64,000 nt of DNA from Chloranthus sessilifolius (lineage: Eukaryota > Streptophyta > Magnoliopsida > Chloranthales > Chloranthaceae). Below are positions 1 to 64,000 of the stretch, piece by piece (the stretch's first letter is position 1; each line of letters starts with the position of its first letter). The notes beneath the pieces are model-generated. The model was not told the origin of the DNA, ran no database searches, and was given only the letters and a program-made list of their open reading frames with translations. The DNA is taken from assembly GCA_021018995.1 (NCBI GenBank), contig CM037585.1, positions 86,466,646-86,530,645 of the forward strand. Direction: 5' to 3'. The position numbers and the translations under genes are program-made.

Positions 1-295
1 GCTGGAGAAGTCTGCCTTCCAATGGTATGGGGCTCCTCCTCAGCAATAGCCTGTGTATAATTTTGTAGCTTTCCTCCCATCAATTTCTTAGAAGGGTTTA
101 AGTTGGGTCTAGGAAGGGATCCTAGGGTTTAGGGGTGATCTCTAAGGGTTAGGGGAATGGTTCTAATGAGTTCAGGGTGATTCCTAAAGGTCTGGGTTGG
201 TTCCTAAGAGTTCAAGGGTGCCATTGGAAGCATAGGGGTACATCTCTCTTGGAGTACAGACTGATCGGGCCTTGGGCCGAATTTGGGTGTCTACA
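1..295 (-). repeat. Tat-type LTR, U3 end, cut by window edge
   Basis: The stretch matches, in order, the last ~300 bases of the two Tat LTRs that end near 10032 and 37994: a GGAGAAGTC word, repeated 'cctaagggtt' phrases, GGGCCTTGGGCC, then TTTGGGTGTCTACA. Read on the minus strand this is the LTR start TGTAGACACCC. The rest of the LTR lies outside the window, so I cannot tell a solo LTR from a full element. It abuts chromovirus LTR sequence at 296 and was probably inserted into it. Confidence 0.8.
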
Positions 296-537
296 CACGT
301 TAATAAATTTCCCCTACCTCTTACGAAAAATACGTCAAATCACGTGAAACGGAGTGAAGATTCTTAAGCACATATCTGATTCATAACCTACATTTCAAGG
401 TATTGAAAGGTCATTAACTATTGCTTATAAGATCACACACACCAAATATTCGAAAGATTCTCGAAGAAAAATCCGAAATGGCCCAAACTTGCTCAGTCGC
501 GCAAGCGAGTTCCAAGGTCACGCGCGCGAGTCATATG
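296..537 (-). repeat. Chromovirus 3' LTR, inner piece
   Basis: This is continuous with 6418 onward once the Athila insertion is removed; ATATG at 533-537 is the left copy of its target duplication. It holds two copies of the private word of this LTR (TCGCGCAAGCGA at 497, CGCGCGCGAG at 521). The true left end of the LTR (TG on plus) is not visible because a Tat LTR abuts at 295. Confidence 0.65.
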
Positions 538-2402
538 TGTTGTTGTTCTAAGTGTGCATGATTTATTTGCGTTTTGAAAACAAATTTAAAGAATAAGAAA
601 ATATCAGCACAGTTAGAACATAATTAGCCTGCAAGATCAGGGCCAATTGTAGCAAGTTTTAAATATAAGTGAGTAAAAGATCGTCCACAGGGAATTAATT
701 TAAAATTTAAGATAAACCTCCAGATCTGAGCTACCAGATCTGGCCTCTGATCCTATCTACAAAGCACATAAGATGGGAGGTTGAATTTGTCACGTTAACT
801 AAATAATAAAAAGTAAAAATTAAACTAAATGATCCAGATCCGAGTTGGGGTAACGTTTGTGGTAAACTTATATGAAAAATGGAGAAGTAATATCTAACTT
901 TGATTTGGTCCTTGAAATCTAATGAGAATAACTGTAGCTCAGCAGAGGTGATCCAATCTTCATTTGGCTACAAGCACAGATGTAAGAGAGATAAATCTAA
1001 TTCAAGGATTAGGCTTACACTTATGGCTATGGTCTGTCCACTTTAATGGCCACAAACCATCCAATAGTCTTTAACCAAATCCTCAATTCAGAATAGGAAA
1101 CATCACTACAAATGCCGTAAGAGATTAGGTTACCAACACTAATTCTCACAGGATTAATGAATCAAGGGAAATTGCATGCAAAACAATGAATCTAAAGGAG
1201 TCTAATGTACTGAGGAGATCAGAGAGAACCCTTGACATGAGTCCAATGGAGAATGCATAGTTTACAACAACCTTTTAAAATCCACCATTACAATTACAGA
1301 GCACATCTTAAACAGCTCTCAGATTTGCAGTCTTGAATACAACTCTCTTTTGAATTACAGAAATATCTTACAGCTCTTAATTGCTAGTCAAAGTGAAGCT
1401 ATTACAGGGATTACAGACAAGCTGTCTGGCTGGGAAATGGGGGGTTTAGAAATGAAACTCAAAATTTGGATACCCAAATTGGGCAAATAGTTCATCTATT
1501 TATAATTTTCCCTAAGCCAGCTCAAATGTGTATCAACCAATCAGAATTGGATAGATCTGTATCAACCAATAGGAGTCGAGCAGATCCGGATCCGTTTGCG
1601 CCAATCGTAATCGCTTGATCTGGTTCAGCCAATCAAGAAACAGAGGCATCAATTCTGTTATGTAATTCAAAAATCTGTTTGAGCTTCTAGAAGTTCCCGC
1701 CAAGTAATTTCATCTTTGGGTGTTCACATGGGGTGGAATATGCCTTTGGTTCGTGCTCAGAATCTTCCGAAATGTCCTTGGGTTTTAAAACGCATTGGGA
1801 CGCATGCAACAGATTACTGAATTGCCCTTGTTAAAGCTGCGAATCTCCAGAATACCTTTTCGCAGAGTTCAGGGGCCTTTTTGCAAAGTTCAATGACTTC
1901 TGAAGCTCTATTCGCAAAGTTCAATCTTCTTTTCGAGGAGTTCAGATGCTCTTCGAAAGCTACACCTGGAGTTTTAGTCCTTTTTGCAGAGTTTAGGGGC
2001 CTTTTCGCAAAGTTCAATGACTTCTGAAGCTCTGTTCGCAAAGTTCAATCTTCTTTTCGAGGAGTGTTTTCTTCTTTTCACAAAGTTCAAGGTTCTTTAC
2101 GAAAAGTGCAAGTTCTTTGCGAAAAGAATTCTGTAGTGCATTTCTCAAATGTTCTGCTTCTCTTCTGGTCTTTGCCCTTTCTATTTAGACCTTTCCACAG
2201 CTGATGAGGTTGTTTCTTCACTTCCTTCCTTTGGACTGACATGGATTGTCATCTTTTTGGCACTTTTGAGCTACTTTTATGGTTAAGCGTGTCTTTATTG
2301 TTGGCTGCAACATAGGCACTTAAAATACTTATTTAGTTCTCTCAAGGGTCTATCAAGGCCCAGATTAAGGGGTGAAAAATGGTATTTTCCAGTTCTCAAC
2401 AC
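538..2402 (-). repeat. Element A 3' LTR
   Basis: It runs from TGTTGTTGTTCTAAG to CCAGTTCTCAACA on plus. It aligns over its length with the reverse complement of the element C LTR (50153-52008). On the minus strand it starts TGTTGAGAACTGG, directly after the purine tract AGGTTTGGGGGTG. U3 holds the phased word array (1840-2121). A conserved stem element lies near 1030-1065. Confidence 0.93.
1840..2121. promoter_or_regulatory. Phased TTCGCAAAG word array in U3 of element A
   Basis: Thirteen copies of a word of the form (T)TTCGCA(A/G)AG or TTCGAAAG have the cytosine of the core at 1840, 1861, 1882, 1913, 1934, 1954, 1985, 2006, 2037, 2058, 2079, 2100 and 2120. Some copies carry C-to-T or G-to-A changes. 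All gaps are 20-21 or 31 bp: 280 bp in 27 steps of about 10.4 bp. The same array is kept in the 5' LTR (5847-6130). Function is unknown; position in U3 suggests a regulatory array. Confidence 0.75.
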
Positions 2403-2427
2403 ACCCCCAAACCTAAGCTTTGCTAGT
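2403..2427 (-). other. Element A polypurine tract
   Basis: On the minus strand the sequence CTTAGGTTTGGGGGTG lies directly before the LTR start TGTTGAGAACTGG. This is the site expected to prime plus-strand DNA synthesis in Athila elements, and the same words precede the 3' LTRs of B (32841-32860) and D2 (59597-59620). Confidence 0.85.
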
Positions 2428-5400
2428 CCCTGAGCAAAGACAAAATTTAAAAATAGAATGAAAAGCCATTTTTGTAGGGAGCACAGTTGCATTTAGCATA
2501 TGCAACAAGCCTTTTAAACCCCTAGGTGATCCCTAGTGGAGGAGTGAAGTCTCCGAGGGTTTTCAAAGTGAAGGTACCACAAACTTCTCCAATAAATCGC
2601 TTAAGATCAATGCAGTTATTAAAGCAAACTTTTATCCAATCGATTATTCACATCTCGATCGAGTTGTAAGAAGTTTTTTAAGAAAACATCAGCTCAAAAC
2701 TAAAATTCTGTTGTAATTCCTTTACCATTCACTCAGTTGGTGTCAAAAAGTTTTTACAAGAAAAATTAATGAAAAGCTTGCCTTCTATTTGAGAATCCAG
2801 TTTTGATGTTACCCCAAATAATTTGATTTCAAACTCAACTCTCACAAGGGTTTTCACTCACCATGTAAATATGAGGGTTGCACTATTTCACACAGCTCAA
2901 GAGCAATTACAGTCCTCAAATAGGATTGTAAGCAGGAGCATAGGCATTGCTTTTCAGTTCTGAATTTACTACTTTTTTTCACCATAGATTACACAAATCC
3001 TTATCTCCATGTGACAGCTCAATCCATCATTGATCAGTAAGGACTTTAACTTGGGTTGTAATGTGGCTTATGGGTGAAATTTATCAAGAATAAAGGGGTG
3101 GAATGGAGTTCAAAATTGAGAAGTCAGTCAAGGTAAGGAGGTGATAGACACACCTTTTTCAATTCAGCACAATTTCATCTTCTTCTTTAAATTTTCAGAG
3201 CCAAAGTGGCCATCTTTTTCTCTTTCTTTTTCAAACTTCCAATGAAATGCCTTCTCTTTTTTTTTTTTTTTTTTTTAAATCAACATTGACTGGAATGCCA
3301 CATTTCTTCTGCTGATACATCATTGCCTTCAATTATTTTTCTTTTTCTTTTACCAAACTGTTACCCAACTCACCTTTCTTCTTGATTTCTTTCCTTTACC
3401 TTCTGAATTCTCAGAGTGAGGGTTAGGCTAAATGAGGTTGATGAGGTTTCAAAGAAATCTTGGATTTATAAAGCTCAATTGGTGTGTATCAAGGGCAGTT
3501 TCAAAAGGTTGGGCTTTTTGAAGTTCAAACTGTCCAAAAGGAGGCCTTACATCATGTCTTTAATATCATGATTGCTGTCAAGATATTTTAACTTGGATAT
3601 GTGTAACTTCTAGTGATAACAAGCCGGTTCAAACAGTCCCTAGAGCAGAAAAAACTGCCAATTTATACCTCCAAAGAATACATTTCAGGTCCAAATCTCA
3701 CTGGGTGTGGTTTTCTATCAAATTCTTGAGGTATATCATCACTGGTTTCTCTCTTTTTAGGTTTACTAAAACATCAATTTTCTTTTGGAAATTTTCTGAC
3801 ATTCACTTCATGAAAGTATTAGAATTACACTAGAAATTAATTTTAAAAAGTTTTAACTTCCTCATTTTAAAAAAAAACAGGTGTGAGATTACTTCATTTT
3901 CAAAAATTCTGCTGATCATAAGCTGCACCAAGCATTAACTTATTTTATTGGCATCTCTGCCACACCCCCAATCCTAAGATGAACATTGTCCTCAATGTTC
4001 TAGACAATGAGAGACTAGGGGCAGCAGGGTAAAAGAAGAAAGAAAAACTAAGAACAGAAAAAATCTAAACTATATGCAGCAGAAAATAAAAATGTAAAAC
4101 TGAAGATATGAACAAGGAAATGGAAAACATGATATACAAATGCAAGAAAAATCAACAAACCAACGCTAGAACTGCTAAATAAAATCTAAAAATTAGAAGG
4201 ATTACTATGCAAATGGAAGGAAACTAATGCTAATAACAGAGAAACAGTAAAAACAAGGTAAGGGACTGAATATAAAGTTAAAAAAAATAAAAAAAATGTT
4301 GATACAAAAACAGAATTTGTGAGTGCAAAATAGGGAAACTAAGTTAGAAACTAACTGTACTCACAGAAAAATGACAAAAATTAGTAAAACGAGGACACAT
4401 TAACCTAAGAAAGAAAAAAAATCAGCGATCTAAAAACAGAATTTGAAACTAAAATTCCTAAAACAGAAAATCTAATGCCAAATGATACATCCTAAGCCCA
4501 AAAAAAAAAAAAAAAAAAAAAAAGCCTGAGATACTTATGAATCTAAGTGAATATAAAAATGATTAGCAGGAATACAGTGAAAAGCAAGATTCATAAGACT
4601 GACCCCTTTGTTGATGATGTGTATGAATAAAAAAAATAATGAAGCATGGGAGCACATATTAAAAACAGGGTTCACACACAGCTGAGACCCATTTATGATG
4701 AAGAAATCTCGAAGGAAAATAAAATTAGTGGGCCCATTGAATATTCAAAACAACCTATGATTCACTACTCATTATCCTACATGATTCCTAAAAAAGAAAA
4801 AATAATCTCAGCAGGTCCAGATGGGAAAAGTGGATGCAAATGGAGAAAAACAGCCCATCCGGAAGATATCTATATATATATATATATATATTTTGTTTTT
4901 ATAATTTTCAATTTTTTTTTTTTTTTTTTTCACTTGTTTTGGATCAGCCCGGGCTCAACAAGAGCCCTTATTTACTACTGCTGAAAATAATGAGAAACAA
5001 CTCAGAGATTTTCTATTTGTGTTTTCAGCTTCTTTTATTTTGTATTTGGTTTTGTATAAAAAAAATCAGATGCCTACAAGATGAAATTATAATCAAAACA
5101 AACATTAAAACATCTCAAGAATTTAAAAATAGAAAATGAATGCAAAGGAGAAGGATGCAAACTCAGCAGATCTGCTCCACTTTAGTCCAGATGCTCCTTG
5201 TTGACGTGCTCCAGATCTCGCAAAAATCCAAAAATTACAATTTTATTCAAGTATATTGACAAAATAAAAGAAAAACTCAGTGCTCCCGCCAAATTTGACA
5301 AAAGACAAAAAGTGGCAAGAGATTTATTCAAATAACTAGAAGGCAAAGAATAAAACTCGTAAAAATAAAAAATTCTGCAGATAAAAGGTTTTCTATACAA

Positions 5401-5519
5401 AAGCTAGAGACATTTAATCAAGCACTTGGAATGCAAAGTGCAGGTTTAAAGCAAAAATTAAAATGAAAATCAAATCTACAAAATTGAAAAACTTAGGTCT
5501 ACCAATTTTAAAATCTATT
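2428..5519 (-). other. Element A internal region, non-coding
   Basis: I see no gene. The part nearest the 3' LTR (2428-3990) aligns with the same-position parts of B (31240-32840) and D2 (59640-61262); shared phrases include GGAGTGAAGTCTCC and TAAACCCCTAGGTGATCCCT. A second, internal purine-tract-like word (minus strand of CACACCCCCAATCCTAAG) lies at 3960-3977. The rest (3990-5519) is A-rich, with poly-A/poly-T runs (3258-3276, 4500-4523, 4913-4931) and an AT microsatellite at 4870-4890. Short frames here are chance products. Confidence 0.7.
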
Positions 5520-5540
5520 CCCCGGCAACGGCGCCAAAAA
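5520..5540 (-). other. Element A primer-binding site
   Basis: On the minus strand: TTTTTGGCGCCGTTGCCGGG immediately after the LTR end. TGGCGCCGTTGCCGGGG is the usual Athila primer site, matching the 3' end of a plant tRNA (tRNA-Asp in the family, from memory). Confidence 0.85.
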
Positions 5541-5542
5541 CT

Positions 5543-6417
5543 TGTTGTTATTCTAACTGTGCTGATATTTTCTTATTCTTTAAATCTGTTTTCAAAACGC
5601 AAATAAATCATGCACACTTAGAACAACAACAAGTTTTTGGCGCCGCTGCCGGGCATCAATTCTGTTATGTAATTCAAAAATCTGTTTGAGCTTCTAGAAG
5701 TTCCCGCCAAGTAATTTCATCTTTGGGTGTTCACATGGGGTGGAATATGCCTTTGGTTCGTGCTCAGAATCTTCCGGAATGTCCTTGGGTTTTAAAACGC
5801 ATTGGGACGCGTGCAATAGATTACTGAATTGCCCTTATTAAAGCTGCGAATCTCCAGAATACCTTTTCGCAGAGTTCAGGAGCCTTTTCGCAAAGTTTAA
5901 TGACTTCTGAAGCTCTGTTCGCAAAGTTCAATCTTCTTTTCGAGGAGTTTAGATGCTCTTCGAAAGCTACACCTAGAGTTTTAGTCCTTTTCGCAGAGTT
6001 TAGGGGCCTTTTCGCAAAGTTCAATGACTTCTGAAGCTCTGTTCGCAAAGTTCAATCTTCTTTTCGAGGAGTGTTTTCTTCTTTTCGCAAAGTTCAAGGT
6101 TCTTTACGAAAAGTGCAAGTTCTTTGCGAAAAGAACTCTGTAGTGCATTTCTCTGTTCGAAATGTTCCCTGCTTCTCTTACAGGTCTTTGCCTCTTCTAT
6201 TTAGACCTTTCCACAGCTGATGAGGTTGTTTCTTCACTTCCTTCCTTTGGACTGACATGGATTGTCATCTTTTTGGCACTTTTGAGCTGCTTTTATGGTT
6301 AAGCGTGTCTTTATTGTTGGCTGCAACATAGGCACTTAAAATACTTATTTAGTTCTCTCAAGGGTCTATCAAGGCCCAGATTAAGGGGTGAAAAATGGTA
6401 TTTTCCAGTTCTCAACA
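5543..6417 (-). repeat. Element A 5' LTR, internally deleted and partly inverted
   Basis: It is only 875 bp against 1865 bp for its 3' partner. After TGTTGTT (5543-5549) the next ~80 bp (5550-5631) are the LTR terminus in the opposite direction, followed by a second, forward primer-binding site (5632-5653). Normal LTR order then resumes at CATCAATTCTG, equivalent to about 1646. About 1.1 kb of LTR is missing. The rest, including the U3 word array (5847-6130), is intact and ends CTCAACA before the target copy ATATG. Confidence 0.88.
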
Positions 6418-7413
6418 ATATGGCACCTCACAGTCGCGCGAGCTCGCTCGAGCGATTGTGCTCTCTTTCTCTTTCTCACTCTCACAGCCTGAGATAGTTG
6501 CACGCGTGAGTTCTAAGGTCGCCCGAGCGACTTCTCATGGTCAGACTCAGTCGTGCGAGTGACTGTTCACAGATATTTTTCACACCTAATCTAAAGCTTA
6601 TCTCGCATGAGCGAGTTCAAGTAACGCGAGCGAATCTCAAGGTCGCGCAAGCAACTTTCGGGACTTTGGAGTTTTTTTCTCAAAATCTTACTTTCTTTAT
6701 TTTCCCCCCTTTCACCTAACTTTGATACAGATTAAATGAATCATTTCTAGGGCATTTATTACTATTATTTATCAACATTAATCTACCATTAATGCATTCA
6801 AAATCACAAGATCTTACGTCATTAATCTTTATGGATTCATGACCGAATGAACGCATAAATCGATACTTCTTCCACACAAATCGAAAAGGTTTGAGGTCCA
6901 CCTTCTTGCAATCGTGTCGAAATGCAAGCACGATTGATTCCCTTCCAATTGACACAACTCACGCTTCACGCTCTACGGCGATTCCAACGTGGACTTCTCA
7001 CACTCTTCACAATTCCAAAACAAACACTCCTTAGGTCACCTCTTGAGTCAACGATCAAGAAAGAGGAGCAATTTGCATGATAGATCGCCCACGATCTCGC
7101 TCTCAAGCGCACAGTTCTCACAAGCTCTCTCTTTTTTCTCTCTTCTTTTCCAAAAATTTTAAAGGCAATGCACATAAAAGGGTTTACCCTTCTCATATAC
7201 ATTTGGTTGGCTTCCATGTGAAGCACAAACACCCACCCTTAGGTGTTTCACACAAAGTTTGGTTCACTTGTGAATCCCGCACATCTAAGTTAGTTGTTTG
7301 CTCATTCTCAATCACATTAAGTGATCTTGCTAAATCCGAAACGGTACAGTGCACCGCACCGACACGTGTACCAAGTTTCTCTACACAATTTCCCTAAATT
7401 TGGGGGTGTTACA
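6418..7413 (-). repeat. Chromovirus 3' LTR, outer piece
   Basis: It continues the LTR piece 296-537. It ends on plus with TTTGGGGGTGTTACA, the reverse complement of TGTAACACCCCCAAA, the LTR start form common in Tekay/Del elements. U3 includes copies of TCGCGCGAGCGA between 6434 and 6655. No matching 5' LTR is present in the window. Confidence 0.75.
6434..6655. promoter_or_regulatory. TCGCGCGAGCGA word array in chromovirus LTR
   Basis: Copies and near copies lie at 6434, 6444, 6500, 6518, 6551, 6604, 6624 and 6643, continuing the two copies at 497 and 521 in the other LTR piece. Neighbour gaps of 10, 17-21, 32 and 52 bp occur, but others (25, 27, 58) do not fit whole helical turns, so phasing is weaker than in elements A, C and E. 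Confidence 0.55.
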
Positions 7414-7433
7414 TCCTCCCCTCCTTATAAAAT
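7414..7433 (-). other. Chromovirus polypurine tract
   Basis: On the minus strand AAGGAGGGGAGGA directly precedes TGTAACACCCCC. A purine run ending at the LTR start marks the right border of the 3' LTR and fixes the element's direction. Confidence 0.8.
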
Positions 7434-7910
7434 TTTCTTCGTCGAAAATTGACCACACGTACACATGTTTATCTGTAACGCACACATATATAGTCACACA
7501 CGCGTACTCATCCGTCCACACCTACAAACAGATTTCAATGTGTATTCATACACTTCCATTAGTCCACACATTCATGCTCATGCATGTATCTCGTCACATC
7601 CACACTTACTCCACACGTATACATACATTTTCCAGATGCACACGTAGCCATACACATCTATTTAAACAATAAAAGCTATACATAAACCATTCAACCATAT
7701 CCACATTGATTATTATTATATGAAATCACTTACAATCAAGTTCCATTCGAAAATTTATAATTTCCTAGCATGGCACCCATGTTACGATCCACAAAAATTA
7801 TAACTGTCTTTCCCCAAAAACTTTCAACCATTGTTTAAAATTCACAATATTAAAAATTTACAACCTTCCAAATTAAAACATAATAAAAACAAAAAGAAAA
7901 TATCCAACAA
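7434..7910 (-). other. Chromovirus 3' untranslated stretch
   Basis: There is no gene. Between 7450 and 7670 the plus strand is rich in CACAC words, which open spurious frames. The remainder is AT-rich and lies between the accessory-frame stop and the purine tract. Confidence 0.6.
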
Positions 7911-8402
7911 TCATAGCCTCTCGGCTAGTCCACAGTCCTCATCCCCACCTGGCTGATCTGCATCGTTATCATCAGCTCCACCGGCTCCGAAACTAGAAGC
8001 CCCAAACACATATGCTCGTGCTGCACTCATGCGCTGGAGGTAATCTGATGGGTACATGTACCACATGGCATCACTTAGCATAGTCTCATGGTAGTAGAGC
8101 TGGCGTGTGTTTCGCTCGTTTTGCTGCGGAATTTGTTAGAGCGCTATGTCTTGCAAATCCATTCGTCGAAAAAGCTTCACTGCAAAATCAAAACTACCGT
8201 ATGAAGGAATTGGTGGTGGTATTGGGTACTGAGCCTCTTGATCTGGCTCCACATGGGGCTGTTGCGGTGGTTGTTGTTGCTGTTGTTGTTGTTGTTGCTG
8301 TTGCTATACAAGGTCTTCTGTTTGGCAGCGCTTCATGCTCGCATTCAGACTAGTGAGGCTAATCTTCAAGTCATCATATTTATATGTTTGGAGGTTGTCG
8401 GT
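7911..8402 (-). pseudogene. Accessory protein of chromovirus, C-terminal part with poly-Gln
   Basis: On the minus strand, directly after the Tat target duplication, a frame reads DNLQTYKYDDLKISLTSLN, then a run of about 12 Gln, then HVEPDQEAQYPIPPIPSY and an acidic tail ending CGLAERL-stop. The stop is at 7911-7913. Two in-frame stops interrupt it. The frame continues that of the N-terminal part (37995-38790): the reading phase across the removed Tat element is kept. It is therefore one gene cut in two by the Tat insertion. It lies between the chromodomain end and the 3' LTR, so it is either an accessory frame of the chromovirus or a captured gene. The poly-Gln/acidic tail suggests a disordered region; no function is known to me. 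Confidence 0.55.
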
Positions 8403-9128
8403 TGTGCAACCGTGAGATTTTTGACGATCTCGTCGTGGTGATGCACTCACTTGTAAAAAATATAGAGTCGCCACCCGGAGCTTTCGGTGTCCCGAAAAAC
8501 CTAGTTCATTTTTATGAGCACCGAAGTGCTAAAAATATGACTCTGAATCCGGTCCACACTAAAGGCTCTTGGGTAGGGGCTTCGGTTATCGATCGGGAAG
8601 GTGTTAGGCACCTGATCAACCCGCTTAATGCTGTTTTTACTAATGGCCAACACAAAAATAAAGTAAAAGAAAAAAAATGGCTTCCTCTTGTCCAAATGGG
8701 CCTTAAATCCTATTTGCGCCCCTCCGTTCCTACCGAAAATTTGGTGGCGTAACGACACAAATGGGAGGATAGGAAGAGCTAAGGAAGAGATATGAGAAGA
8801 AAGGGGAGAGCCGGAGCCCTCGAGCCCTTGTAGCACCGTAGGAGAGCCTTGTGTGGCTTGCTTTTGATGAGCTCTTGAAGGCTTGTATGGTGGAAATAGG
8901 AATTCTAACCTCTAAGGCTTGCTAGATAAGAGGTAGGGAGGGAAGAAAAATGGGTAGCATGTACCTAAACTAAAGGATCTAAGGTAAAAAATATCACTCA
9001 AAGGGGGTTTTGGAATTCTAGAATTTGTATGAGCAATGGTGCACCAAAGGGAGAAAGATCTTCTTACTTTAAGCTCTTTCTCTCTTAGGTAAAAATTCTC
9101 AACCTTTAAACCAAAGGGAGGGGGGCTC

Positions 9129-9136
9129 TATTTATA
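9129..9136 (-). promoter_or_regulatory. TATA box of Tat 3' LTR
   Basis: TATAAATA on the minus strand is followed by AGAGCCCCCC. The same words occur in the 5' LTR near 37090-37100. It splits the LTR into U3 (to its right) and R/U5 (to its left). Confidence 0.7.
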
Positions 9137-9415
9137 GGAAAAGGGTGGATTAAGAGAGTTTTTAGATGCTAATAATGGTTAGAAATTAGGTAATCTAGCA
9201 TCTAAGGTTTCCTAGGGTTTCAAGGGTTTAGAAAAGTGTGAAGATGGGCTTTAATGGTGGATGATGGGTTAATGGTTTAGACCACTTATAGGTTGCAAAT
9301 AGATGTTAAAAGGGTGTAACAAAGTTATCAAAACACACCCTAAGGACTGAGGTGTTCAATAAGTCAAACCCTAGCTTCAAAATTTGAGACAAAAACTAGA
9401 GGTCACTGTTCATAT

Positions 9416-9640
9416 GCCTGGCGCAACTATTAGTTGCGTCAGGCAAATGTACAGTAAAATAGTTCTTTACAGTAGCCTGAAAGTTGGCTTCGCGAGGGGT
9501 GGGGGGACCCATTTATATCTAGCGTAACTATTATTTACGCCAGGCTATTTCTAGGGAAAAAAGGCCTGGTGCAATTATTAGTTATGCCAGGAAAATTCTA
9601 GGGGAAAATGGCTTGGCGCAACTATTAGGTGCGCTAGTCA
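9416..9640. promoter_or_regulatory. Tat U3 palindrome array (GGCGCAACTATTAGTTGCGCC)
   Basis: Four copies of an inverted repeat with arms of about 13 bp around a single central T are centred at 9430, 9531, 9578 and 9625 (gaps 101, 47, 47). The 5' LTR keeps the same four at 37394, 37495, 37542 and 37589, with identical gaps. Substitutions differ between copies. Confidence 0.75.
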
Positions 9641-10032
9641 AAAATTCTTTCAAAATGACCTGATTTGCAAATGGTCATAACTTTTGATATATAACTCTGA
9701 TTGAAGTGATATTTGGCTTGTTAGAAAGATAGGAAAGTTCTCTTTCCAATGGTATATAACTTAGCTCTTAAAACGGTCTAGGTAAAATTTTGCACTCCTC
9801 TTTCCAGCCACTGCTTGGGAGGGTTTGACACCGGTCAAGAAAAGGGTTCTAATAGATTTAGAAAGGTTAGGATTGATTCCTAAGGGTTCAGGAAGGTTTC
9901 TAAGGGTTTGAAAAGGCTCCTAAGGGTTTGGAAAGGTTCCTAAGGGTTTCATACATGCCATCAAAAGCTCGGAAGTGCACCTCTCTCGAAATGTATTTCG
10001 ATTGGGCCTTGGGCCAAATTTGGGTGTATATA

Positions 10033-10048
10033 GATGCCCCTCTTTGGT
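10033..10048 (-). other. Tat polypurine tract
   Basis: On the minus strand CCAAAGAGGGGCATC abuts the LTR start. The Tat LTR at 45344 has the related tract CCGAAAAGGGGCATC. Confidence 0.82.
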
Positions 10049-10659
10049 ATCCGATCACTAATGATCGAATGCTAAAGAAAAGAGACCTCCGAAGAGGCCC
10101 AAGGTATTACTGACGGGCCTGTTGCATTCAGAACGAACTTCAAACATCAGATGAGTAACATGGTGAGAAAATGAAAGCCCTGAATGTCAGGCTAAACATT
10201 CATTTTTCAAGGTAATCAGTCCCCAAGCGCTTAGCGACCTTACAGGGCATAACCGAGGTGGAACGAGTTGCGAAAGTCCTGTATGCCAGGCCAAACATTT
10301 GCTTCTCGAGATGATTTGAAGGTATTTGATGTTTAAGATTCATTCTGAATGCAACAGCTTCGTAAGTAAGAGGGGTGATCGACCCACATTCAAATATAGG
10401 CGCAAAGTAAACATATGCAAGGCTCCTCAATTTGTGTCCAATCCTACGTGGCATTTGATTGCCCATCTGACTATTCATGGGTGCCCCTACTGAAAGCAGG
10501 GTTCGAGGTCTTTGGGCGAACCCATCGATCTCGAAGTTTATTTAGCATGACTACCCTAGCAGAGTGAATAGACATCACAATGCTTTTTGGGAGTACGTGC
10601 CATTTTCAAAAACGTGCCCTAAATCAATATGATCTAGCGCATCCAGCTTCAACTACCTT
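10049..10659 (-). other. Tat 3' non-coding region, distal part
   Basis: I see no gene. The sequence is unique within the window and joins the purine tract to the duplicated block that follows. Short frames lack any family resemblance. Confidence 0.5.
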
Positions 10660-12150
10660 GAATAGATCCAACCAAACATTGGGTGTTTCACAAAAGGGAC
10701 ATCCAATCTTGGTTTCTGCCAACAATGATCATAAACATCACTTAATTATGTATAAACATGCACCCATTAGGGGCGATATGCAACAAAGGCGATGGAAGCC
10801 CCGACTTGGACCTACTCGGGTACAATTTATGGGAATAAATGACCATCATACGGATGCCCAGACGCATGGCGTACACTTTACAGGGATACCGCTGCCAATA
10901 CAAGTTTTAAGCTCGTAGAAAATAAAAGGGAAATGAATCCTTCTGGATGCATGGTTGCACATAGTTTGATTGATACGTAATCTCATTCTCAACAGGTTGG
11001 TCTCAACCAATGATTGACCTTTTCCAACAGAGAATCCGAAGCTTAAGGTACTTAAGTTCATATGAATTCAAAATAGTGCGCTCATCGTAAATATTTAGCA
11101 GTGGAGTCGTCCTGATCGAAACATTGACCGTCTGATCATGATTGACCCACCCCGTTGCTCCTACTTGGAAGTAGGAACCATGGATCCAAGACGAACCTTA
11201 GATCTACGATATTAGTTTTGCACAGCTGTGTTGCCGATAAAATATTGACATTTTACCATATTGAAAACACGCATGTGCGTAGCTTTGTGGGGAAACACAA
11301 ATTTATTCTTCTTCTCTTTTTTCCTTTTTTAAAGATTGCTTTTTTCATTTTTTTTTTAATTTTTAAAAATTTTAAAATAAGTATTATCTGAACCTCGAAC
11401 CCCGGGAGGCACACGCCCAAACAACGCATACCAAGAGCCCGTGCCTCTGCAATAGTTTGTGATGAAATTGAAGCCAACGTACTCAAGTTCATATGATATC
11501 GAAAAGACCGGGTCAGAATTGGGTGTCTATCGAAGGATACTCAATCTTGGCCTCCGTCATCAATGAAGTTACAAATGAACAACTATGTATAATTATGCAC
11601 CCATTAGGGGCGATAGCAGCAAAGGCGATGGAAGCCCCGACCCGGATCTGCCCGAGTACAATTTACGGGAACAAATGACCATCATACGGATATCTAGCGT
11701 ATGGCATACACTTTACAGGGAGCCCTTTTACATGCATGTTTGCACATAGTTGTCTGACGTAGTTTCGTATCTAACAGGTTGGAATCAATCCAACAATGGA
11801 TCTTTTAGAGGACGGAGTTATCCATACCTCAAACCTCGTAGGGCGCTCGCCTGGACAGTGCAGGCCAAGAGTCTACACCTCCGAAAATATCACGTGATGA
11901 ACTTAAAGTACAAGGCACTCAAGTTCTCCTGAAACCAAAATATGGAGCGATTAGGGTGAAGATATAGCTGTGGAATCAATCCGATCCAAGTATTGACTGT
12001 TTGATTGAAATTGACACCGTCGCTCCTACTTTGAAATAGGATCCATGGATCCAAGGCGAACCTTAGACCTAGGACATTAATTTAGCACAACTGCATTGCG
12101 GATAAAATATTGATATTTTACTGTATCAAAAATACGCGAGTGCGTAAAAA
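10660..12150. repeat. Tandem duplication (~0.85 kb units) in Tat 3' region
   Basis: Two diverged direct copies. CACCCATTAGGGGCGATA occurs at 10761 and 11598, AATGACCATCATACGGAT at about 10840 and 11677, and CATGGATCCAAG at 11179 and 12044. Offsets of 837-865 bp show one duplicated unit plus small indels. It lies downstream of integrase, in a region with no open frame of note. Confidence 0.8.
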
Positions 12151-13799
12151 GTTCACAGATTTATAATTTTATTTATTTATTTATCATTATTTTTTTTTCA
12201 CAATGATTTTCTTTTTTCTTTCTCTTTTTTTTTTTGAATAGACATGACGTCGGTGGTGAGGTGCTTCATCTGATTTGTCCATCGCCGAGAGGTTGCCGGC
12301 TTCGAGGCTTCAGACCGTTTTGATATTCCTGCACATTCTTAAGAAAACTTCAGTCTTTTTTTTTGTTTATACATATATAAAGAAAATGCATCCTAAATAA
12401 CAGAAGGAGAAGTAAATTTTTACCTACACTTTTTCGATTTCAAGATATTTTTTGGATTTTTGTTTTCGGAGATTTTTTGTTATTTTTGAGATTGAAATAT
12501 GATGCTGGAAATATGTACATGAAAATGAGTAGAAATATATGCACATTTTGTGGTATTTGGATTTTTCTTAATTTTTTTTTATTTTTTGTTTTTTGTTTTT
12601 TTTTTTGATGCCTTGACAGTGAGACGGAGTAACGGGTCTTATTTTGAGCATAGTCAAACTCTTTTATGCAATCAAACCTGAGTGAGTTTCCGGATTTTAC
12701 CAAGGCCAGAACGTTAATTCCTTTGGATTGAGTCAAACCTTTCTCCTTACCTTGAGTCATACATTTGACAAAGCAATTTCACAAAGACAATTCTGGTTGG
12801 GACCCGTCTTGAACTAACATGAGTGGCCCAGCCGAAAAAAGGGTGTTAAAGAGAGTAACCAAGAGGGCTCCTCAAACATCAATCTTCTCAATCAGTCCAA
12901 ACCTTTCTTCCTTTTTTTTTTCCTTTTTTATTTATCTCCTTTTTTACCCGTGGCTCCCTTTCAGGTTTTCACCACGTTTATGGGTTTAGCTCTCTTACCC
13001 CAAGCGCCCTTTCGGGTTTTCACCTGGTTCACACAAACTCGCTGTTTTTACCTGTAGCGCCCTTTCGGGTTTTTACCACGTCCATCTTGCTTTGAGCTTG
13101 TATTTTTATTCTATTTTTTCTTTTTATTTATTTTTTTCATTTCTTTTTTTTTAAAAGCCATGACATAGACTTCGATTCCGTCATAGCCGGCCAGATGGGG
13201 TTCTGGTGTTGTCCACAACTTGGTTGTATTGACTTAACAAATATTATGACTGCTTGTAAACCTAAAAGAGGGCTTTCTTCAGGGTGTAGCTTGGCCATGG
13301 GTTAGGTTAGGATTTGAAGGTATGGTAGGAAAAAAGGGTTTCCTTGATATGGCTTCAGTTTTCTCAACATACTTTCTTCCTTGGGGATTTTTACTGTACA
13401 TGCCCCGTGATTTTTCTATATTTTTTATTCTTTTTGCTCCATTTCAGGCAATCTCTTTTTGATATTTTACTTTTTCGATTTTTTTGGATTTTGATAGTAA
13501 CTTTACTTTCCTTTTTTGTATATGTACACACACATTTTTTTTGGGCAAGGAGGTTATTGAAAGAAAGGCCCAGGCTCAAATGGGGTAGCAAAGGATATCA
13601 TCATTTTTAGAGATGCTTTTGGCTACTGTGTTTGGGATGATGGCCTCTTTTAGGTGGTTCTGAAGCAGTCATATATCTGTTTCACCAATACTTACCTTAT
13701 CACGATAGACTAAGAGTAGAACCATTGGACGTATCCAGCATTGATGGGCTCAGGAAGATGATCTTTGTCCATGGTGGCAAGGCGGATGACGTATCCTGG
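12151..13799 (-). other. Tat 3' non-coding region, poly-T rich, with GCGCCCTTTCGGG repeats
   Basis: There is no gene. Many T runs sit on plus (A runs on the coding strand). Three copies of a ~20-base phrase with CCCTTTCGGGTTTTCACC (first copy CCCTTTCAGG) occur at 12956-13075, about 55 bp apart. This is likely the 3' untranslated part between integrase and the LTR. Confidence 0.55.
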
Positions 13800-14822
13800 T
13801 AGCACTTCCTACACGACATAAGGTCCTTCCCAGTTCGACTTGAACTTCCCTCTTGGATCGACGTGGAGGGATGGGAAGATTTTCTTCAGTACAGTGTCTC
13901 CTACCTTTAGATCTCGACCGTGGACACGTTTATTATAAGCGTGTGTGATTCGCCCCTGGTAAACCTGAGTATGGCATAAGGCGAGGAGTCTTTTCTCGTC
14001 CAATAAGTTTAATTGTTTGAAACAAGATCTCTCTCTCTACTTCAGGTAAGCCTGATTCCATGAGAATTCAGAGCAAGGGTACTTCAACCTCAACCAGTAG
14101 GACGGCCTTAGTTCCATACACAAGGGAGAAAGGTGTTGCCCCTGTAGCGGTACGGATCAACGTTCTATAGCCCCACAAAGCAAACGGTAGCATTTTACTC
14201 TAATCTTGGTAAGTGACGACCATTTTTTCTAGGATGTGGACGATTGTCTTGTTCGTGGCTTCCACGGCTCCATTAGTTTGAGGCCGATAAGGGGACAAGC
14301 GATGGTGCTTAATCTTGTATTGCTCGCAGAAGGCCTGGATGTACTTATTCGTAAAGTTGGTGCCATTGTCCATGATGATATCTTTAGGCACTCCAAATCG
14401 GCACACAATATTACTTTTGAGAAACTTCTCAATGTGACTGGCCGTGATGTTGGCATATGACACCGCTTCTACCCACTTGGTAAAGTATTCAATGGCGACA
14501 AGGATGAACCGATGTCCATTTAATACTTTTGGATTAATCATTCTGACGATGTCTAGGCCCCAGGTAGCAAATGGCCAACGAGTGGTCATGCAGTGTAGAT
14601 CGATGGCAAGAGTGTGTATCAGACTAGAGTGTTCTTGACATTTGTAGCATTTCTGAACATGCTTACAACAATCTGATTCCATAGTGGTCCAAAAGTATCC
14701 CTGCCGTAAAATTTTCTTGGCGAGCATGTGCTTGCTGACGTGGGCACCGCATACTCCTTCGTGAATCTCCTTCATGATGTTGGTCGCTTCCCTTTCTATA
14801 AGGCACCTTAGCAAAACATTAT
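13800..14822 (-). pseudogene. Tat integrase, broken
   Basis: It is the retroviral-type integrase that joins element cDNA to host DNA. From 14814 leftward, an open stretch of 204 residues shows the zinc-binding part (HEGVCGAH, then CYKCQEH) and the catalytic core with all three acids: WGLDIV, IIMDNGTNFTN, and NGAVEATNKT. After about 14200 the frame is interrupted. Matching C-terminal words are then seen in other frames, including GRDLKVGDTVL and GKFKSNWEGPYVV (13809-14003). It is followed only by non-coding sequence toward the 3' LTR. Motifs look intact but the reading frame is not. Confidence 0.88.
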
Positions 14823-14869
14823 TGTAGGATCACTTGTAAAGGCATTCCCCGTAAATGATGTAGCCAACC

Positions 14870-15640
14870 GCTAGACGTTGAATGGTTCGTCGGTTCGTCT
14901 TGGATGTATCCTCAGGGAAAGTTAGGGTCTCAAGGAAGTTCTTAATATTTGAGAACCAAGGTGGTTCATCATCAAGCTTTGTAGGTTCCTCAATCTGGGG
15001 CAAAAGGCCGACTCATTCCTTTGCTCGATCATGATCAGCTTCATCTCAGCACCATACGAGATTTCTATCATTGATGCCAACGTCGCTAGTGCGTCGACAA
15101 AGCGATTTCTTATGCGGGGGACATATGAGAATGTCACATCTTGGAAGCAGGCTATCAGATCCTCGAGGTGCTCATGGTAAGGGATTAGTTTCTCATCTTT
15201 CATCTTCCAATCTCCATTCGTTTGACATATGATTAACTGTGAATCGCCAAACACTCGAAGGTGAGTTACATTCAGATCAAGAGCTGCCTGCAGATCAGGG
15301 ACACAAGCTTCGTACTCAGCCATGTTATTAGTGTAAGGAAAGTTGAGCTTGATAGAGACGGGTACGTGGGATCCTTTCGGTGAAATCAAAATGGTGCCAA
15401 CTCCTTGACCTTCGGCATTAGCTGCCCCGTCAAAGTGCATTACCCATGATTCTTCTGTTTCTTCTGCATCGTCTTCTGTCATGAACAGGATGTCCTCATT
15501 GGGGAACTCAGTTCTCAAAGGCTCATAATCTGGTAAAGGATTGTCAGCAAGATGATCGATGAGTGCCTGCCCCTTGATCAACTTCTGAGTGACGTATGTG
15601 ATGTCAAATTCAGACAATAAAAGTTACCATCATGCAGTCC
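14870..15640 (-). pseudogene. Tat archaeal-type RNase H
   Basis: This is a second ribonuclease H domain, found in Tat/Ogre elements downstream of the usual one, which removes RNA from RNA:DNA hybrids. The open part 14922-15617 (231 residues) shows the four expected acids: MHFDGAANAEGQGVG, NNMAEYEAC, VFGDSQLIICQ and NRFVDALATLAS. Catalytic residues appear kept even though flanking frames are broken, which fits the view that this domain replaced the degraded first RNase H. Upstream it joins RT through a short linker (DITYVTQKLIKGQALIDHL). Confidence 0.9.
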
Positions 15641-16890
15641 GCCCAGTGAGAGATAGCTTCTCGAACAGGTATTTTAATGGATCCATGCGAGCTAGGAGCA
15701 GCACGGCTTAGGATAGCAAGTAATGGCGGAGCCTCTGAGTAGCCCATACAAGAGCTAGGCATGCTTTCTCCAGATGAGAATAACGCATCTCATAATCAGG
15801 AAATTTCTTGCTCAGATAGTAAATGGGCTGCTCTCTTCTTCCCGTCTCATCATGCTATCGTAAGATGCATCCCATCGAGACTTCCGTCGTGGAGAGATAC
15901 ATCAAGAGTGGTCTCCCTGACTCAGGTGGTACCAAAATAGGTGGGTTAAGGAGATAGCTTTTGATTTTATCGAATGATGGATGACATTCATCGTTCCATT
16001 CAACGGGCGAGTTCTTCCTTAGTTTCTTGAAGATTGGTGTGCAGATTGGAGTTAGCTGTGTAATGAACCAACTGATATATTATATTCTGCCCAAGAATCC
16101 TCTAACTTTCTTCTCAGTAGATGGTGGCAGCATTTCTGTGATAGCTTTCACTTTGACTGGGTCGACCTCGATCCCTCTCCTGCTGATGATGAATCCTAAC
16201 AATTTTCTGGACATAGTACCAAATGCGCCCTTTTGTGGATTTAGACGTAACATGTACTTTCTTAGCCTCTCAAACAACTTTTAAAGGTTTACCAAGTGAT
16301 CGCCTCGCTTCGGTGACTTGGCTACTATATCATCGACATACACTTCAATATCTTGGTGCATCATGTCATGAAACAGTGCAGTCATAGCTCTTTGGTACAT
16401 TGCCCCGACATTCTTTAGCCCAAATGGCATGACTCGATAGCAAAAGGTGAACTAAGGCATGATAAATGTAGTCTTCTCTTGATCTGCCTCTGCCTTCTTT
16501 ATCTGATTATATCCTAAGAATCCGTCCATAAAGGAAAGCATCCCGTGCTTAGCAGTGTTATCAACCAAGATGTCGATGTGCGGCAATGGGAAATCGTCCT
16601 TCGGTCTTGCTCTGTTCAAATTGTGAAAATCGATACACATGCAGACCTTTCCATCTTTCTTCGACACAGGAGCAATATTGGCTAGCCACTGCGGGTACTT
16701 AGATACTATGAGAAACCTTGCATCATACTGCTTGATGACCTCGTCCTTGACTTTCAACATCCACTCGGGTCGGAGACATCTCAGCTTCTGTTTAATCGGC
16801 TTCATATCAGGGTAGAGAGGTAACTCATGCTTGACCAAATCAGTGTCCAGACCAGACAAAAATGTCTTGGTATGACAGAATAAAGTCAAT
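15640..16890 (-). pseudogene. Tat reverse transcriptase with degenerate RNase H
   Basis: RT copies element RNA into DNA. The N-terminal part reads from 16889 (LVKHELPLYPDMKPIKQKLR, CIDFHNLNRARPKDDFPLPH). A stop near 16452 breaks it. The next frame has MPFGLKN, then EVYVDDIVAKS at about 16313-16345 (the YVDD active site), then LLGFIISRRGIEVDP near 16175. The thumb and first RNase H region (15640-16080) carry several stops, and the first RNase H lacks a clear catalytic Asp (LLMYLSTTEVSMGC). Loss of this first RNase H is usual for Tat elements with the extra archaeal-type domain. Confidence 0.9.
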
Positions 16891-17836
16891 CATGCTTTTT
16901 CTTTCTTTGGCAGATAGCGACGTTCTGATTTTAGTAATTTAGGGAACCTCCTCAGTCCCTAGATTAACGTCCTCGGTTTCCTCGATAATAGGGGTTGGGC
17001 CATGCTCAAATTTGGCAAACCGGTCAAGGAGCTCATTAGAGAGTTCCTCAAAGGGGACATCCTTGTCCAGACTTGTGATTCCTACCTCTTCTTGTATTTC
17101 TATAGGAAAGGGGTCGATTTCACGTGGGACGGGTATTTTAATTAAGGCATCTTTTTGTGGTACTTTATCTGAAATTTTAAATGATAATATTTTTAGACTT
17201 TGTATTTTTTCAATGTTTTTGAAATTTTTGCATTTTTTCAAAGTTTTTGAGATTTATGTTTTCTTCAAAAACGGACCCTTGGCAGCGCGAGTCTGTGTAT
17301 ATATAAAGTATTGCTTGCCAAGGGCTTATCTCACTTTTTATAAGTTATTTTTTTTGGGAGTCAGCTTCCATCATGTTGATCCCCATTTTGTTTGAGATGA
17401 CATCCTCAAACGTTAGCACCATTTTGTGGTGATTTACCACAGGGGGAGTTTGTTCAGGTACTAATCGTTGTTCCTCAAAGAGGGATAAAGCGGCCAAATC
17501 TATCTCCAGGATGGGAAGGGTGATGTAGGGATTGGTGGGGTGAACTGGTGCTATCGGCTTGTGTGGGGTTAATCAGGTTTCCCCATTCCGATCAATCCTC
17601 ACGAGCTCGACACTTATGAATGAATTCTTGATGTGAGGCCTAGGATGGGGTTTTTCTTCTATGTGGATTCCCTTGGCTTTTGCAGCTGCAGTGGCACGGG
17701 CTTTCTCCTTAGCCTCTCTTACTTCTTCTGTGGGCTTATAACCTAGCCCAAACCTAACTTTTTAACCACCTTTAGCTGTGACGGGCTCCTTCCTCCCTTG
17801 TAATCTGAGCCCCAGACCCCTTCTTTTCTGATAACC
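16891..17836 (-). other. Tat protease-RT linker with low-complexity insert and hairpin
   Basis: On the minus strand fragments of coding-like sequence (HPRPHIKNSFISVELVR; PFEELSNELLDRF) flank an A-rich stretch at 17155-17400. Within it CCCTTGGCA (17276-17284) and TGCCAAGGG (17316-17324) form a 9-bp inverted repeat with a 31-base loop. Ogre elements are known to carry an intron near this boundary; I cannot prove splice sites here. Confidence 0.5.
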
Positions 17837-18544
17837 TCACTTTTGGAGCATAGCCACCGCTGCTACCATTCCGCCTCCAGTTTTAGGCATGATGCCCTCA
17901 ATGGGCTCTGGGAGTATCGCTGATACCTCATATTCGAAACTGTGGAGGTTGATGTCCTCAGCGGTGTGCGGTACATCTAGCATATTAGGTTTCTCCACAT
18001 TATTGGCGGCCTTCTCTTTCTCACTATGCCCTTCACTAATGATGGTGATAATCTTATGCCCAGATGCAAACTTGAGTTTATGGTGCAATGTGGAAGGTAT
18101 GGCTCTGACTTCGTGCAGCCACGGGCACCCCAACAACAGATTAAATGAGAATTTAATGTCCATTACCTGAAATAATATGGAAAAGGTCATTGGCCTGATT
18201 AACAGCTCAAGATCAACTTCTCCCATTATTTCTCTCCTGGTATTGTCAAAACCTCTAGCGTTGGTTCTCGTGGCTCTCAACATGCATGGATCGACCACGA
18301 TCTTGGTGGCGGTTCTTAACAGGCATATATTCAATACATACCCATTATCAATTAGAACCAAGGGGATTACCATGTTTCCAGACTCAACTGTTATATTCAA
18401 AGATTTCGAGTGGCTACCTCCTTCCTCTGGTAAGTCAGCATCAGAAAATGAAATGACATTCGGAGCCATCACTTGGCCAATTATCTGCCCGACTTCATCT
18501 GGGCTAACTTGAAGCGATACATGCACATTCTTTAACACCCCCAT
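17837..18544 (-). pseudogene. Tat aspartic protease region
   Basis: An open frame of 235 residues. The aspartic protease that would cut the Gag-Pol precursor is shown by IPLVLIDNGYVLNIC (DNG in place of the usual D-S/T-G, a form I associate with Tat/Ogre proteases) and by FNLLLGCPWLHE, the hydrophobic-G partner motif. Leading residues (DEVGQIIGQVMAPNVISFSD) match the pre-protease linker of the group. It lies between the gag tail and RT on the same strand. It has no in-frame stop itself, but neighbours on both sides are frame-broken. Confidence 0.82.
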
Positions 18545-19700
18545 TAATGCTTAGAAATGGAGTGGGAACATCATCAACAGATCCCATACAGTTATATGGG
18601 CAGACATTCTTCTCAGCTGAGTTCTAGTATATGCTCTCGACTCATTTTCTCGAATGGGTTCATTGGGCTATCTTTCTTCTCCTCTGGTTGGGCTTGTGCT
18701 GCTACCGATGCTTCTGGCTACTTTGATATCCTCTCAGATCGTGTGATAAAGTCCACTCCCCCTTCTCTGTGGCTGCCAGCATTGACATCTGTTTGTTCAT
18801 AACTCAGCGGGACCTGGTGAGGATCATAGGTCAGTCCCGATATCTGAAATGGTATAGCTGCCGGTATCGGAGGCACTTGTACTGCGGGCTTAGGAGGTGT
18901 GGGCAACACTTGATTTACCTCGATAATTGCTAGTTGAGTGACCGAATTTGGCCAAATGGGGGTGATAAAGCTTGAGGGTGGTGGCATGGGGGAAAAGGGG
19001 TGAAAGTAGGCCATTGGTAGCTGATGGGCGGTGGAGGATTGGGGGTTTGATGGGCCATTAGGTGATTGACGGGGGTGGTGGAGTTTACAGGTGGTTGAAC
19101 AGGGGGTAATGGGGTGGGCCCATGCCATTGGTAGTTTATTGGTGGTGGAGGATTGGGGGCCTATTAGTTTATTAGGTAATTGATGGGGGTGGTGGTGTAT
19201 GGTTGATATGCATTTATGTGCACATAATTGATGGGTGTGGGTGATGGAAAGTATGTCCTGAGATCCAAGGGTTCAATTTGTAGAGTCGGGTTGGGAAAAT
19301 AATCCGACAAATTCAAGGGTTCAATCACCCTGATATTCCTTTCTTCAACATTTCTCGGCAATGGTGCTACATAGCTCTCCCGATCACTGATATAATCGGA
19401 CTGGTCAAACTCAAATTCCTCTTCATATTCCTCTACCATCCTGATGGTGGGTCTAGGACCTGCTCCTCCGGTAGGATGTGGGGGCAATAGCACTTGATGG
19501 ATGTTTACGTGCTAGTTTGCTTGAGAAGGTGCCGGTGGAATTATTTTCTCGACGTCAATCAAATCTTGGATCGCGTGCTTCAATGGGAAGCAACGATCAG
19601 TAGGGTGACCCAGACCCTAATAAAAATTATAGTGGGTATTTGGGTCATAGTTCTTTGGGATTGGGTGAGGAGGAGGTTTCGATTGCCGGATAGTAACTAA
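18545..19700 (-). pseudogene. Tat Gag tail, proline-rich
   Basis: Two adjacent open stretches on the minus strand (19164-19493 and 18718-19128) encode Pro-rich sequence with an acidic patch (MVEEYEEEFEFDQSDY) and repeated phrases around LDLRTYFPSPTPINY and LNLSDYFPNPTLQ. I recognise no domain. Position between the Gag core and protease suggests the disordered Gag C-terminus. The plus strand here is G-rich (GGTGGTGG runs), typical of this part of Tat elements. Stops separate the pieces. Confidence 0.55.
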
Positions 19701-20714
19701 TCCCTTTTCTATTAATAAAGGCAAAAGTACACTTAGTTATTGCCCTAGGGGCGTAAACACTCGGTCATAGCGGGCTCTCCTCTGTTCCGGAGTTATTTGC
19801 AATACTTGCCCATTTCCTACTCTTTGCATCTACTCAGTTCTGACTGGTGTTAGCGGGGCTGCCTGAAATTGAAATGGGGTTATATTATTATTGGGCCTGG
19901 TATTGGCAATGTTTTAAACATCGGCCCCTGTTCTCTTCTAATTCCTTTATTGTGAAAACCTCCTAACCCCACTGCCTCCACTTGGTACATTTTTATTCAG
20001 GCGCCCCTCCCTGAGGGCATGTTCATAGCGATTGGCGTTCTTTACTAGATTAGTAAAACTAGACTGCTGCTGATACACCAAAAAGTCAGAGATCACCGGT
20101 AGAGTGATCTTGGAAATCATCTCTATCTGCTCATCATCAGGTATTCTATTTTTGACCTGAGCTGCTAGTGCTCTCCACCGTCCTAGATAATCGTTGAAGG
20201 TTTCGTTCGAGTTCTGCTTTAAACAGGCTAAGTCTGACTTACGTGGTTCAATGTCTATATTGTAGACATATTGCTCTTGGAATAGGTGGGTCAGATCTTT
20301 TCATGTCTTCATCATGGATGGTTTCAAAGATGTGAACCATCTCAAAGCAGGACCGGTCAAACTCTTCTGAAAGACTTTTATCAAAAGTGTTTCGTCCCCT
20401 CCATATTGGCACATGTCCCCACAGTAGGACTTCAGGTGTGCTATTGGATTGTTGGTGCCGTTGTATTTGTCGAAGGCCATCATTTTAAATTTGGGGGGCA
20501 AGGGGACCTCAACAAACAGACATAGATCTATGAAGTCAGTGGCGTGGATCTCAGCACCACCCATTTTCATTAGTTGCTTCTGTATCTTGTCCAATTGTTC
20601 TTTCAGCTGCTTTGACTCTTTGGATACATGGGTCACTTTCTTGATAGCTAGTTGGATCTCTCTTTGTGCTACCAGGGTGTGGGGAATAATAGGAGGGGGC
20701 TTAAGGCTGGTCAA
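19700..20714 (-). pseudogene. Tat Gag core
   Basis: Gag forms the virus-like particle. The first part (20301-20714) shows a coiled-coil-like stretch (SKESKQLKEQLDKIQKQLM), then the retrotransposon Gag core: MMAFDKYNGTNNPIAHLKSY and LTGPALRWFTSL. In another frame the minus strand continues over 20290-19990 with the second half of the domain (ETFNDYLGRWRALAAQV; ITLPVISDFLVY; ANRYEHALREGRLN). At least one frameshift near 20300 and later stops break it. No zinc knuckle is seen, which is usual for Tat Gag. Confidence 0.85.
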
Positions 20715-22288
20715 TGCCCCACCATAGGCTCCATTGTTCCTAATCTTGTCCTCTTCATACTGCTGGTCGACATAGTGTGCAGTGAGGGCATGATTCTCTT
20801 ATTGGTGTTACATGGGTTGAATGGGAATGACATGAGTGGGGGTCGGGTGAGTCCATTGGGACTGAGGGAAAGTTTGTTAGATGATGGGATGTGTGGAAGT
20901 TGGGTTTTGGGGTGGGGCCTGGCGACGGAATTGGGTAGGAGGGAAGGTTTAAAGCCGGTCTTGGGGTATGGGGCCATGAGAAAATTGGGTTTGAAATTTG
21001 GCATGGGTTTGACTCGGGTGTGAAGGTTGGGGGTGGGTGGAAGGTTGGGGCTATTGTGGAAGGTATGGGTGTGGGGCCTCAAGGTTTGGGCCTTGTTGGG
21101 TTTGGGTAAAGGGCCAGGGATTTGGAGGATCTTGGCCCATTAGGCTTTGATGGGTATAGCCCATTGGGCTTTAGAGGGTTTAGGCCATGGGCCATTGGTG
21201 GGTTTGGGCCGTGGGCCCTTGATGGGATTGGGCCATGAACTCTTGGTGGGTCTTACCTATTGGGCCTTGGTGGGTCTGGCCCATTGGGCCTTGGTGGGCT
21301 GAACCCATGGGCCATTAGTGGGTCTGGCCCATTGGGCCTTGGTGGGTTTGGGCCATGGGCCCTTGATGGGTATGGGCTATAGGGTTTTGGGCCAGGGGGC
21401 CTTGAGACATGTGGGGAATGAAGGTTTGGGCCATGGGTCCATGGGGCATGTGGATAATAGGGGTTTGGGCCATGGGGCCTTAGGGCATGTGGGTAATGGG
21501 GGTTTGGATGGTGTGGATTATGGGGGGTTGATAGAGGTCATGGGGGAATGAGGCATGGAGATTGGCTAGGGTATGGGATGGGTCCATGGATGTGGGGTGT
21601 GGATGATGGGAGGCGTTTTGGGAAGCCTTCCATAAGGAGTAGGCTTGGAACATCTCCTCCATCATGGTGATGGAAGGAGGATCGGATGTGGGTGGTGGAT
21701 TTAAGGGATGATTGGGTATAGATGGGGTGGATGTGGAGGGAAAATTGGGCATGGCCATGATAAGTGATGGGATATGGGATGGATTGAAGGAATGGGATGG
21801 GGCATTGGCAAAGGGAGATGGGTTGGGGATGTTTAAGGGTGATGGAGGGTAAAGTGTGGGTGTTTGGGACAAACCAGGCATGGCCCCGATAAAAATGGGC
21901 ATGGTCCAAATAGATGGGGGGGGGGTTTGTGGGGGATTGGATAAGGTGAAAGTGGTATATGTGAATGTGGGTGGATCGGGCCTATAGGGGGAAGATGGGA
22001 AATGGGGCATGGATGTGGATTGGGAAAATGGGTTCAGGTTTATCATGGAGGTGGATGGGAAATGTGTTGGATTTGGCATGGGCATGGTTTGGGCAAAAGA
22101 TGGGAGTTGGGGGTTGGACTCTGAATGTTTTGGGTGGTAGTGGTTGGGAAAATGGGGGTGCTAAATGGGCCGGTAATGGTAAAGGGCGATTGGGTGAGGG
22201 GGATGGTGGAAAAGACTTCCCCCAAATGGGAATGGGTTGGAGAATGCGGCGGGGATGAGTCAGGATCGACATAAGCCCGGTCCACTAC
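20715..22288 (-). pseudogene. Tat proline-rich frame upstream of Gag core
   Basis: On the minus strand several overlapping open stretches (20711-21082, 21480-22085, 21982-22272) encode Pro/Ser/His-rich sequence without a recognised domain (e.g. NPPQTPPPSIWTMP, SPPSITMMEEMFQAYSLWKA). It is probably one long frame broken by indels. It contains the 24-bp tandem block at 21130-21490. Its start is not seen because Athila B was inserted at 22288; leader sequence resumes at 34989. Confidence 0.55.
21130..21490. repeat. 24-bp tandem repeat in Tat proline-rich frame
   Basis: Units around GGTGGGTCTGGCCCATTGGG recur. The A of CCAT/TAT lies at 21259, 21283, 21307, 21331 and 21356, a 24-25 bp period, with looser copies on both sides. 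Twenty-four bases are eight codons, so the minus strand would encode an eight-residue Pro/Gly-rich repeat. Confidence 0.7.
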
Positions 22289-22567
22289 TGTTAAGTGGTA
22301 AAAAATGTCACTTTTCACCCTTTGACCTGACCATTGATAGACCTGTGAGCACGCTAATAAGCTTCTGTCAAGTGAATTTTGTAGATAGCAATGAAAAAGG
22401 ACACTAATGTAGAAAACCACTCAAGAATGCCCAAAAAGGGGCTATCTCTTAGTACAGGACAAACCCAGCAACAGCACACCAGAGGGTAGCACATCACTGG
22501 ACCCTTGGAGTGCGTGGCTGCAGCAGGACAAGGCAAAGGAAGTGAAAACAGGCTAAAAACATCCTTT

Positions 22568-23090
22568 CGATTGGTCACTTGAAGACTTCGATAGGAGCTG
22601 AAAGCAAAAAAAGGAAGAATTCGTGCAGTTGAGGTTTTCCATAGGACCTGAAGGCAGAAGAAGAATGGATTCGTGTGGATTGAGGAGTTCGATAGGATCC
22701 AATAACCTATCGAGCAGCTGAAAGGAAGGAAGAAATCATCCCATCGAAAACCTGCCTGAGGTGTCAAGGGATCCTATCGAATGGTTTCTTCAAACCTATC
22801 AAGATGAAGGCGCTGGAACAGAACCTATCGAAGGGAACTTGAGCCTTTCGATAGGAGTGAGAGCAACCCTATCGAAATGGTGGCATGCAGAGTAGAGCCT
22901 GTCGAAATGGTTCTCCAACCTGTCGAATACTCCAGGCTAAGGGCTGAGAATGCTGAAACTCTAAGAGAAGGCTCATCCTATAGAACCTATCGAAGAGATC
23001 TGAGAACCTAGCGAAAGGACCAAAATGCTCTATTTGAACTTGTCAAAAGCTTCCTGAACTTGTCGAAATCGTGTACAGAACTTCTCAAAA
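22568..23090. promoter_or_regulatory. Phased CCTATCGAAAGG word array in U3 of Athila B
   Basis: More than twenty copies occur in both directions (CCTATCGAAAGG and its complement CCTTTCGATAGG; also TGTCGAA). Core C positions include 22568, 22589, 22622, 22672, 22690, 22711, 22745, 22765, 22778, 22800, 22829, 22849, 22873, 22903, 22924, 22991, 23012, 23044, 23064 and 23086. Gaps cluster at 20-22 and 29-34. The 3' LTR has the same array (33140-33660) with small indels. Confidence 0.7.
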
Positions 23091-23277
23091 ATTTAGCTAT
23101 GCACACATTATGATTCGGTGACCTACTGCACGTAACTCGAGGCACTTGGTGACCGACACGATGGTTCCAGAAGATGCCCTAGGAAATCCTAACTGACCCA
23201 TGTGCTCTAACAGAACTCTAACAAACTCTGGGGACCTTCTAGAAGGGATTTTTGACGAGAAAAATAAAGGAGAAAGC

Positions 23278-23285
23278 TATATATA
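23278..23285 (+). promoter_or_regulatory. TATA box of Athila B 5' LTR
   Basis: GCTATATATAGAGACCCCC; the equivalent in the 3' LTR is CTATATATAGAGACCCCC near 33850. It lies about 190 bp after the end of the word array, placing the array in U3. Confidence 0.75.
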
Positions 23286-24419
23286 GAGACCCCCAATTGC
23301 AATTGGGGGGAGATCGAGATCTGAGCCAAATTCTGGAGATTAGAGCTTGCAGAGAAATTCTATTTTCCCTCCTTTAGCCCAACCATGGTTGGCTAATTCC
23401 CTTGGAGTAGCGAGGAGAGAAGTTAGATCTATAATTGGGTAAGGTTAAGAGTGCTATTGAAGGTTCCTAGCAGTACAGACTATAGATCTGAGAGTATTTT
23501 CATTATAGAGTGACGTTGATTGCAATGTTAATGCTATTTTTAATGCTTTAATTAGATCTAAAGTTCTTTTGGTTCTATTTGGTGATCGATCAGATTTGTT
23601 TAGGGAAGTCTGTAGGTCAGCTCACCCACTTAACTAGTAGGCCTCTTGGATACCACCCGATCTCCCTGGATCTGATACTCCTATGATTCCTTGAGTCTGT
23701 GACCTGGGAATTGCAGTATCTGTAGTGGTTTTAATTGTTCTAATTGAGGCCTTATCTTTGGAGGAGATCCCTAGGATGGTTTGTGACCATTAAAGTGGAC
23801 AGATCATAACCTTAAGATTAGTCCAAGCTCAGACTCCAATTGGATTCGTCTACTGCAAATCCATGGATTCGATAAAGTCTATAGGATGGTCTGTGACCAT
23901 TAAAGTGGACAGATCATAGCCTTAAGACCAGATGGATCCTGCGATTTGAAGTGGAGTTTATACCCTGCAGCTGTGCTTATAGCCAGTTGAGAGAATTGTG
24001 TGCTCTGAACCTCTGTAGCATAATTAATTGAATCTGATTTCAGTGAAAACTAATCTCCAAGCTACTCTTCTCCATTTTTTACTTTTTACCTCTTTCCCCT
24101 ACAATATATAAGATCCTAAACTCGATCCAAGTTAGTCTATGTTTAATTTTAGCTTAGCGTAAGTGACAATCCAGTTTAAACCTCTCCTCTGTCTTTTAGC
24201 TAACGTAGCATTAGTTAGGGTGCCAGATCTAATACAAATATGGAGATTTATCATATTTTTGAACCAACCTCCCTGTGAACATTCCCTTACTCACCATCTT
24301 TGTAAAACTTGCTATAACGGACCCTGATTACTTGCAGGTTTGTGTGATTGTGTTTTGCCTAGTTTTATTGATGATTTTGGACCCTCATTTGAGGGAAGGC
24401 AAACACCCCAACAAGTTTT

Positions 24420-24436
24420 TGGCGCCGCTGCCGGGG
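24420..24436 (+). other. Athila B primer-binding site
   Basis: TGGCGCCGCTGCCGGGG begins six bases after the LTR end (AGTTTT spacer). It is the Athila-type primer site, with one base different from that of element A. Confidence 0.88.
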
Positions 24437-24755
24437 AGGTGTGTTTAGAAATTGATAGATCTAAGTTTTGATCATAGATCTGTAGCTTTTGTTTGATTTT
24501 TACTAACTGCTGTTAAGACCTGAAAAGTACCACTTTTCGCCCCTTAACTTAATCTCTGTTAGACTCTTAATTATTTAATAAAAGTGTTTTAAGCATGTTC
24601 TGTAGGTAATGAACAATAGTTGCAATAAGGCCTTAATCCTGTTAAGGAGCCTGCTTTTGCCCCAGAAGTCTCTCAGAAGAAGGGAAGCTGGATCCAGACG
24701 AGAACTTGACTGCATGAAGGTAAAGCACAACAGCAATAGAGCAAGAAATGAGCCT

Positions 24756-25300
24756 CGCACAGTTGTCGCAAGGTTCAAAGGATTTAGAAAGTAAGCCTCG
24801 CGCAGTCCTCGCGAGTTTCCCAAGACTTCATACCAAGTATCTGCACTGTTCTTGCGCAGTTTAGTGATAGAAGGGCTTCAGAATCATGAGTCACGTAGCT
24901 CAAGAAAGCAGCACTCAAAATCTAGCGCAGTTCACTCAAATCAGCTGAGGAGAGAGAGAGCCCCAGGTATTTCTGCACGCAGCTATCGCGCAGTGACCGC
25001 GGGATGCAAAACTGCAGAAAAACTTCTCACGCAGTTTAGAGACCAATGCACATCACGCCCTCGCGAGGATCCTCGCGGAGATCCATTGAGAAACAAACTG
25101 CCTGCGCGATTCTCATGCCATTCAGAAGGAAAGTGCAATCTCGCGAAGACCAGAACAATCCAGCGAGGATTCAATGCTCCATCACGCGACTGCTTAAGTT
25201 GCAAACTAAGACAACCCCGCGACGGCTAGAATTTCAAGTTAATCCAATCTCGTGAAGACCGTGCTACCACGCGACAGTCTTGGAAGCCAGTGCTACCTGG
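24756..25300. promoter_or_regulatory. GCGCGAG/CTCGCGCAG word array in LTR D1
   Basis: CpG-rich words such as CCTCGCGCAGT and CTCGCGAG occur, often in pairs 10-11 bp apart with 32-34 bp between pairs (24756/24767, 24799/24810, 24844/24855, 24926/24936). They lie between the LTR start and the TATA box at 25491. The D2 LTR carries the same word between 58803 and 59400. Confidence 0.6.
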
Positions 25301-25490
25301 CGAGGCTCTGGACTCTAACTCTCACTCACTTCTATAGAGGACAGTCTGGGAACTTCCAATAATTAGGGTACGCACTCCAATGCTCTAATTTCTATGCACA
25401 CGCCTCGAGGCATCCAAGGAACAATATTAGGCCACATGGCATTGTTAAAATTAGGGTTTCCTAACCCTAATGCGCCGCCAAACTGACTGC

Positions 25491-25498
25491 TATATAAA
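25491..25498 (+). promoter_or_regulatory. TATA box of LTR D1
   Basis: TATATAAA in GACTGCTATATAAACC; the same phrase occurs in minus orientation in the D2 LTR at 58609-58616. Confidence 0.75.
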
Positions 25499-27204
25499 CC
25501 TAAGCCTGGTTTAGGTTTAGGGGCACCCTCTTAGAATAGAATTTTTGTCTATCTTCTTCTTGCAGTAGCTGTAGACCTCTAGTAAAGTTTAGGTAGATTT
25601 CTTTTTACTTTTTATTCTCTCCATAGCCCAGCACTTGCTGGCTATGCTTCTGTATGCTTATTTGGTTTAGAATTAATGAAATTTCATGATTGGGTGTTTT
25701 ACATGTATGGGATTGAAGTTTGAGATTGAGTTGTTCTGTATAAGGCTGCTGCCTTGAGATCCTCCATTGATAGGTTGTATTATGAGCAATGAAGGACTAT
25801 TTTTAGAGACCTATTTAGATCCAAGTGACCTGTGTGTCTGGGCTAACATGCTCCCATACAAGCCTAGCCCCACCACAGGATCCACTAGATCTGAAATCCC
25901 CATTGGAGCTTGTGCTTGTAGCCTTGTGAACATGGTGGTGATAGCAGTGTTCTTGTTCTGTTTTGGTCCTCTGTGAGGAGGATAGCCTTTGGGATAGTCT
26001 GTGACCATTTAAGTGGACATGTTATAGCCTTAGGGTGAGGCCAATCCACAGATCCAAAATAGATTCTTCTTCTCTGCACTTGTGCTTGTAGCCCTGTGAG
26101 AGATTGCGCAGAGCCAAACTCCCCTGTATTTGTATAGACCCGCCATCAGATGGCAGATCTGGTTTGGTTCTAGAGATTGTAGGCTTGTGACTGGATCACT
26201 GCAGTCTTTCTACAGCAATGGACAGCTAGACCTAAGACTGTACTCAAACTCTTGCTGGTTCTGTGTCTGGGCTAACATGTTCCCGTACAGGCCTAGCCCC
26301 ACACATAGCACTTTAGAGGTTGAGGTTCCCTATGGATTCTTGTGCTTGTAGCTTGGATGAAGTAGTGCTTACAATGATAGACTTGTTCTGACCCATCTCT
26401 GGACTGTGGTTCCCCAATTGGATAGTCTGTGACCATTTAAGTGGACAAGTTATAGCCATAAAGGGATTGGATCATGGCACAGAGATAAGTTGGATTCTTT
26501 CTCCTCAGTGGTGATAATGTAGCCATTGGACAGGACTTCTATAGCAGTAGATCTGAATTTGAGTCATGAAACCTATCAGATTTGAACCTAATAGCATACT
26601 TCTCACCATTTTGTATTTATTTTCTCGCACTCCATCCTTCTTCTCAACCCTTTCTGTAGTTAAATCATTAGATTACACGAGAATGTAGGAATAAGTGACC
26701 TTAAATCACCTTCCATTTAGGACTGCCGGATCTGTAGTCAGATATGAAGAGCCTACTACTGGTGGCTCCCTTGGAGCTTTAGATCAACTTTCCCTGTGGG
26801 ACAAACTCTTACTTATCAAAACTTGCTACAACAGGCCCTGTATCTTGCAGGACTGTGCATATTTTAGGCTTGCTACTTTGTCATTTTCAATCCACCTTTC
26901 ATTCATTTTCATTCACCCCATTCTTATCACTGCCTCCAATAAAGTCAGTAGCAAGCACTTAAAAATATTCCAACAACTGCGTTTGTAAGTTTTGTTGTTT
27001 TTTAGTAGTTTGTATGCATTTCATCATATCTAAGGCTACCAGTGAGAGGAGAATCGTGCTGGAGACTGCTCTGTAGTTTGCATCCCTCTACTCCCCTGTT
27101 ATTTTTCAGATCTGTTGATAATTTTTATTAGAGTAGTTAGAAAATTTGGTTGATTCAGCTTGTTGTGTTGATGATCTATTCTGCATTCAGATTTTGAGTG
27201 TTGT

Positions 27205-28640
27205 ATGTTTGGTAGGAGAACCCTCCAACCTCAGATTATTCCACTAAATCCAAAGGTTGAAAGACTTCTCAGATCCAGACCAACTACACCCGCATCTATT
27301 GCATTTGATTATGTAGAAATGGGTGAGCAATAGCAGCCAAGAACCCTTAAGGAGTTTAATGCACCAGGGGTCTATAATTCCCCCTTTTGCATTCAATTCC
27401 CAGCTGCTCAAGGAAACTACTAGATAAAATCATCCATCATTCAAATGCTGCTCTCATTTCATGGCCTGACCAAAGAAACCCCTACAAGCACATTGATGAG
27501 TTCTTGGGACTTTGCACTACATTCAATGTCACAGGTTTGGGGGAAGAGGCCTCTAGGATGAGACTCTTTCCTTTTTCATTAAAGGACAGAGCCAGGACCT
27601 GGTTGTCCTTGCTTCCACCCAACAACACTCAGTCCTGGAGTGATCTCCAATGTCAATTTCTGGCCAAGTTCTTCCCTATGTCAAAAACCAGCCAGTTGAG
27701 GAAGGGTATCATCTCTTTTACCCAAGATCCAACTGAAGATTTTCATCAATCCTAGGAGAGATTTAAGGAACTCCTAAAGAAATGTCCCCACCATCAAATC
27801 CCTGAATGGCAATTGGTTCAAAGCTTTTATCAGGGAATTGATGCTAAAAGCAGAGATATGATAGATGCTTCCTGTGGTGGCACCTATCTCCATAAAACTG
27901 CTGAGGAGGCATGGGAGCTCTTTGATATTATTAGTGAGAACTCTATGCAAAGGGAAACCTTAGCAAGAGATCTAGAGCCTCCTAAATTGGTGAAGGAGAA
28001 TACCTCAAGAGGGAAGATATATGAAGTGAGTATGCCAAGTGAGTTGGAAAGGAAAGTGGACAGCCTAGTCCTAAAATTTGATAGGCTGATGGGAGTAATG
28101 AGTCCATCTGCTAGGGTGGAGGAGGCATGTGCCATATGCCAGTCCCCTGCTCATCCCCTGAAAGAATGTCCATCTGCTAACCAGTTTCCTGATTTTATAA
28201 CAGAGCATGTGGCTGCAGCTCAGTCTTATGGGCAGCAGCCTACTGCTGGGTATCAATGAAGGAACCACCCCAATTTGAGGTGGCGACAAGATGCATACCC
28301 CAGCCAGCAACAACAGCCCTAGTATCACATGCCCTATAGAAATGCTCAGCCCTATCGAGAAGTTATGTCCCAAGGCCTCAGTATCAGCAACCCATGGCCC
28401 AACCTGTAGCTCCTCCTGTGCAGCAATCTGCACCCCCTTCAGCTGTGAGAGCACCATCCTTTGAGGAACAAGTTCTATCTTCACTGCAGAGCTTGAACAC
28501 CTTATCCCAAACTGTGCACTCTCACAACTAGAGCATCAAAAAGATAGAGGACCAACTTGGTCAGCTGTCTGATGCTCTAACTAAGAGAGAGGGAGGAAGG
28601 TTGCTTAGCCAACCACAGTACAATCCATGAAGGCAGTTTG
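27205..28640 (+). pseudogene. Athila B Gag, broken
   Basis: The expected start is at 27205 (MFGRRTLQPQI), as in element C. Stops and shifts split it: the second part reads from about 27470 (NPYKHIDEFLGLCTTFNVTG, RLFPFSLKDRARTWLSLLPP), the standard retrotransposon Gag core, to 27755. The third part (27813-28259) includes ASCGGTYLHKTAEEAWELFD and a CCHC zinc knuckle CAICQSPAHPLKEC near 28129-28170. A tail with Gln/Pro follows and is broken again. It would package element RNA if repaired; as read it is dead. Confidence 0.88.
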
Positions 28641-28642
28641 TA

Positions 28643-29629
28643 GTGGGTGAAGTTTCCTCCACCTATGAGGAAGCCAAATCTGTTACAACTTTGAGAAGTG
28701 GTATGCTAGTGGACAACCAAGTGGGTTGTGAGCCTGTGAGGAACTTGGAAGAAGAAAATGAAGTGATTTCTACCAGCACACAACAAAGACCACCAGTGGT
28801 GGACTTGAAGGAACAATCAGCTGTGAATAAAGAGGATAATGAGGATCCTCAAGAAAAGAAAAAAATAAAAAAGAAAGAGGTCCCATTGGCTAAGGCTACA
28901 AGTGAGGGAGCAATCCCACATTTGTCATTTCCTAAGGCACTACAAGCACCTTCCCCTTTTGATAAAGGACAAGGAAAAATTGAGGAAATGATGGAGACTT
29001 TCAAGCAAGTAAAGATCAATTTGCCTTTACTTGATGCCATTAAACAAGTCCCAGCCTATACCAAGTTTTTAAAAGAACTATGCACCCATAAAAGACAATC
29101 CAGGATACACCTATCCAAGAAAGTCTTTTCAGCAGAGAAAGTGAAACAAATTTTATCGATTGCAACCCCAACCAAATTCCAAGACCCTGGAACCCCCACA
29201 ATCCCCTGCATCATTGGGGATCACATCATTGACAAAGCCTTATTAGATCTGGGAGCTAGTGTAAATTTGCTTCCATATTCAGTATATGAGAAGTTGGGCT
29301 TAGGCAAATTAAAGCCCACACATGTGGTCCTTCAGCTGGCTGACAAATCTAAAAGGAAACCTGTGGGGATAATTGAGGATGTTTTGGTTGGAGTTGACAA
29401 ATTCTTCTATTCTGCTGACTTTTTGGTATTGGACATGGAACCAAGCAAATGTGTTTCTTCCATACCTATGATTCTAGGCAGGCCCTTTTTAGCCACTGCC
29501 AATGCTTACATACAATGTAGGTATGGGATCATGGAAGTGTCATTTGGAAACATGAAGGTTAAGCTGAATGTGTATAACATTGGCTATCAACCCTCTCCTG
29601 AAGAGGCTTGCTTTTCCATTAATGCCTAA
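28643..29629 (+). CDS. Athila B Gag tail and aspartic protease, open
   Basis: An uninterrupted frame of 328 residues; true translation would depend on the broken gag upstream. Residues ~1-100 are the charged Gag tail (Lys-rich EKKKIKKKEVPLAK). Next comes the Athila pre-protease block (MMETFKQVKINLPLLDAIKQ). Then the aspartic protease: KALLDLGASVNLLPYSVYEK with D-L-G-A in place of D-T/S-G-A, and the partner motif PMILGRPFLATANAYI. It ends at a stop just where pol should begin; pol is absent. Homologous to 53736-54704 in element C. Confidence 0.85.
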   Translation: MGEVSSTYEEAKSVTTLRSGMLVDNQVGCEPVRNLEEENEVISTSTQQRPPVVDLKEQSAVNKEDNEDPQEKKKIKKKEVPLAKATSEGAIPHLSFPKALQAPSPFDKGQGKIEEMMETFKQVKINLPLLDAIKQVPAYTKFLKELCTHKRQSRIHLSKKVFSAEKVKQILSIATPTKFQDPGTPTIPCIIGDHIIDKALLDLGASVNLLPYSVYEKLGLGKLKPTHVVLQLADKSKRKPVGIIEDVLVGVDKFFYSADFLVLDMEPSKCVSSIPMILGRPFLATANAYIQCRYGIMEVSFGNMKVKLNVYNIGYQPSPEEACFSINA

Positions 29630-30040
29630 AAGAAAGTGATGCATGATAATCCACATTGGCTGGTGTAGGATAATGCTTGGTTCATAGATGGAAAACTGCA
29701 CCCAGGGAATGGACACTGGCTGAGGAAAAGATCTATGAAAGGTGCTAAGTTTGATGAGCCTGAGGAGACTATGGACCTTCTAGACCCTCCAGACTAGCCC
29801 CTGAAGCCAGTATGTATCATATGTACCATACTTTGTTTTTAGGTATTAATTAATTCTTTTTATTTCCTTACAATAATAAAAGAAAAAACAAAACTGCCAT
29901 GCTCAATACTAGACCGTCATTCCCAGTTATCCTGAGGTAATCGGAGCTGTTCACAAGAGAATCAAATCATGGGGCACCACATCAACAGAGCCTACTGAGA
30001 ACTGAGATTGCGAGTGCCCAAAAATACGACCTTATTTAGT
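29630..30040 (+). other. Athila B pol-deletion scar region
   Basis: The minor frame after the protease stop (WFIDGKLHPGNGHWLRKR ... ETMDLLDPPD) has no recognised domain; then comes AT-rich sequence. RT, RNase H and integrase, 2.4 kb or more in element C, are missing. The exact break cannot be placed without an intact B-type relative. Confidence 0.55.
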
Positions 30041-30053
30041 TTTTAGAAGTCTT

Positions 30054-30373
30054 CGATAGGTCAAGTTCACCTTTCGATAGGTCACATGGTGATTTCGGCA
30101 GGATGCTCGGTGGGTTTGATAGGCACTGAACTTCTCGACATGCAAAATTAACTTCTCAATCGGTTAAAAAGAGAAAAATAGAGATTTCGATAGGTTCTAG
30201 ATACCAATCGGAAACCTATCGAAATGATGACTCAGCTGCCGTTTAAATTGATAGAAAGGATAGTTCCACCTATCGAGATCTTATCGAATCATCCCCTTTT
30301 AAGGTTTTGTCTGCTATGCTTTCGACGGGACGCATGAACCTATCGAGACCATCCAGTTCATCCTATCGAAATC
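30054..30373. promoter_or_regulatory. Second, internal TATCGAAAGG array of Athila B
   Basis: The private word of the B LTR recurs here. Core C positions include 30054, 30075, 30096, 30117, 30136, 30157, 30188, 30209, 30220, 30249, 30274, 30285, 30323, 30344 and 30367. Gaps from 30054 to 30220 are 21, 21, 21, 19, 21, 31, 21 and 11 (166 bp, 16 steps of ~10.4). It sits 350 bp before the small conserved frame at 30717. Confidence 0.7.
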
Positions 30374-30716
30374 GACCCCCCCCCGCACTCCTTCCATGCT
30401 TATTGTGCACTCGCGTTGCATGAAAATTTTACCTCATGCGTACCATGTACAACTGCTCACAGCACGAGCCATAAACTCTGCACCCCCTGGTTTTCTGCCC
30501 CACGCCGTAACTCCCCGCGCTAAATATAGGCTACCTATTAATGCACGATTTCGTTCCCCATGCTGGTTGATCAAATTAACCATTCATTCCTTTTCATCGA
30601 CGACGGCGATATTGAATGCACCGCTTCATATTCTCTCACACATCCACCTTAAATAGATGCAGCTGGCTCGACTTCAGCCCATTCCTTTCCTTCTACCCTC
30701 TGCACTCCTCATAACT

Positions 30717-30953
30717 ATGGAAAATGACAAGCCCACGCTCATTCCTGCTCAACTCTACCTCTTTTGGCTGGAGCCACTATAGCCCAAGGAACCAGACCCA
30801 TTGCAATTCCTCTGGGATGAATATGAGGAGGTACAGCGGATCCTCGCTAAGGAGGAAAAGGACAAGGATAAGAAGGAGAGGAAGAGGCTAAAGACCGAGC
30901 CACCGGCTTCTCCGCCACCATCCTCCTCCATCACCCGTCACCCTACCCCCTGA
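30717..30953 (+). pseudogene. Small conserved post-pol frame of Athila B
   Basis: From ATG at 30717 a 78-codon frame runs to TGA at 30951 with one in-frame TAG near codon 22. It shares with the D2 frame (61444-61686, minus) the words WLEP, PKEPDPLQ, LWDEYEEVQ and ILAKEE, followed by a Lys-rich then Pro/Ser-rich tail. The order (charged helix-forming centre, basic patch, proline tail) is the same in both. I recognise no family. In both elements it lies after pol's position, downstream of a private word array and upstream of the internal purine-tract-like word. Confidence 0.6.
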
Positions 30954-32840
30954 CCCCCTTCTTTTTCCTTTTCTTCCTCCCCTCCTGGTTTACAGTTCCT
31001 CTTCCACCTGATGCAGGCTGAGGATACCCCTGAGCCAGGGGGAGGCTTTTTCGTTTGCAAAGAAAATTTTGTCCACCTTCCGCGTCCTTGTGCTTGACCA
31101 TTGTAATAAAATGGTCTATTTTATGCTCTGTTTAACCCCTGTTAATAAACTATTTTTTTTTCTTCATTCAGTTGTCTACTTACTTTGGGTTTTGCTTTGT
31201 TAATCAACTGCTACACCCCCTTTGCTGTAAATAGTGAGGACACTGTTTAGTTTAGGTTTGGGGGTATGGGATGTATGCCAATAAATTAGTTAATTTTAGT
31301 ACAGCTAGGCTAAAAAGAAGCGTTTGGAATTAATTAGAGTAAATTCTCATTGGAATTTTTGTAAAAAGAGGAAATTAAGAAAACAACTATTTAAAACTGA
31401 AATAAGCCGTAGTCCAACAGACTTCATGAGGTAAATGTCAACAAGTTGTGAAAAATAATTTTGATGTGTAGTAAACCTGAAATAAGAGAAGATTGTGAAG
31501 ATACACCCCTGAAAAATTTGATGGAAGGTCATACCCAGTGAGATTTGGGCCTGAAAAAGTTTCTTTGAGGAGTGCCTTGGCAATTTTTCTGCTCTAAGGA
31601 CTGATGGGATCTAATTCTGATCACTAGAAGTTACACAAATCCAAATTGAAATAGCTTGACAGCATTCATGACATTGAAGACATGAAGTAAGCCCATCCCT
31701 TGGTCAGTTTAAGCTTAAAATGTCCCACCTTTGAACTGCCCTTGATGCACACCACTTGAGCCTTAAAAGTCCCAATTTTCTTTGATGAAAACTAAAAAAT
31801 TTGAACCCAAAACCTCAGTGACCTGATACAGATTGACCCTCACTCTGAGATTTCAGAAGGACAAGGTGAAGGAAGGAAAGAAGGTAGAGCTGGTTTGAGA
31901 AGTAGTTGAAAGAGAAGAAAAACACAGTTGGTGGTATTTGTGGTATTCCGACCCTTATAAAAAAAAAAAAAAACCAGAGCAAAAGAATGAGAAAGAGAAG
32001 CCATTTCATTGAAAGATTGAAAGGAAGAGAAGAAGTTGGCCACTTTGGCCCTGAAAATTCAAGAAGTAGATGGAATTGTGCTGAAATGAAGAAGGTGAAG
32101 CCATGAATCATCTCCTTACCTTTACTAATTTCTCAATTTGAATCCCTTTTACCCTTTCATTCTTTTACAAACCTCAACCATAAGACACATTACAATCCAA
32201 TGAAAAGACCTTACTGATCTGAAATAGATTGAGCTGTCATATGGAGATAAGGATCTGTCTAATCTATGGTGAAAAGAGTTAGAAAATTTCAAAAATTAGA
32301 GCAATGCCTATGCTCATGCTTACAACCCTATTTGAGGACTGTAACTACTCTTGAGCTGTGTGAAATTCTACACCCTTCATTTTTTGTTGTGAGTTAATAG
32401 CCCTGGTGAGACTTGGGCCTGAAATCCAATTTGATGGGGGTAGTATAAAAATAGAATTCTCAAGTGAAAGGTGAGCCATGCATCAATCTTCAGACACAAG
32501 GCCTTGACATGAACCGATTGATGATGAAGGAATTACTGTAAAACTTCATGTTTTAAGTTGGTGATTTTTCTGTTGAAAACCTTATAGAACTGAAAAGACG
32601 TGATGAGAATTTATTCTAGTTCATTGAAACTCTGTTTAGCAGAATGCACTACTATTAACTAACCTTATTGGAGAAGTTTGTGGGTACCTTCACTGAAAAC
32701 CCTCAGGAGACTTCACTCCTCCACTAGGGATCACCTAGGGGTTTAAAAGGCTTGGTGCATATGCTAAATGCATCCGTGCTCTCTATGAAAGTGGCATTTT
32801 AATTCTTTTTTTTATTATTCTCCTTTGCTCAGGGACTAGC
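30954..32840 (+). other. Athila B 3' conserved non-coding block with internal purine tract
   Basis: TTTAGGTTTGGGGGTATGG at 31251-31269 resembles the purine tract before the 3' LTR but lies 1.6 kb upstream of it. From there to 32840 the sequence aligns in order with the reverse complement of 2428-3960 (A) and 59640-61262 (D2). I see no frame that is kept among the three, so conservation is of RNA or DNA, or just shared descent. Confidence 0.65.
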
Positions 32841-32860
32841 AAAGCTTAGGTTTGGGGGTG
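32841..32860 (+). other. Athila B polypurine tract
   Basis: AAAGCTTAGGTTTGGGGGTG directly precedes the LTR start TGTTAAGTGG. Confidence 0.88.
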
Positions 32861-34983
32861 TGTTAAGTGGTGAAAAATGCCACTTTTCACCCTTTAACCT
32901 GACCATTGATAGACCTGTGAGCACGCTAATAAGCTTCTGTCAAGTGTATTTTGTAGACAGCAATGAAAAAGGACACTAATGCAGAAAACCACTCAAGAAT
33001 GCCCAAAAAGGTGCTATCTCTTAGCACAGGACAAACCTAGCAACAGTACACCAGAGGGTAGCATATCATTGGACCCTTGGAGCGTGTGGCTGGAGCAGGG
33101 CAAGGCAAAGGAAGTGAAAATAGGCTAAAAACATCATATCGATTGGTCAACTGAAGACTTTGACAGGAGCTGAAAGCAAAGAAAGAAAGAATTCGTATAG
33201 TTGAAGAGGTTTTCGATAAGACCTGAAGGCAGAAGAAGAATGGATTCGTGTGGATTGAGGAGTTCGATAGGATCTAAGAACCTATCGAGCAGCTGAAAGG
33301 AAGGAAGAAATCATCCCATCGAAAACCTGCCTGAGGCATCAAGGGAACCTATCGAGATGAAGGCGCTGGAACAGAACCTATCGAAGGGAACTTGAGCCTT
33401 TCGATAGGAGTGAAAGCAACCCTATCGAAATGGTGGCATGCAGAGCAGAGCCTGTCGAAATGGTTCTCCAACCTGTCGAAGAGCCTCTCCAACTTGTCGA
33501 ATACTCCAGGCCAAGGGCTGAGACTGTTGAAACTCTAAGTGAAGGCTCATCCTATTAGAACCTATCGAAGAGATCTGAGAACCTAGCGAAAGGGCCAAAA
33601 TGTTCTATTTGAACCTGTTGAAAGCTTTTTGAACCTGTCGAAATTGTGTGCAAAACTTCTCAGAAATTCAGCTGTGCACACGTTGTGATTCGGTGACCTG
33701 CTGCACGCAACTCGAGGCACTTGATGACCGGCACGATGATTTCAGAAGATGCCCTAGAAAACCCTAACCGACTTACATGTTCTAACAGAACTCTAACAAA
33801 CTCTGAGGATCTCTAGAAGGGATTTTTGGCGGGAAAAATAGAGGAGAAATCTATATATAGAGACCCCCAATTGCAATTGAGGGGAGATTGAGATCTGAGC
33901 CAAATTCTAGAGATTAGAGCTTGCAGAGAAATTCTATTTTCCCTCCTTTAGCCCAACCATGGTTGGCTAATTCCCTTGGAGTAGCGAGGAGAGAAGTTAG
34001 AACTGTAATTGGGTAAGGTTAAGAGTGCTATTGAAGGTTCCTAACTGCACAGACTACAGATCTGAGAGTATTTCCATTGTAGAGTGACGTTGATTGCAAT
34101 GTTAATGCTGTTTTTAATGCTTTAATTAGATCTAAAGTTCCTTTGATTTCATTTGGTGATCGATCGGATTTGTGTAGAGTCTGTAGGTCAGCTCACCAAG
34201 TTAATTGGTAGGCCTCTTGGATACCACCCGATCTCCCTGGATCTGATACTCCTGTGATTCCTTGAGTCTGTGACCTGGGAATTGTAACATCTGCAGTGGT
34301 TTTAATTGTTCTAATTGAGGCCTTAGCTTTAGAGCAGATCCCTAGGATGGTCTGTGACCATTAAAGTGGACAGATCATAACCTTAAATTAGTCCAAGCTT
34401 AGGTTCCAATTGGCTTCGTCTACTGCAAATCCATGGATTCGATAAAGTCTAAAGGATGGTTTGTGACCATTAAAGTGGACAGATCATAGCCTTAAGACCA
34501 GGTGGATCCTGCGATTCGAAGTGGAGTTTATACCCTGCAGCTGTGCTTATAGCCAGTTGAGGGAATTGTGTGCTCTGAACCTCTGTAGCATAATTAATTG
34601 AATCTGATTTCAGTGAAAACCAATCTCCAAGCTACTCTTCTCCATTTTCTGCTTTTTACCTCTTTCCCCTGCAATATCTAAGATCCTAAACTCGATCTAA
34701 GTTAGTCTATGTTTAATTTTAACTTAGCTTAAGTGACAATCCAGTTTAAACCTCTCCCTTGTCTTTTAGCTAACGTAGCATTAGTTAGGGTGCCAGATCT
34801 AATACATATCTGGAGAGTTATCATATTTTTAAACCAACCTCCCAGTGGACATTCCCTTACTCACCATCTTTGTAAAACTTGCTACAACGGATCCTGATTA
34901 CTTGCAGGTCTGTGTGAGTGTGTTCTGCCTAGTTTTATTTATGATTTTGGACCCTCATTTGAGGGAAGGCAAACACTCCAACA
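32861..34983 (+). repeat. Athila B 3' LTR
   Basis: Partner of 22289-24413 with scattered substitutions and short indels, e.g. around 33345 where a run of words present at 22770-22800 is missing. It ends CACTCCAACA before ACTAC. LTR divergence is visible by eye, so the insertion is not recent. Confidence 0.96.
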
Positions 34984-34988
34984 ACTAC

Positions 34989-36340
34989 CCACGACATTCT
35001 ACGGGAAAGGGTCGGGTAAGGGTGCCTTGGATAAGGCCCAAAAATCCTCCTCCTCCCCCTACGGGATGACGGAGGGCAAGATGACGCCGTTGTGCCGGCA
35101 CCACAAGGGTTTCTAATTTTAGGTTTTGATTTTATTGTTATTTTTTTATTTTTTAATTTTTAGAGAAAATTTTGTAAAGCAAAGGTTCCGAGGCCTTGGA
35201 ATTCCCTTCTCGGGTAGCTTTTGTACCCTAATTTAAGACTTGCGGCGACGATTTTGAAGCACTTTGAAAGAATCAAAGGAAGACCTTTGATCTATTAAAG
35301 GCACGAAAATCGAGGCAAACTACTCGAACCCCCGGACTGAGCAAAAAAGAAGTTATCTTCTTTGACTAGCAAGGGCGTATTGGGTGTCGGAGATGGCGAG
35401 GCCCAAATAGAGGCACTAAACACACTAATCAGGGGACTCGAAATGTGGAAAAAGGCCATAGATCCGAACTGGGCTGCTCATAATTGCATTGGCGCAACTA
35501 ATACATGCGGCAAGCCCAAAGTGCCAGATTTAAAGCTGGCGCAACTAATAGTTGTGCCAGTGTACTGTTGGGACAATTTGCATTGGCGCAATTAATAGTT
35601 GTGCCAGAGCAATTTGGCTCTCCAGCTTGTTTGACAGCAGCCACTTCAGTCCGGGGTTGGTCTCCAAACTGGTTTTTTGTGGAAGCTAGGCTTCTGGGAA
35701 TTGACTGATTTTATATGATCAATCCTATCCTTACCGAATCCTAAAGGTTTGAGTCCGGTATAACTCGCTAGTGCGCTCCCCAAGGGTTTTAAGCTTTGGA
35801 ATGGGAACCCACTCGATATACCTCCGGTGCAAACGCCTTCTCAGATACTAGGTGGGCTGGGACTTTTCTGGATCATCACTACTAGGGGTTGCCACTATAC
35901 TAAGACCCGAGTGGTTGTATGTGTGCCTAAACTCAACCCTTTTAAAATCTAACCCATAAAAACAAGTTAATTAAGCTCCATATTCTTGGTTCAATTTTAA
36001 ATTTTTTCAAAGCCTTTTTTTTAATGAAAGTTTTCTTTAGTTCAAAGACCGGGGGTGATGACCCGTGCCGCCACTACGGGCCGGCATCCACTGTCGGAAT
36101 ATGTTTGCACAAGTAGGCCCGCCAATCGGCTAAGGCACTTTAAATGATAAAAAATTAAAGAAATTGAAAGACAATGCTCAAGTAGGCCCGCTAATCGGCT
36201 AAGACACCTAAAATAACAAAAATTAAGGGAAAATAAAGACAATGCACAAGTAAGCCCGCCGATCGGCTAAGGTATGTAAATGACGGAAAAGTAGGGGTGA
36301 GAAAATAACAAAAATAATAAAATAAATAACAAAAAAGGTA
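34989..36340 (-). other. Tat leader, with 69-bp tandem repeats and palindromes
   Basis: Non-coding sequence between the primer site and the proline-rich frame (minus strand right to left). Three direct copies of a unit with AAGTAGGCCCGCCAATCGGC start at 36111, 36180 and 36248 (69 and 68 bp apart). Three copies of the private Tat palindrome word (TGGCGCAACTAATAGTTG form) lie at about 35488-35516, 35538-35561 and 35582-35606. Sequence is contiguous with 22288 after removal of Athila B. Confidence 0.7.
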
Positions 36341-36358
36341 TCCCCAGTAGAGTCGCCA
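36341..36358 (-). other. Tat primer-binding site
   Basis: On the minus strand TGGCGACTCTACTGGGGA starts two bases after the LTR end. The word TGGCGACTCT is the usual start of Tat/Ogre primer sites (tRNA-Arg type, from memory). Confidence 0.85.
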
Positions 36359-36360
36359 TC

Positions 36361-37994
36361 TGTGAAATCGTGGGATTTTTGACGATCCCGTCGCGGCGAT
36401 GCGCTTGCTTGCAAAAAATATAGAGTCGCCACCTGGAGCATTCAGTGTCCCGGGAAACCTAGTTCATTTTTATAAGCACCGAAGTGCTAAAAATATGACT
36501 CTGAATCCGGTCCTCACCAAAGGCTCTTGGGTAGGGGCTTTGGTTATAAATGGGGAAGGTGTTAGGCACCCGATCAACCCGCTTAACATGATCTCTACTA
36601 ATGGCCAACACAAAAATAAAGTAAAAGAAAAGAAAATGACTTCCTCTTGCCCAAATGGGCCTTAAATCCTATTTGTGCTCCTCTGTTCCTACCAAAAATT
36701 CGACGGCGTAATGGCACAAATAGGACGATAGGAAGAGCTAAGGAAGAGATAGGAGAAGAAAGGGGAGAGCCGGAGCTCTTGGGCCCTTGTAGCACCGTAG
36801 GAGAGCCTTGCATGACTTGCTTTTGATGAGCTCTTGCTTGACTTGCTTGTATAGTAGAAATAAGAGTTCTAACCTCTAAGGCTTGCTAGCTAAGAGGTAG
36901 AGAGAGAAGGTAAATGAGTAGCATGTACTTAAACTAAGGGATCTAAGATAGAAAATATCACTCAAAGGGGGTTTTGGTATTCTGAAATTTGTATGAGCAA
37001 TGGTGCACCAAAGGGAGAAAGATCTTCTCACTTTAAGCTCTTTCTCTCTTAGGTAAAAATTCTCAACCTTTAAACCAAAGGGAGGGGGGCTCTATTTATA
37101 GGAAAATGGTTGATTAGGAGAGTGTTTAGATGCTAATCAAGGTTAGAAATTAGGTAATCTAGCATCTAAGGTTTTCTAGGGTTTCAAGGGTTTAGAGAAG
37201 TGTGAAGACGGGCTTTAATGGTGGAGGATAGGTTAATGGTTTAGATCACTTATGGGTTACAAATAGGTGTTAAAAGGGTGCAACAAAGTTATCAAAATAT
37301 ATCCCAAGGATTGAAGTGGTCAACAAGTCAAACCCTAGCTTCAAAATTTGAGGCAAAAACCATAGGTCACTGTTCATATGTTTGGCACAACTATTAGTTG
37401 CGCCAGGCAAATATACAGTAAAATAGTTCTTTATAGTAGCCTGGAAGTTGGCTTCGCGAGGGGTGGGGGGACCCATTTATACCTGGCACAACTATTAGTT
37501 GTGCCAGGCCATTTCTGGGGGAAAATGGCCTGGTACAACTATTAGTTTCGCCAGGCAAATTCTGGGGGAAAATGGCTTGGCGCAACTATTAGTTGTGCTA
37601 GGTAAAAATTCTTTCAAAATGACCCGATTTGTAAATGATCATAACTTTTGATATATAACTCCGATTAAGGTAATGTTTGGCTTGTTAGAAAGCTGGAGAA
37701 GTCCTCTTTCCAATGATATATAACTTAGCACCTGAAGAGGTCTATGTAAAGTTTTGTACTCCTCTTTCCAACCACTGCTCAGGAGGGTTGACACTGGTCC
37801 AGGAAAGGGTTCTAATGGGTTTGGGAAGGTTAGGGTTGATTCCTAAGGGTTCGAGAAGGTTCCTAAGGGTTTGGGAAGGTTCCTAAGGGTTTTAAAAGGG
37901 TCCTATAGATTTCATATATGCCATCAAAAGCTCAAAAGTGCACCTCTCTCTAAATGTGTTCCGATCGGGCCTTGGGCAAATTTGGGTGTCTACA
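36361..37994 (-). repeat. Tat 5' LTR
   Basis: Ends are TG...CA (TGTGAAATCG to GTGTCTACA on plus). It aligns with 8403-10032 throughout and keeps the TATA box and the four U3 palindromes with the same gaps. It is followed by the target copy CCGGT. Confidence 0.94.
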
Positions 37995-38790
37995 CCGGTG
38001 AGTCGGGGTTCAGTTGGTGACATTGGGAACTTCTCTCCCTCTTCATTCACATTTTCCTTAATCAAAAATGTGATCAATTGAGCGTAGGGTAGACATTTTA
38101 GGTTTATCTTCTGTGCACCTTGTCTGGCATTGTTCCTTACATAAACCATTCCTTTTGCCACCACAGCAAGGGCGGAGAACGACTTCTCCTGATAGGCCGA
38201 ATACAAGGCCTCGAGAAGCACGTCCTTCTCTCCTGCCCATGTCCCATTGGAAATAAATTCTTTCAAAGAATTATGTCAAGTGGCCACATATAGGCGAGCA
38301 ACTGAACTCTCTTAATCGACAACCCAAATCCGGTCTTCCCCTTAGTCATATCGGCTACAATCTCGTGGAAGGATATTTTCTCAGGATTCGGGGGCTGCAA
38401 TGGTTCATCCTCCACATAACTCGATGAGAATCCCATCACAAGTGCAATATCTCCCAAATCAAATTGAAGTTTGTGACCATCGATCTCGGTCACGAACTCC
38501 GTTTGATCGTCGATCATCTTTAATTTATGGTAAAATAGGTGTACAAGCCTAGGGCAGTAATGGGTATGAAATGACTTTAAGAGTGATTTCATGTCGACAG
38601 TGTTGAGATATTCAAGGGTCCAATTTGTAGTGTTGTGACCATCGAATACATTATCGTTGATCACCCATTCGGTCTCGAACTTCTTAGAATCCCACCATTC
38701 CATGGGTTGTTCCCTCACAATCGGTGGAAGGTCCACTTTAGGTCATTTGGATGCTGAGGGTTTAGCAACTGAAACTTTCTTCAGTCCCAT
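37995..38790 (-). pseudogene. Accessory protein of chromovirus, N-terminal part (plant transposon protein-like)
   Basis: On the minus strand a start at 38790 (MGLKKVSVAKPSASK) meets a stop at 38743. The frame then reads from 38736: DLPPIVREQPMEWWDSKKFE, LVHLFYHKLKMIDDQTEF, QFDLGDIALVMGFSSSYV and VQLLAYMWPLDIIL. A shift near 38265 leads to a second frame (KEFISNGTWAGEKDVLLEAL, VVAKGMVYVRNNARQGAQKI, LPYAQLITFLIKENV). The layout recalls the 'putative plant transposon protein' domain that is widespread in plant genomes; I call this by resemblance only. It ends at the Tat insertion and continues in phase at 8402. A basal array of TCGCGCGAGC words lies upstream (39051-39175). Confidence 0.55.
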
Positions 38791-39050
38791 TCTAATAATT
38801 TACTAGCTATTAACCAAGAAAAATGAACTAAAATGGTAGATCTTACCCCTTTTTTTGGAAGAAGATCTCAGAGAAACCCTTGACGATGAAGTTTTAACAA
38901 ATTTGAAGAGATTCCGAAGCGAATCCGAAGGTAAATCAAAGGGGAAAAAGGTAGGTTGCAAGGTTGGGGAAAAAACCCTAACTTTAAAAATTTCTTTGCA
39001 CCCAAAAATTTTGAGGAGAAATGTCCCACATGCCTTTCATAACCCGATAG

Positions 39051-39175
39051 TCGCGCGAGCGACATTCCAGTAAAACTAGCACCTAAACAGTCGCACGAGC
39101 AACTGTGGTGCCCAATTTTCTCGCGTGGCCTTCTGAAGCAATTGCACGAGCGACTTAAATTTTGTGTGCGCGAGT
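39051..39175. promoter_or_regulatory. Internal TCGCGCGAGC array of chromovirus
   Basis: Copies TCGCGCGAGC (39051), TCGCACGAGC (39091), TCGCGTGGCC (39121), TTGCACGAGC (39142) and GTGCGCGAG (about 39166): the private word of the chromovirus LTR. Gaps are 40, 30, 21 and 24 bp. It lies between the pol stop (39501) and the accessory frame start (38790). Confidence 0.6.
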
Positions 39176-39500
39176 TCAGAAGTCTCTTTGGATTTGGCCT
39201 ATTTTCTGATCTGATTTCGTTTATCTTCCTTTGCAGATCTTTCTCAACTTCTTTTACATCCTTTATTTGACTTTTACTGCATACATACATCTACTTCTTT
39301 AAATGTACAACAACTCAAATTTCTGTGAGTTAATTGGTGATGATATGCTTGAATATAGTGGTTCATACATAGATCTTTCCATATAATTCTAGTCATTGTA
39401 CAATAACACGTTCATCATGTTATCAGACACTTAATTTATCTAGCGGTCACAAAATCTTTCATTTTCATTCAAAACTTGATAATGTTAATTACATTAAAAG
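39176..39500 (-). other. Spacer downstream of chromovirus pol
   Basis: I see nothing beyond AT-rich sequence between the pol stop and the internal word array. Confidence 0.5.
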
Positions 39501-40800
39501 TTATGCGAAGAGCTGTGGATACGCGCCACGTATATCTAACTCGCGTTCCCATGTAGCATCTTTTAGTGCATGATTTTTCCATTTCACTAGTACTAACGGA
39601 ATACGTTTGGTACGCAACACTTGCTCTTTTCTATCCAGAATTTATACTGGGTCTTCTCTAACGGTCAGATCTTCATATATTTCAATTGGTTACTCGTCAA
39701 AAATGTGAGTAGGGTCCTTTACATACTTCCTTAACATGGATACATGAAACACATTGTGTACTCTGGCGAGCTGCGGAGGTAGCGCATTCCAGTACGTAGT
39801 TTCCCCAACTCGACCCATAACGTCGAACAGTCCTAAGTAGCGTGGGCTAATTTTTCCACGCTTCTTGAAACGCATTACACCTTTCATAGGTGAAATCTTG
39901 ATGAACACATGGTCTCCAACCTAAAAGTTTACACTTGTCCGTTTCAAATTCTCATAACTCTTCTATTTACTTTGTGCAATCTTTAACCTCTGTTGAATCC
40001 AACATACAACTTTAGTGGCATTTTCAAGAATTTCAGGACCCAAAATAAACTTTTCTCCCGTTTCTTCCCAATTGAGCGGAGATCTACACCTTCGCCCATA
40101 TAACGCTTCCTAGGGAGCCACACCAATGCTCGTCTGGTAACTGTTATTATACGCAAACTCAATTAAGGGTAAATGCTGATTTCACGATCCTCTAAAATCA
40201 AGCATGCATGCTCAGAGCATATCTTCAATGATTTGGTTTATCCTTTCGGTTTGTCCATCCGTTTGTAGGTGGAATGCTAAACTGAAGTCTAATCTCGAAT
40301 CCATTCCCTCTTGGAATTTTTGCTAAAAACGTGATATATACAACGGATCACGATTTGAAATAATGCTCATCAGAATCCCATGCAATTGAACAATCTCCTT
40401 CAAGTACATATCAGCAAGTCTATTCACTGTAAATCAGTATTGTAAGGTAAGAAATAGGCTGACTTGGTCAATTTGTCTACGACAACCCATATGGCATTGT
40501 GCCCCTTCATCGTCCTTGGTAATCCTAAAATAAAATCCATGAAAATGGACTCCCATTTCCACTTTGGTATCGGTAGAGGTTGTAATAAACCCGATGGATG
40601 TCTGTGATCCACTTTCACCTGCTGACACACCAATCACTTTGAGACATACTCGGTGACATCCTTTTTCAAACCTCTCCACCATAAACTTTTCTTCAGATCT
40701 TGGTACATCTTAATACCACTCGGATGAATAGCATACTTTGACTTGTGTGCCTCATCTAGAATGTTATGTCAGAGATCAACATCGATCGGCATGCAAAGGT
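39501..40800 (-). pseudogene. Chromovirus integrase with chromodomain, broken
   Basis: On the minus strand the catalytic core begins about 40633 ([50 protein letters not shown]). The middle is frame-broken but shows GQTERINQ and FAYNNSYQTSIGVAP. The C-terminal part (39690-39908) has SPRYLGLFDVMGRVGETTYW and LPPQLARVHNVFHVSMLRKY. It is followed by a chromodomain-like end, RIPLVLVKWKNHALKDATWE, to the stop at 39501-39503; one in-frame stop lies just before it. A chromodomain at the integrase end targets insertion to chromatin marks in chromoviruses; which mark cannot be read here. Confidence 0.87.
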
Positions 40801-40816
40801 GGCCTCTAAAGAACAA

Positions 40817-42490
40817 CTATCCATCCTCCTTGATGGAGAAATTTGGTCTGGTGCCATCAGTCACACCTTGTCTGATCTTTACCAGTTCTACATCTTTCAT
40901 CTGAAGCTCATAAACATCATCGTAGATCGTTGATCGAATAATGATGTTTGCCACTAGGGCTCCTGAATCTTTCACCTCGATTTTAGTATCGTATAGTGAA
41001 ATATCTTTCAAAAGTTTCCATCGACGGATTCCCATGATAACACTTGATAACTGAGCCGAACTCTTCTAACTCAAAGCATCCACTATGACATTCGCCTTGC
41101 CTGGGTGATATAAAATGGAGCAATCGTAATCCTTGAGAAACTTGATCCATCTTCGCTGCCTCATATTCAAATCTTTCTGAGTGAACAGGTACTTGAGGGT
41201 CTTATGATCGGTGAATATCTTAAAGATTTCCCCATACAAGTAATGTCTCCATATCATTAATACAAAAATCACCACGGCTAGTTCAGGGTCATGTGTGGGG
41301 TAATTCTTTTCATGATCCTTGAGTTGTCTTGAACCATAAGCAATAACCTTTTGGATTTGGTTAGGTACACAGCCTAACCCACTATGTGATGCAGCACTAA
41401 ACACAACAAACCCTCCAGTGCCAGTTGGAATAACAAGCACTGGTGTAGAGGTAAGCCTTTTCTTAAGCTCCTGGAAGCTTTTCTCACACGACTCGGTCCA
41501 TTCAACCTTCGCATTCTTCCTTGTAAGTTGTGTAATCAGACTTGAGAGTTTATAAAATCCTTCTACAAACCATCTGTAGTAGCCAATAAAACCTAGAAAA
41601 CTTTTTACTTCTGTGACCGTCTTCGGCTGTTCCCATTGTACAACGACATCTATCTTATATGGATTTATGGTGACACCAGCTTCAAAGACAACATGTCCCA
41701 AGAAGCTCACTTGTTCTAACCAGGACTCACACTTGCTAAGCTTTGTATATAGCTGGTGTTCTCATAATGTCTGTAGAGCAATCTGTAGATGCTGTTCTTG
41801 CTCTTCTTTTGTCTTTTAGTAGATGAGGATGTCATCTACAAATACTACCACACATGTATCAAGATGTGGTTTGAACACCCTATTCATGAGGTCCATAAAA
41901 GATGCTAGCATATTAGTAAGCCGAAAGACATCACTAAGAATTCGTAATGCCCATATCTGGTTTTGAATGCTGTCTTTTGACTGTATCCGATCTTGGCTTT
42001 CAACTGATGGTAGCCGGATCTCAAGTCAATCTTGGAAAAGAACCTTGCTCATTGCAATTAATCAAAAAGATCATCGATCCTCGAAAGCGAATAACGGTTC
42101 TTGATTGTTAATTTGTTCAACTGACGATAGTCAATGCACAACCTCAATGACCCGTCCTTCTTCTTGACAAATAAGATCGGTGCTCCCCAAGGAGAAATGC
42201 TTTGTCTTATGAACCCCTTGTCCAAGAGTTAATGTAGCTGCTCTTTCAATTCTTTTAATTCTGTTGGAGCCATCCTATAAGGTGCTTTAGATACTAGCTC
42301 TCTGCCTGGAGCTAAGTCAATTGTAAATTTCACTTTTCGATCTGGTGGTAATTCTGGTAGTTCTTTAGGAAATACATTCGAAAACTCACAAACAACTGGG
42401 ATATCTGTGATGTCATTTTTCTCGTCTCGTTGTTCTTTTAAAAATGCAAGGTAACTACTGCACCCTTTTCTCATAATACATTTGGCTCGT
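40817..42490 (-). pseudogene. Chromovirus reverse transcriptase and RNase H, broken
   Basis: On the minus strand: RT N-terminus at 42229-42474 (DRKVKFTIDLAPGRELVSKA), then in shifted frames [20 protein letters not shown] near 42110-42170 and the active site [11 protein letters not shown] near 41822-41850. RNase H and connection lie in the open stretch 41066-41710 ([48 protein letters not shown]). The first catalytic Asp of RNase H is replaced: [10 protein letters not shown] where DAS is expected. Stops and shifts occur in the palm. A dead copy. Confidence 0.88.
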
Positions 42491-42957
42491 ATTGCGAAGA
42501 TGACTGGTGCAACGTTAGCCTTGTCACCACTAAATTGGAATGACCTTTCTTTCGGAGGACGAACAGTAACTACTTTCCATAGGCAATCAACGCTTGTATG
42601 ATAAGCGGATAGCTAGTCAATGCCAAGGATTACACCGAATTCTTGCATATCTAATACAATAAGATCTGCTACCATTTCATGATCTTTAACTAGAACAACA
42701 ATTGATTGACAAAACATGTCCATGTTCACCAAACTACCCATAGGAACTGACACAGTCATGATAAAATCCAATGGCTCCGGAGTAATTCCCAACTCTGTCA
42801 CAAACTGTGAAGTCACGAAGGAGTTTGTTGAACCTGGATCTATTAACACCCGTGCTCCTATTGGTGTGCACTTTTATGAGTTCCTCTCGGTCCCCGTTGA
42901 ATCAGTGGCTCCAATTCTGTCCAAGTGGACTCTAGCAGAGTGGCATTTGGAATGTTA
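42491..42957 (-). pseudogene. Chromovirus protease, 5'-truncated polyprotein
   Basis: On the minus strand ARVLIDPGSTNSFVTSQFV (near 42850) carries the D-P/S-G active site of Tekay/Del-type proteases. Then VADLIVLDMQEFGVILGID, a stop in place of the expected Trp, and LSAYHTSVDCLWKVVTVRPP joins it to RT. Upstream Gag is absent: beyond about 42957 no Gag-like frame is found. The cause, deletion or insertion of the neighbouring Tat LTR, is not clear. Confidence 0.8.
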
Positions 42958-43006
42958 AAAGTAAAGGTTTTTCTAGGAAGGTTCTTAGTTTGTTGCGATC
43001 GCCAAC

Positions 43007-45344
43007 TGTAGATGTTTAACGACGCTGCAACACATTAATGATCACGCTTGAGAGCGGGTGTGGGTTACTTCTTTACTGAATCGTTTGCCTGCGAACGTTA
43101 GCAGTTATGTCTTTTCTTATAATTTTGATAGTTTAATTTTCTTTTATTTCCCGTTATTATTAGAGTTCTGATCAGTTTAGACTTCCTTGATTTTGTTATG
43201 AGTTTAGTTGTGAATTTGTTAGAGTGAGTGGATCTATTCTAATATTATAATTCTATTAGGGTCTAATTAGTTTAGTTTCCTAATCTCATTAGAATTCTAA
43301 TTAATTCAGTGTCCTAATACTACTAGAAGTCTGATTAATTTTAGTCTCCTAATCCCATTAGAACTCTAATTGTGATCAGGTTTCCTAATTGTACTAGGAG
43401 TGGACATGTAATAGTTCTAGTGAAACTCTAATTAATTTGAGCATGCTAATTGTACTAAAATTCGAACTGACCAAGTATGCTAATTGTATTGAAAGTCTAA
43501 TTAAATCAAGTATAACAGTCTTACCAGAATTCTAATCAAAATAGAAAACAAATTTTACTAAAACTCTAATTCAAGCAAAGGAATTAATTTTAATAAAATC
43601 AAATTAAAACAAGTAAACTAATTTTATTAAAAATCTAATTAAAACAGATAAACTATTTTTATTAATATTCTAATTAAAGCAATGAACTAACTATACTGAA
43701 TCCTAATTAAAGCATTGAAATTAATCATACTAAGTTCTGATTTAAAGTAAGAAATTAACCAATTAAAATATGATTTAAAGAAATTAATCAATCATACTAA
43801 AATCTAATGAACTTAATTAATTATGCTGAAATAAAATAAATCTACTGATTAATTATACTAAAAAATAATAAGAAAAAGTAGTTAATTAGTTCTAAAATTC
43901 TAAAAAAAAGAGTTTTCGGCCCGCTATGCTAAGGACGATTGGCCTCGTTCCCGAGTACCCTCTGTACACTCCCTTGGGCAAATCGGGTGGTTGAGATTGA
44001 AGATAAATTAAATTTCAGACTGTAAAATAGTATTTTGGACTTTTCAGAGTTAATTTCAGAGTGGTAATTATGAATAAAATTATGGACTAGAATTATAGAA
44101 ACTAAAATTAATATTTAAGATATTTGGAGATATTAAAATAGGAAATTAAAATTAAAATTTGAAATTTAGGACTAAATTCGGGTCCGAAATCAGAAAATTA
44201 GACCGTATGAATAAGGACTGGTTCTGAATTCAAAGAATTAGAACCAGAAATTAATGATAGGACTAGAGATTGAGATTTTAGAATGAAATTAAGGCATAGG
44301 GTCGGTAAATTAGATCGTCAGATTAAGGACTGGTTCCGAATTCGGAGAATTAGAACCAAATATAAAAAAATTTGCGGTCTGAAAAGGGTGCTGCGGTCTC
44401 GGACTAAAAATTAAAATCTATAATTAAAACTAAGAGAAAAATATCCTAGGTCTAAAGCTAAGGTTTTTTACCTAGGACCGGGGCTGCGGAGAGAAACCTC
44501 AGAAATTTCAAAGCTTGAATCTCGAAATCATAACTAGGTTGCTCGATGGGTTTGTCCTTGGAGTTCTCTAGTTTCGGAATCCACAAAAAATTCCGTTCTC
44601 TCTCGAAAATTGCTAGCCTCTTTCGCGTCTCCTTTTTTTGGGTCAAAAATAAAAAAAGCTTTTATAGGTGTTTCTTCAATTACGCGCCTTTTTCCAGGCG
44701 TTTAACTGAATTACGTGCCAGTTTTCCGGTGCTTAATCGCTTTGAGTCGGTCACGGACTCAGTGAGCGACCGGCTGACTTACTCAGCAAGTTTCCTAGTC
44801 CTAATAACATTATAACTAATTGCATGCCCATTTTGGAGTGTGTAAATCAATTAAGCGCCATTCTCGAAGTGTTTAATTGAGGAAACTTAGGGGTCAAGGA
44901 CAGTGAGGCTAGGCCGGGCGTAAGCCAAGTGTGTGCCAGTGATGTGGCACTCAATCCAATTACTCGCCTGGTGTCAAGCGCATGATCAAGTCTCGAATTG
45001 GTCTGGGGAAAGGAAGTCTGGTCTGATAAGGGACTGTTTAGACACTGGTGATTCTGCATGCAATCGAATTACATGCATGATTTTAGGCGCTTAATTCAGG
45101 GCTGTTCGGGTCTAGTCTCTAGTCTGAAATGTAAGACTATTGTTTCAGTTTACATTCTGACTATATACTATTATTTCAGTATATAGTCTCCCTACGTTGG
45201 GTCCTGAGCCACAGAGCTATTATTTCAGCTTGTGTTCAGCCATATACTATTATTTCAGCATATAGTCCCATATCAGGGTTATGAGGTCAAAGGTTGATCG
45301 AGCAAATATGTATATTCTGAGAGGGCAAAATGGGGGTGTCTACA
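43007..45344 (-). repeat. Tat-type LTR F
   Basis: The right end TGGGGGTGTCTACA followed by GATGCCCCTTTTCGG is the LTR/purine-tract junction of a minus-strand Tat element. The left end is put at TGTAGATG (43007) by the TG rule only. A minus-strand TATA box CCTATAAAAGC lies at 44656-44666. U3 to its right holds an array of AATTAAGCGCC half-sites (44678-45095). The R/U5 part (43240-43870) is AT-rich with many CTAATTAAA words. No partner LTR is recognised. Confidence 0.65.
44678..45095. promoter_or_regulatory. Half-site array AATTAAGCGCC/GGCGTTTAATT in U3 of LTR F
   Basis: Forward half-sites start at 44678, 44709, 44818 and 44849, reverse ones at 44697, 44728, 44838 and 44869. Within each cluster both series step by exactly 31 bp. 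Further copies lie near 44955-44990 and 45060-45095. Confidence 0.65.
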
Positions 45345-45359
45345 GATGCCCCTTTTCGG
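45345..45359 (-). other. Polypurine tract of Tat element F
   Basis: CCGAAAAGGGGCATC on the minus strand before TGTAGACACCC. Confidence 0.8.
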
Positions 45360-46186
45360 TGTGCTCTTGTAAAGTAAGAATGCGTCGAAGAAGTATACAC
45401 CCCTCATTCGAGGTGTCTTCTCATTTCTCTTGGGAAATCACAAATGTAAATTGGGGATGCTAACATGACATGATTGGCTTTCTTATCTATCAGCATAAGC
45501 TAAAATAGAGCATTCAAAGGGCAAATGGTAGCATTGAAGGGCACATTTCGGGTCCGTGGGTGCATGGTGCATCCCATCGCATGGTGCGAGCTAACAGAGG
45601 GATTTTATGCAATCGATGTACCGGGGCGTCAATCAAATGTCCAAAACAATGTCCAGGGATCGATAATAATAAAATGAAGTATCATGTAATATCGAAGGCT
45701 TTTACAAGTCATGTAAGACCGGGCATGTCATTGCTCACACCAATGCGCGCCAGACATTCCTTTTCTAATAGGCGTTTGTAAGTTCTTAGATTAAATATAC
45801 TCAATATTCAGTTTCCCAGGGGAATGGTCTATTTGGGCTGATAATGGGGGTCTTGTGAGGTGTGCTCAATTGAATTTTGCGCAGTGGCGCGTGTGCTTGA
45901 TTCATCTGGAGTCGGCCTCTAAGATGGGAATTCTAGTACTAACGCATCTGAACAAATGATTTTGCACAATGGAGTATGCGCTTGATCCAATTCTCCACAG
46001 TGGGATATGCGCTTGATTGTGAGTTCAGGGGTCAGCCTGTAAGTTGGGAATTCTAGTCCTAACGTGTTTGAACAAATGATTCTGTGCAGTGGAGTATGCG
46101 CTTGATCCAATTCTGCGCAGTGGGATATGTGCTTGATTGCGAGTTCAAGGGTCTTAGGAGTTAAAGGTCAGGTTTAAGTGTAATTT
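45360..46186 (-). other. 3' internal part of Tat element F, with 120-bp tandem repeats
   Basis: There is no gene. GGGAATTCTAGT recurs with a 120-bp step (TTCTAG at 45931 and 46051), each unit carrying TGCGCTTGATCCAATTCT and CAGTGGGATATG words; a partial third unit lies at 45860-45930. The region ends where LTR E begins (46187), and nothing of the element's coding part is seen. Confidence 0.65.
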
Positions 46187-48440
46187 TGTAACATCCCTGA
46201 AATCTTGGGCTTTGAATAGTGTCCTCAAGATGCATGCCCGACTGGTCATAAGTTGGACCAAGAGAAAGTCAACTTTATGACTTAGGTTTAATTTGGTTTG
46301 AGGTAAATGTGCTCGTAAGCGTGGTGTTAGATGTTACTATGAGGTCGCATACACCTGTTATGGGTGTATGTGTTTTGCACCAAAAACATGAAAGGAGTTA
46401 AGTAGCCTTTATGATAAAGAGAAGTTATTTCTCTTTTAATTGGTGGTTAAGGATTTATGAAGAGAGAGAGAGAGAGAGAGTGAAGAGAATGGAGTAAATG
46501 CTAGGGAATCTTGTGAGGAGTTCGGATTGAAGACGTCCATGGGCATTAATTCCGAAGGCAGCGTGAGAGAATTCGTTGGAGTCGGAGCTAAGAACCCTAG
46601 CCCTTGACCCAAGCCATTGAATCAATCATGAGATTAATTTGAGGTGAGTTTTGTTGATTTTAATATGTTTAATGTTTGAGATTGGTTGTAATGACTAAAT
46701 GATGAATTAAAGAGAGAAAAAGAAGAAAAATTGAAAGAAAAGAAAGTTGGAAGAACAGTCCGAAGAGGGCTGTTTTATGAAAAATTCGATTAATCGAATT
46801 CCAAAATTGATTAATCCATTTTTGTCAGAAATCAGTTTTGAAGACTAAAGCACGAAACCGATTAATTGAAATTAATTCGATTAATCGATTTTTGGTTTTC
46901 GATTAATCGATTTGAAATTGATTAATCATCTGGGTACTCTCAGTGACTGAAAAATGAGGAGTCTGGGAAAACTGATTAATCGATTTTCAAATCGATTAAT
47001 CAATTTTGAAATTTTGATTAATCAATTTGGGATCGATTAATCGATTTTGGAAATTCGATTAATCGATATAGTGATTGATTAATCGATTTTGACAGTATTT
47101 GAGGGAGTTTTGTTTTGGACTTTGGAGTTCTGGGAGGGGCTTGTACCTTTTTTTATGCATCATTATTGATGCTTTGCATGTGATATGATGTAAATTAGGT
47201 TGAGCATGTGAATGCAAGCATGGGATACCACTATGGACTTTGACGCTTGGAAATTCAAACGCGTGAGGTAGGGAATACCTTGAACATGTACTTTAATTAC
47301 AATAGCATGTATCTAGTGATATGTAAATGAATAGTTATGCATTGAGAGCATAAAGATGTGCATATATTTCTTGAAAAGTAGTTGAGCATATGAAATTAAA
47401 GTTGTGTGTGTGTGTGAACATTAAGTAAGAAACTAAGTATGCTATAAGTATGTGACATCCCCAGGGGGTGTGAATGTTATATGGGCATCTGAGTGGTGCA
47501 TATGAGCTGGTTACATCTCAGGGATGTATGGAAATTGTGAACATCTGTGTGATGTGAAGTTAACTAAATGAGAATTGAACATGCCTAAAATACTATGTTT
47601 AGCACAATAACACGGTGAATAACTATATATAGTTGCACATTTGATTTAAGGTTTGAGAATACTCCACTGACACGGTGGTATACCCATGACTGACTCGGTA
47701 GGATATTCGTGACTGGTACGGCGGCCAATCCGTATACCAGTATGACATCCCAGGGATGTATGTGAGCTTAGTACCCTGTCACCTATTAGGAAGAGACCTG
47801 GGTAGTATTACATGAATGAAAAATGAAAGAAAAATAGTCTAATTGGACGACGATGGTGGGTATTCCATTGGGGCTCGAGGCTATAGTGCATCGAGGATTA
47901 TTTAAGTTATTGATTTAAGCTTTTAGGCCGATCTTTGTCTTTTGTGAGCAAGTTGAAAACCAGTAAACACATGTAGAGTAACAGATGCATTCAATTCATA
48001 CTTTTTATAACTCAAACTATTTTTTCAGCAATTTTATTGATCAATCATATTTCTAAATATCATGGAATATATGTGAGTAAGATAGATTTATATGTTCACA
48101 CTGTTGTTTCCCTCTTGAGCTATGATGTAGCTCACCCTTTAGACTATACATCGCAAGTTCGGTGCTTTCTATTACTACTGCTTTGGGAGACGTTGATCCG
48201 AAGGATTCGGATTACATGCCTGGGAAGGAGTTAGAGCCCCCTCCTGAGGATTTCTTCTAGAGGACCCTTGCGTACTTTGATAAGAATTTTGAGAGAGAAA
48301 CTGTACGGCTTGGTATGTCCAGCCTTTTTTTAAGAAAAATGTAATATGAATTGAGATATTCTTTTGGCGAACCATCCATGGTGACTGCTGAGTTGTCACT
48401 GATGGTTCTAGTTGGTTCTCTTGCTCATGTAGGGGCATGA
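46187..48440 (+). repeat. Chromovirus (Tekay-like) LTR E with remnant primer site
   Basis: It starts TGTAACATCCCTGAAATC, the common chromovirus LTR start. The body has typical phrases (CATCCCCAGGGGGTGTGAA; CATCCCAGGGATGTATG). Near the right end GTAGGGGCATGAGATCAGAAC looks like the LTR end and a damaged TGGTATCAGAAC (tRNA-Met type) primer site, so this is a 5' LTR with a truncated internal region rather than a solo LTR. The end position is uncertain by about 10 bp. It carries the ATTAATCGAT array. Confidence 0.65.
46784..47095. promoter_or_regulatory. Phased ATTAATCGAT array in LTR E
   Basis: Centres of the TTAA core fall at 46791, 46812, 46863, 46873, 46882, 46904, 46923, 46977, 46997, 47019, 47038, 47060 and 47080 (rounded down). 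Gaps are 21, 51, 10, 9, 22, 19, 54, 20, 22, 19, 22 and 20: 289 bp in 28 steps of about 10.3 bp. Many copies extend to the full palindrome ATCGATTAATCGAT. Confidence 0.75.
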
Positions 48441-50152
48441 GATCAGAACTACCTTTTTGAGTTATGGGAGGACTACAGTGATTCGCGAGTCGAGAGAGAC
48501 AGGTTTTGAAAACATTTGACTTAATCATAGCTAACTATATTTATTTGAAGTAATATCAAGTAAAACAAAGAAAAAAGGTGGGTAGTACTTACCTAAGAGT
48601 GATACTTACCTAAATTGTGCATAGTTTATATGGTCTGGTGGCGCTATAGTATCGCGATGGGACTTTGGAGATTTCTTCTCTCTTCGAGTCTGCTGTGGCA
48701 GGGTTTGGCAGTTGTGATGTGATATCTTGGGAGAAATGATGTCGCGATGAGACAGGGGGATTCTCCTTTTCTTTGGGTGCGAGATGGGTGAGTCTTGGTG
48801 GGATGTGGGGATCAATTCGGGAGAGAGAGAGAGTCCTTTGCCTTAGCGATCAGACGTAATTAATCTTTCCCTCTTTTCATCATACGGCGTGGCATGTGCT
48901 GTCTGAGCTTTTTGTTTTTTTTTTTTTTTTTTTTTTCAGGTATTGATGCTTGTGATGGGATGTCAATTGAGTGTAGTTAGCGGTGGGATGCTGGTGGTAT
49001 ATCTGCGCGATGGGACGCTGACGTCTTTCTTTGGCAGATTTTGGATTATAAAAGAAGTCGCGTTGTGGTTGCATCGTGATTGGCTTCGTCTTTAGGCAGT
49101 TTACTTTTGGCTTTTCGCGATGGGTCATGAGGGTATGGTTAATTTATTACGATAGAGATAGATATTAAGGTGATATGGGGATGGGTGAGTAGATCTTTCT
49201 TTTCTGCCAGAACATCTTGTGAGGCTACATGATGGGACAGAAGAATTTTGATCAAGATGGGGTACAAGGGTGTGAGGGTGAAGATTTCATCCAAAGTCAG
49301 GTATTGCGCACCTGTTTTAGGTCGCTCAATAAGATTGCGCTCCTATTTTCGAGTGTGTGATCGCAGGTTCGAGGGGCCGTTTACGCATGTGGGAGTGTGC
49401 GTGCGATTAGATCATGCGCTCTAATTATGGCACGTGATCGAGGCGTCAGCAGGTCAGTGTACAGGTGACTTTTCATAATGCACGATGTGAGTCGATCATT
49501 TAATCGGGTTGCGCGGCCTATAACTTATGCGTGATCGGAGCATCGCATAGTTGGCATGGGCGATGGTTTCATTGAGCGCTTGGGTCGTAGCGCGTGTTTT
49601 AGATTGTGCATAGTGTGCGTGGCACGTGATCGAATTAAATGCACGTTTCTTGGCACATGAATAAGTCTGTACTCTATATAAGCGAGGGAACTTTCATTTA
49701 TTTTTCATTCTCTGGTTTAGTCTCGAGTTTTGACCTTTTTCTAGAATTCGTATTTTAGTGATATTGGGCGGTCTAACCGTCCGATTGGGATGTTGTTTCT
49801 TCCTATATTCGTTATTTCACATGATCTCTGTCCTGAGGTGATGCTCGTGGATGATACTATTCTGGGAGTGGGCGATATTAGGAATGAGGGCGCTTGTCTT
49901 CACATCAATCCCTTTTAGGGAGTAGTGAAGGCAACGTTGATGAGGTGGCGGTGGAGGAGGTGAAGATGGTGAAAGAGAAGGAGTAAAAAGTGGAGGGATG
50001 TGTTTCCTAACCAATTCTCCCTAAAGTCTTTGATTGGACGCTCATAGCAGAATCTGCTCCTCACTTTGTCTCAGTTTTGAACCCAGTCTTCATTTTGGGT
50101 TGTAGGTTAAAGTTTAGGTTTTCGTTTTGGGTTGTAAATTCAGGAGGTATGC
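48441..50152. other. Unassigned repeat-derived stretch
   Basis: To about 48550 this looks like chromovirus leader. From 48650 to 49125 CGCGATGGGAC-type words occur (48653, 48743, 49006, 49116), and from 49300 to 49650 words such as GTGATCGA and TGCGCTCTAATTATG. A plus-strand TATA box TATATAAGCGAGGG lies at 49675. No frame has a family resemblance. Probably remains of one or two more LTRs, class not determined. Confidence 0.45.
49675..49682 (+). promoter_or_regulatory. Candidate TATA box in unassigned stretch
   Basis: TATATAAG in GTACTCTATATAAGCGAGGG, followed about 30 bp on by pyrimidine-rich TTTCATTCTCTGG. It looks like an LTR promoter. Confidence 0.45.
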
Positions 50153-50421
50153 TGTTGAGAACTGGAAAATACCATTTTCCACCCCTTAACCTGAGTCTTG
50201 ATAGACCTTTGAGAGTACTAAAGAAGTGTTTTTAGCGTTTATTTTATAGCTAATAATAAAGGCAGGCTTAACCCTAAAAGCAGCTTAAAAGTGCCAAAAA
50301 GATGATGACTTATGTGAATCTAGTGGAAGAAGGAGAAGGGACAAACTCACTGGCTGACAAAATGCCTAAACTAAAGAGGACAAAGGCCCGATCTCAACCT
50401 GGAAAGAGGTTTAGAGCTATT

Positions 50422-50640
50422 CGAACAGAAGAATGCATTACAGAATGCTTTTCGAAAAGAACCTAAACTTTTCGAAAAGATCTAAAAGCTCCAGGCTTAA
50501 TTTTCGAAGAGCACCTGAACTCTTCGAAAGGATTTCTGACCTATTCGAAAAGAAGAGAACTCCTTGTGAACAACACCAGAACTGTGCGAAAAGAGCTTCA
50601 GAAGTTACAGTACCTTACGAAAAGTTCTCCAAACTGTGCA
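50422..50640. promoter_or_regulatory. Phased TTCGAAAAG word array in U3 of Athila C
   Basis: Core positions are 50422, 50453, 50473, 50505, 50525, 50546, 50567 (TGTGAA variant), 50587, 50618 and 50639. Gaps are 31, 20, 32, 20, 21, 21, 20, 31 and 21 bp: 217 bp in 21 steps of 10.3 bp. Same word class as element A, but the order of two- and three-turn gaps differs. Confidence 0.78.
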
Positions 50641-51000
50641 AAATGGCATTCTAAAGATTCCCAGCATCTGCAAGGGTAATTCAGTAATCTCTGCATGTGC
50701 CCCAATGCATTTAAAAACCCAAGGACATTCTGGAAGATTTTGAGCACGAACCAAAGGCATATCCCACCCCATGTGAACACCCGAAGATGAAATTACTTGG
50801 CGGAAACTTCTAGAAGCTCTAATAGATTTTTGAATTACATAACAGAATTGATGCTTCTGTCATCTGATTGGCTGAACTAGATCAAGTAGTTATGATTGGC
50901 CAAAACAGATCTGGATCCTTGTGCTCGACTCCTATTGGTTGATACAGATCTAACCAATTCTGATTGGTTGATACACATCTGAGCTAGACTTGGGGAAAAC

Positions 51001-51008
51001 TATAAATA
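51001..51008 (+). promoter_or_regulatory. TATA box of Athila C LTR
   Basis: TATAAATA within GGGGAAAACTATAAATACATG, about 360 bp after the word array. Confidence 0.75.
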
Positions 51009-52014
51009 CATGAACTATTTGCCCGATTTGGGCATCCAGATTTTGAGTTTCATTTCTATTGCCCCATTTCCAACTCAGATAGCTTGTCTAAAACCTTTGT
51101 AATAGCCTAGCTTTTGTCTGTACTTAAGAACTATGAGATACTTGTGTAAATTCAAGTGAGAATTGTATTCAAGACTACAAATCCGAGAGCTGTTTAAGCT
51201 GTGCTCTGTAATTGTAATGGTGAATTTGAAAAGGTTGCTGTGAACCGTACGTTCTCAATTGGATTCGTGTTAAGGGTTTCCTGTGATCTCCTTATTTCAT
51301 TAGATTCCTTTAGATTTACTGTTTTTAAAGCAATTTCCCTTAATTCATTATCCCTGTGAGAATTGGCGTTTGTAACCTAATTTCTCACAACATTTGTGGT
51401 AGTGTTTTTTTTGTTCTGAATCATGAATTCGAATTGAAGACTATTGGATGATCTGTGTCCATTGAAGTGGACAGACCATAGCCATAAGTCCAACTTAATT
51501 TCAATCCTTGAGTTGGATTACTTTCTCTTGCATCTGTGCTGGTAGCCAGATGAAGATTGGTTAATATCTCATTTGCTTTACATTTATTCTCATTCTACAA
51601 TCAAGTACTGAATTGAAGTTAGATATTATTTCTCCATTCTTAGTAATTTACATCAAATCTCCCCAATTCGAATCTGGATCATTTAGTTTTAATTTTTACT
51701 TTTATCATTTAGTTAATGTGACAAATTCAACCTCCCATCTTATGTGCTTTGTAGATAGGATCAGAGGTCAGATCTGGTAGCTCAGATCTGAAGGTTTATC
51801 TTACATTTTAAATCAATTCCCTGTAGACGATCTTTTACTCACTTACATTTAAAACTTGCTACAATTGGCCCTGATCTTGCAGGCTAATTATGTTCTCTCT
51901 GTGCTGATATTTTCTTATTCTTTTGAGTTTTCCAAATTCAGTACAATTCATCATTTGTAAGTCTGTTTTCAAAACACAAATAAATCATGCACACTAAGAA
52001 CAACAACAAGTTTT

Positions 52015-52031
52015 TGGTGCCGCTGCCGGGG
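52015..52031 (+). other. Athila C primer-binding site
   Basis: TGGTGCCGCTGCCGGGG, six bases after the LTR end; differs from the B site by one C-to-T change. Confidence 0.87.
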
Positions 52032-52204
52032 AATAGATTTTAAAATTGGTAGACTTAAGTTTTTTTTTTATTGTTACATCAGTGCTAACTGTTCTATTGT
52101 TTAAAATCTGTGCAGTTATTCCTATACATTTGAGCTTGGAATCTACTTTGAAAGGAATACTGAAGGTTCGCTTTGCATAATTTTACTCTCTATTTCTGTG
52201 TTGT

Positions 52205-53606
52205 ATGTTTGGTAGGAGGACTCTCAATCCTGAGATTGTCCCTCTGAATTTAGAAGTTGAAAGGATACTAAGAACCAGACAAACATCACAGAATTTTGCT
52301 GAAACTGCTACTATGGGTGAGCAACCTAGACTTTTGAGGGATTACTTTGCACCTGGTGCATATAATTCCCCATTTTGTATCCAATTTCCTACTGTTGAAG
52401 GAAATTATGAGATCAAATCATCAACTATCCAGATGCTGCCTTCTTTCCATGGTTTTAAGTAAGGAAGATCCATACAAGCATGTGGATGAATTCTTGTCTC
52501 TTTGTACAACATTCAACATAGCTGGACTTGGTCCAGAGGCAACCAAGCTTAGGCTCTTTCCTTTTTCATTAAAGGACAAAGCTAGAGCATGGCTGCCATG
52601 TTGCCACCAAACAACATTACTTCTTGGAATGATTTGCAATGTCAATTTTTAGCCAAATACTTCCCTATGTCTAAGACCAGCCAGTTGAGATAAAATATTG
52701 TTTCTTTCTCACAACACTCAACTGAAACTTTTCATGAAGCATGGGAAAGGTTTAAAGAACTTTTAAGGCAATGTCCTCATCATCAAATTCCCTGATGGCA
52801 GCTTGTTCAAAACTTCTATCAGGGAATTGGTCAAAAGGGCAAGAATATGGTAGATGCTTCTTGTGGAGGCACCTATTTGCAAAAAACAGTTGAGGAAGTC
52901 TGGGACCTATTTGAAGTGATTGGTGAAAATTCAACTCAACAGGAATCTTTGTCAAGAGACATTGAGAATCCTGCTCGGTTGAACAATCAGCAGACCACCA
53001 AGGGAAAGATTTATGAGGTGAATGAGTTGGAAAGAAAAATGGATAATTTGACCACTAAGTTTGATAGATTGATGGATTCACTTAAAAATCCAATGGTTGC
53101 AAGAGTAGAGGAGGCATGTTTGATATGCCAGTCCCCTACTCATTCACATGATCAATGTCCAGCTGCACCACAGTTCCCAGATCTAGTGGTGGAGCAAGCT
53201 CATGCTGCCCAATCGTTTGGACAGATGCAGTCAAATGAATATGTATGGAGAGGGCACCCCAAAATTAAGGTGGAACCAGGGCAATTATCAATCACAACAG
53301 CAGCAGCAACCAAAGAATCAAATACCTTTCAAAACTGCTCAGACTATAAACTTTCACAGTCAGAGCATAAAGAAGATTGAAGAAACATTGGGCCAACTTT
53401 CAAATACTTTGGCCAAAAGAGAAGAAGGCAGGTTACCCAGCCAACCATTGAATAATCCTAAAGGACAGTTTATGGTTGGAGATGCCTCTATTTCACATGA
53501 AGAAGTAAAAGCTATCACTACTTTGAGAAGTGGAAGAATTATAAATAACAATGTGGATCTTGAAAAAAAAGAAGAAAAAATTGAGGAAACTGCTAGAAAT
53601 ATGTAG
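52205..53606 (+). pseudogene. Athila C Gag, broken
   Basis: Start MFGRRTLNPEIVPLNLEVER at 52205, matching the B start. The first frame ends at a stop near 52460. The core continues in the next frame (DPYKHVDEFLSLCTTFNIAG, RLFPFSLKDKARAWL) to about 52650. After further stops the part from 52847 has ASCGGTYLQKTVEEVWDLFE and a CCHC zinc knuckle CLICQSPTHSHDQC near 53116-53160. The Gln-rich tail runs in another frame to 53606 (ITTLRSGRIINNNVDLEKKE). Same layout as B, with different breaks. Confidence 0.88.
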
Positions 53607-53735
53607 CAGGAGCAGCATGATGTTAGCATTGGGGGTATTGATGTACCTCAGAAAAATAAAAAAAATGAAAAAACAAAAAATCAAAATAATTCTGGTAATG
53701 ATTCTAAAGATATAAATGAAGGACTAGTTCCTCAT

Positions 53736-54704
53736 TTGCCATTTCCCCATGCCATGAAATCTGCATCCCCTTTTGATAAAGGGAATACAAAAATAGATGA
53801 AATGATGGAGACTTTCAAGCAAGTCAATATAAATCTACCTTTGCTTGATGCAATCAAACAAGTCCCAGCATATGCAAAATTTTTGAAAGATATTTGCACT
53901 CATAAAAGACAATCTAGGATACAGTTATCCAAGAAGGTCTTTGTTGTAGAAAGAGTTCAACAGATTTTGTCCATTGCCACACCTCCTAAACTTCAATATC
54001 CTGGAATCCCCACAATCCCTTGCCTTATTGGGGAACATACCATTGAAAAGGCTTTATTAGATTTGGGTGCTAGTGTCAACCTGCTTCCATATTCTGTGTA
54101 TGAGAAACTAGGTTTGGGAGAGTTAAAACCCACTCATGTGGTGTTACAACTAGCAGACAGATCTGAAAGAAAGCCAGTGGGGGTGATTGAGGATGTATTG
54201 GTAGGGGTAGATAAGTTTTTCTACCCTGCTGATTTTTTGGTATTGGACATGGAACCTACAAAAAGCAGAACTTCCATCCCTGTCATTTTGGGGAGACCAT
54301 TCCTGGCTATAGCCAATGCTTGCATTCAATGCAGGTCTGATATTATGGAAGTGTCTTTTGAAAATATGAAGGTAAAGTTAAATGTCTACAATGCAGTTAC
54401 ACAGCCTCAATTCAGTTCTGAGGAATGGTTTCTTGTTGATTTGTTGGATGAATTGGTAGAAGAGACTTTACCACAGTTTTTGCAGTGTGAAGATTTAACC
54501 ACAGATTTTAAAGATGCTTGGAGAAATGCTGTGGAAGAAACAGTTTATGCCTCAAAGTCTGAGGAAGTTAATGCTGTGCAAGGAACTCGTGATCAATCAG
54601 CAAGGTTCTCTTCATGGAAACCTGCTATTCTTCCCCTTCCACAAACAACCAAGGTACCTTTGTTACCTTCTTTTCTCAGCCCACCAGATGTAGAGCTGAA
54701 ATAG
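53736..54704 (+). CDS. Athila C aspartic protease region, open
   Basis: A frame of 322 residues without stops, although it depends on the broken gag. It has the pre-protease block (MMETFKQVNINLPLLDAIKQ), the protease active site KALLDLGASVNLLPYSVYEK, and the partner motif PVILGRPFLAIANACI. The C-terminal third (after about residue 225) is the linker to RT, with acidic and aromatic residues. A TAG at 54702-54704 ends it where RT should follow in frame (next words LPENLKYVFLGDHK), so a single nonsense change separates protease from pol. Confidence 0.87.
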   Translation: MPFPHAMKSASPFDKGNTKIDEMMETFKQVNINLPLLDAIKQVPAYAKFLKDICTHKRQSRIQLSKKVFVVERVQQILSIATPPKLQYPGIPTIPCLIGEHTIEKALLDLGASVNLLPYSVYEKLGLGELKPTHVVLQLADRSERKPVGVIEDVLVGVDKFFYPADFLVLDMEPTKSRTSIPVILGRPFLAIANACIQCRSDIMEVSFENMKVKLNVYNAVTQPQFSSEEWFLVDLLDELVEETLPQFLQCEDLTTDFKDAWRNAVEETVYASKSEEVNAVQGTRDQSARFSSWKPAILPLPQTTKVPLLPSFLSPPDVELK

Positions 54705-55483
54705 TTGCCAGAAAATTTGAAATATGTGTTTTTAGGAGACCATAAAATATTGCCTATGATTATTTCTTCTTCCCTCACCGAGGAACAGGAGGAAGAGTTG
54801 TTGATTGTATTAAAACAACATAAGAGGGCAATTGGCTGGACTATTGCTGATTTGGGAGGAATCAGTCTAGCTGTTTGCATCATAAAATTCACTTGGAAGA
54901 AGATGCAAAGCCTTCTAGAGAAATGCAAAGGAGGCTGAATCCTCATATGCAAGATGTGGTCATGAAGGAGGTTGTTAAGTTGTTAGATGCAGGGGTAATT
55001 TTCCCCATCTCAGATTCAGCTTGGGTGGCACCTACATAGGTGGTACCTAAGAAATTGGGGATTACTGTGGTAACCTTAGATTCTGGTGAGCTCATTTCAA
55101 CCAGATAAACCACTGGTTGGAGGGTCTGTATTGATTACAGAAAGCTCAATACAATGACCAGAAAAGACCATTTCTCTCTTCCATTCTTTGATCAAATTTT
55201 AGATAAGCTAGCAGGAAAAGCTTATTATTGTTTTCATGATGGTTACTCTGGTTACAACCAGATTCCTGTGTATCCACAAGACCAGGAAAAGACCACATTT
55301 ACTTGCCCCTTTGGCACTTTTGCCTATAGGAGAATGCCATTTGGTCTTTGTAATGCTCCTGCTACCTTTCAAAGATGCATGTACTCCATTTTCTCTGATA
55401 TGATTGACCAATTTATGGAGATTTTTATGGATGATTTTTCGATATATGGAGACAGTTTTGCCCAGTGTTGACATCATCTCAAC
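54705..55483 (+). pseudogene. Athila C reverse transcriptase, broken
   Basis: LPENLKYVFLGDHKILPMII starts the RT N-terminus. A shift and stops follow between 54938 and 55150. From 55154 the palm is open: DHFSLPFFDQILDKLAGKAY, FHDGYSGYNQIPVYPQDQEK, RRMPFGLCNAPATFQRCMYS and the active site FMDDFSIYG near 55429-55455. A stop follows at about 55469 (FAQC, then TGA). The two catalytic Asp of the FMDD box are present. Confidence 0.9.
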
Positions 55484-57122
55484 TTGGTGTTACAGAGATG
55501 TGAAGAAACCAATCTAGTTTTGAGCTCGGAGAAGAGCCATTTCATGGTCACCCAAGGCATTGTCCTTGGCCATGTTGTCTCCCACAAGGGCATTGAGGTG
55601 GACAGAGCAAAAACTGATTTAATTGCACATTTTCCACCTCCCACAATTGTTAAACAAATCAGAAGTTTTCTGGGGTATGCTGGATTTTACAGGAGGTTCA
55701 TTAAGGACTTCAGTAAAATATTCAAGCCTCTTTGTCATTTATTGTGCCAAGATGTTCCTTTTGTTTTCAATAATGAATGCCTGAAGGCATTTGAATTCTT
55801 AAAAAATTATTTGATTTCAGCCCCAATACTACAGTCTCCAGATTATTCACTGCCTTTTGAGCTGATGTGTGATGCATCAGATTATGCTTTGGGAGCTATT
55901 CTTGGGCAGAGAAAGGATAAGCTGCCTCATGTCATAGCTTATGCCAGTAGATCAATGATTGATGCACAGCTCAATTACACAACAACGGAGAAAGAGCTGC
56001 TGGCAGTTGTTTTTGCCTTGGAGAAGTTCAGGTCATATGTTTTGGGTTTACAAATTATGGTGTTCACTGACCACTCAACCCTGAAATACCTTCTGTCTAA
56101 GAAGGATACCAAACCAAGATTAATTAGGTGGATCCTCCTATTACAGGAGTTTGATTTACAGATTAAAGATAAAAAGGGTGTGGAAAATGTGGTGGCTGAC
56201 CACCTGTCTAGAATTCTAACTGTTGAGATTGATAGGTTGCCTATCAATGAATCTTTCCCTGATGAGCAACTTTTTGCTATCAGTGTACACACCCCTTGGT
56301 TTGTAAATATAGTCAACTTTTTAGCTACTGGAAGGACCCCTCAACACTGGAATAAAATGGATAAAGATCTTTTCTTCTCAAAGGTTAAACATTTTATTTG
56401 GGAGGATCCTTATTTGTTCAAGATTTGTGCAGACCAAATAATTAGAAGATGTGTCCATGAAGAAAACTTTCATAGCATACTCTCCACGTGTCATGAACAG
56501 GCCTGTGGAGGTCATTTTAGTGAAAACAAAACTACTGCAAAAGTTTTACAGTGTGGATTTTATTGGCCCACACTCTTCAAAGATGCACTACAGCACTGTA
56601 AGCCTTGTCAGAACTGCCAGAGATTGGGCAGCATTTCCAAGAGAAATTCAATGCCTTTACAGCCCATTTTGGTAGTTGAATTGTTTGATATTTGGGGGAT
56701 AGATTTTATGGGACCTTTTCCTCCCTCAAATGGTTTTAATTTCATCTTAGTAGCTGTGGATTATGTATCCAAATGGGTTGAAGCCATAGCCACTAAAACC
56801 AATGACCACAGAGTTGTCCTGAAATTCTTAAAGGACAACATCTTTTCCAGGTTTGGTTCCCCCAGAGCCATTATCAGTGATGGGGGAAGCCATTTTTGTA
56901 ACAAGCATTTTGAAGTTTCATTGAAAAAGTACTCTGTGACTCACAGTGTAGCTACTCCATATCATCCACAGACCAGTGGACAGGTGGAGATTTCCAACAG
57001 AGAACTCAAACATATACTAGAAAAGACTGTGAAGAAGGACTGAAAAGATTGGTCCCTTAAATTGAATGATGCATTGTGGGCATATAGGACAGCCTATAAA
57101 ACCCCAATTGGCATGTCCCCAT
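55484..57122 (+). pseudogene. Athila C RNase H and integrase, cut by D2
   Basis: A 519-residue open stretch. RT thumb: [20 protein letters not shown]. RNase H with its acids: [58 protein letters not shown]. Integrase: zinc-binding [15 protein letters not shown] and [12 protein letters not shown], then core acids [20 protein letters not shown] and [12 protein letters not shown], all present. TGA at 57041-57043 (in KKD-stop-KDWSLK) fits a CGA-to-TGA change. Integrase wording continues ([20 protein letters not shown]) until it stops abruptly at 57122, the D2 insertion point. Confidence 0.93.
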
Positions 57123-59596
57123 TGTTGCTCCCCTAGCTGTGCTTTCTTTGTTTGTTAGTGGTAAAAGTAATTTAAAAATCAAAGAAAGAGTAAAACAGGG
57201 GATGGAATCAGCACAACTGAGAAGTCCTAGACCTGCAAGATACAGGGTCCATTGCGGCAAGTTTTGATAAGTAAGAGTTTGTCCCACAGGGAAAGGTGAT
57301 CTACAGCTCCAAGGGAGCCATCTCTAGTAGTCCCTCCAGATCTGACTACAGATCTGGTAGTCCTAAAAGGAGGGGAGTTTAAGGTCACTTATTCTAGGTA
57401 TTCTAAGGTAACCTAATGTCTAAACTACAGAAAGGGTTGAGAGGATGGATGGAGTGTGGAAAATAAATATAAAAGGGTGAGAAGTATGTTATTGAGCCTA
57501 GATCAGAGGAGCTTTGTAACTCAGATTCAGATCTGATGTTATAGAAATCCTGTCCAATGGCTACGTTATCACCAGTGAGGAGAAAGGATCCAACCCATCT
57601 CTCTGCCATGATTCAATCCCTTAAGGTTATAACCTGTCCACTCAAATGGTCACAGACTATCCCATAGGGGAACCACAATCCTGGGATGGGTCAAAGTAAG
57701 TTAATCATTGTAGGCACTATTTCATCCAGGGTACCAGCTCAAGAATCCATAGGGAACCTCAACCTCTAAAGCTCTATGTGTGGGGCTAAGGCTGTATAGG
57801 ACCATGATAGCCCAGACACATAGAACCAACAAGAGATTGAGTACAACCTTCGATCTAGCTGTCCATTGCTTGAGTGAGGCTACAATGGTCCAGTGACAAC
57901 CCTACAATCTCTATAACTAGATCAGATCTAACATCTGATAGCGGATCTATACAAATATAGGGGAGTCTGCCTCTGTACAATCTCCCACCAGGCTAATACA
58001 AGCTCAGGTGTAAAGAAGAAAGATCCATCCTGGATCGGTGGATTAGAATCACCCTAAGGCTATAACCTATCCACTTAAATGGTCACAGACTATCCCAGAA
58101 GCTATCCTCCTCACGGAGCTCAAGATAAAACAAGAATATCGCTGCCACCACCATGGTCACAAGGCTACCAGCTCAAGCTCCCATGGGGATTTCAGATCTA
58201 GTGGGTCCTGTGGTGGGGCTAAGGCTGTATGGGACCATGATAGCCCAGACACACAGGTCACTTGGATCTAAGTGGCCCTTAGAATCAGTCCTCCATTACT
58301 TTGAATCACAGCCAAAGTAATGGCGGATCACAAGGCAGTAGCCTTGCACAGAGCATCTCACATTCAAACACAAATCCCATAATGTAAAAAAAATCCTATT
58401 ACAGAACTTCCGTTAAACTAGTTCAAAATGCATACAAAGACATAGGTAGCAAGTGATGGACTATGGAGAGAAGGAAAAAGAAAAAGAAAACTACTTACAG
58501 CTATAAAAAGAAAAGAAAAATGATCTCAGATTAAGTCTCTAAGAAATGAGATGTGTTTCCAGCTATTCCAGGATATTCCAAGATGTCTAAATCTAAGCTA
58601 AGTAAGGGTTTATATAGCAGTGGTGTGGCAGCGCATTAGGGTTAGGAAACCCTAATTTTAATGATGCCACGTGGCCTAATAGTGATCCTTGGATGCTTCG
58701 GGGCACTTGCATGGAGATTTAAGAGTGAGAGTGCGTGCCCTAATTGCTAGAAATTCCCAGAAAGTCCTCTACTGAAGTGATGGAAGTTGAAGTTCAGAGC
58801 TTCGCTAGGTAGCTATTATTTCCCAGACTTGTCGCGTGGTAGCTCTTGCTTTTCGCGAGGATGGTTTGACATTAAAGCTTCAACCGTCGCGAGGTTGGAG
58901 TTCAAGCAGTCGCGAGGTAGCTGCGCATTCACTGGGTTGATCTTCGCGAGGATGGATTTGAATAGCGCGAGAACTGCGCGATCACTTTTCTTCAATGGAC
59001 TTCGCGAGTTACCTCGCGAGACTTTAATGAGTTCTGAACTACGCGAGGTTCCATGTCTTAATTGATCTTCGCGAGGATGGCTCTGCCTTTACGAGGATGC
59101 TTTCTTCTCGAATGGCGCGAGAACTGCACGAGGAGTTCTCTTATGATAGTTACATCCCGCGGCGACTGTGTGACAGCTGCGCGAGGAGTCTTCTGAAGCT
59201 TTCTCTCCTTAGCCATTCTGAGCGAACTGTGCGAGGTTGAGAGAGGTCTGCTTTGAACTACGCAAGATTGCGTGATGTGTTCTACTCTTGAGCTTCGTGA
59301 GAGCTGCGTGAGTTTGTGCTTCTGAACCTCTTCAGTTACTCAACTGCGCGAGAAGTTGTTGTAAAGTCTGGGGAAGCTCAGTTGAACTGCGCGAGGCTCA
59401 TTTCAGGTCGGGATTCAGGGTTCATCCTTCTGAGGGACCTCTGGTGCCAAAATAGGCTCCTTAGCAGGATTCCTGGCCTTATTTCACTGCTGATTATTAC
59501 CTACATAAAACACTTAACAAGAACTTATTAGATGGCTAAGGGTCTAATCAAAGGTTAAGTTAAGGGGTGAAAAGTGGTACTTTTCAGGTCTTAACA
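57123..59596 (-). repeat. Athila D2 3' LTR
   Basis: TGTTGCTCCCCTAGC to GGTCTTAACA on plus (minus start TGTTAAGACCTG). U3 word array at 58803-59400, TATA box 58609-58616 (minus). R/U5 carries two copies of the conserved stem element, near 57622-57663 and 58059-58100, as in D1. Left-end bases differ from D1, so subfamilies differ. Confidence 0.92.
58803..59400. promoter_or_regulatory. GCGCGAG word array in U3 of D2
   Basis: About twenty CGCGAGG/GCGCGAG copies, e.g. core C at 58803, 58833, 58854, 58888, 58911, 58924, 58945, 58966, 58977, 59003, 59015, 59042 and 59070. Gaps of 11-13, 21, 30 and 34 are common but 26-28 also occur; phasing is looser than in A, C and E. Confidence 0.6.
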
Positions 59597-59621
59597 CACC
59601 CCCAAACCTAATCTTTGCTAG
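59597..59621 (-). other. Athila D2 polypurine tract
   Basis: On the minus strand AAGATTAGGTTTGGGGGTG before TGTTAAGACC. Confidence 0.87.
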
Positions 59622-61262
59622 TCCCTTAGCAAAGCTTCATTAAATTTATTACAAAAATTAAATGCCACTTTTGTAGGGAGCACGGATACATTTAGCATAT
59701 GTACCAAGCCTTTTAAACCCCTAGGTGATCCCTAGTGGAGGAGTGAAGTCTCCTGAGGGTTTTCAGTGAAGACACCCACAAACTTCTCAATGAAACAGTT
59801 AACAAAAGTGCAATATCATCAAGTGAGCAGACTTAGTTTACTCTTGAATCAGTAATCATAAAAGAAATTTAATCCATTGGTTGCACAATAATTTAAACAA
59901 CATAAACTTCTCATGAATGCATAACATTTCCAATCAGTTTACAACCACAGAAAACTGCACAAGTGTGTGCCAGCACTGAGCTCATCATCAGATTAAAAAT
60001 TAGGTTATAAGTCATACAGAATGCACTCAAGATCAGACCTAAAACTTTCCAGGGCATACTCTCATAAGGGTCTTGTTGAGGGGTTCATTTTCTCTCAGGC
60101 TCAAGAGTAGTTACATCCCCCAAATGGGTCTGTAAGCATGAGCATAGGCAGAGTTCTTAAGTGTTGATATCATTAACAGATCCTCACCATAGATTGGATA
60201 ACTCTTTATCTCTACATGATAGCTCACTCAACTTTGGATCGCAAGGGCTTTTAACTGGGCTGGAATGTGGCTTATGGAGCGGGGTTAAAAAGAATGGAAG
60301 GTTGAAAAGGGGTTTAACATTGAGAAATCAGTAGGTGGAAGAGGTGATTCATGACTTCACCTTCTTAATTTTAGTTCCTTTCTGCTTCTTTGAGATTGTC
60401 AGATTTGAAGTGATCAGTTTCTCTTCTTGATTTTAATTCTCCAATGAAAGTTCCTCTTGACTCCTCCCTTACTCTTCTTCATTATTATTTTTATTTCTTT
60501 TTGATGGAATTTTCTTCTTTTTATTTTTGTTTTTGCTTTTCTGAAATGCCACCCTGTTCTCAGTTATCATACTGCCAGAATTTTGAGATACTTCTTCTCC
60601 ATTCACCTAATGTTGACCATAGCTAGTCCATCTTCAACTCTTTCTCCTTTACCTTTTGAATTCTCAGAGTGAGGGTAGACTGAATCAGGTTCATAGGTTC
60701 TGGTATAAGTACTCAGGTGTATTTTGAAGAAATTCATGATTTAAAGCTCAAAGGGGGTATGGACAAGGGCAGTTGCTTTAGGGTTGGTCTTATTAGGCTC
60801 AAACTGTCCAAGAGAAGGCCTTGATCCTTTCCTAAATCTCATGAGTGCTGTCAGTTGTTTGAACTTGGATTTGCCTAACTTCTAGTGAGCACAGTGACTC
60901 AGCCAGTCCTTAGAACTAGAAGAAATTGCCTTAGTTACTCCTCAAAGAATAGAAAAAGTTTGTATAGGCCCAGTTCTCACTGGTTATGGTCTTCCTTTGA
61001 ACTTTTAAGTATGTCCTCACCTTTTTCTCTCTCTAATGATTCACTTAGTGCTGATACAAGTGAGTTTCCTTGGTGATATCATCATGGAAATGTGAAATAT
61101 TAAAAGTTTATAATGTCTAAGGTTAGCAAAAATTTTTAATTTCTTATTTGTCATGATTCTTAAGTGAACATAGATCCATTTCCATATTACTCAGATGACT
61201 CTGCTACACTTAGGTAAACTATTCCATTGGCAGGGTCTACCTGCCACACCCCCAAACCTATG
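59622..61262 (-). other. Athila D2 conserved non-coding block with internal purine tract
   Basis: It aligns in order with the equivalent blocks of A and B (e.g. GGAGTGAAGTCTCCTGAGGG; TAAACCCCTAGGTGATCCCT). The internal purine-tract-like word CATAGGTTTGGGGGTGTGG lies on the minus strand at 61245-61263. There is no kept frame. Confidence 0.65.
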
Positions 61263-61443
61263 AGGAGCAGTGCCCTCACTGATTCAAAGGTGTCTGAGCA
61301 GCAGATTTATTAAGGGCATAATAAAAGGAAACCGCAAGAAAGAAAACAACCAAAACAGAGAATTAGACAGAATAATCAGAACAAGAAAATTACATTAAGC
61401 CTAAAAAGAAAATTACAAAAAGAAGGAAGGGAGGAGAGAGGGA

Positions 61444-61686
61444 TCAAGGATGGGGGGGTTGGAAAGGTGGTGGAAGGGGTGGAGTGGAGGGGACAGGGGA
61501 TGGTTCTATCTTTTGCTTTTTCATCTGTGGCTGGAGCTTTTCCTCCTCCTCCTTAGCAAGGATCTGCTGAACCTCCTCATATTCATCCCAGAGGGGTTGT
61601 AGGGGGTCCGGCTCTTTCGGTGGGGGCGGTTCCAACCACATCGGGTAAAACTTATTAGGCAGCGCATTAGGCTTGTCACCTGCCAT
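61444..61686 (-). CDS. Small conserved post-pol frame of Athila D2
   Basis: A complete frame of 80 codons, ATG to stop, without breaks. It starts MAGDKPNALPNKFYPMWLEP, then PPPPKEPDPLQPLWDEYEEV and QQILAKEEEEK, then a Lys-rich patch and a Pro-rich end. The B frame (30717-30953) shares the core words and position. No signal peptide or membrane segment is seen; the acidic centre probably forms a helix. I do not recognise the family. Upstream lies a GCGCGAG array (61880-62060); downstream are ~180 bp and then the internal purine-tract word. Confidence 0.65.
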   Translation of the reverse strand: MAGDKPNALPNKFYPMWLEPPPPKEPDPLQPLWDEYEEVQQILAKEEEEKLQPQMKKQKIEPSPVPSTPPLPPPFQPPHP

Positions 61687-61879
61687 TGTTAGGACTAGGG
61701 AAGGACCGCTAGGGTGAGAGGAGAAAGGATGAGATGAATATGAAAGAGGCTCCCTATGTATTTAAAGACGAGGATGGTGGAAGATGAAACGGTGGAATAA
61801 CATCCAAGTCGTCGCAATTAATTGAGAGGGAGTTGGGAAACGACAAGTCCCAGCAATCAGCGTGGGAAATGACAAATGC

Positions 61880-62060
61880 ATTTGACTCGCACAACTGGGT
61901 AAGGGGATCACGAGATAACTGAATCTCGCGATGATGGATGTTGGAGCTTAAAGTGCGTGAGAGATTCTGCAGCATTTGTTGAAGCTCGCGATAGCGAAAT
62001 AAATGTTCTATGTGAATTGCGCGAGAGCTTCCCAAATCTCAATTTGGAATGCGCGAGGGC
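61880..62060. promoter_or_regulatory. Internal GCGCGAG array of Athila D2
   Basis: CTCGC/CGCGAG words at about 61887, 61911, 61925, 61955, 61985, 62020 and 62052, the same private word as in the D2 LTR. It sits 200-370 bp upstream of the small conserved frame. Gaps (23, 15, 30, 30, 35, 32) are not clearly phased. Confidence 0.55.
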
Positions 62061-62316
62061 TTAGTACCAAACAGGGGCAATACAGGTAGTGCAGCATACT
62101 CATAAATATTCAAAAAATATGCATTCAATTCGAAAATCAGAAGAAGAAGAAGAAATCATACCAATCCCACATAAACTCTATCAAGCTCAACATATTCGAA
62201 CTCCACATAAACACTACAATTTCCTAAAAATTATTGAAGAAACAAAAGTAGTATAGTACAACATGGACAAAACTGTGGGTCAGGTAGATGTAGGGTCCCA
62301 TGAAAATGAATAGTGT
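62061..62316 (-). other. Spacer after D2 integrase
   Basis: There is no gene; AT-rich sequence between the integrase stop and the internal word array. Confidence 0.5.
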
Positions 62317-63685
62317 TCAAAGGGTCAGTAGGTTTTCGATACAAGGTTTAAGCCTCTGTCCATTCACTTTGAAGGTCCTCCCAGATTTGGGATCCTTGAC
62401 TTCCACAGCACTAGATGGGAAAACATTTAGTACAACATAGGGACCTTCCCATCTAGATTTTAATTTGCTAGGACAAAATTTTAGTTTGGAGTTGAACAAC
62501 CAAACCTTACCACTAGTTATGAGGCTTTTTCCTCAGCAAGCCCTTGTCAAAGAAAGCTCTAGATCGTTCCTTGTAGATCCTGGCATTGGTGTAAGCATCC
62601 ATCCTCAGCTCATCCAATTCAGTCAGCTGCAATGACCTGTGATGACCAGCAGAAGTTAGGTTTATATTTAAATTCTTAATGGCCCAATAGGCCTTGTGTT
62701 TTAACTCTACTGGGAGATGGCAAGCCTTGCCATAGACCAGTCTGAATGGGGACATTCCAATGGGGGTCTTATAGGCAGTCCTATAAGCCCACAGTGCATC
62801 GTTCAATTTATCGGCCCAATCTCTCCTGTCAGTCCTTACTGTTTTCTCAAGGATGTGCTTGATCTCCCTATTAGAAATTTTGACTTGCCTACTTGTCTGT
62901 GGGTGGTAGGGAGTAGCAATCCTATGGGTCACAAAATATTTCTTGAGCAAGCTCTCAAAATTTCTGTTGCAGAAATGGCTACCCCCATCACTGATAATAG
63001 CTCTAGAGGTTCCAAATCTGGAAAAAATGTGCTGCCTTACAAATTTGAGGACCACCTGGTTGTCATTGGATCTTGTGGCAATGACTTTTACCCATTTGGA
63101 AACATAGTCCACTGCCACTAAGATGAACTGATAACCATTAGGAGGAAAGGGGCCCATGAAGTCTATACCCCATACATCAAACAATTCTACAACAAGGATG
63201 GGCTGCAAAGGCATTGAATTTCTTTTGGACAGCCCTCCTAATTTTTGACATCTCTCACATGCCTTGCAGTGTGTATATGCATCTTTGAATAAAGAAGGCC
63301 AGTAAAACCCACACTGCAGGACCTTATCAACTGTTTTTCTCCCACTAAAGTGGCCTCCACAGGCATTTTCATGGCACATGGCCAGAATACTGGGGACATC
63401 ACTTTCGGGAACACATCTTCGGATGATTTGGTCTACACAGTACTTGTATAGGCAAGGTTCCTCCCAGAAAAAATATTTGACCTTTGAGAAAAATAGGTCT
63501 TTGTCCATTTTGGTCCAGTGGGCAGGAATCTTTCCTATAACTAGATAATTAACAATGTGTGCAAACCAAGGGACCAAGGATTGGATGGCAAATAATTGCT
63601 CATCCGGGAAGGCATCATTTGTAGGACCATCAAGGCATTTCTCCAAGACAATTCTGGACAAGTGGTCAGCCACCACATTCTCCAC
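62317..63685 (-). pseudogene. Athila D2 integrase, nearly intact but catalytic Glu lost
   Basis: The main open stretch 62513-63685 gives the zinc-binding part ([27 protein letters not shown]) and the core ([31 protein letters not shown]). Where C has GQVEISN, D2 reads [12 protein letters not shown]: the third catalytic acid is Lys. Then [20 protein letters not shown] follows. A frameshift between 62500 and 62515 leads into the C-terminal part 62317-62499 (KLKSRWEGPYVVLNVFPSSA). Both substitutions are G-to-A on the coding strand. As read, it could not catalyse integration. Confidence 0.9.
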
Positions 63686-64000
63686 CTTGTGTCCTTGATT
63701 TCGATGTCAAAATCCTGCAGCAGGAGTATCCATCTAATCAGCCTAGGCTTAGCATCTCTTTTGGACAATAGGTACTTCAATGCTGAATGGTCAGTGAAGA
63801 TTACAGTTTTAGATCCTAGTAGATAAGCTCTAAATTTGTCAACAACATAAACCACTGCCAGAAGCTCTTTCTCAGTTGTGGTATAGTTCAACTGAGCTTC
63901 AGCAAGTGATTTGCTGACATAAGCAATGACCACAGGTAGTTTATCCTTTCTTTGGCCCAAAACAGCACCTATTGCCAAGTCTGATGCATCACACATCCGC
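63541..64000 (-). pseudogene. Athila D2 RNase H, window-truncated
   Basis: On the minus strand from the window edge: [59 protein letters not shown]. The frame then slips by one base near 63685 (KDTRWRMWW where C has [14 protein letters not shown]); the correct words continue in the integrase frame. RT lies outside the window. Confidence 0.9.

Follow-up and report, generated by a model that had tools for sequence, protein, structure and literature searches.

Helically spaced palindromic words in the LTRs of plant Ty3/gypsy elements: a putative promoter platform

The LTRs of a retroelement from Chloranthus sessilifolius (element A) carry an array of short, CG-centered near-palindromes with a spacing period close to 10.4 bp. 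Element A has three relatives (elements B, C, and D) within the window, which is the whole stretch of 64,000 nucleotides that we analyzed. Several features are apparent in the sequence: the position of the arrays, the dyad symmetry of the words (in A and C together, and in B), the recurrence of the word, its phasing (strong in A and C, moderate in B), and enrichment in CpG. We propose that the array is an upstream cis-regulatory platform of the U3 promoter, most likely an activating one, on which a dimeric factor binds sites that are in helical register with each other; we consider this somewhat probable. We propose a dimeric, sequence-specific factor because the dyads repeat upstream of the TATA box and recur at a second putative promoter.

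The array in element A

Element A is flanked on both sides by its target duplication, ATATG (533-537 and 6418-6422), which marks it as a complete insertion. Its polypurine tract (PPT) lies just right of 2401. Its internal part (2402 to about 5520) lacks any frame of 150 codons, and just five of its stop-to-stop frames reach 70 codons, so element A is non-autonomous. Of the 5' LTR there is only a remnant, with 766 bp of U3 followed by a self-inverted piece (5521-5653). This inverted repeat (135 columns, 80%) joins two copies of the LTR end and primer site, and the piece looks like a product of aberrant reverse transcription.

538..6417, minus strand: element A, a non-autonomous LTR element (3' LTR 538-2401; 5' LTR remnant ending at 6417)
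1856..2126, minus strand: array in the U3 of A's 3' LTR (A3), with 12 scored words whose cores span 1861-2120; a further, weak word is at 1840
5863..6164, minus strand: the same array in the other LTR copy of A (A5), with 13 words (cores 5868-6158)
1855..2065, minus strand: direct duplication within the A3 array at an offset of 124 bp (87-bp arms 1855-1941 and 1979-2065)
1493..1504, minus strand: TATA box of A's 3' LTR, at LTR position 898

The original prediction listed 13 core positions in A3, from 1840 to 2120. Each of these does hold a core, and the 12 gaps between them (21, 21, 31, 21, 20, 31, 21, 31, 21, 21, 21, and 20 bp) were given correctly. The words that it quoted hold up less well: although the cores are present at 13 of 13 positions, exact TTCGCAAAG or TTCGAAAG is found at only 4 of the 13, and the rest are degenerate. 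(At 3 of the 13 noted positions, TG or CA replaces the core CG; the word at 1840 is the weakest and lies outside the scored words.) The array was correctly placed in an LTR; it lies in the U3 of element A. It was also right that this is not a coding repeat, as the mixed gaps are not all multiples of three and the array is upstream of the TATA box, and that the gaps, which mix two lengths, are not those of a simple tandem repeat.

We scanned A with a weight matrix built from the words of C only, and C with a matrix built from A5. The C-only matrix finds 12 words in A3 (1861-2120, with scores of 6-10) and no other word in the 921-bp stretch of A3 that was scanned. It finds 13 words in A5, or 14 at a score of 6; conversely, the A5 matrix finds 8 words in C, or 9 at a score of 6. 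With a combined A+C matrix and a score of 8, there are 13 matches in 330 bp of A5 (3.9 per 100 bp) versus 17 in 60,161 bp of array-free sequence (0.03 per 100 bp). A caveat is that the words of A5 and C were themselves the source of this matrix. The density of words in the A array is far beyond chance.

Relatives within the window

about 22289-24414, plus strand: 5' LTR of element B (B5), with an array of CCTATCGAWAGG-type words at 22563..23070
about 32861-34984, plus strand: 3' LTR of element B (B3), with an array at 33135..33645
50153..52012 (end approximate), plus strand: 5' LTR of element C, with a TATA box at about 51001 and the primer-binding site (PBS) just downstream
50417..50645, plus strand: array of element C, with words at 50422, 50453, 50473, 50505, 50525, 50546, 50587, and 50618, and a weak one at ~50639
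57229..59596 (limits from similarity), minus strand: LTR-like sequence of element D (D1), with nCCTCGCGnAGTT words (cores at about 59391-58804) and a TATA box at ~58616
24513..26860, plus strand: D-family LTR-like sequence inside B (D2), with its own array of D words at about 24757-25300
36361-37992: LTR of an unrelated family (E), with 27-bp palindromes like CCTGGCGCAACTAATAGTTGCGCCAGG

The two LTRs of B are 91% alike. The ORFs of C encode an aspartic protease and then RNase H before integrase (PF17917, PF17921, PF00665). RNase H before integrase is the order of Ty3/gypsy elements. By domain order, then, the carrier is a Ty3/gypsy element and not a Ty1/copia Sirevirus. We take the PBS of these elements to pair with tRNA-Asp. 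In a protein search with the gag-protease region, we considered the best 120 of 5717 matches. Those with an organism name were all from flowering plants, and the highest identity among these 120 was 67%, over 52% of the query. Scans for more copies gave 0 matches with a pattern search of viral contigs; a pattern search of proteins gave 26 matches, none of them a relative.

D-family sequence lies within B, shortly past B's primer site (D2, 24513-26860), and also after the pol of C (about 57123-57229), so these elements are either nested within one another or fused. On the minus strand, integrase and RNase H domains mark fragments of further reverse-transcribing elements at 14200-15623 and 41066-41761. 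The palindromes of family E are found at about 9418-9640 and 37381-37612, upstream of a TATA box, and four copies were found in one LTR copy; a 20-bp repeat in E is at 9865-9949 and 37840-37905. A search for inverted repeats in 8300-10100 found none at the settings used.

The word is a near-palindrome

A and C share a 12-bp, CG-centered near-palindrome, with C's array (50422-50618) a diverged form of A's, and the U3 arrays of B and D hold diverged versions of the word. In the orientation of the element, the words are CTTTTCGAAAAG in C (exact twice in the array), mostly CTYTKCGAAAAG in A, and similar to CCTATCGAWAGG in B. The A+C matrix has a correlation of 0.95 with its own reverse complement (p=0.0008). 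For the B matrix, the correlation is 0.87, and 0 of 5000 column permutations gave a value as high. The D word is partly symmetric, with a correlation of 0.65 (the coefficient alone). Each of these palindromes would be a putative site for a dimeric DNA-binding factor.

Depending on the array and the threshold, there are 8 to 23 words per LTR array. The seed words were chosen by eye from lists of CpG sites, and CpG sites in B that are unlike the word were excluded as seeds. B3 was scanned with its own matrix, and B3's matrix was used for B5 and for the internal region of B. The D matrix was built from 8 or 14 selected words of D1, depending on the scan. The specificity of the words between families is incomplete: the B matrix also matches words in A5 (13) and C (7); the A+C matrix matches words in B5 (3) and D1 (4); and the counts for the D matrix are 2 for A5, 0 for C, and 5 for B5.

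Two known types of site were considered and rejected. The words are not an array of heat-shock elements, as they lack the GAAnnTTC spacing and HSE-like sites are found elsewhere in the U3. Nor are they sites of the TTYGAA type, which we take to be the motif of CXC/TCX-type proteins: most words in C fit it, but most words in A or B do not.

The spacing follows the helical repeat

The gaps between words are 31, 20, 21, 21, 21, 31, 21, 31, 20, 21, 31, and 21 bp in A5 and 31, 20, 32, 20, 21, 41, 31, and 21 bp in C. Among periods of 7-16 bp, the best is 10.35 bp in both A5 and C, which bears out the original prediction that the words sit on a lattice of about 10.4 bp. The best period is 10.45 in B5, 10.5 in B3, 10.45 in the internal array of B, 10.5 in D1, and 11.05 in D2. 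Gaps that are evenly spread, which would have undone the helical reading, were not found: they are clearly excluded in A and C, and in B they are excluded gap by gap (p about 0.002).

When A is cut to one copy of its duplication and C is left out, the phase statistic for A is V=0.98 (p=5e-6 versus uniform phase). The corresponding values are V=0.54 (p=8e-4) for the LTRs of B, V=0.68 (p=7e-4) for the internal array of B, and V=0.28 (p=0.04) for D1. If each distinct gap value is counted once, then p=0.002 for A, 0.027 for the B LTRs, 0.020 for the internal array, and 0.043 for D1. Without the 20-21 bp gaps, only A is significant (p=2e-4, versus 0.10 for the B LTRs, 0.054 for the B internal array, and 0.11 for D1). 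These tests treat the gaps within one array as independent, and duplication makes them non-independent, so the p values are optimistic.

Over longer distances, the coherence at 10.4 bp is R=0.94-0.97 in A and C, 0.24 in B5, 0.40 in B3, and 0.16 and 0.51 in D. The results for D also depend on the threshold. For D1, the phase p value ranges from 0.003 to 0.19 (0.07-0.19 at thresholds of 8-10), and its best period shifts to 8.5 bp at thresholds of 9-10. For D2, p ranges from 0.007 to 0.05, and the best periods in D drift between 8.45 and 11.45 bp. The array of family E is out of phase (gaps of 47, 47, and 101 bp; V=-0.74), so palindrome arrays need no phase in general. Overall, A and C show very strong phasing at about 10.4 bp; in B it is moderate and holds gap by gap, D gives a weak signal, and E gives none.

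If the array is indeed a platform for dimers, then gaps of whole turns would make all the dyads face the same side of the helix, where neighboring dimers could touch each other or a common partner, and binding might be cooperative. According to the excerpted text of one study (PMC1488866), helical phase can matter for cooperating factors, although it matters little in the case studied there.

The same spacing might instead be structural, with phased words that set the rotation of a nucleosome or curve the DNA. Besides the 10.4-bp spacing itself, T-tracts and A-tracts lie beside the CG, and purines are periodic in the spacers of A5 (p below 0.001) and of C (p=0.008), as are A, T, and C in A5. 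This base periodicity is probably due to the repeated unit. Against a structural role, curvature is not above that of spacer-jittered arrays (p of 0.11-0.28 for A5 and 0.40-0.61 for C, for the wedge values used), and the spacers show no periodic W/S pattern in A5 (p=0.11), C (p=0.45), or B3 (p=0.73). We think it very unlikely that structure explains the array, and the suggestion of a nucleosome-related signal in the original prediction finds no support: W/S periodicity is absent from the spacers, and the arrays have no excess of curvature.

Duplication and phase

Could the lattice be a by-product of duplication? Slippage and unequal exchange of units of about 21, 31, and 52 bp could give a passive repeat whose phase was never selected. 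Several observations fit this. An 87-bp block of the A3 array is duplicated at an offset of 124 bp, so not every word or gap in A counts as an independent observation. Both A and C show strong self-matches at lags of 21, 31, and 51-52 bp. As discussed above, phasing outside of A and C rests largely on the 20-21 bp gaps. Also, exchange between words would presumably preserve the lattice. Indeed, if the array is a platform, unequal duplication between words would be how it grows, and such exchange would tend to keep the register.

The conservation of the words also fits a passive repeat, as it is no better than that of their flanks. Between A3 and C, the conservation is 0.81 for words, 0.71 for spacers, 0.79 for the upstream LTR, and 0.875 for the downstream LTR (the alignment is poor in the middle of the array). 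For words and spacers, the values are 0.973 and 0.968 between A5 and A3 and 0.938 and 0.932 between B5 and B3. On these values, conservation does not clearly favor the words over the sequence around them.

On the other hand, the spacers of the 31-bp gaps are of three kinds, each common to A and C. These kinds are unlike each other (in 15 of 16 comparisons between kinds, p was above 0.1; the exception is C3-C7, with p=0.022), yet all of the spacers are 19-20 bp long. As far as the sequence can tell, the strongest argument for a role of phase is that three unrelated spacers have the same length. Another point against a passive repeat is that the internal array of B keeps the word and the best period of the B LTRs and is not a plain copy of them (one 34-bp piece, E=0.003). 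The original prediction had named a single tandem duplication of about 52 bp as an explanation that would defeat the helical reading. Since A's three spacers of 31-bp gaps are mutually unlike, one such duplication is ruled out as the sole cause, although duplication is still part of A's history (the block at 124 bp and the strong self-match at lag 52). We conclude that the phase stems partly from duplication. That a passive repeat is the whole explanation is tentative at best, though it has a real chance of being right.

Position in the U3, CpG content, and silencing

The first words are at LTR position 259 in A5, 281 in A3, 270 in C, 280 in B, and about 200-240 in D. The TATA box is at LTR position 849-992 in A3, B, C, and D; the A5 remnant lacks a TATA box. 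The last word is 188-362 bp upstream of the TATA box in A3, B5, C, D1, and D2 (in A3, there are 358 bp between the TATA box and the nearest word). The ratio of observed to expected CpG is 0.71-1.20 in the 7 arrays versus 0.16-0.41 elsewhere in these LTRs.

Further motifs lie between the array and the TATA box. Four inverted CCAAT boxes, 28-39 bp apart, are found at 1537-1633 in A and at 50867-50967 in C. The U3 of C has a three-unit heat-shock-type site, GAAacTTCtaGAA, at 50803-50815. In its counterpart in A (1685-1697, minus strand), one unit is imperfect; B5 has a two-unit core (TTCTAGAA), and B3 has none. A heat-shock-type site in the U3 resembles heat-responsive plant LTRs.

The CpG-rich palindromes could also be a target of silencing, which the host reads as sites for methylation or small RNAs, as has been reported for Sirevirus palindromes. 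When the two LTRs of A are compared, 4 of 12 word pairs differ, each by one C-to-T or G-to-A change, and 3 of these changes are in the central CG. These changes are as expected if the CG sites are methylated. The RNA of the arrays folds somewhat better than 60 dinucleotide shuffles (z of -1.7 to -3.4; 8 strands from 4 arrays). In Sireviruses, small RNAs are in excess on palindrome clusters, according to a passage in PMC10760457 that cites Bousios 2016. The comparison of the two LTRs of B points the other way, as 6 of 15 word pairs differ, mostly outside the central CG. Silencing alone would also leave unexplained why the words are kept, why they are in phase, and why there is a second, internal array. 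We consider silencing a rather improbable explanation for the arrays. Because the element keeps its words, we infer activation rather than silencing. By analogy with VANC proteins, anti-silencing is possible as well.

Internal arrays and a small third ORF

Both B and D have further words in their internal regions, followed downstream by a TATA-like site and then by a small third ORF:

30049..30373, plus strand: second array of B words, in the internal region of B, with 10 words at a score of 8 and 11 at a score of 7, and a TATA-like site at 30521
61885..62060, minus strand: small cluster of D words, in the internal region of D, with 3 words at a score of 8 and 5 at a score of 5, upstream of a TATA-like site at 61766
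30717..30902, plus strand: small third ORF, B copy (62 codons compared, with an in-frame stop)
61444..61686, minus strand: small third ORF, D copy (80 codons, open)

Scanning the whole window with the B matrix gave ten further words at 30054-30367, inside B and outside its LTRs. At a score of 8, the internal region of B (340 bp) has 10 B words, versus 1 by the A+C matrix and 1 by the D matrix. Similarly, the internal region of D (200 bp) has 3 D words, versus 0 by the A+C matrix and 0 by the B matrix. The background at this score is 0.05 per 100 bp for the B matrix and 0.04 for the D matrix. Judging from these matches, the U3 and internal arrays have a word in common. With BLAST, internal and LTR arrays match only in pieces of at most 52 bp (the best is 34 bp, with E=0.003), so the internal arrays are not plain copies of the LTR arrays. 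They may still have patches in common. Since each of these elements reuses its own word before an internal TATA-like site and the third ORF, one factor could switch both units, with the internal site as a second promoter.

The core of the third ORF looks to be coding. Between B and D, codons 23-47 have 2, 2, and 9 differences at codon positions 1, 2, and 3. Across all 62 codons, there are 16, 16, and 27 differences, with 15 synonymous and 24 non-synonymous codon changes. The third ORF has no match in Pfam, and a protein search with one candidate found no relative at E up to 0.001.

Comparison with known systems

Several plant elements share some of these features. VANDALs are DNA transposons, and Tnt1 is a Ty1/copia element. 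In the available excerpts on the VANDALs of Arabidopsis and their VANC proteins (PMC5735166, PMC10398659), dense, short, family-specific motifs are likewise present in several non-coding parts and tied to tandem duplication. Their motif (YAGTATTAY) is not palindromic, unlike the words described here. In those excerpts, the protein that binds the motif is known and encoded by the element itself; here, the third ORF is only a candidate. The Ty3/gypsy element Retand, as excerpted in PMC11963269, likewise has family-specific tandem arrays, which lie between pol and the 3' LTR, together with extra ORFs in that region that are thought to be DNA-binding. These ORFs are mainly antisense (TRP28), the LTRs are 315-1,194 bp versus about 1.86-2.1 kb here, and the excerpt describes no palindrome or phase. 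The BII boxes of Tnt1 are boxes of an LTR promoter that bind defense-induced factors, according to an excerpt of PMC3316501, and their sequence differs from the words here. The Athila, Calypso, and Diaspora elements (Ty3/gypsy) resemble ours in their long LTRs and in having, a few bases after the LTR, a PBS that is for tRNA-Asp there and putatively so here, and the excerpted part of PMC1142308 describes no such arrays. Palindromes and Athila are not mentioned in the portion of PMC11656987 that was available.

In the open-licence literature, a search for palindromic promoter motifs in the LTRs of plant gypsy elements returned only a paper on Sireviruses, and a search for helically phased binding sites in retrotransposon LTRs found no report. 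Both are weak evidence of novelty.

The closest known system is the repeated-motif (RM) boxes of Sireviruses (PMC2829016). The original prediction knew of no described plant LTR system of this form; that was mistaken, as Sirevirus LTRs have boxes of palindromic repeated motifs in the same place. RM boxes are palindromes that number at least 8, and as many as 32, in each element. They mostly start 200-400 bp into the LTR, upstream of the TATA box, and are tied to CpG islands; in 9 of 13 elements, extra copies are found in the linker after pol and before env (PMC2829016). The arrays here are alike in their symmetry, their number (at least 8), their place, including the start at 200-400 bp and upstream of the TATA box, and perhaps their presence before an extra gene. 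For CpG islands, a possible counterpart is a ratio of observed to expected CpG of 0.71-1.20 (judged by the ratio alone). For the copies before env, it may be the internal arrays of B and D before a small ORF without a Pfam match.

There are also differences. Sireviruses are Ty1/copia, whereas the gene order here is Ty3/gypsy. The CGG-CCG core of Sirevirus boxes is absent from the words here (it is also missing from ACAATCGATTGT of Tnd-1). Because the carrier is not a Sirevirus and the core differs, the arrays here lie outside that family. Also, these arrays have a register of about 10.4 bp, and the section on Sirevirus boxes reports no analysis of spacing (PMC2829016). The authors of that study called for experimental confirmation that RM boxes are regulatory; in the part available, they took the boxes as support for an internal promoter and could not identify one. 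If RM boxes are regulatory, then by analogy the arrays here would work like them.

A more speculative idea, which we think unlikely, is that a plant Ty3/gypsy lineage evolved two-promoter control independently of Sireviruses. A palindrome that diverges between families would be arrayed along a single side of the DNA in two places, the LTR and the region ahead of an internal ORF. Its reader would be a single dedicated factor, which the element itself might encode (in the third ORF) and which co-evolves with the word as VANC proteins do. The internal reuse of one word is relevant to the expression of genes beyond pol in plant retroelements. The helical register allows a direct test of how the array works, by comparing shifts of 5 bp and 10 bp. 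If our proposal is true, then palindromic promoter arrays would be a convergent solution in the two great superfamilies of plant LTR elements.
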